64,000 bases of DNA, taken from the NCBI RefSeq assembly GCF_037975245.1, contig NC_092575.1:7101001-7165000 (forward strand), given 5' to 3'. The DNA is from Apostichopus japonicus. Its lineage: Eukaryota; Echinodermata; Holothuroidea; Aspidochirotida; Stichopodidae. Positions 1 through 64,000 of the stretch are shown here, piece after piece; position 1 is the stretch's first letter; each line of letters begins with the position of its first letter. The notes under the pieces are model-generated. The model was not told the origin of the DNA. It ran no database searches and saw only the letters and a list, made by a program, of their open reading frames with translations. Both the position numbers and the translations under genes were made by a program.

Positions 1-395
1 CCAAGAAAATACAAGCCATGGCTAATTAATATTTTACTTGGTGCAATTGGAATGTCGTTCACATTTTCAAAGAGTCACACTACGGTGTAACACTTCAGCT
101 TAAATTTACTGTATCAGAAGAATTGTAAAACTTTTCATACAGTGATGTTGGAAGTAATGTTAAGAGTAATATCACAGCTACACACTCCAATTACCCCAGA
201 AAATACAAGCCATGGCTTATTAATATTTTACTCGGTGCAATTGGAATGTCGTACACAGTTTCAAAGAGTCACACTACAGTAGGGTGTATAACTAAACTAA
301 AATTTACCATATCAGAAAAATTGTAAAACTGTCCATACAGTAATGTTGGAAGTAATGTTAAGAGCAATATCACAGCAACACACTCCAAATAGCCC
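1..395. repeat. Two-copy tandem repeat, unit about 196 bp
   Basis: Positions 1-199 and about 200-395 align nearly end to end: both contain AATACAAGCCATGGCT, AAAGAGTCACACTAC and GTAATGTTAAGAG. The array may continue beyond the left edge. It lies in an intron or the 3' flank of ERCC6L. Confidence 0.85.
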
Positions 396-616
396 GAGGC
401 TTGACTTTTCCCTCCTTGTTTGGAGGGTTGGAGAAGGGGTGGAGAGAAGACTGTCAGGGTTGAATTGTTTTCAAAGTTTCTGAAATCCTTAATTCAGTAA
501 TTTTCTAACATGAAAAGGGCCCAAAATGATCAAAATACCTTGTTTTTTCAGCTATTTCATATCTGCCCCACCCCCCTCCCCTACACCCGTACCATTTCAG
601 CAAGACTGGTTCTTAC

Positions 617-1561
617 CTGCAACTTCAACTTCATCTTCTGAATCATCTATCAGTATACTGCCAGTTTTGTTAACAGCATCAAGATCTGAGATATTGTAAG
701 AAGATGGAATAGAACTTAATACTGTGGATAACGGTTTCTTTTAGCACGATGTTTCCAAACCTATGTTCAGTTGACCATCTGTAAATATGTAATTTACCAA
801 GGGCATAGAAATAGAGGGTGTGTCTTGCTGAGGAGTCTTTTAAACTTACTGCATGTGGCTAACCAGATTACCGTAATGTTTACCAAAATGACGACACATC
901 TTTAGGTCTGTGTAGCACTTTGACAGAGCATTTTTGGGATCCAATATAAAATATTTTGCTATCCCTATTCCTCTGCTGTACAATATGATACATTATCACT
1001 AATGGACATCTACTCCTGGTTGCTGTATACTGACACGGAAAACATTATTTTGTAGAGGATCATTTAAATTTTTAATTTATCCTGTACCGCACTGCATGTT
1101 TTCTACACAAGATTGCCACATCCTATCTATGCACAATTCAAAGCTGTATAGCATTCTTCGTTCATAGACACAATGAATCGTTGTCAATATTTTATGATAA
1201 TATGAGACCAAAAAACGTCAAATACTGCTCTACACTGTCCTCTTATATCTGCTTCAAAGCACTTGTACTGACAGTACAAATAGTTCCTACCCTTTTTCTC
1301 TGATAGAAATAGTATAAAACAAAAACCAAACCATTTCTACCATTTAATGGGACATGAAATTCATAAGCCTAGAGACACCTAAATTATATCCCGTTTTTCA
1401 GAATTTTTACAATTTATTGATCAGCTTCTTACAATCGTCTGTGCTTTGGTTCTGTGCCGGTCTTGCTGGAGATCTCTCTAAACTTGACAGAGAATGTGAT
1501 GAGGTGCTGGCCGGGGTGTTATCTGCCGACCTTCCAACAGCCCCCTTATCATCCTTCATAT
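617..1561 (-). CDS. ERCC6L: ERCC6L exons 20 and 21, second SUMO-interaction-like motif
   Basis: Exon 20 (1561-1433) encodes a Ser/Pro-rich piece ([19 protein letters not shown]). Exon 21 (685-617) encodes [18 protein letters not shown], clearly related to exon 19. Both are phase 1-1. No terminal exon or stop codon is found before the left edge, so the gene continues outside. Confidence 0.7.
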
Positions 1562-4500
1562 CTAAAAAACAAGGACACACTTTTACAAAGTATTTAATAA
1601 AGAATGCTATATTAAAAAAGAAAAAAATCATACCTGCTTTTGTTCTAAGCCATTTAATTGGTATTGCTTATGTCTTTGTAGAAAACATGATAGTTTTTAA
1701 ACAACTAGCTATCCCAAACAACCATACATATACATTCACCACAAAGATATATCTCAAGGAGAGAATTACGTAACGGAAACTAAAATATATTATACCACTA
1801 CATACCACAATACTTGACAGATAGTTCACTTCTCAACTAAATTGCATCTCGCTGACTTAAGGTTTCGATTTCCAGGCTTACAAAGTTTGAAAAGACCGTA
1901 TCCTGTATATTTATGAAAGTTTAAAATAATTTAAACTTGTCTATGCTCAAATGTTAAACGTGCTGGTTTGGCATACATCTAACTTTAAAGTTATTACCAC
2001 GCAAATATGATTATACAGCGACAGATCAAGAATTTATTGAAAGGCCAAAGGGGTCAGGGTGGGGGGAGAGGGGTTGGGAGAGGCAGGTATTGGTAGATAT
2101 CGAGATTATATCAAAATAAACAGTGCACAAGCAAACATTGGTAAAAAGTAAGGAATGTGCACATGTGGTGAAGCATGCTAACAGCTTGCCCACTATGTAC
2201 CTTGTTAATATGATCTATGTCTGTAAGCTAATATTTAGGGGGGGGAGTACTTGGATATACCCATGTCATAAATACCTGGAGATTTCATCATTTCATCATC
2301 GGAATCTTCAATCAGGATACTGCTGATATTAATCTTTGGAGATGAATCTTAAAAAAAAAAAAATCAGAATCCAAAAATATTTCCATCAGTGAAACCACTG
2401 TCATCTATAGGGTTTTAATGAGATGACTAAAACAACATTTTTATCCAAACCTTATGAAAAGAGGAAACTGGATAATCTGGTTTCCAATTTTTTACTATTT
2501 CACTTTCTGAATGGGCTTCATATAAAGATACCCCTCCCCCCCCACAACTTGAATTAATAATTAATTCTCGTTTTTTTAACTAATTACAGAATTTTCCATT
2601 TTTTTCCAATCTTAGATCATTAAGTGACATCATGTTGCCCCCCCCCCCCAACCAGTGTTTACTACTTTTCCCCAGAAGGAAGATTTTAAGACATTTGATA
2701 AAACTGAGAAAACAGAATTCTGTTTTATCTGGTATCCTGGAATTTAACATCTTAACTAGTTCACAAAAGTGTTCTCTCGTTATACAATTAATGAGAACAA
2801 AATTTAAATTTGATTCCAAACACTATTTGCAAAACTTCAAGAAAATGGATGAAAAAGAAGAAAAAACAGGTGCAAACCTATAGACATCATACCCTGTTCA
2901 TCTTTAAGACTCTTGTTCTCATCCGATAAAGATGCCTGACGAGCAGCAATATTATCGCCATCTTCCATGCTCTCGTTGATTGCAGATATGAGATGAGGAT
3001 CCATATCTGGGAGGAGATCAGATTTTTTTTTAAAAATGTAAATTTTTCATCAAACTTGAAAAAAAAGAGAGGAATAAATCAACTTTATTGTTTCTAGACT
3101 TGGGAGTTTTACGTTCAAATTCAAATTTAATTTTTCTCACTTGTACACTAAAGTCAATGCATGTGTCAGGTACAAAGAAAGAAAAATTGAAAACAATTAC
3201 TTAAGATGGACACAAGAAAAAAAAACAAAGGTTGTGTATCACGTTAGTGGAGAAATCAAGAAACTTTTTTTTAAACAAGAACACGTTGAAAGACAAAGAA
3301 ATGTGAAACAATCATGGGTAGAGACTTAGTGTTTAATGAATATTTACAAGATAGGATTTCAAGTTATGGTGGATGCTCCTGAGAGAACTAACTGAATGAA
3401 TACATAACAGGATATGAGGCCAAATATAATAAAAATACTAGTTTAGTAATTATGTACCATGAAGTGTTTAACAATGAGTGTGTGAATTTTTCATTATTTA
3501 TTTAGTAAGCAAGTTGGGCTCTTTTACTGAGCAAGAAGGGAAAGAACATTTTAGTGATGACACTGGGGGGGGGGGGAATGGGGGAAGAGGAAGTTCAAAG
3601 AGAATTATGATGATATCTTACCAGCCTCATCTTCAGATGAGCGTTCATCTTCATCACTTGACAGGGTGGTCAAATCATACTCAATTTCAGGTTCTGAAAA
3701 ATTAAAAATTTTCTAGATTATCTTTCCAGATATCAGCATGTTTGCTAGCCTGAATTGTATTAACTTTCTTCCTCCTACACTCATGTCCATTCAAACTGTG
3801 AAAACTATTGAGGGTTCTGGCAGACGAATTCACTCTCAGAGGTGTAGCTGGGCTCCTTTGTCAGGGGGCAGGGGGAGTGGGGGAGGCAGAGAACTTCTCA
3901 ACCCTATTTTCTAAAAAAAAAATAACTTGTTACAAATATTTTGGAGGCCTAAGCCCCCCCCCCCTGCCCCATCCTTGGAGCTGTCCCCAAGTCTGAAGAG
4001 CCAATTGATATTATTACCCTCATATACTTTAGTATGGTTGACCTACACTACAATATTTCAAAGACAAAAAAAAATCACCAAAAAAGATAAAGTAGTTCCC
4101 ATTTCTTAATACAATATCCCAGTCTCTTTTTATGAGCTTAGTAGATCAATCTCAGCAAAAGCAATCAAATAAATCCTTGTGTGAAAGTTACCTGGTATCT
4201 TTTTGGAAACGAAGCGTTCCTCGTAGTCGGCTCCTGGTTTCAGGACTCTCTTATCGTCTGGTTCTCCGTGAACCTTCTCCCAGAGTTTCTTCAGCCTGGC
4301 CCTGTCCGTGTTTACCTCTGATGGGTGGCTGTGAAGACCAGCCGGTTCGGTATTAGACTCCAGCTGTTCCTTTAGCTGGACCGTTAGATCCGATTCCGCG
4401 GATACTAGCTCTTGTGCCCTTTGAACCTGAGATACGAAGAAGATCAACGATAGGAATAAAGCTATCGCCACACCTGAAAATTATGTTACATTTCCAAAAG

Positions 4501-7500
4501 GGAATAAAATTATATAATATCATTTCAAATTTTTAAGAGAATTAATTAAAATACTGCACTTGAGCAGAACGGGTTTTGTATTAAAATGTAACCTTGTTGG
4601 AATTCAGCTGTATTGTTATTATATCAAACTATTTTAAATATATACTTTAATGTACCCTTGTTGGAATCCAGCTGTATTGTTATTATATCAAACTATTTTA
4701 ATGTATACTTTTATGAATTCCCCAGTAATGAGGAGAAACTGGCTGTCCAGCAGCACACTTTTGAGAAAAGTTTAGGAAAGTAGGACAAAGCGGGGTTAAA
4801 GTGGAAATTTTAAAATAGATGGAAAAGATACAGCAAAAGTGAGACAGAAACAGATATGTCTCAATATATTCACGCTCGTATTAGATCAAACGAATATGTG
4901 AAATCAAAAATATGAATATTATTGACAATATGCTATTATTATGTTTTTTGCATGTGGGTGCTCAGTTGGTACTTGAGATCCAAATTTATTGTCTACTTTG
5001 AACAACCGCACAGGTGATATGCACATTGCCAACGTTCACAGCAAATCGCTGCACTTCGAAATTGCATGTTAGAGCAAAATAAAAATGTGGGCATTTAGAT
5101 AAAATTGAAGGAAATATATGACAGAGACAAAAAAAGTAGGAAAAATATTAAATCAAGGAGGTATGAAATGATCTTGTCTGTTGTTTGGTGAGTTTAATTA
5201 CAAATTTTAATATAACCAAGACAAGCACTGCTGACAACCATGCACAGGTCAAAGTGCAATTTCAGTTTTCTGCAAAAAGTTAATATTCTTGTGGACGTTC
5301 AAGAGTCAAAAGATGACAATCAGGAACCCGAAAAAATAAATGAAAAATGGAGACTCACTCTCTTCTGGATGTAGTCTTCTGTTACAGATTCGAATCCTTC
5401 GTGGTCCTCCTTCACGGCTTCCTGGGAGAACATGAGGTCATGGTCGGAGATGCCGTATATCGACTCTAATTAAAAAAAAATGAATAAAAGGGAAAGTGTA
5501 ATATTTCTCTTGAAAAACTTCTCCTGCCCTTACCGAATTCTCTCGAATGAACTCTCTTCATGTTCAAACTTACCAACTCTATTCTAATCTCCTCATGTTC
5601 AAAATTACAAACTTTATTCTACTTTCCTCATGTTCAAAATTTCAAACTTTATTCTACTCTCCTCATGGTTAAAATTTCAAACATTATTCTTCTCTCCACA
5701 TGTTCAAAATTACAAACATTATTCTTCTCTCCTCATGTTCAAAATTCAATCTACTCTCCTCATGTTCAAAATTTCAAACTTTATTCTACTCTCCTCATGT
5801 TCAAAATTTCAAACTTTATTCTACTCTCCTCATGTTCAAAATTTCAAACTTTATTCTACTCTCCTCATGTTCAGAATGTCAAACTATATTCTACTCTCCT
5901 CGTGTTCAGTATTTCAAACTTTATTCTACTCTCCTCATGTTCAAAATTTCAAACTTTATTCTACTCTCCTCATGTTCAAAATTTCAAACTTTATTCTACT
6001 CTCCTCATGTTCAAAATTTCAAACTCTATTCTAATCTCCTCATGTTCAAAATTTCAAACTTTATTCTTCTCTCCTCATGTATAAAATTTCAAACTTTATT
6101 CTACTCTCCTCACGATTAAAATTACAAACTTTATTCTACTCTCCTCATGTTCAAAATTACAAACTTTATTCTACTCTCCTCATGTATAAAATTACAAACT
6201 TTATTCTACTCTCCTCATGTTCAAAATTTCCAACTTAATTCTACTCTCCTCATATTCAAAATTACAAACTCTATTCTACTCTCCTCATGTTCAAAATTTC
6301 AAACTTTATTCTACTCTCCTCATATTCAAAGTTAAAAACTCTATTTTACTCTCCTCATGTTCAAAATTTCCAACTTAATTCTACTCTCCTCATGTTCATA
6401 ATTTCAAACTCTATTACATTGATACTGAACTTTCAGTCCTGTTCAGAAAGCAAACTCTACCAACGCTTACAAGTCAAGTGTGATCGGTTTGTGCTCACCC
6501 AGTGAATGTAGGAATGCGATATGACTGTCCAGATTTGTATCGCTCTTTCTGCTAGCTGAGTGCATCTCCTCTAGCTGCTCCTGGGTCTTGGATCTCTTTG
6601 GGTCGTCCAAGAGGAACAGCTCCTTCAAGTCTTGACGACTAAAGTACCTATCATCGAAAAACAAATTCTAAAATTTGATCAAAGAGCACTCGGGATTGAA
6701 TTTTCAACTTTTATAATAACAAAACAGTTGGAAATCCTTTCAGTTTGACTTTAAAAAAAAAATACTATAGAGCATTTGTTTGACAAACAACATTACTTTT
6801 TCAAACTGCAAGAAAATTGAGGATCTATTTGCTGTCAGTACATAGGAAAGTCTTTCTTGTATTTTCTTGTATTTCTCAATAAATTTTCTCTCTCCTTCGC
6901 ATGCTATAAATTACACTTCTTAGAATATCGTTCGCATCCTTTTTTGTGTCAATCTTTGCAACAAGACAACTGTTTTCTATTAAAAAAAAGTTTGGATTAG
7001 TTCTTAGTATACAAAAGAAGTAACAATAACATCACATCAAACACTGGCAAATCTTTAATTGACTTTCTTCATTTTTCTTCTCTCGGTCTGTACACTATAG
7101 TTATACTACGAATGTTTTTTTTCTTGTGTCGTTCTTTTTACCTCGAAGGTTTCCAGCTTTGCCTAAAAGAACCATCAGAATAATAGCCTTTGTTTGTTAT
7201 ACCTGTAAGGGTTCTTTGTTTGTTATACCTGTAAGGGTTCTTTGTTTGTTATACCTGTAAGGGTTCTTTGTTTGTTTTACCTGTAAGGGTTCTTTGAGGC
7301 TCCCGTAGCCTGTTTGGTGATAGAGTCTTTAAAGATCTGTCTGCGGTAAATCTTCTCCTCCACTGTTCCACACGTGATCAGTCGATAGATCACCACTGAT
7401 TTTGTCTGGCCGATTCTATACGCTCTATCCACAGCCTGGTTGTCGGTTGCTGGATTCCAGCTGGGATCGACTGCGGGTGAAGGGACACAATAACATCTCA

Positions 7501-10500
7501 CTGATTAGATTGCCTGATAATGAATGCTGGGTTTGAAATAAGCAAGTTAACAGTCATCTTCTTTCCCATAAACTCCCGAAGAGTAGTTAGCGAATTTTGG
7601 CCGGGCAAATTTTAAACACAGCCCTTCAAAATGACATGTTATGATGAGATTGCCTTATAATGGAGGCCAGGTTTGAAAAAAACAAGTTAACCTTCAGTCT
7701 CCTTCCCCAAAAACCACCCCCCCCTCCCCACCCCAAAGAGTACTCTTATTAGAATTTTGGCCAAGTTACTTTAACACTGCCCACAAATTAACATCTTACA
7801 ATAAGATTGCCGTATGACAGATGCCAGGTTGAAAATAAACGAATTAACCATCATTTTCCTTCCCAAAAAGTCAGTTTTTAAAGACAGTTTGCCCAATTTT
7901 GGCCAGACAAATGTAACCAACACTGTCTTCAAATAATGGCCATCTTCTCTTCTCGATATTAATATACAACTGTGCTTGCCAAAGTTTTTTTCTTGACGAC
8001 CCAGGTTTTGGTTTCTGCTAACATTTTCACGATCAAAAGATTGTGCCCTAATATCATACGATATATGAAATATATCTGATTACTGATTAACCTCACACGG
8101 ACTGATTTGATTGCAATTGACTGAAAATAAGCAAACAGCCAAAAATCACCCAAAAAATAGAGAGAGGGACATTATTATCAGTCTGTTGGAAAAATTGTTC
8201 ACAGATCATTTTTTTCCCTTTGGTACCCTGCATGTGATCTCCCCCCTCCCCTAAGAGAAAAAAAAAAAAGAAGTTTGGCAATCAATGTTTGGGTTGTTAC
8301 CCATAGCTTAGAAAGCTTGGTTCAAACCCCTGTAACTACAATGGTTCTGTTATGTTATTTCATTTTCAAAATATAATATATAAATATTTATTATATATAT
8401 AATATATAAATATAATATAAAGGTAAAATATGCTAGAGCATAAAAAAACGATGCAAACTTCGGGAGGCATCGGACAAGGTCTGTGAATATGAATTATACT
8501 AACCTTTCAAAAGCAAAATTGTTCAAAAAAGAAAGGAATTGAGCTGTGAAAAGAGACTGGAATACTCACTAATTACGACTCTGTCAGCTCCAGTCAGCGT
8601 CAGGCCGACGCCTCCGACCTGAGTCGTCAAGAGAAACACCGTGTACGATTCGTTGCTTTGGAAACAGTTAATCCTCTGTTCACGGTCCGTCAACTTTGAT
8701 ACTGTCCCGTCTAGCCTCATGTACTTAAAGTTCTGAGATTTAATATCAGAAATAGATATCAATATTTGAAAAAAAGAAAAATTGAAAATTTACCCACAGG
8801 CCCAAATTGGACCCCCAAGTAGGGCCAGAAGTGAGATTTCTTAAGTTTGAAGGCGCTGTTCCTAAAACGTACGAACCGCTTGACTTTTTGTTGGCACTTT
8901 TCCTGTACAACTACCACTTGACAAGGATCCTATGCAAATTAAATCTCAAACATGCCTTTGTTTGTGAATATAGAGCACACTCAAAGTAGGGCCAGAAAAG
9001 GACCCTACCTCATTTTCTGCCATTTTACTTACTTTCCTGAAATTAGGTAAATTAGAAGACTGGTCACATTTCTTCCACAATATATGTAATATCAGACATA
9101 AAATACTTTACATTTATGCAAAAGTTGCCTCCAACTTAAGGGAAATTTAGGGCTCTTAAAATGCAACCTGGATCCTAGCAACCGAAACGTTTTAACAAGT
9201 TCTTTGCCCAAATTCATCCTTTGAGACATATGGCAAGACACCATATCAATTTCAGGCGATTCTGAGAGGGTCGACGTGGAGGCCACTGTTGATTTGGCAT
9301 GGGTTGCAAATGGTTTATACAGTATCAAGAAAGTTTTGCTTCACCTGATTGCGTAGAATCTTTTCGACAATATCCAGCATCTTTCTGGACTGGCTGAAGA
9401 CGAGGGTGCGATGACCCTGGGCCGTAAGATTATGTAGCAGTTCCAGGAGGAACTGAATTTTGCCGGATTCTGCCATCAGTATGTCGTCGTCGATGTCTTT
9501 GATGTTACATGCCGCTGCTCTGGCGTCTGCTACATCTGGAGAATGTTCATCGTCGACAGAAACGTCCTCGCTGAGAAAGAATAAACAGTCCATAATCAAC
9601 CAAAGCAGACTCCCATTGCATTGCAAGGTGGTTCATACACATACAAATAGGCTAGAAAATATCACAGTGGTCTCTTTGTAAGGTTAATCACTTTAATGTG
9701 TTGCTAAATTTAACACCCTTCTCTCAATATATTTGTACAGTTTAAATCGCCAAACAATTTGAAGGAAATTACTTTTGAAGAATATTTAGCTACTTAAGTG
9801 TGGTTATATATGAGGCAATATTAAAAACCAAAATTTATGAAATTATGAAATATTAAAGCATGCATTGGAAACACTGATTCTTTGACTAATAAAATATAAC
9901 AAAACACACAGGTTCTGTAGCACTCCCCACACTGCACAACCCTGCCCCTCCCCCCACATCACCAACTCCTAGCGTCTTATTTTTCCTTTCTTCAACACTA
10001 AAGAAGTAAAACAAACCATACTAAAAGTATTTTTTCCAGCAAACCAACCCATTCCTGACCCAATTCCAAGTGTGAGGGGCCCACTGTTACTATATTTGCG
10101 AATACACTTGCTCACATGTTCTCTGTCGTTTGGAGACCGAGCCGATGACAGGCTCTTGCGCTGAGTAGTCTGGGATGATCACAGAGTTTCTTCAAGACTG
10201 TCAACTCTGCCAAAGGAGATCTTGTTGACATCAACAACTGCCCATGAAAAAGATAAGAAACAATTATTTAAAAAAAAAAATGATGTTATTTTAAACAGGA
10301 GATTGTTTCGTACAGTATATATTCCCTAGTTGGATAAATTGTGTTTGCCCGTCATTCAGTTTAGTACAGTACAATATAGTTCAGTACAGTTCATTTTAGT
10401 ACAGTACAGTTTAGTACAGTACAGTTTAGTACTGTACAGTTCAGTACAGTTTAGTACTGTACAGTGCAGTTTAGCACAGTACAGTTTAGTACAGTACAGT

Positions 10501-13500
10501 TTAGTACAGTACAGTTTAGTACAGAACAGTTTAGTACCGTATAGTACAGTACTGTTTAGTTCAGTACAGTTTAGTACAGTACATTTTGGTACAGAACAGT
10601 ACATTTTAGTACAGCACAGCACAGTTTAGTACAGTACAATACAGTGGAGTAAAATACAGTCACTTGGAGTACATTACAGTACAAAACAGTGCAGTACTGT
10701 ACGGTAATGTACAGTACAGTTTAGTACAGTGCATACAATACAGTACAGTAGAGTATCACACCTACAAATTCATGTTATTTACTGGCTAAATGCCAGAAGA
10801 GTTTGTCAATAGCCAGTAGACAAAAAAGGCAGTTGCATTATGTTTTGGTTAGTAGACACATAGAACATATTACACATCTTAAAAGGATTTTCTGGTGGCT
10901 AAAGTTGATTACTGATCAAAATTGCTGAAAATTTTCTGAATCTAACTGTGAAAACCACATCCTCTTAGTGCTTTGTATTTCGAAGATATGCAAGTTTTAA
11001 AATTAAGTAATATTTTGTAAAAAGCATCTGACAACAAACAGCAGACTGGATTATGTCATCGTGGCAATTCGGCTGAAAATTGTCTTTGTTTTTCTTAATA
11101 ATTTGTCAATCATTTATTCACAAACAAAAAGGATATTTCTACAAAAAAGATGCATTTTGATGAAATCCTAAGTACAGAGAATTTTGACAGCTATGCAACC
11201 ATTCCAAAATGTACCAGGTTTCAAGGGTAAATCAACAAGAAGATTATAATAGCCGAAGTAAAGCTTCCAAAGAGCATTTCACTTTGTTTATCACCAGAAT
11301 ATCCCTTTACGCAGAGTAACAATGTTATTAATCAAAATAATGGCAGGATTTCCATACCTGCAGTAACATAAGCCACCAAATGCAATGGTGATATGCAGTT
11401 AATGTGTTGGTGAGATACAGTGAACGTATTGTGAGATACAGTGAATGTATTGTGAGATGCAGTGAATGTATTGTGAGGTACAGTGAACGTATTGTGAGAT
11501 ACAGTGAACGTATTGTAAGATACAGTGAATGTACTGTGAGATACAGTGAACATATTGTGAGATATAGTGAACTGTTGAGAGATACATTGAACGTATTGTG
11601 AGATACAGTGAACGTATTGGTGAGATACAGTGAACGCACCGTGAGATACAGTGAACATATTGTGAGATACAGTGAACGTATTGTGAGATACAGTGACCGT
11701 ATTGTGAGATACAGTGAACGTATTGGTGAGATACAGTGAACATATTGTGTGATCACTGATGCAGTTAATGTTTTGATGAGATACAGTGAATGTATTGGTG
11801 AGACTGATCAATGACAAACCTCTTTGACTTGGTCAAGCTGGGAGAAGTCTTTGTAGATTTGTATCTGAGTCTCTGTGAGGTACAGCCAGATGATGAAATC
11901 ATTCTTCCTCGTTAGTCTTGGAATACCATTGACCCTCAAAACATGAAGAGAGAAAGTTTGTTGTGACAATATGGTATTATAGATATATGCAAAAACAGCG
12001 GTAATTTTATAATGCAAAGGATGGTAGAATTACCCATGTCCTTTGAATTTTGTATACTAAGCTGTATATATATACCAATATAATATCATGAAAGATAGCT
12101 TGTAGGATATGTACGTATCCAGTCAGTGTTAGCTTGTGAAAACTGTTTAATAGTTTTACAGAGTGAAGTTCACACTACACAAGACCTCTGTTGCACGAGG
12201 GTAACATACTGGATCACACTTTTAGTGCATGTGGGTCAAACACTCTGCCCACTTTACCACATTTCTGGATACAGTCAGCACTATCCGCTACACCCACTCT
12301 TCATTGCACACGGGTCGGATAGACTACCCGTTATAACCTCCTATACTAGACTTGGGTCAGCACTCTATCCATTGCACCACCTCTTCACTGCATGTGGGTC
12401 AAACACTGTACCAACTAAACCACCTCTTCTTTGCCTGTGGATCAGACAGTCTAGCCCCTTACACCTTCTTATTCTATGTACGGGTCGAACACTCTACCAT
12501 GTAACACCACTGCTTCACTACATGTGGGTCCAACACTCCACCCACACACCATCGGGTCACTGCATGTGGGTCAAATGCTCTACCCACTACACCACCTCTT
12601 CATTGCATGTGGGTCAGTCAGTCTATCCCCTACACCCTTTTATTCTATTCATGGGACAACCCTTAACCCTTCACACAATACACCTTGACATCACTGCATG
12701 TGGGTTTAACACTAATCACTACACTACCTCTACATTGCACGTGGGTCAAACACTGTATGCACTACAGCACCGTTTTCACTACATGTGGGTCAGACACTCT
12801 GCCCACACACCATCGTGTCACTGCATGTGGGTCATATGCCCTACCCACTACACCACCTCTTCATTGCATGTGGGTCACACAGTTTATCCCCTAAACCCTC
12901 TTATTCTATTCATGGGACATCACTCAACACTTCACACAATACACCATGACTTCACTGCATGTGGGTTTAACACTAATCACTACACCACCTCTATATTGCA
13001 CATGGGTCAATCACTGTATGCACTACAGCACTGTTTTCACTGCATGTGGGTCAAACACTCTACCCACCGGACACTTTTCACTTACAATCGACATCCTCCC
13101 TCAGATATTGATCCTTCACTTCCACTATCGACAACGGTAGAGGAATTCTGGTTGTTCTCCAAGACATCTGCTTTCGTCCTTCTCAGGAAGTAGGGCTCTA
13201 TAAGGTTTCGAAGACTCTCTGCCATCTCGTTGCCGAGCAGTTTCTCGCTGGAGGTAGCATCTCTTTCCCTCGCCTGAGAGTAGCACAGATAATGCAGTCA
13301 ATTTTATACTATAAATAGCTTAAAACTGTTGGTGATATCATTAATCCTTTAGTACTCTTTCCAATCCCGGACTTGTAAAGCTAAAAGTCTGTATTTTTAC
13401 CTAAGATATTTCACACATCCAATAATTAATATCATAATAATAATAATAATCAGTGGTTATTTTTTACAGACGCTTAAGCGACCACAAATGTGGAAGAAAC

Positions 13501-16500
13501 CCAGGAGGGCTTATGGATTATGACTGACACGTCGGGTGGCTTGCAATTCAACACTTTTAAATTCAAATTTGGAATCTTTTCAAATTAGAGAGTCATTTTG
13601 GATGGGAAAACCATAGCTTGCTCTTGGGATGGGGAACCCACCTTACTTTGACCCGGCCTGGAATCGAACTCGGAACCTCCAGATTACAAAGCCTCATTGC
13701 TTCAAATGCCACCGCCTTTATCCACTCGGCCACATCACCGGTTTATTGATACTACAGTCCCTGCCTTTGCAACCATTCTTACCAAACCACATAATATTCA
13801 ATCATTTCAATCAGGTAAAGATACCTGCTGTTTTGTTGTTACAATCATTTTGCTGCTTCTTTAGAAAAGAAGACATTGCCTGTTCAATCCAATATGGAAA
13901 ATTTTGTGTCCCACACATTTACTGTGAAATGTCTTGTTTGACTTGCAATTCTTTGAAGTTGATCTCTAATTCCACATTTTTTTTCTTTCTTGTAGACTAA
14001 AATTAACAGATTATATCACTTTGTGGCAAATTTAACACAAAAATGAAGCCTTAAGAGATAATTATTGTTTTTTTCCTGAGTATCGCAAGAAATGTACACA
14101 TCACATTTTATCCCTTTTAAATGACCAAAGATTTATTTTTGAAAATTCAAAACAAGAAAGAAGAGTAACATATATCGTCCAAGACCTTGATGGAAACCTT
14201 TCGAAAAGGAACACACTTTTAAATGAGCGAGTACTTTTGACACAAATTTTCAGAAGTAGGAGACGATTTTTAAAGTGAATGAAAAAGACTTTCAGAGGAC
14301 AGTTAGGTCTTACCCTTGTGATAGGATTCCCATACTCCATCATGAAAGTCTTTATGGTTCCTAGGATGCTGCCGTGAGTGACAAAATCAAACAGTGCCCA
14401 CATTTCCTGGGAGATAGAAAAAAAGAATTAAACACAAATGATTTCAACATATTCGCATCATAACCTGCAAGACGTAAAATAATCAGGCTCATCTTCGTCT
14501 TAACAAATAAATTTGTCTGGTTTTCATGAATGAGGATGAGTTGATATTATTTTGTAAAATGTTTTTCAGGTGAGTATCAACTGAGAGTTACCTTAAGATC
14601 AATTTTTTTTGTGGGTGCTCCTTTAAGGATGAATCCATTCTTGTCACGATATGTTTTGCAGGGAATAACTTATACAGTATCGCATCGCGAAATGCTATAC
14701 AGCAGGGTTTACCCAAGTTTATCCCCCCACGAACCCCCTGTGGATGTCAGAGTTGTCCACGAACCCACAACTTTGCGAGACACGATCTGAGTCAATATTA
14801 TACTATAATACGCATAACAGTGCTTCGTAAACGATCAAGTTCATAGTGTATTACTGTAATGATAAAAAAACAAGTGATGAACAACTATTTATTTGGAAAC
14901 TTCCAAGATCAGATCTTTATCTTCATGACGCACTGTCATGTGTACACCAACTTCGTCAAAGTCATGCGGCCTGTGTCTGTTTCATAATTCAGTTATTTAT
15001 CACATGCACTGTACGGTACTACTATGGCAACATATGCATATGGAACGGGAAGAGTTTGACGATTGGTACGACTTTTGTACATTACTAAATTATACGATAT
15101 TTAAATTAGTTCAACAAAAACTACTCTAGTTTTGACTTTCAGAAACGTCTCACAAACCCCCTGGGATGGACTCACCCATCTATCCCCTGGAGGTTCATGC
15201 ACACCAGTTAGGGAACCCCTGCTATACAGCATGGGTAAACTGCTATACAAGTTTAAAAAATGTATAGCATCTTTTGTACACAGGAACCATAGTAATTTAT
15301 ATGAGACAGTTCAGTAAATTCCAAAACTGTTACACAATATGTGAAAACTAAATTATTCGCTGTTTGTGTCAATGGTTCTGTCAGAATGAATCAGTACTCA
15401 CCTTGAGATTATTTTGTATCGGTGTCCCTCAATACTCACCCTGAGATTATTTTGTATCTGTGTCCCTTTCAGATTTAATCCATACTCACCTTGAGATTAT
15501 TTTGTATGGGTGTCCCTGTCAGATTGACTCCGTACTCACCTTGAGATTATTTTGTATCGGCGTCCCTGTCAGAATGAATCGGTGTTTGGCTGGGACGGAA
15601 TGGATGGCCTTGGTCGTCTTGCCGGGGTTCTTGATCTTGTGACCCTCATCGAGGATGATGTAATCCTAGACAACAAAAAATACAACAGAGAAAATGTGTG
15701 TTGACTGTGCAACTAACATATTTACAATAAATGACATTACCTTCATATATCTAAGTGAACTCTAGCATGAAAACATGCCTTTGAAAATTCTTCTTCCATT
15801 CATTAAATTTGTGTAAAAGTAAGTTGGCCTGACGTTTCGATCCTAGCAGGATCTTCTTCAGAGGCTAAATGACAAATAACATACAGTAACAGAAGGGACA
15901 AAAACACGCCCAGAATACAGACAGGTTAATGAGCATGGTGAACACAAAGAGATAGATGTAAGGGGATTAGTAGACAAGGGATGGAGAGAAGAATGAAAGA
16001 AACCAACCGGGGAAGAGGAGAGGTGGAGATAAACAGTAGAGGGACAAATTCATTAAATTTGTCACTGAAATGGGCATGCTGTCAGCAGATGTAGTAAAAC
16101 AAAACTCCTCTTATCCATCGTACAATAAATAGAATTGGCCAACCATCTGTATTTAATTCAATAGGTGCCGCATCAATGCATTCATCTTCAGGGTAACTAC
16201 CAATCCACTAACTGTCCGTTCTTTACCCATATGAATTCTCTGCCATCCAACTGCATAATCTTTTGGAAGCTCGTCAAGACCAGACCGTAGCTAGTTAGAA
16301 GAACACCGCCTCGCCTCTGGACCTTGCAGAGCGCTCTCTCTTTCTCTCTTTTGCTACTACCGTGGAAACATTGCACATTGATGCCAGGTGCCCTAAAGGG
16401 GAAAAAAAAAATTAATTAATTACTTTTAATTTCAAATGAAAGTTTAAAACAAAATAGCGATATTTTTCTAGTCTACTTCATCGAATAAAAACAAAGGGAA

Positions 16501-19500
16501 ATAAAACAGAATGGGTTTAAAAATAAATTATAGCATATGTAGTTCATTTCCAGGGTATATATGAAATCAAATCTGAATGAGAAGAAGGGTAAGTAAAGAG
16601 TACAGGCAATGTAATGCACTTTAACACAGTATGTTGATACCCAGCCACTGACCTAAGGTAGAGATACTGAGGGCAGGGACCATCATTTTTGGAAGGATGC
16701 AATTTCCCATAATATAAGTGTAAGAAGCTCTAACTTGCAAACAAACCAGGTCCAGACTGTAAGAAACTTTTGGTCTGAAATTTTACCTGCATAACGAATT
16801 ATTACTCCAAATAAGACTGCTATTGTTCAAACTAAGATACAGTTTCTACAATGTTCACCAAATTCAGGTTAAGGAGCTAGAAATGTGATTCCATACAGTT
16901 ATGAATTTTGGATCCATTTCATATTAGTATTCATACGTACAAAAAAACAAAAAAAAACTTTTAATTCATTTGAGATGACACCTAACTAATCAATCTAATG
17001 ATCAGTATTCTCAAGCTTTGACATTATCAAATAGCATTTAAATATTAGCCAAAAATCAACTTGAAATGCGACTTAAAAAAAAAAATTAACTTCAGTATCG
17101 TTACTGATTTTCTACCATAGACCTCCTATATAGCTGTTGGTCCCCATACACCAATAATTAACTTAAACTTTTAAGCACTTATTTTGCAGAGAATAATTTA
17201 TCTGGTAGTGCAAAGCAAATGCAATGCAAAAAATGGGCAAGTCACTATACAATTGAGACGCTGCATAGCAGTGTTTTAACACAGAAACCATCCAGCGTTT
17301 TATATGATAGAGATACAGTTCTGAGCCTTCATAACTGCTACGTAAAATTGGAACAATAAATTATTCCCTGTTACAGGTTTTATACAAACAAAACATTGCA
17401 ATCCAGCATTGTCCAACATGTAGTGATACTTAAAAGTCACATTCAGCAATTACAATAAATGTTGAAAAGGCAATCTGTACCATTAACAGTCTACAAGCAA
17501 TGTTAATAATTGGAATAAATAAACCTAATGTGACCATCATACCAGAACATCATATATTATAAACATGGTATAACCAAAACCGTAACACAAGGCTGGTTTT
17601 GTAAGCATGTTTATTGGTTGTTCCTTGGTAAATCCGAAATTCCTTTAAAAGTTGTAAAAAGAGTTTCAGCAATTGTTGTTGACAGGAATTAAATTTGAAC
17701 TGGCATATTTTGCATTTAGATAATATAACTCCAAAGAAAGTTTCATGAAATGTTGTCAAAGTGAACCAATATAGAAACAGGGATGTTCTAGTTACAAAAT
17801 GCTAATATCTGGTGTAAAGTAGCAGAAACTGCTCTGACCGAGCATGCTATCTGGTGTAAAGTAGTAAGTACTGCTTCGTACCATTTTTCAAACTCCCTCT
17901 CCCAATTTATGATGACAGCAACTGGCAGCACGATCAAAACAGATCGGACTTGCTGCATGTCAAATAACCCCGTCAGAAATGCCACCACTTGGATCGTCTT
18001 TCCCAATCTGAAATTTCAAAAAAAAATGACGGTATTGTCAACATTATATATGGAAGTTTGGTTATCATGCAGTACTATTGTTATATATCATTTTTCAGAA
18101 TGATTCAGATATTTAGTCCTTTTTTATTATTAATTTCTAGTCTCTACTGCTGTCTTGAAAGCTCTTTATAAAAATATGACATATATTTCATTTTTTCCTC
18201 TCCTCATATGCTGCTGTATTCTGTCTCCAGCAGACTAAAACACTGTTACCATATCAACTTATCACACTCAGATGCCACCAGTTCCCTTAGGGACCAAATT
18301 AATGTTCTCACCCAACGCCATCATCTTCTAAGACATATTATATATTTGCTACCATTCGTCCCTCTCCTCATATGCTGCTGTATTCTATCTCCAGCAGACT
18401 AAAACACTGAATTATGATATCAACTTATCACACTCAGATGCCACCAGTTCCCTTAGGGACCTAATTACTGATCTCACCCAATGCCATCATCTTCTAAGAC
18501 ACCCTCACAGACTATAGTATTGACTATCGACCCGGTTGCCCAAATACTCTCATCCATTAGTTGCCTCCAATAATGCCATCAACCTTGCCCGGCCCTTATA
18601 ATTACCCTGTCATCTCCTTAGATGTTGACCCTTATGAGCCTATCACCACAATGACACCCTGGTTATACCTCCCATAATATCGACCAATAAGCCCTGTCTT
18701 CGTCTGATTTCATCACCCCAAGATGCCACTATTGACACTTATATGTAATTTCATGCTAACATTACCTTACCTTACTTAAAGCTTATTAACCCCATCTCAA
18801 AAGATATTGCCACTATGAACCCCAACAGTACATCATCTGCTCAGATGCCACCTGATTCCCATACTGAACTTATCCCCTCCCCTCTCATCTATCCCCAATG
18901 ATAGCATCAAGTTTGCCCCTATCCATGATCCAACTCATGTCATCTCCTACATGATAATGATCCTAACAACCACCCAATACAATCTCTGTGTCACCTTCCA
19001 TTACACCATCAATTGTCCCCCTAGGTAGTTTAATACTCACCCCATGTCGTCTCCTAAATAGTATTGATCCTAATAACCACCCATCTTCCCCCCAGCACAA
19101 TCTCTGTGTCACCTTCCATTACACCATCAATTGTTTCCCTAGATAGTTTCATACTCACCCCATGTCGTCTCCTAAATTATATTGATCCTAATTACCACCC
19201 ATCTTCCCCCCAGCACAATCTCTATGTCACCTTCCATTACACCATCAATTGTCCCCATAGGTAGTTAAATACTCACCCCATGTCATCTCCTAAATGATAT
19301 TGATCCTAACAACCACCCAACACAATCTCTGTGTCACCTTCCATTACACCATCAACTGTCCCTCTAGATAGTTTAATACTCACCCCATGTCGTCTCCTAA
19401 ATGATATTGATTCTAATAACCACCCATCTTCCCCAGCACAATCTCTGTGTCACCTTCCATTACATCATCAATTGTCCCCATAGATAGTTTAATACTCACC

Positions 19501-21996
19501 CCATGTCCGCATGTCGTCTCCTACATGATATCAATCCTAATAACCACCCAACACAATCTCTGTGTCACCTTCCATTACACCATCAATTGTCCCCCTAGGT
19601 AGTTTAATACTCACCCCATGTCGTCTCCTAAATAGTATTGATCCTAATAACCACCCATCTTCCCCCAGCACAATCTCTGTGTCACCTTCCATTACACCAT
19701 CAATTGTTCCCCTAGATAGTTTCATACTCACCCCATGTCGTCTCCTAAATTATATTGATCCTAATAACCACCCATCTTCCCCCCAGCACAATCTCTATGT
19801 CACCTTCCATTACACCATCAATTGTCCCCATAGGTAGTTAAATACTCACCCCATGTCATCTCCTAAATGATATTGATCCTAACAACCACCCAACACAATC
19901 TCTGTGTCACCTTCCATTACACCATCAACTGTCCCTCTAGATAGTTTCATACTCACCCCATGTCGTCTCCTAAATGATATTGATTCTAATAACCACCCAT
20001 CTTCCCCAGCACAATCTCTGTGTCACCTTCCATTACATCATCAATTGTCCCCTAGATAGTTTAATACTCACCCCATGTCCGCATGTCGTCTCCTACATGA
20101 TATCGATCCTAATAACCACCCAACACAATCTCTGTGTCACCTTCCATTACACTATCAATTGTCCCCCTAGATAGTTAAATACTCACCCCATGTCGTCTCC
20201 TAAATGATATTGATCCTAATAACCACCCATCTTCCCAACACCATCTCTGTGTCACCTTCCATTACACCATCAATTGTCCCCCTAGATAGTTTAATACTTA
20301 CCCCATGTCGTCACCTAAGATGCCACCTTTCCCCTTCCGGTGGAGTCGCCAGAACCACAGCAGACACTCCCTCTGGTAGGGATACAGTTTCTCATGCACC
20401 TCCCTCATGAGGTGGAATCCTTTACCCACATGTACCAATCCGTTGTCTTCTTCCTCCGAGTCGGAGTTGTCGGCTAGAAAAGCCTAAAAAGACGAGATGA
20501 CCCATCATCGTTAATCCGGGGCTCTAATTGAGGATCAAGAGGGGTACTCACTGCTCAGGCAACTTTCTCAGGGCAGATGTATTAAAAATTCATTTGGATT
20601 TCCATTGAAATGGCAGGGTACCCACATCCATTCTTCAGCTAACTTCAGAAGGAAAAGTTTTCAAAAAATTTCTCAGGGCAACAAGGTATTTTTTGCTTCT
20701 TCATCAAGGTATTTTTTTCTTTTTCATCATGAGAGGAACAAGAATGGAAAACCAGAAATGAGAGCAATCTGGAGAGATTCATGCAATCGTTCATATTATA
20801 ATCATACTGTTTGCTTTTCATACACATTCCTTGCAGCTGCTTAATAGCTCTTTGTTCTGGCAAAGATAATCCTTGAAGTTTTGGACAATTTCTAAGCCCT
20901 TAGTTTTGATGATGTAAGTTTAATAACCCAGTTTGTTATGAGAGCAACTATGGCAACTTGCATAAACGGGCACGGATTTTTATCATCAATAAGTTTGAGA
21001 AACAGTAGCAGAGCCTGAATGATTCATTGAGTATGATTAAAAGGATTTCCTTGTGTTGGAAGGGGGAGAGGGCATTAAACGGCATTCTACTCTTCAAATG
21101 ATATTCCTAACCTTGACTTTTTCAATCCTCTTCAGGACTTTATCTGTCTTTTGGATCGCAGCTGCCTTGACTAAATATTCAAGTGATTCTTTAGGCCGGC
21201 CAGCTTCTGCTGCATCTCTGGCTTTCTTCATAAATCGGTTGTAATGCAGTAACTTTCCAGGCGACACATCACCGATGTGCTGGACATTCTCTATAGCTGC
21301 AGAGATCATGTGTCAAGCCGAGGTAAAGTAAAATTGTGAAATGACGAAAAGAAAGTAGATCTATACTTGGATAAAAAGTTAGTCACATCACCAAATGATC
21401 TGTAACAAACTGTATCTCAACCAAGGATCCATAAAAAAGTCCAAATTTTTGATGGCAAAATCTCATTCCTCAATTTATACATATCTTTAAAGCCTTCAGT
21501 TTTCAGAGAACTTTATTTCATGTAAGTTACGGTACGTCTTCATGCTACGATGAATATCAATTGAAAGGGCCATTGAACTTCATTGTTACTTATCGTGTAT
21601 GAAACAACATTAATTGTTTGATCCTTCCCACTCCATTCCCCCTCCCCTCCCCCTTTACCCCACTAATCATTCAAAGGGCTCTCATGGTCAAACTCAATCA
21701 ACACATTCACTATACATTCCCTTTGTAAGTTAATGTCAGTTACTTACTACACAAACCAATTAACAAAGTTATTTACGGAATACGTTATTTTACTAAGCGA
21801 GAGTCCATTCACCTCTGAAGCTTAATTATGAAATCTCTACAAACTTGTGCTGTGTGTAAACTATTCTTAGAACATACCTTTTCATTGCTGGATTATATTC
21901 AATGGAATACAGTTCCTTCAATTATTATGCAACAAATGAACTTAGTAAGTATCATTCTTAAGACTTACCCTTGAGCGGCTGATGGTGTTGATCCAT
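617..21996 (-). CDS. ERCC6L: ERCC6L/PICH-like SNF2-family DNA translocase, 21 exons, C-terminus outside window
   Basis: The product should be a DNA-dependent ATPase of the SNF2 family that, in vertebrates, coats ultrafine anaphase bridges. Coding exons read on the minus strand: 21996-21969, 21296-21112, 20483-20302, 18007-17882, 16392-16227, 15665-15540, 14406-14314, 13273-13086, 11934-11820, 10237-10116, 9570-9345, 8732-8570, 7470-7281, 6647-6499, 5465-5359, 4426-4192, 3693-3622, 3006-2893, 2347-2276, 1561-1433, 685-617. All junctions are GT-AG and phases agree, giving 952 codons. Order: N-terminal TPR-like segment (about 10-70), Walker A GDDMGLGKT (about 130-138), DEGH box (about 235), [41 protein letters not shown], then an acidic tail with two SUMO-interaction-like exons. 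Human ERCC6L has 1250 residues, so the C-terminal TPR is expected beyond the left edge. The family call rests on [19 protein letters not shown] and [14 protein letters not shown], which resemble ERCC6L more than ERCC6. Confidence 0.93.
2276..3693 (-). CDS. ERCC6L: ERCC6L exons 17-19, acidic tail with first SUMO-interaction-like motif
   Basis: Exon 17 (3693-3622) encodes a Ser/Asp/Glu-rich stretch ([15 protein letters not shown]). Exon 18 (3006-2893) encodes [20 protein letters not shown]. Exon 19 (2347-2276) encodes [19 protein letters not shown], a hydrophobic SILI core followed by acidic residues as in SUMO-interaction motifs. All three exons are symmetric (phase 1-1), so they can be skipped or duplicated without a frameshift. 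The exons were found by frame and splice signals, since this region is poorly conserved. Confidence 0.75.
4192..6647 (-). CDS. ERCC6L: ERCC6L exons 14-16, post-helicase region
   Basis: Exon 14 (6647-6499) encodes [20 protein letters not shown] and [18 protein letters not shown], closely matching the vertebrate FSKQELRELF and HIAYLQSLG stretches. Exon 15 (5465-5359) encodes [20 protein letters not shown]. Exon 16 (4426-4192) encodes [20 protein letters not shown] and is charged and less conserved. Phases run 2, 1, 0, 1. Confidence 0.88.
4590..4712. repeat. Short tandem duplication in ERCC6L intron
   Basis: Two adjacent copies of a segment of about 63 bp containing CTTGTTGGAATYCAGCTGTA and ATTATATCAAACTATTTTAA, with few differences. 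Confidence 0.8.
5545..6417. repeat. 35-bp minisatellite, about 25 copies
   Basis: The unit contains CTCCTCATGTTCAAAATTTC followed by AAACTTTATTCTA, 35 bp long. It fills most of the intron between ERCC6L exons 14 and 15. Variants differ by single bases (ATTAC for ATTTC, CTCTATT for CTTTATT). Because 35 is not a multiple of three and the unit has few stops, it creates long overlapping open frames that are not genes. Confidence 0.95.
7193..7296. repeat. 26-bp tandem repeat made from the exon 13 splice donor
   Basis: Four head-to-tail copies (starting 7193, 7219, 7245, 7271) of a 26-bp unit with TATACCTGTAAGGGTTCTTT on the plus strand. The last copy overlaps the end of ERCC6L exon 13 (boundary at 7281). 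The other three place an exon-like end and a GTA donor inside the intron. Confidence 0.9.
7281..9570 (-). CDS. ERCC6L: ERCC6L exons 11-13, helicase C-terminal lobe
   Basis: Exon 11 (9570-9345) encodes an acidic insert, then [20 protein letters not shown] and [18 protein letters not shown]. Exon 12 (8732-8570) encodes [20 protein letters not shown] and [20 protein letters not shown]. Exon 13 (7470-7281) encodes [20 protein letters not shown] and [19 protein letters not shown]. These are motifs IV to VI of SNF2 enzymes, with both arginines of motif VI (DRAYRIGQ) present, so the ATPase looks intact. Confidence 0.92.
10116..11934 (-). CDS. ERCC6L: ERCC6L exons 9 and 10 (11934-11820 and 10237-10116)
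   Basis: Exon 9 encodes [20 protein letters not shown] and [11 protein letters not shown]. Exon 10 encodes [20 protein letters not shown] and [10 protein letters not shown]. The latter is nearly the same as the vertebrate ERCC6L sequence and anchors the family assignment. Two satellites fill the intron between them. Confidence 0.88.
10356..10757. repeat. AGTACAGTTT satellite
   Basis: Irregular tandem array of AGTACAGT/TTTAGTACAGT units in the intron between ERCC6L exons 10 and 9. Both strands are open because the unit lacks stops in some frames. No coding function is supported. Confidence 0.93.
11399..11800. repeat. 21-bp minisatellite
   Basis: About 18 copies of GTGAGATACAGTGAACGTAT plus one base. 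The array ends about 20 bp from the donor of ERCC6L exon 9 (exon boundary 11820). Interspersed single-base changes separate the copies. Confidence 0.93.
12190..13080. repeat. Approximately 43-bp minisatellite
   Basis: About a dozen or more copies of a unit containing GCATGTGGGTCAAACACTCT and ACCCACTACACCACCTCTT. The array lies directly beside the donor of ERCC6L exon 8 (boundary 13086). It keeps one plus-strand frame open for 355 codons, which I regard as an artefact of the repeat. Confidence 0.92.
13086..14406 (-). CDS. ERCC6L: ERCC6L exons 7 and 8 (14406-14314 and 13273-13086)
   Basis: Exon 7 encodes [20 protein letters not shown] and MEYGNPITR. Exon 8 encodes [20 protein letters not shown] and [11 protein letters not shown], followed by a serine-rich insert before an intron in phase 2. 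Together they are the SNF2 protrusion between the two ATPase lobes. The intervening intron contains a tRNA-derived SINE. Confidence 0.88.
13430..13743 (-). mobile_element. tRNA-derived SINE
   Basis: Read on the minus strand, a tRNA-like head (about 13743-13650) has an A box in TGGCCGAGTGGATAAAGG and a B box in GAGTTCGATTCC, resembling a Ser/Leu-type tRNA. The unit ends in a TTA microsatellite (plus strand ATAATAATAA at 13432-13451). No CCA-ready acceptor stem follows and the unit is about 310 bp long, so it is a SINE and not a working tRNA gene. It lies in an ERCC6L intron. Confidence 0.7.
15375..15585. repeat. Tandem copies of ERCC6L exon 6 donor region
   Basis: Four units sharing TACTCACCTTGAGATTATTT and TGTATCGGTGTCCCT on the plus strand. 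The last unit is the real exon 6 end (boundary 15540). The others (donors near 15399, 15435 and 15486) lie inside the intron and keep the CTCAAG|GTGAGT junction, except for one base change in the second copy. Confidence 0.9.
15540..15665 (-). CDS. ERCC6L: ERCC6L exon 6, DEGH box and motif III
   Basis: It encodes [17 protein letters not shown] through [14 protein letters not shown] (Walker B/motif II and motif III). The second acidic box reads DEGH rather than the DEAH of human ERCC6L; DEGH is also found in ERCC6/CSB. The last 30 or so bases plus the GTGAGT donor are repeated three more times downstream in the intron. Confidence 0.92.
15813..16047 (-). mobile_element. Penelope-type retroelement fragment with hammerhead motif
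   Basis: A 235-bp insertion is flanked by an exact 15-bp target duplication ATTCATTAAATTTGT (15798-15812 and 16048-16062). Near one end, minus strand, is a type I hammerhead core (see next entry), the hallmark of the pseudo-LTRs of Penelope-like elements. No reverse transcriptase or GIY-YIG endonuclease frame is present, so the copy is truncated or non-autonomous. It lies in the intron between ERCC6L exons 5 and 6. Confidence 0.65.
15829..15870 (-). ncRNA. Hammerhead ribozyme motif, type I with minimal stem III
   Basis: Reading the minus strand: GCCT, then CTGAAGA, stem II GATCC closed by TGCTA with GGATC, then GAAA, CGTC, then AGGC. This supplies the two conserved core boxes (CUGANGA and GAAA), a five-pair stem II, a GUC cleavage triplet and a stem I that can pair GCCU with AGGC. 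Stem III is only one to three pairs, as in retroelement hammerheads that work as dimers. It lies in the sense direction of the ERCC6L transcript. Self-cleavage is inferred from the motif only. Confidence 0.65.
16227..16392 (-). CDS. ERCC6L: ERCC6L exon 5
   Basis: It encodes [20 protein letters not shown], then [12 protein letters not shown] and LDGREFIW, equivalent to the FHG...ITTYQML stretch before the DEAH box in vertebrate ERCC6L. Donor GTAAAG, phase 0. Confidence 0.88.
17882..18007 (-). CDS. ERCC6L: ERCC6L exon 4, rest of Walker A
   Basis: It completes Walker A (GLGKT) and continues [20 protein letters not shown], then [16 protein letters not shown], the usual SNF2 motif Ia region. The acceptor is TTTCAG and the donor GTACGA. 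A tandem duplication of about 42 bp starts directly at the donor on the intron side. Confidence 0.9.
18195..20300. repeat. Complex minisatellite with about 115-bp units carrying decoy splice donors
   Basis: From 18195 to 18505 there are two copies of a segment of about 165 bp (ATATGCTGCTGTATTCT..., CACTCAGATGCCACCAG...). From about 18930 to 20300 there are some 11 units of about 115 bp with CACAATCTCTGTGTCACCTT, CATTACACCATCAATTGTCC and ACTCACCCCATGTCGTCTCC. A higher-order period of roughly 570 bp is visible (18980-19540 against 19550-20100). The part ACTCACCCCATGTCGTC copies the end of ERCC6L exon 3 with its donor. Confidence 0.9.
20302..20483 (-). CDS. ERCC6L: ERCC6L exon 3, start of ATPase lobe 1
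   Basis: The exon encodes an acidic linker ([10 protein letters not shown]), the Q-motif-like [16 protein letters not shown] and GGILGDDMG, the first half of Walker A. It ends in phase 2 at a GTAAGT donor. The last 17 exon bases and the donor are the apparent seed of the tandem array on the intron side (see findings). Confidence 0.92.
21112..21296 (-). CDS. ERCC6L: ERCC6L exon 2, N-terminal TPR-like domain
   Basis: The exon encodes [15 protein letters not shown] followed by an amphipathic helical pair ([20 protein letters not shown], then [20 protein letters not shown]). This matches the N-terminal tetratricopeptide-like segment of vertebrate ERCC6L in position and character. In PICH this segment contacts the BEND3/PLK1 side of the complex; here that is inference only. 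Confidence 0.88.
21969..21996 (-). CDS. ERCC6L: ERCC6L exon 1, start codon
   Basis: The first coding exon holds ATG at 21996-21994 and encodes MDQHHQPLK plus one base, followed by a GTAAGT donor. I chose this start because the phase joins exon 2 in frame and because the alternative methionine upstream of exon 2 lies on the intron side of its CTGCAG acceptor. The 5' UTR and promoter must lie above 21996. I could not place a transcription start. Confidence 0.8.
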
Positions 21997-23504
21997 CTTC
22001 TTTTATCTCACTCTTTTGGGAATCTTAGCTCTGTAGGCCAACATAAACAAAATTAATGTCATGAAAAGATATAAAACATGTTGGTGAATTTCTATGATTT
22101 CAGTAAAGAATGATTTTGAGGCAGAATTTTTTTTTTAAATATACATAGACTAGCCTAATTAGATTGGCAAAGAAGTTGAGGAAATGCTTTGTGTTGAACT
22201 AATCCTAACTGAATCATGGTTCTTTAAAACCAGGACTAAAAAAAAACCATGGCCTAGGCTAGCCTAACTTGCCCAGGTCCTACTTTTGAAGAATATATGT
22301 TATCGAGCAGGCAAACGTGTAAAAATTGGTAATTATATGTCGTATCTACGTTGGTTAGGCTGATATGAGCCCTTAATGTAAATATACGTTTATAAGCCAA
22401 CGTACTGGACGCCTGAGTAGTCATTTATAGAAGAAAGTGTCACATTAGGCTTAGGCTACAGTAGGAATCGGATAGTAAGTATATACTACAAAACCTAGGC
22501 TACGGCCTAGCCTAAGTGTAAGTGAGTGAAACTAAAAAACCATGCATGGCCTATTCAATGTTGAGGCTTTTAACAATTACAAATCGCTGCTTCTCGGAGA
22601 ATTGCTCATTTCCGCGACTTAAGAATGGACAAAATGCACATCTCTCTCTACTGAGCATTTCTTACTGTATAAAGGGCATCAAACCAATTGACAAGTGTTG
22701 CAGCCCGAGTCTCTGAGTCCAAACGTCATGATTTGAAAATTAAAATCCCCGCTGAAACCACCTTGAAGATAGCGAACATATTACTACACGTACAAGTGAC
22801 CGTTTCGGAGAACAAGGATTGTGTACAACGACACACTTGAAGGCATGCAGTATGTTGTCGAGCAATGTCCGAACGAAAACCCTCAAATTATATGTTCCAT
22901 TGTCCAACGCTTTCTCTCCCTCTCATTTCTCTCTCATGTCATGAAATTTCTCTGTTATAATATTTGTATTATAGGCAAATCTACTTTCTACGACTTGGGT
23001 ACCATGAAGCAAATCGGTCCATACACTAACTGCAGTAAAATTGATGTGTGCCTATAGTACTGCATAGCTACCGTACTCTTGATACCCTGAAGCACGTCGG
23101 TCGGTAAACAAAAATGTTATTGAAAAAGTTTGAAATTATATAGCGCACCATTTTGCATCTAAGCCCCTTCAACGATACAATATTTCCTCAAAGGGGAGGA
23201 CTCTATAATTCACAAGAAGGACGTCAGCAAAATGTGCTCTTTATAAACTTAGAATTTTCGATAACAGAGAGTGGGCCAAAATTGTATCATAAAAAGTTAT
23301 AACATCAAGAAAACTTCAAAACTTAAATTCCCTTTCTAAAATGCTAACAAATATGCAGCTTAACCCACAATTAAGATTGCCAGATCACAGTTCCCGGTTT
23401 CACATTCTAATCGTTTTAGCCTTAAAAGTTAAAAGACATATAACATATTGGAAGATATTGTCGTAGGCCCTAATTAAGTAACATCTCTACAGGATTGCTT
23501 TGTA
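21997..23504. other. ERCC6L upstream region, no further gene seen
   Basis: This should contain the ERCC6L 5' UTR and promoter. I see no convincing TATA box, no exon with protein similarity and no transposon boundary. Short open frames at 22522-22716 and 22821-23057 show no recognisable family. Confidence 0.5.
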
Positions 23505-23512
23505 GTAAACTC

Positions 23513-25734
23513 CAGCGACGTAGCCAGGAATTTGAAAGGGGGGGGGGGGGAGCACTTTTTGCGATTGATATGGATTTTCAAAGTTGTAGGCACGACTATC
23601 TGAGCGGAGCGCCACCATCGGTTGGCGCGGAGCGTACAAGAAAATTTTTGGTTTTACAAACCCCCCAGATGGCCGGAAACGGCCCTTCCCGAATGTTCAT
23701 TCTGGTTCCCTGGCCTCTTGCTAACTTGAGACACCTCATTCAATATCACTTTTAAACCCCAAAAACAAACGAGTTAAAATAGTACGTAATTCAATAATAC
23801 ATAATGTATTAAAATTAGCAAGGTACACAAGGGCGGCGGAAGCACTTTTAATCTGGGGGGGGGGGGGCACCGACGTCAAAGGGCACTTTGCAGAAATTCG
23901 ATTGGACTGATGCAGCCTGATATTTAGTACCCTTTATAAATCTTATTGTATTATCTTATTTGCGTATACACATCACTCCATCAACGCCCCCCCCCCCCCC
24001 CCCGTCTCAGTAGTCTTACTTTTCAACTTCTGATACTTGTAGATACAAAGATAGGCCAGAAATGTTTTTGCTACAACCATAGCCAGTAATTGTCTATGAT
24101 ACAACTGTAGCTAGTACTGTAAATGTTTATCGAAAAGGCTGTTTTGGAACTTGGAACGCCGATCGTGACAAAAACAGGCAACAAAGTGCTGCAGCTCTAT
24201 ACATATAAAGTCTGTTAATCAACGATAGGCTTATTTGACTGTGGAATGTTCTCAACTGAAATTTTATCTGCGTAAACGGGTTCTTAAGTAGATGTTAAAA
24301 AACTGACAAGATCGTATCCTAGTCTTTTTCGGCGGGTAGAGTATTGAATGAAACGGCACGCGAATGAATGACAACCTAGATGACAGAAGAATAGGTCACC
24401 TAATTTAGCCATAATCTTGCTACGTTCATTTCAATAGTTTTTCCTGTTTAGGCTCTTAAACTCGTCCAGCAAGCTTATGGATTTGAATTATGGGTGTTTT
24501 AATAAAAAAGATAACTTGGCCAAAAAAAGTGTAGGCCCGGGCCTACAGTGCTACATACTGGCTACGCCCTGATAGTTCTAAATTAGGATTAGATCTCTTA
24601 CTGAAATATCGCTGACCTAATAAGGTGATCAAGAGTACAAGTTTTATGTAGAAAAAGGGCACATTTTTAACCTGAGGAAAAGTGGGGGCACTTGCCCCCT
24701 GTGCCCCCCGGTTCCGCCGCCCTTGAAGGTACATGTACAGAGTAGTCTTACTTTTCAACTTCTGATACTTGTAGATACAAAGATAGTCCAGAAATGTCTT
24801 TGATACAACTGTATAGCTAGTAAATGTTTAAGTTAGCCTAATAAGAGAAGGCGAGAGCTATCCGACGATTGCCATCTGATGCAAATTTCTCAAGTGTGTT
24901 CTCAACTGAAAATATTATGTGCGTAAACGGGTTCTTAACTACATGTTAAAAAACTGACAAGATCGGATCCTATAGTCTTTTTCGGCGGGTAGAGTGTTGA
25001 ATGAAACTGTCGTGCTACATACTGGTTACGCCCTGATCATATGATATCATTATCAGCAGATTTTGTTTCCTGTTTAAATTCTTTTACAAATTCTTTTACA
25101 TAATATATCAGAAAGACAAACATAGTGCTCTTTTACAAGTTTTCCAGTAGGATGATTCTTGTTTATTGTCCAATGTCTGGACTTTGATACATTTGACGAA
25201 CTTAACTGATGGACAATATAAACTTTCATATTTTGTAATACAGCCAGATATGCAGTGGCCTAAAAACAAATATCGTTATCGCAGTGTATTAGCAGTGTAA
25301 TAATTATTTATAGGAAGTGCGTATCACGTACGATTGCTAGCTTAGTTTCATAACATGCTGTTCGTGCAACAACTTAGGACGACTCATTGAACGAACGTTG
25401 TCGACGTTGTTGTGCATACAGTTCGTGACATTCCATAGAGTGCGGAATTAGGTAGGCAATATGTATTTTATTACGCAGTGGCCAACTGTAGGCTTGTAAT
25501 TGGCTATATAAGCTAAATTTAGCTAATTGCATGTGCCAAACTAAGTAAGTAGTTGAATCAGTAGGCGTGAATATTACTACGATTACAATCCAGTTAACGG
25601 AGCTGACGAGTATTCAAGATCAAAAGAGCACTGACAAAATACCATGCTAAAAAAACGACAGTTTAAAAAAAAAAATTGACACTGAAAGGGGGGGAGCGGT
25701 CGCTCCCCCTGCTCCCCCCCTGGCTACGTCCCTG
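23513..25734. mobile_element. hAT-like DNA transposon, non-autonomous, outer copy
   Basis: Terminal inverted repeats CAGCGACGTAGCCAGG (left) and CCTGGCTACGTCCCTG (right) are flanked by an exact 8-bp duplication GTAAACTC (23505-23512, 25735-25742). The 8-bp duplication and CAG start fit the hAT superfamily. No transposase frame is present. It contains a second element at 23828-24725. Confidence 0.85.
23828..24725. mobile_element. hAT-like element nested in the previous one
   Basis: Termini CAAGGGCGGCGGAA and TTCCGCCGCCCTTG are flanked by an exact 8-bp duplication AAGGTACA (23820-23827, 24726-24733). The inner part shares a block (TCTTACTTTTCAACTTCTGA, about 24008-24060) with the outer element (about 24745-24800), so the two are related families. 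No coding capacity. Confidence 0.85.
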
Positions 25735-26028
25735 GTAAACTCCAACTCTATGGTGCGCCTATATAGGTCTATAGTGTGCCGTAAATCCTGAAATCGACAT
25801 ATCGCGAATTAAATTGCCATATGTAAATTTCCCGTGTTCTAGTTGGAGAAATCGACGCCTAGTGTGCCAGAAGTCCTGAAAACGACATATACCGAATTAA
25901 ATTGACATATGTCGGTTTCTCGTGCTCTCATTGGACGACCAGTGTCACATGTTGTTTTCTAGCGCTCTGCTTGGACAAAAAATCACACTCTGAACATTGT
26001 TTTGAAATAAACGACAAGAAAGCAACTA

Positions 26029-26130
26029 TACTGATTTATTATTTATTTATTTATTTAACAATAAAGGGTTAACTCAGCTTGCGTAAAGCTAATCTCCCCC
26101 GAGGCCCTGAAATACAAAAGCAAAAGTAGA
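26029..26130 (-). mobile_element. 3' end fragment of a LINE
   Basis: On the minus strand the sequence runs through GAGTTAACCCTTTATTG into TTAAATAAATAAATAAATAA, the kind of short-repeat tail that ends CR1/L2-like LINEs. No reverse transcriptase frame lies beside it, so it is a heavily truncated copy or a related SINE tail. Confidence 0.45.
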
Positions 26131-26372
26131 ATAAAAATACTCAGACATTCCCTTCTGAGGGAACACATTTATCAAACATGTTTGTCATCTGCTTAAGTGC
26201 TTAACCATTATAGGGCACAACGACTAATTGAACAAAGAACTACAGTAGCGATAGGCATATAGTACTACTACCATATCTTTATGTTTTCACATTGTCCATT
26301 CATTAAGATTACATATATGACTTATTTACTTTTACTTTTTATTGTGTCCTTTGAAAAAAAGGAATTAAAAAA

Positions 26373-26547
26373 AAAACAGCTTGCCGACAATGTGAGCAAG
26401 CAGTATAGGCGAGGTGCCGTACAACTTTTTGCCCCTCACCGACCAACCCCTGACACAAACTTTCATCCAGATCGGATTAAAACCATGGAAGAAGAATTAG
26501 CTTTTGTAAAGAAGTTCATCTTCGGACCTGCCGTTGATCCCAAATGA
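26373..26547 (+). other. Exon-like open segment of unknown origin
   Basis: After an AAACAG acceptor-like site the frame reads LADNVSKQYRRGAVQLFAPH and ends VKKFIFGPAVDPK with a TGA at 26545-26547. The composition looks like ordinary coding sequence (charged, low in low-complexity residues) but I do not recognise a family. It could be the last exon of a decayed gene, a retrocopy fragment or chance. There is no partner exon nearby. Confidence 0.25.
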
Positions 26548-26557
26548 CGATCTATAG

Positions 26558-26958
26558 CAGGGTTGTCCAACCCACGGCCCGCGGGCCACAGTCCGGCCCG
26601 CCGCAGGGTTGCGTCCGGCCCGCCAGAGATGCTCTACGGTGCGAAATTTTAGTGAGCAGATTTATTGATAACAATTTGAAGCTATTTAATCAATCATTCG
26701 AACCTAATTCTGGGTCCAAAAAACTGCTTACAGGTCAGTTTGTGTGACACTCTCTTAGCGGAGGGGGGGGGGGGGCGGTTGAACTTTATTCATCTGTTCT
26801 ATCAGGAAGGAAAATAAATCAGTGCGCTCCGCGCGCAGTGCTCACATTTTGTTGCCTTGGGCTTCGGGCAAAAAAATCGAGCGTAGGGTTCATGCGGCCC
26901 CCTCCTTCATCATAATCATTCCATGTGGCCCTCCTCTGCAAAAGGTTGGACAACCCTG
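26558..26958. mobile_element. hAT-like MITE, 401 bp
   Basis: Termini CAGGGTTGTCCAACC and GGTTGGACAACCCTG are flanked by an exact 8-bp duplication ATCTATAG (26550-26557, 26959-26966). The interior is GC-rich (GGCCCGCGGGCC) and non-coding. This terminus is typical of hAT elements in many animals. Confidence 0.9.
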
Positions 26959-27131
26959 ATCTATAGGCTATAAATTTGTGTGTGTGTACAAATTAATTCA
27001 ATATTCAATACATAGAAAACAGGCGAACCCGGCGATCCAGCGGCGTTGCTTACAACCTTTGAGTCAGTCGGCAGTAAGTCCTCAGTCATTAAAAGACGAT
27101 TTGAGGTATAATTTTAGGTTTGATATATCAC

Positions 27132-27528
27132 CGTAGGAGGCGGTGGGGCGGGGGGTGCGGGTGGGGGGGGTTATACAGCCCCCAACCAAATATTTTTGTG
27201 AAAATTCGGGCAATATGCTGAGAATTTTTCGGGCATCTACTGGAAGAAAAATAAATTGCAATGTGTTTTCCAATGGTTAAACTTATATTATTAATATCAT
27301 TATTATTGTAACGACCTCCCAAAAATTCTAACCAATATGGAAGGGTAATAACACGGCAAAGTGCTGTATGTTATTCGCATGCGATGTAATAACCGATGCA
27401 TGCCTTTATGATATGAACATTAACATGTTGAACGCGCGCGGAGTGCGCCAAAAATTTGGGTTGTATTTTTCGGGCAAGTCGTTACAGCCCCCCCCCCCCC
27501 CCCATCATATTGGGCTCCTACGCCTATG
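27132..27528. mobile_element. hAT-like MITE, 397 bp, imperfect left end
   Basis: The right end reads GGCTCCTACGCCTATG and the left end CGTAGGAGGCGGTGGG. The left end appears to lack a few terminal bases. An exact 8-bp duplication TATATCAC flanks it (27124-27131, 27529-27536). G/C homopolymers fill the interior. Confidence 0.7.
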
Positions 27529-28367
27529 TATATCACAGTTCAATACATTTGAAAGATATCCACCTATAACATTTAATTCCTACAACTCAGCTCGGTTCTT
27601 TAAAGCTATATATTGATGCTGACGTCAGCTCCACAGAGCAGATTTATATTGTATAGTTAATCCATTGTTTTATCAATAATAATAATAGCTCATCAGAAAC
27701 GTTTAGCTGAAGGCAACAGAGCACCATTATGTGCCATTAAACACCATTTGTCCTTGACCAAATTGTATTGTTTTGTAAACATGTAATCGGAGGCCGTAAA
27801 AGTATTAGACCCCCCTATATTTTTTCCTATTGAGTATTGTGTTGCATCTGATGAACTGATGTAACGGAACTATTTATTGGGACTTATAGTTATCCACCTA
27901 GTTTTAATTGATGAACTTGAGATGTGTATGCCTGAAGGTTTATTTCTCCAAAACTAAGAGTGGTATAGAAACGTAACACGGGACTGAGAGCAGTGTATCC
28001 TTTAATTATATTTCCAACATATCAAGTTTAGTTTTGTGCGTAAAGGTATTTAACACAGGCATACTCCATGTTATTACCCCATTGATTTACACACTAAATC
28101 GTCAAAGTAGGCTAATGCGTTCTCGAACTCCTTGTAGAATGTTCTCACTAGCTAAACCCTACCTATGATTGCACAGGTGACAAATTGGCGATCCGTGCAG
28201 CACCATCAGTTTTCCGTATATCATGACCATGAATATGTTGTTCGCTATGGTGTTTTCGTCACTGGTAAACAAACCTCTTCACAGTATTGTAAACAATTTT
28301 CGTACGCTGTTCCTGGGAGGCCTAAAGTGGTCTAAAATTAAATCAATGTACATGTGTATACTCTGAC

Positions 28368-28389
28368 CATGGAGGTAAAAACCTCCATG
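28368..28389. repeat. 22-bp perfect palindrome with 7-bp target duplication
   Basis: A perfect palindrome begins CATGGAGGTAA and ends TTACCTCCATG read across the axis. It is flanked on each side by CTCTGAC (28361-28367 and 28390-28396). The same arms occur at 30117-30150. It looks like a transposed sequence of extreme shortness. Confidence 0.7.
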
Positions 28390-28436
28390 CTCTGACATCC
28401 AAGCCACAAAAACAAAACATCTTGTTTGACTGACAT

Positions 28437-28716
28437 CAGTGGTGCCGGAGCGTCCATACAGTCAGCTTTTTACCACTTTTTACTTATTCGCGATTATTGA
28501 CTTTTTTAATGCGCTCTCATCTATACCGGCCTATTGACATTTGTCACATTTTGTTCGCGATGACACCTATATATTCTTCGTTTATCTGCAAATTAGCAAT
28601 TAGGCCAGGAAAGGGTCAACCTTTAGTGGCGCTCCGCTTAAATAGTGTCGAAAGCACCCCTACATACAATTCTCGCCCCCCCCCTACCCCGACCAATACC
28701 CCTAGCTCCGCCACTG
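28437..28716. mobile_element. Degenerate hAT-like MITE, about 280 bp
   Basis: The left end is CAGTGGTGCCGGAGCG and the right end GCTCCGCCACTG. The flanking 8-mers ACTGACAT and GCTGATAT agree at six of eight positions. The interior contains GTGGCGCTCCGC, shared with other hAT-like elements here. Confidence 0.5.
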
Positions 28717-29365
28717 GCTGATATCAGATGAAAACAGATGTTCCCTGATGCTTATCTTCACTTTTCAGGTGGATTGATGTAGACTATACATGGAGTATGT
28801 ATGTCGCTTATTGGAATGTCAAAGGCATTAAATTTGCTGATATATATGTTACGCGAAGTCAATGGGACAATAAAATATGTATTTAATTGCTTGGATTGAT
28901 AAACAAATGGTTCTGAGTTAGCTTGTTTGCCAGGCTGCACCGTGATTGTGTTATACATTTACTGGCCTGCAAGTGATAACAACGAGTAGACTCCTACCTG
29001 CACACACAACGTTTAGGTATTAGGTGAACGTGGACGATTGTTTTAACAGATAGATGCTCCCTCGATATCACATTCACTGTGAGCACTGTGTATACATTTA
29101 TATAAGTCATCCAGTTCAACGAGTCTAACTAAAACTCATTCACTGTTGGGAGACTACATTGGCCGTATAGAGTGTTTTTGTTCTATGTTATAGTTCCATT
29201 GGACAAGTGCTCATCAGTGGCAATTACATTGTTGGAAGAATTGCGTGTGTGATTGTCGTTGATTGTGTTTTACAGTAGCTGAAGGCGGAAAGGTACACTA
29301 AGGTTAGTATAATCGAGAGGGAACTGTTATACCGGTTTACAACTCCCTAATTGTATAACCATAAG

Positions 29366-30159
29366 GGGTGTTACTAAAACCATGGAGCTATAAACAGAAA
29401 CGAATGACAATTGCGTTACACATAACGAATGACAATATGTTGTACACACTAAAAAATTGCGTTGACTAAAACGAATGACATTGAATGACAGCACAGACAT
29501 TTGCTTCAACCGGATATCACAGTTCAGACTTCGTGGGTATATAAAAGCCACGCAAACCGAGTGGACGCGAAGTGCGATGATTACAGATCTAGTTAAGTAC
29601 GGACAAGATACAAACACACCTTATAGTAAGCGAAATTGTAAGTCTGATTTTAAAAAGTAAATTTAACGTCATTTAGACACTAACAATCCTATAATCTTGA
29701 AACTGCTAAAATTTTCAGGAAGAGTCCTTATATTTCTATAAAAAAGTGATTTTTTTTTTAGGTGGGGGGGGGGTACAAAAGGGACTGGGAAAAGGAGAAA
29801 ATTTGCGTCAGTTATGGAGCTACTCTGTAACAGTGGCGTAGGGAAGGGGGCAAGGGGGGCGCGCCCCTGGCGGAAATTTTCCCCAAAAAATCGGAAAATT
29901 GGGGTCAAAATCTCAAAAATCCGAGTTGACATTTTGCGCAGAAAACCAATAACCGCATTTACTCCACTCCGTTAATCATTATATCTCTTCTCACCACCGT
30001 CCTTCGTTGTCATTCGCTGTCATTCGCTGTCATTTGGTGTCATTCGCGAATGATAATTAACCCTGTACAAAGTCAATTGTCATTCGGTCATTCGCTGTCA
30101 TTCGTTTTAGTTTGTCCATGGAGGTAAAAAAAACTGTTTTTACCTCCATGGTTTGTCCT
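29366..30159. mobile_element. GGGTG-ended DNA transposon, copy 1
   Basis: Starts GGGTGTTACTAAAAC and ends GTTTTAGTTTGTCCT in the ancestral layout. An exact 8-bp duplication ACCATAAG (29358-29365, 30160-30167) flanks it. Subterminal CGAATGACA motifs recur in inverted orientation at both ends (left 29399-29490, right 30008-30103). No transposase. The right end carries a palindromic micro-insertion (30117-30150). The 8-bp duplication fits hAT or Merlin; the termini decide neither. Confidence 0.8.
30117..30150. repeat. 34-bp palindromic micro-insertion with 7-bp target duplication
   Basis: Arms CATGGAGGTAAAAA and TTTTTACCTCCATG surround a short centre. They are flanked by GTTTGTC (30110-30116 and 30151-30157). 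Copy 2 of the host transposon (right end near 51905) has a single GTTTGTC here and no palindrome, which shows this is an insertion. Confidence 0.75.
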
Positions 30160-30817
30160 ACCATAAGCCAGTGGTAGCTTCCTAGTATTGGTATCAATGT
30201 ATTTCCTATAGCCTGCGTTAACACCGCCGGTTTTCCTTTACACGTTTATATGCACACATCTGCGTTTGGAAGTTATCCACCTGGAATCCACAAACTGGTC
30301 CAACCAGCAATTATTATGATTTTAGTATGAAATCATATTGTTGGTCCTGTCACATACTGAGACTATAGTGCTCATGGGAACTAAGTTGGGAACTGTAGCC
30401 TAATCCGTAGGACTATTACGAATAGGAAATTCAGTCGAAATTAGTCACAGTTCCACATATTCCTGTCGGAATCTGGGGTGGTCAGTGTTGGGTGGGGTAA
30501 GGACAGAGGGATACAAGGGGTGAGACGTCAGAAAATAGGAAATGGTTACGCCTGCAATATACCTACAAGTTATAGAAAAGAGACTTTAGGGAGATAATGT
30601 AATTTATCTCTGACTCAGGCGTTTTAACTTATCAGTTAGGCTTAGGCCTATATGAAACTATAATATGAGATAGCGATGATACAGGTTCGTTCGTAAATAG
30701 GCCTAATGAATACCTAACTAAATTACTCGAAGACTTCTATTTTCCGTTTCAGCTGATTAAATATTCTATATTCGAGAAGCTTTAGCCTATTCACTTGCAA
30801 CACTTGAAGACTCCATT

Positions 30818-30913
30818 ATGTATGACTGTATTGTTGTAGGAGCTGGTATCATAGGCGCATGCGCAGCTTATGACCTGGTCAAGAAAGGGAAAAAGATACT
30901 TGTGATCGATCAG
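30818..30913 (+). CDS. PIPOX: PIPOX exon 1, FAD-binding fold
   Basis: Encodes MYDCIVVGAGIIGACAAYDL and VKKGKKILVIDQ, a Rossmann beta-alpha-beta unit ending in the acidic ID that binds the adenosine ribose. Phase 0, donor GTAAGT. Confidence 0.93.
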
Positions 30914-33900
30914 GTAAGTTCCGTAACAAATCGAAGAATATTACAAGGATTCGAGTTAAAAGGAAAGACTTTCGAAAGGATCATATAGTTAAAATGAGTA
31001 ACTTTCCTAGGCCAAAAATACCGCGGTCAAGAAAAAACAACCTTGGAGGGGGGTGGGGTGGTTATCCTGTCCATCTTCCAACAATGTTTCCTTCTGCGCA
31101 GATGCAATGGAAGTTTTATCTAAGCCCCACCCCACTTTCACCCCACCCTCACCCACCCTCACCCACCTTACCCCACTTTATTTAATAGGCCTACTTGATG
31201 AGAGAAACGTTTACCAATATTATTAATCACATGCTTACTTCTTTCGCTATATATGTATTTCATTTCTTTCATCTTTTACTTTTTTCTTCTGTTTTTGTGT
31301 GTGTAAGTTTCCTCTTCCACATTCTCGTGGTAGCTCACATGGCCCTATCAGGACACTGTCGCTTACCCACAGAAATCCAACGTTTGAAAGGATGGGGCTT
31401 GACTCCTTCTCAATGTGGAAGCATTTAGAAGAAGAATCAAACACGAAATTACTAAGGTAACAGAAAAGGCGGTTTCATGAATCTGCTGCACCCATGCGTT
31501 ATATAGTCGTTCACAAAACTAGATTTACACCTAATGCTAAAGATTGTTGTAAGTAAGTGACGCAAAATATGCCCACTTCAATTGTGTTTTGAACTCACCT
31601 TGATGTTTGGTTTGTTTACATCTATTCTTCTACTGTAATTGTTTCGCGTGTGCAAACAGAGTGTTCATACTCTAGCTCTCAATCTAATCCTAACCTTTGA
31701 TTGTGTAAATACTACATGATTAAGTATAAGAAAGGTTATCCATTCAGGTCAGAAGGATGGCCTACTTTAGAGGGTTATGTATGTATGTATGTATATGTGA
31801 TCTTCCCGCAAGCAGGAACTCGAGAAAGAAGCCATGGAGGCTTGTAGACTCGCAAGCTGACCGAAGCCAATCTCTCGGCACACATCCATTTAACGTCCAT
31901 GTCAGGAAGTTGTTATTGAACAACACCCTTGCCAGACGACACACATTGCTGTCGGCGGGGAATCGAACCGGGGATCTCATGACTGGGAGACGCCGGCGTT
32001 AACCAGGCTATACACTCCGCCTTTAAACCTCCGTTATACCTCCGTTACAATTAAGCATTTCTTTCTAACTAAATTTGACATCTGAATTTGAAAAAAGGGC
32101 ATCATCTTCATAACCCTAATTAGCTATCTGTAATCAGTATACTTTGTAACACTTCTTAAGTATATTATGGAACGTGTTTACAAGCAGTGCAGTGATGATG
32201 TAGCAAGAGGTTCGACATACATGGTGAACCGACGGTGTCTTTACTGTGTATATAAATTCGGCCCTTAGTTATGATATAGACTATAACTAAACCATGCCGC
32301 GTTGAAACCTTACCCTACACCCTATTGTTTGAATTTAAGCTATACATGAGGAAGATGTATGCAGCTATGGGGCGACGGTCCGAAAACGGTGGGGCGCGAC
32401 TCGAAAGGGGGTTGTGGGAAGTTATCGGTGGGTCGCGAGTTATTGCCATACGTCGAAAAATATGTAAGTCTATTTTTCGGAGCTTACAGGCGGAGGTAGG
32501 TTTCAAGTTATTTTTACATAGTCCAATCTAAAATTCATGCATTCTGAGTATCGCTTCTGAGATGTGGGGATCAGGTGGGGATCAGGTGGGAATCAGGTGG
32601 GTATCAGGTGGGTATCAGGTGGGAATCAGGTGGGAATCAGGTGGGTCGTGGCTCATTCCTCATGGAAGATCCTGGGTCATGGACCGTTGCTATACATATA
32701 TGGGGGAAATGAGGGCTTCAGTGGCGTGTGAAATATTACAATTATTGGACCACGTTAGAATTACACTGATCGTGAATGTTTTCTTTTATGTTGAATTGAT
32801 TTGATTTGATTTTGATTTGATTTATTTGATTTTCCACTGGATATATACATGTGGAGGGAAGTCCTCTAAAAAGCCAATTCAGGCTTAACAAGGTAAAGGA
32901 CTCCCAGAAAGAAAGAAAGAAAGAAAGGGGGGAAAAAAAGAAAAAAAAACATATATACATAAATGAAAATGTAACTAGTGTCTTAATAAAGAATAATTAA
33001 TAACATACAATATAAACGATGTATCAATACTGAGAAATTACTTCTTTTTTTAGTGCTTTTCTAAATGTTTCTTTAGATGGTTTAGATTTTATACTAGCAG
33101 TTAGATCATTCCATGTCCTCATAGCACGATTCTTTAAACTTAACGTACCAAATGTTGTATTACATAAGTTGTGGTGTGCTTGACCGGCACTTCTAGTGCG
33201 GTGACTATGTATGGCGCTGTTAATAGTAAATAAGTCATAAAAGGCTGCAGGAAGTAAGCCATTCCAAGCCTTGTAAAAGAATGTGGCTACATTCAGCCTA
33301 ACAATATCGTTAAATTTTAATAAGTTGAGCAATTTGAAAAGTGAGCTGGTGTGTTCACGATATTCAGAATGAGTTATGTGACGAATGACTTTCTTTTGTA
33401 GGATTTCAAGAGGGTGAAGATAAACATTATGGGTGCCAGACCAGATTATAGAGCAATATGAAAAATGGGGGAACACTAATGTTTGGTAAAGCATTCTAAG
33501 AATATTCTGAGGAAAATAGTGTTTCAACTTAGAAATGATACCAACAGTTTTCGCCACAGTGTTTGCAATATTTGATATATGTTCACACCAAGTAAGTTTA
33601 CTATCAATATAAACTCCGAGAAACTTTATGCTATGTACATGCTTGATAGGCTTACCATCCATTAAAATGTCTTTTTTCCAAGAAAAAGATTTGCTTTTAT
33701 TGAACACAATGTAGCTGGTTTTATCAAGATTAAGTGAAAGCTTATTAGTTGCAAACCAGTCGTTAAATTGATTCAACTCCATGGATACTATGTCATGTAA
33801 AGTATTCAAGTTATTGGATTCGAAAAATATACTAGTGTCATCTGCAAATAAAATAGTTTTTGCAATATTAGAGATATGACAGATGTCATTGATATATATA

Positions 33901-36900
33901 ATGAAAAGAAGTGGTCCTAATATTGAACCTTGAGGAACACCACAGCGGATTTCAGCATAGTCAGACATGGTCTTCTTATACGAAGTATACTGTAAACGTT
34001 TTGATAAGTAGCTGTCCATACAGTTAAGGGTTGGTCCTCTAATACCGTAGAATGATAACTTGTTTAGCAGAATACGATGGTCAATGGTATCAAATGCTTT
34101 TGATAGATCTAAGAATATTCCAATACATGTTTTCTTCTCATCAAGGCTATCGTATAATTTATCAATGGCATCTGCCAGGGCAAGCTCAGTTGAGTGACCA
34201 GGGCGGAATCCATATTGTTCCTTGCAAAGTATGTCATTAGCATCTAGAAAATTTATTATTCTGTTGGACATGAGACGTTCGAGAATTTTGGAAAAGCATG
34301 ATAGAATAGAGATTGGTCGGTAGTTCTCGTAGATATTGGATTCTCCTTTCTTAAAAATGGGTAAGACCTTAGCAATCTTCAGCTTGTCTGGGAATACCCC
34401 AGTGGTGAACGATATGTTACAGATATGAGTAAGAGGGGTGACAATGAAAGGTAATACCTGCTTAACAATATCTGGCTTGAAATCATCATACCCAGCTGCC
34501 TTCTTTGGCTTTAAGCAATGATTCGCAACACGTAAGAGTTCCTCCTCCCTGACAGGGTAGGTGAAAATAGAGTTTCTCGTACTATTATTGCTATACATAT
34601 GGTTGTTTGATTTTGCAGTATGACTGATTTTGCTGGCAAGTGAGGGTCCAAGGTTAATGAAGAAATCGTTAAAACCGTTTGCAATGTCTTGATCGTCGCT
34701 GGTTTCGTGATCGCCGTCTTTGAAAACAGATGGGTACGATGATTTCTTACGGTCTTTCTTAAGAACCTCATTGATTATTGTTTTCTATCTTTTTTGAATT
34801 GTTTTCTATCTTTTTAGGAAAACCGGTACTATTTACATAGATAAGTATCCATTCAGCGATATCGAAGCACGTGAACAATCTGCTATTAGAAATGGATTGA
34901 ATTATGCTATGTTGAGTAGTTCTCAAGTCAGACAGATCTTCCCAGGATTAATTGAAATCCCAGAAGGTCAAAGGGGATACTATGAAAAGGATACACAAAC
35001 GCTGAAAGCAGATAAAGCTATGGCTTGCCTGCATGTAAGTAAAAGTTTAAGATCGCTATCAAATATGCTCTAATGAATCATAAGCGCTCATCTGACCACA
35101 TTAAAGTTGTTGTCTTTATATACCACTTTTTGTCTCCACGCTCAACTTTTGTCCCCTAAAGTGGGTAACTATAAAAATCAAGTGGATTTAGTATTTTTAC
35201 ATCTGGAGTGCAGTAACTTTAAAACAGAAACCAACTTCATGGAGCGATCTTGATCTAACTCAAAGTAACTATAGAGGAAGCTTTACCGATATGCAGCTCC
35301 CAGGGCAGCTGGAAGACATGTTCTTTTCAGTTTGCTGCACGAAGCAAAATCGTCATCGCTGCTTAAGTTTAGAAGAAAACTCAGGCTAGAAACACATGTA
35401 GTTGATAATGGTTTAGTTAAACGATCACTTGGGTTGTGTCAAATTAATCTTCCGTAGATAATTAAGGGAAGGACAATTGCCAAGTTTATTTTACCAGTCT
35501 ATAAAGGCCTTAAACAAACATCAACTTTTTTTCCAAAAAGGATGAATGCCCGCTATTTTGAGATTCACCCTCAGACTACACCCTTAGTGTGCTTTCACAG
35601 TATTGAATTTCGGCTTGATGTTGTCATGTCGCCCTAGTTCGATTAGTTACAAAGGATGGGGGTGGGGATGGGGCGGGGAGTGACTAGCGTAATAAATATA
35701 AACTCATATGTCCATGTACGCCCATAGGCCACCCAATGACCCAATAAACTGGACAAGCCCCTTCTTTTCATTTAGTGTCATCTCTATTTTTCACTTTTCC
35801 TTTGTACAGGAACAAATAAAGGTACACGGGGGTACATTCCACGATGAGGAGAAAGTAGAAGCGGTTATACCAGGAAGTACTGTAACCATCCGAACAAACA
35901 AAGGGACATACACCAGTCGATCTCTAATATTAGCCCCAGGGAGTTGGGCATCTCAACTTCTGCAGCCCCTTGGCGTGAATCCGCCCATTCGTGTGAGTTT
36001 GTATTTTACATATTCTGTGCCAGCCATAAAAAAAACTGTAGCTTTCATATAGAATAGCATGGAAGATGTGGATGTGAAACCTTAAAGATCTGCTTTATTG
36101 GCTCCAATTATAGCACGCTATAGCTAGGAAAGTTTTTGGATTACGTAATCGACCTGCCACGGTCGTAAATCCACCTCAGGCTCCACAATTAGCCTGCATA
36201 GCTTCTTAACGCCATCAGGCTCTTTGTGTTAACACTGTGTGGAATTATGTTCATGTCCACAGTGTAGTTAATCATACAGCGTTCACACAATGACCCTCAC
36301 ACAAGAAAAAATATGTGGCAGACGTTGCAGACTAATTGGTAAAAAGAGATCATTTTACGACCAAGGCAGGTCGATTACATAATCTCAAGAAACTTTTCCT
36401 TGCTAGCGTGCTATAGTTGGGGTATATATAGCAGATCTTTAAGTTGGTAATACTTTGCTGAAAGTAAATGTCCAATTTACATAGGTTGAATGCACGCTGG
36501 GTCATTAGACACACGCTACGTGCGTGCTGGAAAATTACACTAAAGACATTGTATATAAGATATATAATGTAAAGCCCTTTCCTCTCTCTCTATCCGTTTT
36601 TCAGTGGTTTACAAGAAAGCCATACAACATAAGGTTGCGATCTATATTTAGGAATGATATAATTGTCCTCATCATGATTGGACTGAGAAAGTTATCAAAA
36701 GCCGCGTTCATGCTCCTGTGTGGTGCGATACTTGCAAACCATGCCAGTGTATAAACCGCCGTTGTTCCTTTCCATCATCTTGGGTTTGGTCTCACTTGAG
36801 CCATTTTTAGACTGCCTATTCCACTAACTATTACTGTCAGCTTAGAAACCAAAATCTGTTGTTTCTTCTAAATATTGGAAAGTTGGATAGGTTTATAATG

Positions 36901-39900
36901 ATAACAAATACAGTGAAGCTTAGGTGGAGTTTGTATATCCCGATACAGGGCATGTCTCAGCTTATTTGATTTTTAAATCGGAATAGAAACTTGAAAACCA
37001 TGTTGTCTATACCATATGTTAGACTACATATATATTTGTAATATTGAAGATAATATACACATACATATAAATAAAAATAAAGATATACTCTGCATGTAAG
37101 CGTTATGAGAAATGTCAATGGAAAAAAACAAATTCCAGGTATTTAATTAAAGCAACTGTAAATTATTTTTTGACACAGATAAGCAGAGCTACTGTTTGCT
37201 ACTGGAAGGAACCCACTCCTGGCTTAACTAAAGACGACCCGGTTATACTAGACAGGGGAGTAGATCGGCCGAAAGGACTGAAGGAAGTTTTCTTCGGTTA
37301 TGCTTTCCCAAGCGATGAATATCCGGGATTGAGAAAAGTGATTGATTTTGCTTTTGTTTCACAACTTCAAGAAAATAAAAGGTTTAATAACTTGGACCTG
37401 ACTGATCCCAAAGGGATATGTTGCAGTGTACGTAGATGTACATATATTGATGTACATAGATGTACGTATATGTACGTAGATATGTACGTAGATGTACGAT
37501 GTACGTAGATGTACATAGATGTATGTAGATGTACGTAGGTATACGTAGATGTACATAGCTGTACATAGATAAACATAGATGTACGTAGATGTACATATAG
37601 ATGTTTATAGATGAACATAGATTTAGATTGAGACTAATCACTGTCCATTACCACAACCGATGGGATATGGTGTCTAAGCTAAATATAAACCTAAAGGATA
37701 TTCTATAACTGAATTCCGAGACTGGTGATGTGTAGGTGATGTGTACTTCCCTGTGGTTCGTCATACTACCTAACCATTTTGAAGTTTGTCAGTCTTTTTT
37801 ACATTTACATTTAAAATCTGGATATTACATCAAGACTAAGTAATGGTTGGGTAAATGTCTTTATTCACGTTTTCATAGCCTGTTACTTTATCAGAGTAGC
37901 CCGTAATAGAATACTGTTTTATGTACCAGACATTCTTTGCTGTCATCCTACGGAACTGCAATGAAATTATGTAAGTAATGGTCAAGTTCTGACAGTGTTT
38001 GAAAGGAAACAAACCTTTAAGGCAAAGTGCCCCCTCTTGAATATTTTTGTACCATTTATCAATAATGTAGATCTATGTGTTATGATTGTCGTTGACAGAT
38101 CGGAGTGCATTATGGGACACTAACCAATCCTGATGTGCGAGATGCTTGTCCAGACGACAAAGAATTTCTAGAAATTCTCGCTGACTATGTTAAGTCCAGA
38201 TTTCCTGGCTCAGGAGAAAGACCAAGCATCATGGAGTCTTGTATTTATTCAGTAAGAAGTTTCACTGTGCAACAATGTAATGTAACTGGGTTCGCAATAA
38301 TCGAGAATGATTGAGATTAGAAAGATTAAAGGAGAAGCGTATGGTGTGGCCACGGGGTCATTGAAACCGCGGCCGATGAAGGGAGTCTGGGGGTCCTCCA
38401 CAATAAAATTAAAAAACTGTAGAAATCATATGGTGTATTCTGAAGCATGTTTAGACTATACGTTAGGTCTATCGTTATAGTTCTATATAGTTCTATATCG
38501 TTATAGTTATAGTTCTATCGTTATGGTTCTATATAGTTCTATATCGTTATAGTTCTATCGTTATACTTCTATATAGTTCTATCGTTGTAGTTCTATATAG
38601 TTCTGTCGTTGTAGTTCTATATAGTTCTATCGTTTTAGTTCTATATTTTAGTTCTAAATAGTTCTATATAACTAAATATAAAGTTCTATATATATTGTTC
38701 TATATACAAGGTTGTGCTAATAATGACTTTTGTGCAAGTTGAAAAGTGATGTAGGAGAACTGAATCCTGGCATATCTTCTTAAACTAAATTTGGCGAATG
38801 TGTTCACGTCAAGTACTTTGTATATGCATACAGTTTTGTGTAATTCCGAAACTTGCAACTGTTTTAATATACTTCTTGCAGGATACTCCAGATGATGGGA
38901 TTATACTCGACACCATACCGCATCAATCTAACATCGCGTTCTGTTGTGGTTTGTCAGGTTAGTCAGCTGATTAACCTATTCAATTAAAACTGTTTTTGTT
39001 CGGTAAAATATTATGCAAATTATACAGTACTGTTATAGATGTTAACAATGCAGGTTGTGTCCAATGAAGACTGGATAACATCTTCTGAATGAAAGACAGA
39101 CAAAGGAAAGAAACCTTCTTTATATCATACTTTACTCACTCCACTCTTGATACCTCTGTCCGTACACCATACAATTATACAATTACAATGGCATAAATAA
39201 GGAGAACATAAAATGAAATGAAGCTCATGTGTTCCGATGATGTAATAGGGTCATTCCATATCAAATCACCAAATTTTGGAGTATGTTGTGGTTCGACCTC
39301 TTTTAAAAAAATGACCAAAGTTATTGTATGCTTGGAACACCATGAATTAAGAATATCCTGAAAGTTTCAATTGAATTGCTCCAAAATTGGCCGATTTTTC
39401 ACACTTTCAAATTCCTAAATTTGTCACCAACGTGACATTTTGGCATTTTCTTGATTTTTGAGGTCTCATTTCTCAGCAATCAAACATTCTATTACCTTTA
39501 TATTACAGATTACTATAGATTATATCCCAAAGGAATTCACAAATTCATAATATTTGCCATGTACTGTATGCTTCTGGTTTAATTCACTTAATTGAGGGCT
39601 CCTCTGGAAAGCAGTGCTTCTTCACTGAGCAGGACGCTTTCTGGTCACTTCGCCCAACAACCATTTCGCCCAACTGCCATTTCGCCCAACTAGCATGGTC
39701 ATTTCGCCCAACCAGCATGGTCATTTCGCCCAACCTTGTTGGTCATTTCGCCCAACCATTTTTTTACTCATATTCAGTCAGAATAATATCACTTTTCTAT
39801 TTCACTATTTCAATTTGATTTATTTTGGGTTATATTACTTCGTGGTAGGTAAATAAAGTGATGTCCGTTCGATATCGATCGGAGTCTGAGTTATTTCGGG

Positions 39901-41809
39901 TATAATGGGAGGATTACACTACTTTAGGCGGTTACGCATACAATGGAAGTTATATTATTATACAAACAAAACCTATCAAACCTGACCTCTAAAACACTGA
40001 TCCATCCTACCGACTGTAACCACGACTTCAAGTTTCCTTAATATTCGGTTCGTATCCCGTAATGTTAACAATTCCCGAACGTTTCCTTATTAAATTGACC
40101 AATATTGAAGTATAATTTTTTAATCAATGTTGGTCGAAATGACCAGCAAGGTTGTGCGAAATGACCATGCTGGTTGGGCGAACTGACCAACAAGGTTGGG
40201 CGAAATGGTAAGTTTGGGCGAAATGGCAGTTGGGCGAAATGGTTGTTGGGCGAAGTGACCAGCTTCCAGCAGGACAACCCTCATTAAAGATGACAATAAT
40301 AAAAAAAATAAAAAAGACTTTACTATAAAATGAATGTCACTCAATACATACATTTACAGTGTGTACATGTGCGCAGAACATGTGTACATGTACAGTGTGT
40401 ATTAGTGCTAGATGTAAACATAATCCGAACATAGTCTATACATAGGAATTGTACTTCAAGGTCATTCAATCCAATTTGTGCAGATTTTGATGTCATATGT
40501 ATCGTCTGCTTCTGATTTAATTCACTTAATTAAAAGAGTTGACTATAAAATTAATGTCAATCAATACATACATGTACAAAGTTCATTATTAATTCAAATG
40601 TGCAGAACATGTGTGAAACACTTCAAAGTACAGTAAACACAAAAAAAAAACATTTTCACAAAGTTGTGTATAAACTACACAATGTACAACCAAACATTGA
40701 AAAAAGATATATAATGTGAATAATATTCTCCATGTTTTCTTAAAGAGACTGGCTATGCTTGCTGGGAAGGATTTAATGGGTACAGTAACCAATACAGTAG
40801 ATGTAAATGTAAAGGTATTCACTTTAACCAACATTTCAAATTGTTAAACTTTAATGAAAGCACCATATACACAGGTCAGTCAGTTTAAACCTTGCAATTG
40901 TTCTTAACCCATTCATAAATTGAGGTAGGTGGAAAACAGGAAGGACCAGCAAAACAAAAACTCTCCAGATACATCTTAGAAAAGAAACTGTTAGCCTTGC
41001 ATACAACTCAAGCGCTAGTATCATCTTTAGCTGTCTCTTTGATGGATGCACTTTTACCCTTAGAGGATACATAAATACTACCAGTAAATTTATGTGTTTT
41101 TATCTGTAACATTGTGAAAATGGCTGGGCTACTTTCATGTTCGGTTGGGATCCATTTGGATAAGAACAATTATTGAATTAGTGCCACAAGACTATGTTTA
41201 TACCTAATACACATTGTACTTACATGTGCACACAGTCTGTACACATGTACACACTGTACAGATATGTACTGATTGAGATTCATTTATAGTAAAGTCTTTT
41301 AATTAAGTGAATAAAACCAGACGCAGACAGTACTTTGCAAATATTATTTGTTTATATAACAATGAAATATGCACAGTATTGAATTGAATAACCTTGAAGT
41401 ACAATACCCAGGCTCAAATACATGCGGAACATCAAACAAAACATCACACAAAATTTTGTGTAAAATCCCAAACTTTAAGGATTTTTCATTTCAACAAAAG
41501 GCAAAGTGCCCTCCTGAAAAGTTTGTACATACAGGGTGGTACTATATCTCTTTGAGAAAAAAATAATCCGATTTTTTCAACATGACTCGTTTTCTTTACT
41601 GTACATATTGTGGTAAGTTATCATGGAGTGTCTGCTTCGCTATCTCTCTATCTCTATCTTTTCTTTGAACAGGTTCCGGTTACAGAGCTAGTATGATGGC
41701 TGGAAGACTTTTGACAGAATTAGTTTTTAATGAAACCCTGTCCTATGACATTACTTCCTTTCGTCTGTCAAGATTTCCTGGGACTACTTCAACTTCAGCG
41801 AAATATTAA
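30818..41809 (+). CDS. PIPOX: Peroxisomal sarcosine oxidase / L-pipecolate oxidase-like flavoenzyme, complete, 8 exons
   Basis: An FAD-dependent amine oxidase of the monomeric sarcosine oxidase family, expected to oxidise sarcosine or pipecolate with release of hydrogen peroxide. Exons: 30818-30913, 31308-31456, 34818-35034, 35810-35992, 37179-37337, 38099-38251, 38882-38957, 41673-41809; 389 codons plus TAA, against 390 residues in human PIPOX. Visible: N-terminal GAGIIG dinucleotide fold (residues 8-13), HSRGSSHGPIRTLSL near the flavin, LILAPGSWASQLLQPLG, EYPGLRK, and SCIYSDTPDDGIILD with Cys316 at the position of the covalent flavin link (Cys315 in bacterial monomeric sarcosine oxidase). 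The start is the only ATG directly before the fold. The C-terminus reads TSAKY, not a canonical peroxisomal SKL-type signal. Substrate is inferred from the family only. Confidence 0.93.
31308..31456 (+). CDS. PIPOX: PIPOX exon 2
   Basis: Encodes FPLPHSRGSSHGPIRTLSLT and DSFSMWKHLEEESNTKLLR, aligned with FFLPHSRGSSHGQSRIIR of the human protein. The acceptor is GTGTAAG with a pyrimidine tract before it; the donor is GTAACA, phase 2. Confidence 0.9.
31775..32021 (-). mobile_element. tRNA-derived SINE in PIPOX intron 2
   Basis: On the minus strand the head at 32021-31950 has A box TAGCCTGGTTAACGCCGG and B box GGTTCGATTCC. The body runs to a TACATACA tail at 31775-31795. It resembles a tRNA over about 70 bp and then diverges, as expected of a SINE. 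Confidence 0.75.
32567..32648. repeat. 11-bp tandem repeat ATCAGGTGGGA
   Basis: Seven or so copies of ATCAGGTGGG(A/T) in a row in PIPOX intron 2. Confidence 0.9.
32799..34779 (-). mobile_element. 5'-truncated non-LTR retrotransposon (Jockey/CR1 group)
   Basis: About 2 kb, antisense in PIPOX intron 2. It encodes a reverse transcriptase, ends in an ATCAA-type simple tail (plus strand TTGATTTGATTTGATT), and is flanked by a diverged target duplication of about 21 bp (32778-32798 and 34780-34801, both ending TTGAATTG). No endonuclease frame is left, so it is 5'-truncated. Confidence 0.85.
33024..34782 (-). CDS. LINE reverse transcriptase fragment
   Basis: An uninterrupted frame ends at 33024. 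From the first ATG (34598) it gives 524 residues; the frame is open back to the element's truncation point near 34782. Visible motifs: ENYRPISILSCFSKILERLM, EQYGFRPGHST, IFLDLSKAFDTIDH, GVPQGSILGPLLFIIYINDI, and the catalytic FADDTS, then an ordinary thumb and C-terminal region ending in RAMRTWNDLT. This places it in the Jockey/CR1/Rex1 group of non-LTR reverse transcriptases. The intact catalytic frame suggests recent insertion, but the missing N-terminus and endonuclease make it non-autonomous. Confidence 0.9.
34818..35034 (+). CDS. PIPOX: PIPOX exon 3
   Basis: Encodes KTGTIYIDKYPFSDIEAREQ through SSSQVRQIFPGLIEIPEGQR and KADKAMACLH. Its acceptor TCTATCTTTTTAG is separated by only 16 bp from the target duplication of an antisense LINE. 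Phase 0 out. Confidence 0.9.
35810..38251 (+). CDS. PIPOX: PIPOX exons 4-6 (35810-35992, 37179-37337, 38099-38251)
   Basis: Exon 4 encodes EQIKVHGGTFHDEEKVEAVI and LILAPGSWASQLLQPLGVNP. Exon 5 encodes ISRATVCYWKEPTPGL and FGYAFPSDEYPGLRK. Exon 6 encodes IGVHYGTLTNPDVRDACPDD and PSIMESCIYS. All are phase 0. The exon 5 donor is placed at AAAA|GTGATT because the protein continues naturally into exon 6 there; the frame stays open past it but loses similarity. Confidence 0.88.
36086..36438. mobile_element. TTAA-target MITE with long inverted repeats in PIPOX intron 4
   Basis: The ends begin AGATCTGCT and are inverted over about 90 bp (including TATAGCACGCTA and TAATCGACCTGCC), with TTAA at both flanks (36082-36085, 36439-36442). 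TTAA duplication points to Kolobok or piggyBac; the termini are not piggyBac-like. Confidence 0.8.
37425..37640. repeat. 12-bp satellite GTACGTAGATGT
   Basis: Irregular tandem array of TAGATGTACGTA/TAGATGTACATA in PIPOX intron 5. Long minus-strand frames here are artefacts of the repeat. Confidence 0.92.
38465..38705. repeat. TAGTTCTATATAGTTCTATCG satellite
   Basis: Irregular array of ATAGTTCTAT and CGTTATAGTTCTAT units in PIPOX intron 6. Confidence 0.9.
38882..41809 (+). CDS. PIPOX: PIPOX exons 7 and 8 (38882-38957, 41673-41809)
   Basis: Exon 7 encodes DTPDDGIILDTIPHQSNIAF and CCGLSG; exon 8 encodes SGYRASMMAGRLLTELVFNE and SFRLSRFPGTTSTSAKY with TAA at 41807-41809. GLSGSGYRAS corresponds to the C-terminal flavin loop (GFSGHGFK in human). 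The 2.7-kb intron between them holds a MITE and inverted repeats. Confidence 0.9.
39636..40267. mobile_element. MITE with repeated TTTCGCCCAAC termini in PIPOX intron 7
   Basis: Both ends contain CTGGTCACTTCGCCCAAC followed by several TTTCGCCCAAC repeats, inverted relative to each other. An exact 8-bp duplication AGCAGGAC flanks the element (39628-39635, 40268-40275). 632 bp, no coding frame. The superfamily is undecided; 8 bp fits hAT. Confidence 0.85.
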
Positions 41810-42633
41810 AATCATAGATATCAATGATAGTGACGGGGATATTTTGTGATTTAGTCAAACACAGATGTGGTGGATAGCATCAAATTAGCTTGGACAGTTA
41901 ATAGGGTAATTCGTATGGTGTCTTAATGCATGTGCATGTACAGCATATCAGGAGCTAACGTATATGGAATAGTTAATCCATATAGCTATAACTCATATCT
42001 GATGAGGAAGCAACATATCTGCAGAAAATACTGCTATCACGGAAAACAGAAATGGTCTGTTTAATGTTTTGATATATTTTTTTCAAAATTTGAAAGTATT
42101 TATTAGCAGTACCTTGCATTTAGACCTAATGATAGACATAATTTGTCTAATGCATCTTAATGAACCATTTGTCGTCGCATTCACCGACCCCACAGCCACA
42201 CCCCTCTTTTTTTCGTAAAATTGTTGACCCACACCCAGTCCTTCCATAAAGGTTCAAACCACTACCAAGATCAGTTGGGGGAAACTTGGAACCTGTACAC
42301 ACCCCCCCCCCCTCGCCTAACCTTTCAAAACCTGTGCAAGTCACTGCTCTCGAGTTGCCCTAAAAGCAATGCGATATGGTTGCAATTTCATTCTGGACTC
42401 TACCCTCTGTCGAAGAAGAATTTAGGAAGGCTAGCATTTTTCTAAATGCATTAAGAGACACGATTTGTATTGGCGATTATCTTTAAGAGATGTTAAACTC
42501 ATCTTGGAAATATATGAATATTATCATGGTTATATTGTGGTTACACAGTTTTTATGGTTAGGCAAAGTAAGCACGTGAAATAACTGCACGGTAGGCTAGA
42601 AAACAAACAGGAGGAACGAGGTCTGACCTGTAC
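41810..42633. other. PIPOX downstream region
   Basis: Presumed 3' UTR and flank. A poly(A) signal is not obvious: the candidate AATATTAAAATC at the stop is not canonical. No gene or element boundary was recognised. Confidence 0.4.
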
Positions 42634-43972
42634 CAGGGGCGTATCCAGGATTTTCCAATAGGGGGGGCGCCAGGCATGAATGATCGCCGTCCTGGGGGAT
42701 GGGTCTAAGGGGAGGGGTGTACAATTTTTGCTTTCAAAGAAGGGCTGAAATGCAAAATGGTGTCATATGCATGGGCGGCGATCCGTACTTCCGAGTTGGG
42801 GGGCGGGGATATGACCTTGTTGACTATCTAAGCGTAGCGCCACTATGAGTTGGCGCGAAGCGTACAAGAAAATTTTGGGATTAACAAACCCTCTAGATGG
42901 CCGGAAACGGCACTTCCCGAGGTTTCCAAGCGGCATATACCCAACTTTAAAATAGGGATGTCATGTCCGAAATATCTCATAAACAGGATCCAAAATACCT
43001 TTTTTTTTAATTTCGAGTGTTATTTTGGGAAAATTGCCCCTGTCAATCTTGTTTCAGGCGCAACGTTAGAATGTTCGAGAGCTCTGTTATATTATTCGAT
43101 GAAGAAAATGGCCTCATGCAGGCTATTATAGGCCTATACACATGCAATACACAATTACACATAGTTACATTCCTAGGTACCGATTGCTAGGGCATCCAGG
43201 TGAAACGTGTATTAAGCATTACCCTGGTTACATGAGATTCTCAGCTGTTCGAGGGAACATGTACGTGTGTAGGCCTACTATAGGGCCTATATGAATACTA
43301 TGAGGGTGCATATATGTACTGTATCAATACCGTGGGCGCAATAATACATTTTGTTGTTATAGGGCCAATGAAGCCTACAGTCAACTATTTTTGCTTTATA
43401 AAGACGCTTTATTTGAAAAGATCGCACTGCGTTTATGGTAGGCGAGAAATGAAGCTAAAAAAGAGCCGTACATTAACGAAGATGCATAAATGTAGGCATG
43501 AAAATATTCTTATACCTGGCATTTGGTGGGGGGGGGGGGGATATGGTGCATTACATCCCCTCCACCCATTTTCATGGGGGGATATATCCCCCCTCCACCC
43601 AGGATCGCCGCCCATGGCCATATGTGATCCATTCTTCGACCTTAATAATAAGCAACATTTCCAGTAAATATGGACACAAAATGCACAATTTAGTATGGCT
43701 GGCATGTCATTTAGTGTTTATAGTGATAATACAAACACAATTACCATCTATGTTTCTGAAACTATTATGCCGCCGAACTTCGCCAGAACCTTTTTTTGGC
43801 AAACAAAAAATAAAGCATACGGGAGGGGGGGGGGGGGGTTGAGCGATCACCGACATCTCACATAAAGGTCGTCATCAATTTTTTTTTTTTTTTGCTAAAC
43901 TTTTTTTTTTTTTGGTGACGGCCAATAGGGGGGGGCGCGCGCCTGTTGCGCCCCCCCCTGGATACGCCCCTG
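42634..43972. mobile_element. DNA transposon with CAGGGGCGTATCCAGG ends, outer copy
   Basis: The left end CAGGGGCGTATCCAGG and the right end CCTGGATACGCCCCTG are inverted. The flanks share TGTAC directly at both borders (42629-42633 and 43973-43977), a 5-bp duplication instead of the 8 bp of hAT. Non-coding, rich in G and T homopolymers, and hosts another element at 42770-43616. Confidence 0.75.
42770..43616. mobile_element. hAT-like element nested in the previous one
   Basis: Termini CATGGGCGGCGATCC and GGATCGCCGCCCATG. The flanking 8-mers GTCATATG and GCCATATG differ at one position. The interior shares GATGGCCGGAAACGGC with the element at 23513-25734. Confidence 0.75.
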
Positions 43973-43977
43973 TGTAC

Positions 43978-46900
43978 ACTGTTGGCAAGAATTCACAATC
44001 TCTCTGTGAATTACAGTTGCTTTGTTGCATGCTGGGATTTCGTTACAACGTAGCTAATGGATATATCATGTAAGGTATTTTATTTCGATACACAACCGAA
44101 TTTAAGAATACTTTCTCGGGGTATATTTTCTGTTATATGTTTTTTCTTTTGCAATATAAAGTTTATTCAAAACTTGAGTACAACATCCCTGATCAAGGTG
44201 CCAAATACAATCAATCTTTCGTGAATATATAAGTATAACGACTATGGTTGTTTTTCGATATAAATCTGTAACTTTGCAATCATAATAGTGTGTGTGCATT
44301 TGTATGCGTGAGTCCGTGTGTGTTAGACGCTTCTTTGTAAACAGGATATCTCCAGATCGGCAGCTTGGATGGATCTTAAACTTTGTGTGTGGATGCCCTG
44401 TATTAGGATAAAGAAGTATCATGTTTATGGTAGAGGTCAACGGTCATTTGAGGTCAGCAGGGGTGAAATGTGATAACCTTGAAAACACCATATCTCAAGA
44501 ATGGGATTTTTATTGAATCTAATATTTAGGACGATGCGCCATATTAAGAATATGAACGCTGTTGGTCTGATTTGGACACAATATTGCAAGAGAGGAAACT
44601 TGCAAAAGGTGGACCGATAGATTAATGAAGACCCCTTAAAATTCATTTCTCTCAAAGGTTAATTAGACCAGGGAGTTGCTATGGAAACAACTCCCTGATT
44701 AGACTTAAGAGAAAGCAATTCACCAAACGAACCCCATACTAGAGCCCAAAGGATCACGAGAGTCCAAGAGACGTATTTCATTTGAAGTAGTAACAATGGT
44801 GAATGCCATAGTTACCATTCATGGAGTCCCCCAGAAAAGTTTAGGGAAAGACAAAGTCTTGAGTATAGTAAGGGGATGAAAACAGCATTGGTTAGTTTGG
44901 ATTTAGGTCTGTGGAAACTGCAGTACTCGCCCTGCATGCAAGGTAAACCATTTGAAGAGGGTTTCCACAGCTACAAGAGGGAAATCGGAAGGAATTGTCC
45001 TGAGGTCTTTCAACTGGCAATTATCATGTGAAAACGAAAGACAAGGATAGAGATCCTAGGCCTGATGTACAGTGGATTTGCAGCACCCGAAGACAACCTC
45101 GATTCAGCCTCAAGAATAGGAGTCTTTGCTGACAAAACCAACTGACCAAAAATAAACAACTTCCTAAGTTCCTGCCTCATAGAGCAAGCCGTACATTGTA
45201 AATTAGAAATCGGCATATAGCAGCGTGGAACTCACTTATTGGCATGCAGGGCGAGTAGTGAGACACATGCCCAAATGCATCATTTGGTAGAAAAAGATAC
45301 TAAGGTACTATTCGAGACAATGAATTCGCAGTAGATTCTGGCATTCAGTATACCCTGCAACAACAAAAAAGGGTACCAACTGCAGCTTTGCGATGAAAAA
45401 TAGAGAGACCTTGGGGGTATTTCTTTTGAAAAACAGGACCAAGAGAAGAAGAATTTACCAACGACGCAGTGCTGAAAATATGGGTTATATGAACATAGGT
45501 GTGTAGAGGTCGGTGAAATAATTGTTCACTGAGAAGATCAATGACGTAATTATTATGTTTTTGTACCTTTCGAAAGTCTTGCACATGTTGGGCATCTATA
45601 CTATAACTAGAATGCAAAATGCATTGACGTTTCGATGACTTCATTGTACTAGATTTCTGCTTGTTAACCAGAAATATCTGTCATGGTAAACACAGGTCAG
45701 TCTACTGTACGTGGGAATACACACCTCCACCAAACACAATAGGGGTCTTGTACTCAATGTGATGCATCCACACACCAAGTATGAGAAGTATCCACGATTT
45801 CCATCGTTAGATATCATGTAAAAGGCTTTTTAGAGTTATGTGGTATACTGCTACTCACCAAATATGAGATTGGTACAAGCCCAATCCCTTCTTGAGATAT
45901 CGTGTTTACACATACACGCGTCCGCCTGCATGACTGAATAGGTAACAATTGTCATCGAAAAACCCCCATAAGAAACAATTCGAGCAACGACATAATTTTC
46001 TTGACGGAGGAACTTTAGTTGGATTAGTTCTATTTGGGAATCCAGTTGTCCGAATGGCAACAAAGACAGGCATTATATGTTGTGAACAATGCATATATAC
46101 CGCCTTCCTGTACTGAACAACTGCCAAATGCTAGCTGGAAAATGGTAAATTAATTTGCTTCCAAGTTATCCATGAAGGTTGTGTTCGTTAACGTTCAACA
46201 TTTCTGTTTTGAGACAAATTGGCGAGGTGTCGTGTCTCTCACGGTCGATCATGCAGATATACGGCAAGATGGTATTCCTTTAATGCTCTGATTGGTTTCC
46301 TACAGTATTACTTATTGCTGTCTGTACGTGCATGCTAGAATCTTACACTGGAAGTTAAAGTGATACATTCATCTTTGTTTTAAGTGATATATACCATTAC
46401 TGATATTGCTATTTACGATAGTTATGCTTCATTATTGCAATTGTTTGTCGTCCGAAGTTGATTGTTTCTAAAATTATTATTAGGCCTATTATTTTGTACC
46501 TTTCGTTTAGGAAATTTCTCCATATTCCGAATTTCCCACCTGTGAATAAATACGTATCCAAAAACAACCTGGTTATTAGTCACTCTCTTAGTCATTTCTC
46601 TGTGTCAGTGTGTGACGTGACACAGATATACGGCAAGATTGCACCTAACATACAAGTTGTACCATCTTTAACTTGTTCATTCACTGTAAATTGCAGAGGT
46701 AAAAAATGACAAATCCCCTATTGAAAAGAGAGTCAATTTGAGCCATTCACCAATCCACATGTCCACACCCTGACCCACCCCTACTCTATTTTGCGAAAAA
46801 TAAAGGTAAATCATTGTTTCCAATCATCACCCATAATATTTATGCATAAATGTATAGCTGCATAATAATCTTCACATTGTATGGATCAGTACATTGCGAC

Positions 46901-47667
46901 GATTGATATATCATAGAGCAATTTACAGGCCGTAATAGATACACTTTATGTAAATATGAAAACCGTTAGATAACGATAACTAGTGTCAAGCCATATCGTG
47001 GCTACTAAATTTAACTTATTTAACTTGGGGGGCTGATAAGTTCGTCATATCTGTCATATCAGTAAGGTATAAACATAAATGATAAGCGCACAATCTGTGA
47101 TTTATTGGAAAGATCATAATATCTGTCCACGTTTGCCGGTCAAAGGTTCCTGCTTTTCTACCGTTTGGCAATACACATGCATAATCCACCGTGGTGTTTA
47201 TACCGCAGATTTCATAGAACGTAGAGGTTTCGAAACGCTCCTGCTTTGACAGGAGCTATAAAATCAACCAATAGTCAACATAATAAATCTTGACACGTCG
47301 ATTATTCTGCCATGCACTTGAGAAACAAAAATTTCAGTCTACAGACCTGTGAACTTTCGGAATGCAAGTTGCTGAAAAACACTATCGCAACGGACATTCT
47401 ACCGTCAGTGGTGATAATTTGAGGTAGCGTTGCTCGTGATTGTTCAAGGAGAGATTTCCATTAAGCAGGTAATTCGTGATAGGCCATACGAGTTAGGCTA
47501 TATATGATCATAGAATAATATCAGGACTGCAAGAATAACTACATTCGGCTGAATATGTCAATAAGTAGATTGCGTGGTATATCAAATACTACGTCACTAT
47601 GCCTCAAGTTTGCATTTTTATGGTTTGCAAGGGCGGACTGAGGTTTAGGCTGCTTCAGTTGTAAACT
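43978..47667. other. Intergenic region between PIPOX and the Gypsy element
   Basis: No gene recognised. It contains a repeat-like stretch at 44280-44660 with GGTCAACGGTCATTTGAGGT, a palindromic micro-insertion (44669-44697), and inverted CTCGCCCTGCATGC / GCATGCAGGGCGAG segments (about 44928 and 45243) that could bound a small element. Short frames elsewhere carry no recognisable protein. Confidence 0.5.
44669..44697. repeat. 29-bp palindromic micro-insertion with 7-bp target duplication
   Basis: Arms CAGGGAGTTG and CAACTCCCTG around CTATGGAAA. The exact flanking duplication is ATTAGAC (44662-44668, 44698-44704). Same design as the two CATGGAGG palindromes but different arm sequence. Confidence 0.7.
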
Positions 47668-47928
47668 TGTTAGATAATTAATAAATAACTATAATGTAAT
47701 AATAACACAAGACAGGTTATTCCAGTTGTTGAGGCTCTGTATTCAATAGTCATAATGAGTATATAGTACTATAGTAGAACAATCTGTTATATAAGCTCAT
47801 TTACTCTTAAATCCATATATGGGCATAGATAGGCTAGGATGGTGGCTGGGGTCAGGGTAAGTATGTAACCTCCAGGTATGACTGGCAGTGGTTGGTCTAA
47901 ACTACAGGTTGCAGTACAATATGTTACA
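47668..47928 (-). repeat. 3' LTR of the Gypsy element
   Basis: Identical by eye to 56031-56291. It is directly preceded (minus strand) by the purine tract AAAGAAAGGGAGA. Confidence 0.92.
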
Positions 47929-47941
47929 TCTCCCTTTCTTT
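47929..47941 (-). other. Polypurine tract copy beside the 3' LTR
   Basis: On the minus strand AAAGAAAGGGAGA runs up to the LTR start. The nested transposon at 47942 duplicated part of this tract (CTTTCTTT on the plus strand), leaving one full copy attached to the LTR. Confidence 0.75.
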
Positions 47942-48165
47942 GGGTGTTACTAAAACGAATGACAATTGCGTTACACGTAACGAATGACAATATGTTGTAC
48001 ACACTAAAAAATTGCGTTAACTAAAACGAATGACAGTAATGACAGCACAGACATTTGCTTCAACTGGATATCCCAGTTCAGACTCCGTGGGTATCTAGAT
48101 CTAGTATAGTACGGACAAGATAAAAACGCACCTTACAGCAAGCGAAATTGTAAGTGTGATTTTAA

Positions 48166-51100
48166 CAAGAGCCCAAGGGCACTGTGGTTCCTTGCTTGGG
48201 GTATATGACAATACACATAATATTATCAAGCAAGATTGGGCTGAAATAGTCCAAGTAATTGTGGTCCTACTGTACATGTTCCCATAAAGCAACCAACACT
48301 ATAGCCAACACTTTTGTGATCACAAAATGTGATCGAATTTTTTATCAAAAGACACTTTTGACATCTAAATATGGCGTCGAAAATGTAAGAAATATATGAG
48401 ACCTACAAGCGTGTCAACAGATATGATAACAATGGTGACCTCAGATGACATGACCTTTAAGTTTCAAAATGTTCCACCACCCCATTCACAACTTGTCCCA
48501 AAATATCAACCATGTCACACCTTGGCATTGAGATTTAATTGCATTAAATGTCAAAAATTTAACTTTGAATTTGTATGTAACTTCACACACAAAGGTCACC
48601 CAGAGGTCAACCAATTGACATTTTTGATCGGTGAGACCTAAATAGAGCATGACTGTAAAAATTCAAACATTTTTTCTTTGCCCAATTTCTCCCCCCATAA
48701 TACTACTTTTTTAACATTAGCTGACCTTTGGTGACCTTGGATCGCATGACCGTTAAGCTTGAAAATATTCCCCTATACCATTTGCAACTTGTCTCAAAAT
48801 ATCAACTGTGTAACACCTTGGCACTGGGAGTTATTACACTAAATGTCTGAAAATTAACTTTGACCTCATATAACTTAACATACAAAGGTCACCTTGGGTC
48901 AACTTATTGACATTTTTGATTGATGAGACCTAAATTAGAGCATCAAACTATAAAAATTCAAACATTTTTTTCTTTGCCCATTTTCTAACCCCAAAATACT
49001 AGTTTTTTTGACATTAATTGACCTTTGGTGACCTCGGATCACATGACCGTTAAGTTTGAAAATATTCCCCTATACCATTTGCAACTTGTCCAAAAATATC
49101 AACCATGTCACATCTTGGCACTGGGAGTTATTACACTAAATGTCTGAAAATTAACTTTGACCTCAAATAACTTCCCACACGAAGGTCAAATGGGGGTCAA
49201 CCCATTGACATTTATGATCAGAAGGTACCTTTAACATCTGAAAATAGCATCGAAACTGTAAAATATCCACAAAACACGAAAAGGTCACCAGAGGTCAAAT
49301 TGAGGTCAAGGGTCACCCAGATGCGGGTCGACAATTGGATTTCATTGAAGCAACTCCCAACTCTAACGGACAATTTGTTCTCAAGTTATCGCAAAAATAC
49401 TAGTTTTTTATCATTAATTGACCTTTGGTGACCTTGTATCACATAACCGTTAAGTTTGAAAATATTCCCCTATACCATTTGCAACTACTCCAAAAATATC
49501 AACCTTGTCACACCTTGGAACTGGGAGTTATTGCATTAAATGTCCGAAAATTAACTTTGACCTCATATAACTTCGCACACGAAGGTCACACGGGGGTCAA
49601 GCAACTGACATTTATGATCAGAAGTTACCTTTAACATCTGAAAATAGCATTGAAACTGTAAAAATCCACAAAACACTAAAAAGGTCACCAGAGGTCAAAT
49701 TGAGGTCAAGGGTCACCCAGATGCGGGTCGCCAATTGGATTACATTGAAGCAACTCCCAACCCTAACGGACAATTTGTTCTCAAGTTATCGCAAAAATAC
49801 TAGTTTTTTATCATTAATTGACCTTTGGTGACCTCGGATCACATGACCGTTAAGTTTGAACATATTCCCCTATACCATTTGCAACTTGTCTCAAAATATC
49901 AACTGTGTAACACCTCGGCACTGGGAGTTATTACACTAAATGTCTGAAAATTAACTTTGACCTCATATAACTTAACATACAAAGGTCACCTTGGGTCAAC
50001 TTATTGACATTTTTGATTGATGAGACCTAAATTAGAGCATCAAACTATAAAAATTCAAACATTTTTTTCTTTGCCCATTTTCTAACCCCAAAATACTAGT
50101 TTTTTTGACATTAATTGACCTTTGGTGACCTCGGATCACATGACCGTTAAGTTTGAAAATATTCCCCTATACCATTTGCAACTTGTCCAAAAATATCAAC
50201 CATGTCACATCTTGGCACTGGGAGTTATTACATTAAATGTCTGAAAATTAACTTTGACCTCATATAACTTAACATACAAAGGTCACCTTGGGTCAACTTA
50301 TTGACATTTTTGATTGATGAGACCTAAATTAGAGCATCAAACTATAAAAATTCAAACATTTTTTTCTTTGCCCATTTTCTAACCCCAAAATACTAGTTTT
50401 TTTGACATTAATTGACCTTTGGTGACCTCGGATCACATGACCGTTAAGTTTGAAAATATTCCCCTATACCATTTGCAACTTGTCCAAAAATATCAACCAT
50501 GTCACATCTTGGAACTGGGAGTTGTTGCATTAAATGTCTGAAAATTAACTTTGACCTTGTATAACTTCGCACACGAAGGTCACACGGGTGTCAAGCAACT
50601 GACATTTTTGATCGGAAGGTACCTTTGATATCCAAATCTAGCATCAAAACCAAACATTTTCTTTTTTGCTCGTTTCCTCCCAAAATAAGCGCATTTTTTC
50701 TAATGTGACCTTTGACCTTTTGACCTTGTTTTCAGATGTAGTTTAATCTCCGGATTCCAAAAAACAAAACAAAAAGTCTGTACAACCATCCTAACTCCGA
50801 CCGAAAAACTTTGACCCCATATAACTTCGCACATAAAGGTCACACGGGGTCAACCTATTGACATTTATGATCAGAAGGTACCTTTGACATCTGAAAATAG
50901 CATCGAAACTGTAAAAATCCCCAAAACACGAAAAGGTCACCAGAGGTCAAATTGAGGTCAAGGGTCACCCAGATGTGGGTCGACAATTGGATTACATTGA
51001 GGCAACTCCCAACCCTAACGGACATTTCGTTCTCAAGTTATTGCAAAAATACTAATTTTTTATCATTAATTGACCTTTGGTGACCTCGGATCACATGACG

Positions 51101-51457
51101 GTTAAGTTTGAAAATGCTCCCCTGACCAGTTCACAACTTGTCCCAAAATATCGATCTTGTCGCACATTGGCACTGGGAGTTATTGCAGTTTTAATATTTT
51201 CGGTTTTTGGACCATAACTGACCTTTGGTGACCTTTGTGGGCACCAAAAACAATAGGGCACACCTTCTCCATATGGCGGATCTATAGTCCAAGTTTGGCC
51301 TCAATCCAACATTCCCTTATTGAGATAGAGCGTACCCAAGCAAGTGTCACAGACGCACACACACACATACATACATACATACATACACACATACATACAT
51401 ACACACACACATACGCCAACCTGACTGCATAGGTTCCTTTTGCTAAAGCAAGGAACC
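48166..51457. mobile_element. Repeat element rich in AGGTCA motifs, nested in copy 2
   Basis: Its borders are defined by comparison with copy 1, which reads straight through GATTTTAAAAAGTAAATTT at 29646-29664. Subterminal inverted GGTTCCTTGCTT marks both ends (48182-48196, 51443-51458). The interior (about 48400-51240) has eight or so units of about 300-390 bp with TTGACCTTTGGTGACCTC and TATACCATTTGCAACTTGTC, and then a CATACATACATA run. No coding frame. Confidence 0.8.
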
Positions 51458-51738
51458 AAAAAGTAAATTTAACGTCATTTTCCCGATATTAATTGTTAGA
51501 AACTAACAATACTATAATCTTGAAACGGCTTCAGCTATCTTTCTATATAAATCTACAGAGGTAAAAAGCACAGCACTCAAGCGCATTCTCACACAAATCT
51601 TTCCTGTGGTTTCTATCCGTAAATTACACCAAAACCCTACAACCACGTAACATGCGATTTTCCTCAAATCATTTTTGCGCAGAAAACCAATAAACCCATT
51701 TACTCCATTCCGTTATTCATTCTATCTCTTCTCACCAC

Positions 51739-51841
51739 CGTTGTCATTCGTTTGTCATTCGCTGTCATTCGCTGTCATTCGCTGTCATTCGCTGTCATTC
51801 GCTGTCATTCGCTGTCATTCGCTGTCATTCGCTGTCATTCG
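51739..51841. repeat. 10-bp tandem repeat TGTCATTCGC
   Basis: About ten uninterrupted copies in the right arm of the GGGTG-ended transposon. Copy 1 has only about three imperfect copies at 30008-30046, so the array expanded in this copy. Confidence 0.92.
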
Positions 51842-52177
51842 CAAATGATAATTTACCCTGTACAAAGTCAATTGTCATTCGGTCATTCGCTGTCATTCGT
51901 TTTAGTTTGTCCCCTTTCTTTGTAAGTTAGATGATGTCACAACAACTAGTGTATAAAATATAATGACTACATGAAATTTTAACATAGTGGTTAAATACAA
52001 ACATTATAGTGGTTAAATACATAGATTAAGAATATCTTATTTACATGACGTAGTCCTTTGCCCAGACAGGTTTTGTTTTTAGTCTAGAGCTTCTACGTAT
52101 CTCTTCATTAGTCTCAGTATTCTCTCGCATGTCTCTCTCCTCACTTTCTGGGTCAACAAGCTGCATGTCAAGCTCTT

Positions 52178-54814
52178 TCAATGATATGAGTCATAGTTTT
52201 CCTTAGTTTTACGAAGGTGTTTACGGTTTCGACGATAATTTGTACCATCAAGTGTTTCGACAATGTATGAGCGGGGTTGACCCGTTCGAGAAGTCACTGT
52301 TGCTGGGACCCACCCCTTTTCTGTTTGCATTCTTATGTTTTCACCGGGATAAAGTTGGGCTAGGGGTCTTGCTTGCCTGTCAAAGTAGGTTTTCTGCATT
52401 TGTCGTTTTTCAGCAAGTCGTTTGGTTACAGTGTCCGGTTTCAATATACGGGGTTGCAGGAGCCGTTCACTAGTGGGTAGTCTTGTTTTAGTTCTGCGTC
52501 CAAATAGTCGTTGGGCGGGTGACCCGAGGATGTCATCTCTGGGGGTATTGCGATACTCAAGCAATGCTAAATATGGGTCTTGACCATCCTCTTTTGTCTT
52601 TGTAAGCAAGCCCTTTGCTATCTGTACAGCCTTTTCGGCCATACCATTCGACTGAGGGTGGTACGGACTAGAAGTTGTATGGTGAAATTGAAACAAATGT
52701 GAAAATTCAGAAAAACAATTACTGCTAAGTTGTGGCCCGTTGTCACTTACAAGTGTGTCTGGTATCCCATGTCGTGCAAATTGAGATTTCAAATTTGTTA
52801 TTACAGTTTCGCTTTTCGTGTTTGGGAGATGTGCCATTTCAAAATATCCCGAATAGTAATCAATCAAAATTAAATAATCTTTACCATTCCATTCAAACAA
52901 ATCTGCACCAATTTTTGCCCATGGCCTTGTTGGAACATCATGCGGCATCAGGGGTTCTTTGGTGTTTTGATTTCTGTATTTGTTACAAATCTCACATTTA
53001 GATATAAGATCTTCAATCTCAGCATTCATCTGAGGCCAGAACAGAACATCCCTGGCCCTTCGTTTGCATTTTTCAATGCCAAAATGAGCACTATGAATTT
53101 GCGCCAGAATGTCAGGCCTCATTTTTAGTGGAACGATAACTTTATCACCCCTGAATAGTATCTCGTCATTGACAGTAATTTCATGCTTGTAGCTCCAATA
53201 AGGCCTTGCGCAGACTGGAAGTTCTGACCGTGTCTCAGGCCAACCCTCTCCGATATATTTCACAAGAGTTTGCAAACTAATGTCCTCTACTGTGAGTTGT
53301 CTTAGTTTAATTAACTTTTCATTTGACATAGGAAGCATCTGAATCTGAGCTATTTCAAATGCTTTCTCTCCTAGATTATCAGCCATTTCAGCCAAGCTAC
53401 ACCTAGACAAAGTGTCAGCTATGTACAATTCTTTACCCGGTTTGTAATTAACTGACAGAGGGTACTTTTGAACTTTCAAAAGCATCTGTTGGAGCCTGTG
53501 GGGAGTTTGGTACAACGGTTTTGTAAATATTGCCTCTAAGGGCTTGTGATCGGTTTCGACATTGATTGACTTTTGACCATACAAATATTCGTGGAACCTT
53601 TCACAACCGAATACAATCCCTAACATTTCTTTTTCGATTTGTGCGTAATTTTGTTGGCTTTTGGTCATTGATTTTGATGCATAGGCTATTGGGGCGCCCT
53701 CTTGAAGTAGCACAGCTCCAAGCCCCTGACTACTTGCGTCTACAGATATAGTAACCTCTTTGTTTACGTCAAACAATTTCAGCACAGGTGTTTTTGTGAT
53801 TTTCTCTTTTAGTTTTTGGAAACTCTTTTGTTTCGTTTCATCCCATTCCCATTGGACACCTTTTCCTAGTAGTGCCCGAAGGGGCGCACTTTCTACCGAC
53901 AAATTTGGAATGAATTTTGCCACATAGGTAACCATCCCCATGAACCTCCGGAGGCTCTCCTTGTCATGTGGAGGCTCCATTTCACTTATCGCCCTTACCT
54001 TTTCTGGGTCTGGCTTCAGACCATTAGAAGTTAACACATGTCCCAAATATGAAATTTGAGGCTTTCTTAATTGACATTTGTCCTTGTTTAACTTAACGTT
54101 TCTGTCTCTTGCCCGTTGCAACAATTGTTCCAATCGTTGGTCATGCTCAATGTCGTCTTTTCCCCACACAAGAATATCGTCGGCTACGATTTCAATGCCT
54201 TCCAGATCTTCAAACACCTGACTCATCACATCTTGGAAGACTTCTGGAGCAGAGCAGATTCCAAATGGTAGGCGGTGGAACTTGTATCTCCCAAAAGGTG
54301 TGTTGAATGTGCACAGGTTGGTACCTTCCTCATCAAGGTTGACCTGCCAGAACCCAGAGCTGGCGTCCAGCACAGAAAATACTTGGGCGTCAGGCATCCG
54401 CGAAATCACTTCTTCTATCGTGCGCATTGGGAAGTGTTCCCTTTTGATGGCTTTGTTCAAATCCCGCGGATCTATACAAATCCTAATTTTATTAGGCTTG
54501 ATTACGGTGACCATACTGTTCACCCATGCAGTAGGCTCGCGAACGCGTGAAATAACATTCATACGTTCCATCCGATTTAGTTCTTTGCGTATCCTCTCTC
54601 GGAGGGCTACTGGGACCTTACGCGGTGGATGTACGACCGGGGCAATGGTGGGGTCGACGGTTATATGGTGTGTTACATCTGTAACTGATCCCAGTCCAGT
54701 AAATACATCTTTGTATTTCTCAAGCAGATCTAGCTCTGCTGTTGATTCTTCACTGTCTAACTCCTGAGTCTTAAATACTCTCTTGATCAATGACAGCTGC
54801 TCACACGACGGTAG
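52178..54814 (-). pseudogene. pol: Gypsy pol: reverse transcriptase, RNase H, integrase
   Basis: An open frame of about 870 codons follows the TGA in the same phase. RT: FNTPFGRYKFHRLPFGICSA and IVADDILVWG (catalytic ADD). RNase H: SVDASSQGLGAVLLQEGAPI. Integrase: zinc-binding HSAHFGIEKCKRRARD with CEIC, and a D,D,E core in GADLFEWNGKDYLILIDYYS, VSDNGPQLSS and PYHPQSNGMAEKAVQ. The C-terminus has YPGENIRMQTEKGWVPATVT. The enzymatic residues are all present, so this part seems recently active. It lacks its own start because it was fused to gag-protease. Confidence 0.93.
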
Positions 54815-55985
54815 TCATAATAGACAAGGAACTACTCCATCTACGACCTGAAAATTTATCACATAAAACCGGTCTTTATATTCACAGGCTATGTCAACAC
54901 AGCCAATCGTTTTGAGCTTTTGTCCTCCGTACGCGACTAGTTTAGCTTTTGATTTCTTCGGTGGTTCATTCGTTATCTGCTCGTAGATACTTTTACTAAT
55001 CACATTACACTCTGCGCCCGTGTCAATTGTGAAGTTGACTAAACATTCATTTAGAGACAGCTGAACCTCCCAGTTTTTGTCTGTTTTCGGGCCTTTTGCT
55101 TTTTCCACTTTTGTCATACCGATAAAAAATTCAGTTTCACTGTAAGTGTCCGATCCAGTCGCTTGGTTTATCACTCGAATGTCTTTTTGGCTTTGAGATC
55201 TCTGCTTCTTGCTGTTGCTTTGCGTGTACGCCAATTTTTTATTGTTTCGGCATACCACGGCAAAATGATTTAGTTTCCCACACGAATTGCATTTGGCACC
55301 TATCGCCGGACAGTCATGTTCCCTATCCCAAGATCGTCCACATTTGTAACAGTTTCTATTACCACTACTGGTTTGCGATTTTTGTGACTTTCCTCGTGTG
55401 TTAGAGTTATACGATCTTACCTGGTGTATTGGTAAGTTTGTCTCCCCTGCCAATGATTTCATTTGCGCCGAAGTCGCTTCACTGGCGCGGCAAATGTCGA
55501 TCGCTTTGCCAAGTGTTAAAGACTCCTCCCTAAGAAGACGTCTGCGTACTTGGTCATCGTGTATGCCGCATACAATTCGATCGCGAATCAAACCGTCAGT
55601 GAGTTCCCCGAATTCGCATCCTTTAGATTTGTTTCTCAAATCCGTAACGTATTGGTCGATAGGCTCACTCGACTTTTGGTTGCGTGTATTAAAAATATGA
55701 CGCTCCCAGGTAATGTTTTTTTCTTGGCTTACAAAATGCCTCAAACTGATCCATAACTTTGTTAAGTTTCCAGCAATCTCCTTCCTCCTCCCATTTGAAG
55801 GAGTTATAGATTTCTACAGCGTCCTCCCCAGCAATATGAAGTAGTGCTGAAGTTTTTACTTTATCTGTTTTAGCGCTTAGTCCACTAGCTTCCAGATATA
55901 GGAGCAACATCTGTTTCCATTTTCTCCAGTTTTCAGCCAGATTTCCTTGCAGATTTAATGAACTTGGTTGCTTTAACTGATCCAT
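54815..55985 (-). pseudogene. gag: Gypsy gag and protease, broken by a frameshift and a stop
   Basis: Starts with MDQLKQPSSLNLQGNLAENW at 55985. The frame breaks near 55726 in a run of A residues on the minus strand, where a one-base length difference splits capsid into two overlapping frames (55985-55689 and 55744-54815). Downstream are a capsid stretch (NQKSSEPIDQYVTDLRNKSK), two zinc knuckles (CYKCGRSWDREHDC and CNSCGKLNHFAVVC) and an aspartic protease (FTIDTGAECNVIS). A TGA at 54815-54817 then interrupts what looks like a single gag-pol frame. The frameshift could be an assembly error in a homopolymer. Confidence 0.9.
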
Positions 55986-56008
55986 TTTGAAATGTCCACA
56001 ATGGTGTT

Positions 56009-56022
56009 CACTTCTGACACCA
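56009..56022 (-). other. Primer-binding site of the Gypsy element
   Basis: Minus-strand TGGTGTCAGAAGTG lies 8 bases inside the 5' LTR. It begins with TGG, the complement of a tRNA CCA end. I cannot name the tRNA with confidence. Confidence 0.7.
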
Positions 56023-56030
56023 TGTTAACT

Positions 56031-56291
56031 TGTTAGATAATTAATAAATAACTATAATGTAATAATAACACAAGACAGGTTATTCCAGTTGTTGAGGCTC
56101 TGTATTCAATAGTCATAATGAGTATATAGTACTATAGTAGAACAATCTGTTATATAAGCTCATTTACTCTTAAATCCATATATGGGCATAGATAGGCTAG
56201 GATGGTGGCTGGGGTCAGGGTAAGTATGTAACCTCCAGGTATGACTGGCAGTGGTTGGTCTAAACTACAGGTTGCAGTACAATATGTTACA
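56031..56291 (-). repeat. 5' LTR of the Gypsy element
   Basis: Read on the minus strand it starts TGTAACATATTG and ends ATCTAACA (TG...CA). It is the same as the other LTR over 261 bp. It should hold the promoter for the element. Confidence 0.92.
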
Positions 56292-56771
56292 AGTGAAACG
56301 AAGCCGGCCTTACTATGACTTGAGGCAAGCGGCGCTTTGGCACCTGGGCCGAAACTAGCTCCTTTGCGACTACAAGTTTTCAACCTGTCGGGTCCTTACA
56401 CCCGACGGCGCATCGGTTGCGAGACGGTCACCCAATAGGCCAATCCACCCGTCATACTGAATGTGCCTTATTACTCTCGTTGATACATAACAACCTGCCA
56501 GGCATATCAATCCTAAACTTGCTTTCAATTATGATTATTTATCTTCTGTGGAGAAACAGCAAATTGGTTTAACTGATTCCGGATGGACCAACCACAAAAA
56601 AACATTTATCGAAAAGTTGTGATATTTAGATTGCTCTTTATACAAATTTGGGGACCGATTTTTCTTTCCCTTTCTTATCGAAGGTGGTTGGTAATATTGT
56701 AAAATTTATATGTTTGAAGGATTAATTTCTTTTTGTTTCTGTCGTCTCCTGTAGTATAGGTAAAGGCAGAT
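56292..56771. other. Flank between Gypsy element and SDR gene
   Basis: No gene seen. The stretch must contain the promoter and 5' UTR of the dehydrogenase gene, although an upstream non-coding exon further left cannot be excluded. AGGTAAAGGCAGAT just before the ATG could be an acceptor remnant or UTR. Confidence 0.4.
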
Positions 56772-57844
56772 ATGAAGCTGGAAGGAATTTGCGCCCTTAT
56801 TACTGGAGCAGCTGACGGGATAGGAAAAGCCGTTACCAAACGATTTCTGGAGAGGGGCGCAAAGGTAATATTCACACATAGATCTCTATGTCCTTTTATA
56901 TGCACAACAGGCAATATGTGATACTGAAAAGTAGTCGAAACATGTCAGGCTATAGCCACAACTGTATTCTGCATAGTACATGCATTTGTCAAATATGTGT
57001 CAGCATGTGCCTAGCATCTCTGGGGTCGTGAGTTCAGGCCCTGGCCGGCTACCGTAGAGTGGGCATTTTCATCCAAGAGAAATCAGGAATAGTAAAACAA
57101 ACCCCAAATGAGTTATTTTTTATTATTAAAGGCTTTGCAAGACTCGCCCCAAACCGCGTGCCGCCCGTGAAAAAGTTATTTTAACTTAGTTATCTTAGTA
57201 ATGAAACGTGATACCTTGTTATCTTTAGCTGCACCTGAGATGTCCATCGCTGTATCGTTTGCACACTGTGCTGTGGGTATTGACCGCAGCTGTATGTACT
57301 GACTGTACACAAGTGTCTAATTACCGAAGGTAGCAAGCTGTGTGCGTCTTTTTCTGGGATCGATGGTGGTGTCTAACACTTCTGTTACACCTCATTCGAA
57401 ACTAGGTCAGATTACCGGCATTAGACGTTTCTTTTTGCACGTGTCTTCACACCCTTTAATAAGGGTAGTCCTACTCAGTGCAGAAGCACTGCTTTCCAGA
57501 AGAGCCCTCAAGTATTGGTACTCTTCGATATAACCTTGTACCCCTGACGTGAAGTGTAATTCAACGCAGTCCTTGGTATGCTAAGTAGCGTCGTAATGCA
57601 GTTTTGCGGGTTACAAAAATTCGCACATCCGTGTTTGGGAAAATAGGTACCGTATATCATAAATAACGTCTGTATTGTCACGGTGCTTTCTTGAGTTTAC
57701 ACTATTTTTGTTTACAGTTTGTCGCAATTCTTGATTACAACAAGGCTAAAGGAGAAGAAACTGTTCAAGAATTTGCCAACCAGTTTGGAAAAGATCGGGT
57801 CAGATTTTTCCTCTGTGATGTGGCTAAAGATGATGAACTTGGTG
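56772..57844 (+). CDS. HPGD: HPGD-like exons 1 and 2 (56772-56864, 57718-57844)
   Basis: Exon 1 encodes MKLEGICALITGAADGIGKA and VTKRFLERGAK (phase 0, donor GTAATA). Exon 2 encodes FVAILDYNKAKGEETVQEFA and VRFFLCDVAKDDELG (phase 1, donor GTAAGA). CDVA is the SDR DxxD-type adenine-binding motif. Confidence 0.9.
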
Positions 57845-60800
57845 GTAAGATGTCAAATGGGTTCCATGCACAATGTGTAAATAAAAAGAAAAAAAGGATT
57901 AACTTGTCAACAGTCTTTGGGTTGCGTTGCACTCAGCTATCGAAATAATTTTATTCTATTTACCATGCTAAATAAGGAAAGTTAACATACTGCGCAAGTT
58001 CTAGTTACTCTATTATACAAGGATTTAGTCGTGGTTTCGCCATATTTGATTACATTTAGTTTTTCCTCTCTTTAGATATAACAATCTATGGTCCTCTGAT
58101 GCCCATCATAATCAATTGATATTGAACCATAATCACTCTGTATTGATCAATGTGTACATTTGAGATGTTACATTATAGTAATGTTGTAAATAATGCATTT
58201 CAACAGGGAGTCTTTTCTCATAACAAAGAGGAAACCCAGATCCGATCATACTTATAAATGTAAACATTCATACAGCCTTTTATTACGGTACTGCACAATA
58301 TGGGATAGTCTTGTACAACAACATTATTAAGACTTGGTCAAAAATCTTTAAAGGCATTGAAGACTCGCCCCAAACCGCGTGCCGCCCTCTGAAAAAAAGT
58401 TAACTTTCCGTTGCTTGCAAGTGAAGTTTTCTTCTTGTCGCTATACAAAATGCAGACAGTTACGGTAATGAAACGTGGTACCTTGTTATCTTTATCTAGA
58501 CCTGAAAATAATGTCCATCGCTGCTATGTACACTGTGTTGTGGGTAATGACTGTAGCTGTATGTATTGACTGTAAACAACTGTCTCATAACCGACGGTAG
58601 CAAGCTATGTGTGTATTTTCTGGGATCGATGGTGGTGTCTAACACTTTTGTTACACCTCATTCGAAAGTAGATCAGATTACCGCCATGAGACATTTCTTT
58701 GTGCGCGAGTCTTCACACCCTTTAAGATCACCCAAAAGAGGAAGGATATTTGTTTAACTACGAAGGGGCCGGATCCAGGATTTTTAAAAGGAGGAGGTGT
58801 GATCCTGGGATCGTTGAGGCAGACTCCTGTGTATTGGGGTGTGGGGGTACCCCCAGAAGAAAATTAGACGTTAAATGGTGCATTATGAGACATTTTTTTA
58901 GGATATAAATTTAGGTGTATAATATGGTTTGTAGGATAGGTTGTGCTAAAAACTACGGTACTGTTGTTTAAACACACACCCTAACTCCGGGGCTGAAACG
59001 TCTGTTTTATTCTCGAATTTGTTGTGTTTATAACATCATTCAAGCTTTTATCAATTAAAAAAAAATAATAATAATAATAATAATAATAATTTTCTTACAA
59101 TTACAAGATGTCGCCTGCACCATTAAGTAAAATGCATATTCTTTTTGTCTATTTCTTTTCAAGATGCTTTTAAGGAAGCCTTTAATGTCAATCATCGGTT
59201 AGATGTTGTCATTAATAACGCAGGTGTTGATGACGAACATCCAAATGTTCTGCAAATTAATTTAGTAAGTCACCTTCATTTTGTTGCCAATATAGCCTTA
59301 TAGCAAGTGAAAATTTGAACCATACAAGAGAAAGAAAATTAAGTGTTTTTATTTTCTTTTTTCTTTGGTGAAATGTTATCGCAATGTTGTTTTTGTTTGC
59401 AGAGTACAAAGTATTCGCCGTTCGCATAATGTCACAATTACGTCACAATGAACGATTTCGTGTATATTTAAACAAAAACATAATACAATTTACCAAGTGA
59501 TTACTGTCTCACAGTTTTGAGGTAAGGAAACTGCATGGGGCTGGAAATGGGTAATTTCGGCAATGGTGCGGGGTCATGTTGTATCGTTCGTGCATGCACA
59601 GGCTCTTACACTAAAAAAGTAATTCTTATATGTGGCATATGGCATTAGGACCTATGGCTTATTCATCTAGATATCCAAATGGGTGCCATTCTTAATCTGC
59701 CTTTGGGCTCTCAAAAATCTAATCAAGGTGGCCAATCCAGTAACCTATCGGTACTTCACATGGACCCATGTATTGTTCAAGGCCCTAAATTGGAACCAAC
59801 AAATTTGGCATTCAATCGGTAGTCGGACCCACTGAAAATAAGTTATTATTTGATAATTTACATATCTAGCAGGAATGTTACCTGTCACACCATCTGGCTA
59901 AGTATGCATAGCGTTAGTTACATATAATAAATAAAATATATTTAACTTAAAGTCCATTTCATTTGTTTCACTGGATAACAAACCGTGATTCTACAGGTCC
60001 TGAAATATTTCGGGTCACAAAGTACACGCACATTATATTGTTTCATTGTTCTAACCTTACTGCATATTACAGTGACAAACGCCTTGATATTGGGGGGGGG
60101 GGGGTAAAACTCAGATGGTTTTTATTCGTATATCTAAAATACTGTGAAGTACAGTATAGCTAGTTCTTAAATTCCTCTCCATAATTCCACCAAAAAGGGG
60201 AATTGGAACCAAAAACTGTCCTCAACAGAAGAACACTGAGAGTGCCATATCTGGCATGCCAAATACCAAAAATGGCTCACCCTTGCAAGCCCCAAACCAT
60301 GATTGGACTTGGATGGATGTGGACTCTCCTTTGGGGGACCGTCTCTTACAACATCGGTGCCCTGTTTGCGCTTGCTACGCCACTACCGGCTGTTCGATTC
60401 ACAGTTGATATAACATCCTATAGTGGGTGTTGTACGTGGGAGGGTTTGTATGTGTTAATACGCGTAGGCCTACTGTATATCAACGTTGTGTTGTATACAG
60501 ATTCGATTAAATACCGTAAAACAAGCGTCGTTCATAAACGGTACTAATCGGTTGTACCAGCATCATTAGATTACTTATCTTATCAGCATTATTAATCTAC
60601 AGCGGTAGACAAAGCAATATCTAAAGGTGTAAACAAATCTATAATGACGATAAAATCAAAGTACATCTTATCATACGTATACATAACGGTTTCGTCTAAA
60701 GCCATTAGCAGACTCTGGCTTGGAACTCCCATATAGTTCTTATAAAGTAGCTTATACTTGTTATATAGATATAAGTAGTTTTCACTATACGTCTGTTCAT

Positions 60801-63800
60801 CATGACGTTTCATAAAGCAAACTGACATGTTGCATTTGCCAGCAAATGGCATGCGGCCTGAACCGTTTGCGCGCGTCATTTCATCATACAATGGATAAGC
60901 ACACTTTTAAGTGGGACTTACAATTCCATTTTCGTTAACATACCCAAACACTGACCGCAATTTAACTGTACCTTACTGTATAGCAATCCATTTCGACACG
61001 CTATACTCAGAATTGTGACATATTAGTCGCGGACTAAAATAAGTCAGCAAAAAAAAACCATGTTTGCTGAGTAATCAATGCTCGGAAATCCTTGCAAACA
61101 ATATTTCATGACTCCCAGGTACACATGTATTGCATTTTCCTCTACAAATATAACTACATAACATGATCCAATCTGTCTGACCTTTATTGAAGATCCAAAA
61201 TGGTGAGGAAGTAGTGAGCCTATACTATATAGTGTACTGAGCGTATCCTATATCATGCACAATAGCCAACTTCTATATACTTTTACACGCGCAGATCAAC
61301 ACCTCGCATTTTCAGCCAAATACAAAATCCATAAGTATTGTTACCACCAGCAAAATCATGCGCTCAGATCTGATTATATGATATCTATAAAATTTATTCT
61401 AAATATGCCATTTGACGTCTATAGACGAACACCCTCCCCCCCCCCCCCTACCGTTGTCATGGGATTAATCGTCAACCATCCCATGCAGGGTCACTCACTC
61501 TCCTTTATAAAATAACTGATCCACCCATGTTTTAATTACCAAATCAGAATAACTTATTTTGTTGTTGCTGCTTTTTTTACTACCCTACAGGGTGCAGTTA
61601 TCACTGGATCGTATCTTGCCAAACAATATATGAGTAAACAAAATGGTGGCCATGGTGGCGTGCTCATAAACACTGGATCAATTGCAGGTAAGCTAAGCCA
61701 CATACACCGTTCGAAGCGACATGGGGATCAACAACGTTTTAACATGGTTACGTAGTCTTTTACAAGTTTTCTTTAGATGTCATTGAAATCTTGGGGTAGT
61801 TTTTGTATCCATGGTTAGCTCAGACGAAAAGAGAACAGAATATCTTATTTTTCATAACTCTAACAAATTCTCTGATGCGTTACGGTTTGCATGAGCATGT
61901 ATGCTTTTCCTCGTGCGATCGACATACCCACCAAAATATTATAATTGAATAGCTTAGTTAATTCTATACTTAGCAGATTAGAAACTGAAACCAGCAACAG
62001 CGTTATGGCCAATCCAGTCATCCTATTATTGAGCTTAAATGTTATTATCAGAAAACGAGTAGTTTTTGGCCAGTTTAGTGGTACAGGGGTGTTCCATTCA
62101 CCGTTTTAGATGGGAGTGAATAGCGATTCTGTGACCGACAAGCTGTATTGGGACCAAATTCAGTGCAACAAAAAAAAGTAGCTTGTTGTTTAAGTAATTA
62201 CACAATTTCACAGTTTTATTGGCAGGGGTACAGGGGGAGGGAGAGGGGGGAACACAAAAAATGCATCAATTTTAGACAGAAAAATAAGTCAGAAAATGGT
62301 ACTTTCTCTAAAATCGTTTGGAGTGTCCTAAACTGGGGGTCCTCCTGTAGCAAAAGCGTTTTAAGATATTTCTTGCTCTCTGGTAGCGAGTTCAAAGCAC
62401 AAATATACATATGATAGAGAGACAGAGAGAGACCAATTCTATTTCTCTAGAAGGAATGTATATCCAGCCTTTTTTGCGGGTACAGGGGCCAAAGCCCTCG
62501 GAATCTTTATCATTTGGTGATGTTTCTTGTTCTCTTGTAGCGACTTTAAAGCACAAAAAACTCTTGTCAGAAATAGGAATTCCAGTGCTCTGGAATGCAT
62601 TCGAAGACCTTATGGGGATCCTGGGACCCCAGCAGCAGTGTTTGCAGATATTTTTCAGATTTTAATCCAACTCTGGGAATTGTAGACCTAAGGCGAGAAA
62701 CAAAGAGAACGATTTTGTTTTCTTTTTTTACATCTTTGCAAAGTTTATTACTCTTTATTACATTCACTGAATATCGGTTCAAATTTCTGGACCGATGTGG
62801 CATCTACTTTGATTGTCACTGATGTGTGACACCCTTCAGACCGACGCCCTATCTCCCCCCCCCCACCCACCCTCCACCTGGTTTGATAATTCTCTTTTAA
62901 TATAATCATTTCTTCTTTCGCAGGACTTCTGTCTTATGAAAAAGCTCGATATGCTGCTACAAAGTTTGGTGTGGTTGGATTCTCATTGTCAATAACTGTA
63001 AGTTACTTAGACATTGACTTTAACGAAAGTAATAACCAAAGAAGATTGTTGAGTGACAGTCAGGCGCATAGCCAAGGGGGATGGGGGCGAAGGGGGCGAC
63101 CGCCCCCCCCCCCCCATTGAGCTTTTTTTTTGTACGTTTTTATGATATCGCTGGTAATTTCAAATAGAAAATGCTTAGATGCAACTTGCAAGGCCTGGGA
63201 AGTGCCATTTCCAGCGAACCGGGGTGCATTGTCGGCCAAAATTTTCTTGAACGCTTCGCGCCCACTCATGGTGGCGCTACGCTTAGATAGTTTCCAATGC
63301 CGAATCCACGGTTCTGATAATTTGCCTACAAACTCGCACATCCCTTGGCAAATTCCTCGCTACGCACATGGTGACAGTTTAACATGTTGGATTCCTTGTA
63401 AATAAAATATTTGTGGATTGTATAAAAAACCAGTTCTACCCCAATCTTTTCTTTGGAAAAGGGGAGAGGGTCGGGACATAACCTGCGCTGGTTTATTTGA
63501 AAGGGCATGGATACTATTTTAACTTTCCTTTATCTTACAAAATTTTGCGGAAACAAGTTTTTGTTATGAGGGAGATGGAATAGGTTAGAAAAGAGAACCT
63601 GCTTTGATTTTCTTGTGAGGACGTCTCGGTTGTAATTATTAGGAGTAACAGAGTAATCTCTGGTTATCTTGCTCATATAAGTGCGTCAAAGATCGCATAA
63701 AAATGTATACGATTTCACGGTATACAGGAAAGAAATCTATTTGTACTTTCATCGCTTATATGAATAGGAGTTTGGATGTGTGTTTTTATAAGCTGAGTTT

Positions 63801-63923
63801 CATTTTTCTGCAGGTTGAAGATCGTTCGTTTACCACAGATGACATTAGGGTAGGTGTTATCTGTCCATCTTTTCTATCCACTGAATTATCTAGAGAGGGG
63901 AAAGCAAACCGAATCTTTATTCA
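56772..63923 (+). CDS. HPGD: Short-chain dehydrogenase, 15-hydroxyprostaglandin dehydrogenase-like, 3' end outside window
   Basis: A classical SDR, probably NAD-dependent, most like 15-hydroxyprostaglandin dehydrogenase, which oxidises the 15-hydroxyl of prostaglandins. Exons: 56772-56864, 57718-57844, 59164-59264, 61591-61687, 62924-62997, 63814-63923; all GT-AG with consistent phases, 200 codons so far against 266 residues in human HPGD. Visible: TGAADGIG cofactor loop (11-18), Asp37 after the second strand (AILDYN) favouring NAD, NNAG (91-94), catalytic Ser137 in NTGSIAG, and Tyr149/Lys153 in YAATK. Then VGVICPSFLSTEL, the PG-motif region, with PS in place of PG. The start ATG directly precedes the first strand. 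Substrate is inferred; other invertebrate SDRs of this type are often annotated as HPGD-like. Confidence 0.88.
56985..57060 (+). repeat. Possible degenerate tRNA-derived SINE head
   Basis: GGGGTCGTGAGTTCAGGCCC resembles a B box with one or two changes. The A box is not convincing. In intron 1 of the HPGD-like gene. Confidence 0.3.
57130..57455. mobile_element. TTAA-target element, copy in HPGD-like intron 1
   Basis: The left end AGGCTTTGCAAGACTCG and the right end GTCTTCACACCCT are inverted, flanked by TTAA (57126-57129, 57456-57459). Over its length it matches 58352-58721 (shared GGGATCGATGGTGGTGTCTA and CCCCAAACCGCGTGCCGCCC). Kolobok is the likely superfamily because of the TTAA target and AGG start. 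Confidence 0.8.
58352..58721. mobile_element. TTAA-target element, copy in HPGD-like intron 2
   Basis: Termini AGGCATTGAAGACTCG and CGAGTCTTCACACCCT are flanked by TTAA (58348-58351, 58722-58725). It is 44 bp longer than the intron 1 copy through a segment near 58395-58450. No transposase. Confidence 0.85.
59164..61687 (+). CDS. HPGD: HPGD-like exons 3 and 4 (59164-59264, 61591-61687)
   Basis: Exon 3 encodes DAFKEAFNVNHRLDVVINNA and PNVLQINL; exon 4 encodes GAVITGSYLAKQYMSKQNGG and VLINTGSIA. LQINL and YMSKQNGG match the human enzyme closely, which supports the HPGD call. Confidence 0.9.
62924..63923 (+). CDS. HPGD: HPGD-like exons 5 and 6 (62924-62997, 63814-63923)
   Basis: Exon 5 encodes GLLSYEKARYAATKFGVVGF and SLSIT with the catalytic Tyr and Lys. 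Exon 6 encodes VEDRSFTTDDIRVGVICPSF and LSTELSREGKANRIFI and ends in phase 2 at GTAAGT. The rest of the gene is right of the window. Confidence 0.88.
63061..63310. mobile_element. Fragment of hAT-like element
   Basis: A left end CAGGCGCATAGCCAAGGGGG is followed by a C run. The segment 63180-63300 matches, in reverse, the interiors of the elements near 23590 and 42820 (for example GGCGCTACGCTTAGATAG). No right end was identified. Confidence 0.5.
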
Positions 63924-64000
63924 GTAAGTGTATTTATTGTACTACGTTTCTTAGTCTTGTCACGTTAGAAAAGGTGGTGTCCTCCACCTTTTTGGTCATT

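Follow-up and report, generated by a model that had tools for sequence, protein, structure and literature searches.

Background

Minisatellites that include an exon-intron boundary are known from amphioxus, where they are called mirages and occur in Adh3, the globin genes BflGb6 and BflGb9, TnC and PGBD5 (PMC3087553, PMC3902484). In the available parts of these reports, RT-PCR data for Adh3 and the globins suggest that mirages leave regular splicing undisturbed (PMC3087553), and length instability of alleles is reported (PMC3087553, PMC3902484). A second described system is the human VNTR in intron 18 of ABCA7, with a 25 bp unit present in 12 to about 427 units. According to the available part of its report, retention of a single unit amounts to 2 +/- 1%, and the VNTR is not harmless, since skipping of exon 19 increases with array length (PMC5954066).

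Here we describe a minisatellite at an exon end of an ERCC6L-like gene in an echinoderm, read in a 64 kb stretch of DNA (64,000 nucleotides, hereafter the window). Like the amphioxus mirages, as far as their reports were available, it is a minisatellite-like tandem duplication across an exon-intron boundary (the array reaches 20318 and covers the donor at 20301), its unit joins an exon piece to a splice signal, and its central units are homogenised. The unit sizes also overlap, being 10–160 bp in amphioxus and 26–118 bp in the ERCC6L-like gene. However, the mirages duplicate both 5' and 3' boundaries, while no convincing acceptor case was found in the gene and loci studied here, and the cases known to the available reports come from cephalochordates, while the present host is an echinoderm. 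Compared with the ABCA7 VNTR, as far as its report goes, the array likewise includes the canonical donor and places many similar donors after the true one, but the ABCA7 unit begins at GT without the exon piece that units contain here. Allele lengths and a splicing effect are known for ABCA7, whereas the ERCC6L-like array is known from the sequence of one assembly.

Rogers, and Gao and Lynch, have reportedly treated intron gain through internal tandem duplications that carry splice signals along and place new introns in coding sequence; in the present case, in contrast, an existing intron is lengthened. No echinoderm case of an exon-boundary minisatellite was recognised in the literature searched, a search with most subscription journals outside its coverage. 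The kind of structure is already known from amphioxus, and what may be new is the host group and the bias towards the donor side.

Host gene and lineage

The assembly examined (671.6 Mb; 35 contigs) carries the gene on the minus strand of the window, on contig 15. The peptide of the TPR exon has the ERCC-6-like chain 5jno_B as its best PDB match (E 1.8e-4), and the joined peptides of exons 3–6 match SNF2-rel_dom at 159.7 bits, in agreement with the ERCC6L identity proposed in the initial annotation. "Exon 3", a number taken from that annotation and counted without a fixed 5' gene end, also matches ERCC6/RAD26 in PDB; a second, separate ERCC6-like gene lies on contig 19 (locus L018), so the ERCC6L label stands as far as tested. 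The end of "exon 3" with its donor reads GACGACATGGG followed by GTAAGT. This coding end had been described as GDDMG, and it is indeed what was copied, but the exon stops at GDDM plus GG, the first half of a GDDMG-LGKT motif that is split by the intron, because LGKT sits in the next exon (18007-17882). The features are listed in Table 1.

Table 1. Positions in the window of the exons and arrays of the ERCC6L-like gene, and coding context of the survey loci with donor-spanning arrays
Feature	Position	Strand	Basis
TPR-coding exon, ERCC6L-like gene	21112–21309	-	Read from first ATG; 5jno_B match
"Exon 3", ends ...GILGDDM+GG, array source	20302–20483	-	SNF2 match; PDB ERCC6/RAD26
True 5' splice site GTAAGT, intron start 20301	20296–20301	-	Join to next exon restores GDDMGLGKT
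Donor-spanning minisatellite ("mirage"): true boundary, 11 intact decoys, one decayed distal unit	18936–20318	-	TRF and pattern
Next exon, start (GG)A TTG GGA AAG ACG = G LGKT	17882–18007	-	Motif continuity
Exon with donor GTGAGT at 15539	15540–15665	-	Exon reading
Second donor-spanning array, 38–50 bp units, 3 further donors CTCA(A/G)G then GTGAGT	15391–15580	-	TRF and exon reading
Exon ...SKNPYR with donor GTAAAA at 7280	7281–7470	-	Exon reading
Third donor-spanning array, 26 bp units, 3 further donors TACAG then GTATAA	7188–7296	-	TRF and exon reading
L021, L024 coding context			SNF2-rel_dom (Pfam)
L070 coding context			Kinase, under Pfam's cut-off
L009 coding context			SNF2/BRG1, E 1.4e-4 (PDB); Pfam alone without useful match
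L049 coding context			ARB1, E 0.0014, weakest (PDB); Pfam alone without useful match
L052 coding context			ABCB1, E 3e-18 (PDB); Pfam alone without useful match
L031 coding context			ISWI, E 1.5e-6 (PDB); Pfam alone E 0.12
L018 coding context			ERCC6, searched jointly with next exon; Pfam alone without useful match

The lineage of the host can be read from the mitochondrial contig (16,099 bp), in which TGA reads Trp. When COX1 is read with code 9, 10 of its 11 AAA codons line up with Asn of a mammalian COX1 chain, AAA = Asn being characteristic of the echinoderm mitochondrial code (table 9). The genes, named by eye, follow the order COX1-ND4L-COX2-ATP6-COX3-ND3-ND4-ND5-ND6(-)-CYTB-...-ND1-ND2, with ND6 alone among them on the opposite strand, which is presumably the order of echinoids and holothuroids. 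A bindin match of 110 bits was also found in the assembly. A cephalochordate (amphioxus) host is rejected on the reading of AAA, the gene order and the bindin match; a GFP search gave no match, but its controls were equally silent and it carries no weight here. Besides, mitochondrial COX1 pieces, apparently in two copies, lie on a 31 kb contig (G000:C29:14745-31219), possibly a mis-assembled or duplicated mitochondrial contig.

Structure of the array

Searching the window with GACGACATGGGGTRAGT (at most 2 mismatches) gave 12 matches, all on the minus strand between 19035 and 20312, compared with a mean of 0.03 in shuffled sequence, and TRF reported three overlapping rows with periods of 107–118 that jointly span 18936-20318. 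The first intron bases of the decoy donors are 20186, 20071, 19956, 19849, 19731, 19614, 19499, 19383, 19276, 19158 and 19040, and the spacing from the true donor at 20301 to the last of them is 115, 115, 115, 107, 118, 117, 115, 116, 107, 118 and 118 bp. A minisatellite with about 11 decoy donors, as first proposed, is therefore present, and the proposed unit of about 115 bp holds for the repeat as such, but its length runs from 107 to 118 bp.

The exact 20-mer GGAGACGACATGGGGTGAGT is present in 7 of the 11 decoy units, which bears out the earlier claim that many units share sequence with the exon end; GATGACATG takes its place in 2 units, and 2 units carry an 8-nt insertion ahead of GACATGGG. 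ATGGG directly followed by GTGAGT is found in all 11 decoys, and so is the exon piece GACATGGG with GTGAGT, so that the unit combines a part of the exon, a splice signal and intron sequence, as expected from the proposed tandem duplication of exon end plus donor. Read by eye, the exon piece common to the units is about 20–25 nt long, with one gap and few differences.

A block of five units is present twice, as units 2–6 and 7–11. Between the copies, paired units (u02–u06 and u07–u11) are 93–100% identical, the central units being homogenised, while adjacent units inside a block are 73–90% identical. At the distal edge a decayed unit (about 18936-19000) has 74% identity. In amphioxus mirages the boundary units are spared homogenisation. 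Here, edge unit u00, which includes unrelated exon sequence, is 75% identical to u01, and the inner pair u01/u02 likewise reaches 75%. As read from these letters, the array is a tandem duplication that included the exon end and the donor and was followed by growth and block duplication.

Other arrays in the ERCC6L-like gene

The two further arrays that had been noticed in the gene both span donors (exons ending at 15540 and 7281). Among 15 readable exons (15 donors and 14 acceptors), arrays span 3 donors and 0 acceptors. Three other arrays begin shortly after donors. Their top ends lie at 13067 and 11808, about 18 and about 11 nt past a donor, respectively, and at 6415, about 83 nt past a probable one. 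The 3 of 15 donors spanned in this gene, which was picked for its arrays, compare with 3 of 79 survey loci at a Fisher p of 0.050. The initial annotation had seen a pattern in one gene; donor-spanning arrays are found in other SNF2, ABC and kinase genes as well, and the pattern is not peculiar to the ERCC6L-like gene.

Several other repeats and frames were observed in the window. The array at 12353-13067 has units of about 43 bp, which on the minus strand resemble what we take to be a tRNA A-box region (GGTGTAGTGGGTAGAGTG), perhaps in a SINE-derived repeat. Beyond the readable ERCC6L exons, a large tandem array with periods of 297 and 400 bp lies at 48433-50612. By eye, a long frame at 33024-34784 (minus strand) looks like a LINE reverse transcriptase, and another at 52178-55813 (minus strand) looks like a Gypsy-type gag-pol.

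Predicted consequence of decoy use

As predicted from the letters, use of the first decoy would lead to an in-frame stop (9 arrays) or a frameshift (L021 and L031) in all 11 donor-spanning arrays. In the array of "exon 3" each decoy has a U1 duplex energy of -12.3 kcal/mol, compared with -12.2 kcal/mol at the true donor, and the decoys are strong, as had been stated. Generally, most decoys have the energy of their own true donor (11 arrays; for L021, among the 14 of 33 decoys listed). The decoys at 7188-7296 are weaker (-7.2 vs -8.3 at the true donor), some decoys are weaker than the true donor in L009, L018, L049 and L070, and those of L031 are stronger (-9.2 vs -8.1). Our scripts scored donors and acceptors with weights that had not been trained on the host group, and the same holds for the U1 5' end that they used.

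Survey of other exon loci

The survey covered 79 exon loci of about 3–4 kb each, comprising 49 SNF2/ABC loci (30 of 59 listed matches and 19 of 19) and 30 kinase loci (of 134 listed matches). These loci partly overlap within genes, several kinase loci are close paralogues, and many kinase matches are single-exon. TRF arrays cover 9.6% of the SNF2/ABC loci and 6.5% of the kinase loci, and none of the arrays in the 79 loci is confined to a matched stretch.

The donor of the matched exon is spanned by an array in L021, L024 and L070, a rate of 3 of 79 (95% interval 0.8–10.7%). This is no higher than random placement would give at 6.5–9.6% coverage, and therefore the contrast holds only against acceptors, not against other positions. 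In L009, L018, L031, L049 and L052 the array covers the donor of an adjacent exon, a biased count because these were found via donor-bearing arrays or the context of array starts. L011 and L050 were flagged as donor-spanning by rules and dropped on reading, as their arrays seem to begin past the exon.

In the same 79 loci the mechanical rule found no convincing acceptor-spanning array; its single match, L082, is a short T-rich 10-bp repeat and was set aside on reading. A screen for an acceptor plus an open frame, applied to 73 of 80 arrays (the other 7 reach the locus end), gave 9 candidates, none convincing: six lack a Pfam match, and three were set aside on reading alone, since that of L024 is the donor array itself, that of L033 is short, and that of L060 looks like a repeat within coding sequence. 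Array-end contexts were examined for arrays longer than about 40 bp, among those listed.

In SNF2/ABC loci, array coverage is 13.0% in the first 250 nt downstream of the matched exon, compared with 5.4% in the last 250 nt upstream of it; the corresponding values for kinase loci are 6.6% and 1.0%. Minisatellites less than about 80 nt after a donor, with the donor excluded, were seen in L006 (710-759), L015 (1736), L027 (1705), L036 (2594) and L048 (1699), all in sense orientation. Donor-spanning arrays at or near L(T/S)GTP(I/L)Q were seen in three SNF2-type genes (L021 1604-1641, L024 1591-1653 and window 15540-15580), where the exon sequence may have a tendency to duplicate in tandem.

Strand and donor-acceptor statistics

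In the SNF2/ABC loci, unit consensus sequences contain sense donors of at least 4 bits in 10 of 48 arrays and antisense ones in 1 of 48, a post hoc comparison. In the kinase replication, with the 4-bit threshold fixed before the loci were read, the counts are 3 of 32 (sense) and 0 of 32 (antisense). Matched non-array windows of equal length predict 3.32 sense and 1.58 antisense cases for SNF2/ABC, and 1.24 and 0.91 for kinases. The 13 sense cases exceed the 4.56 expected (Poisson p 0.0009), while the 1 antisense case is not unusual against 2.49 expected. Tested against the background sense ratio, 13 of 14 gives p 0.019, with the SNF2/ABC part post hoc.

A coding donor is demonstrably spanned in 6 of the 10 sense-donor arrays (L009, L021, L024, L031, L049 and L052), the others being L023, two in L036, and L043. 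For the kinase arrays (L054, L072 and L082) a donor span is demonstrated in 0 of 3, and the replication is weak; L070, which is confirmed as donor-spanning, scored 3.3 and fell under the threshold. Donor spans outnumber acceptor spans by 7 to 1 under the rule (p 0.070; 3 to 0 in the window by gene model and 4 to 1 in the survey), and by 6 to 0 after reading of the context (p 0.031). The donor-side signals are consistent yet small.

Origin of the array and alternative explanations

The array is best explained, with a probability of about 0.78, as an ordinary donor-spanning mirage minisatellite that is tolerated through use of the first donor. A segment made of the last 20–25 or so exon nucleotides, the 5' splice site and the intron start was duplicated in tandem, and the array then grew and was homogenised, most recently by duplication of the five-unit block, as the sequence shows. 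The original boundary would stay first in the transcript, and the 5'-most donor would be used while the copies leave with the intron. Since a stop or frameshift is predicted from decoy use, alleles that leak to decoys would be removed. Duplicating a donor would be silent as long as the first donor wins, whereas duplication of an acceptor would put a decoy AG ahead and be purged; alternatively, the same bias may arise because acceptors must be preceded by an intact branch point and pyrimidine tract. The same process probably acts on other introns of the genome, mostly at donors, as the small survey suggests. Against first-donor use, the decoys match the true donor in strength, and in older in vitro work the intron-proximal of two strong donors was reportedly favoured.

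A wider proposal is tentative and falls somewhat short of an even chance. 5' splice sites might be a genome-wide nursery of intronic minisatellites in the host group, with boundary-copied arrays at a few per cent of donors and almost never at acceptors, and this polarity might record that the first of many equal donors wins in vivo.

It is unlikely that the array is functional, its decoys binding U1 or competing with the true donor and so lowering ERCC6L output (poison splicing), perhaps depending on length. GTGAGT is kept in 11 of 11 decoys with a U1 energy equal to that of the true donor, use of a decoy is predicted to give an immediate stop, and the human donor VNTR of ABCA7 has a length-dependent splicing effect, according to the available part of its report (PMC5954066). 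However, another part of the unit, the 17-nt stretch TGTAATGGAAGGTGACA, shows the same invariance over the 11 decoys as the 16-nt donor stretch. This is what homogenisation predicts, and selection on the decoys is thus unsupported. Similar arrays are also present in unrelated genes.

Considerably less probable is a partial assembly artefact in the copy number or presence of the array. A miscount is conceivable for a five-unit block duplicated at 93–100% unit identity, but fixed variants distinguish the units, and the same design recurs in three arrays of the gene and eight elsewhere. Micro-exons, which the initial annotation had suggested, or a new intron under the intron-gain model are improbable to a similar, if anything slightly greater, degree. 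Although each unit has an exon-like end and a donor, and a model of gain by this route is in print in the available part of one report (PMC3087553), the best sense acceptor in an array unit scores -0.2 on our own rough scale and none is credible, so that micro-exons are unlikely; an exon running on into the array encounters a stop codon immediately (GGG TAA). The reverse direction, an exon end derived from an older intronic satellite, has next to no probability: no supporting point was found, the end of "exon 3" codes a conserved SNF2 motif and therefore predates the array that was copied from it, and the 7 assembly matches listed for two units are all at the array (the search skips very common words).

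Significance

The array carries the mirage structure beyond lancelets to an echinoderm and is a counterpart, outside humans, of the ABCA7 donor VNTR, which is linked to Alzheimer's disease. In living animals it is difficult to test which of many equal 5' splice sites the spliceosome selects, and here one transcript with 12 serial donors of near-equal predicted U1 pairing offers a natural multi-donor test of splice-site choice. Ten further arrays of this design were seen in the one genome, of which two lie in the ERCC6L-like gene and eight elsewhere. Use of the first donor alone would support order-of-transcription commitment (or exon definition) over the intron-proximal rule.
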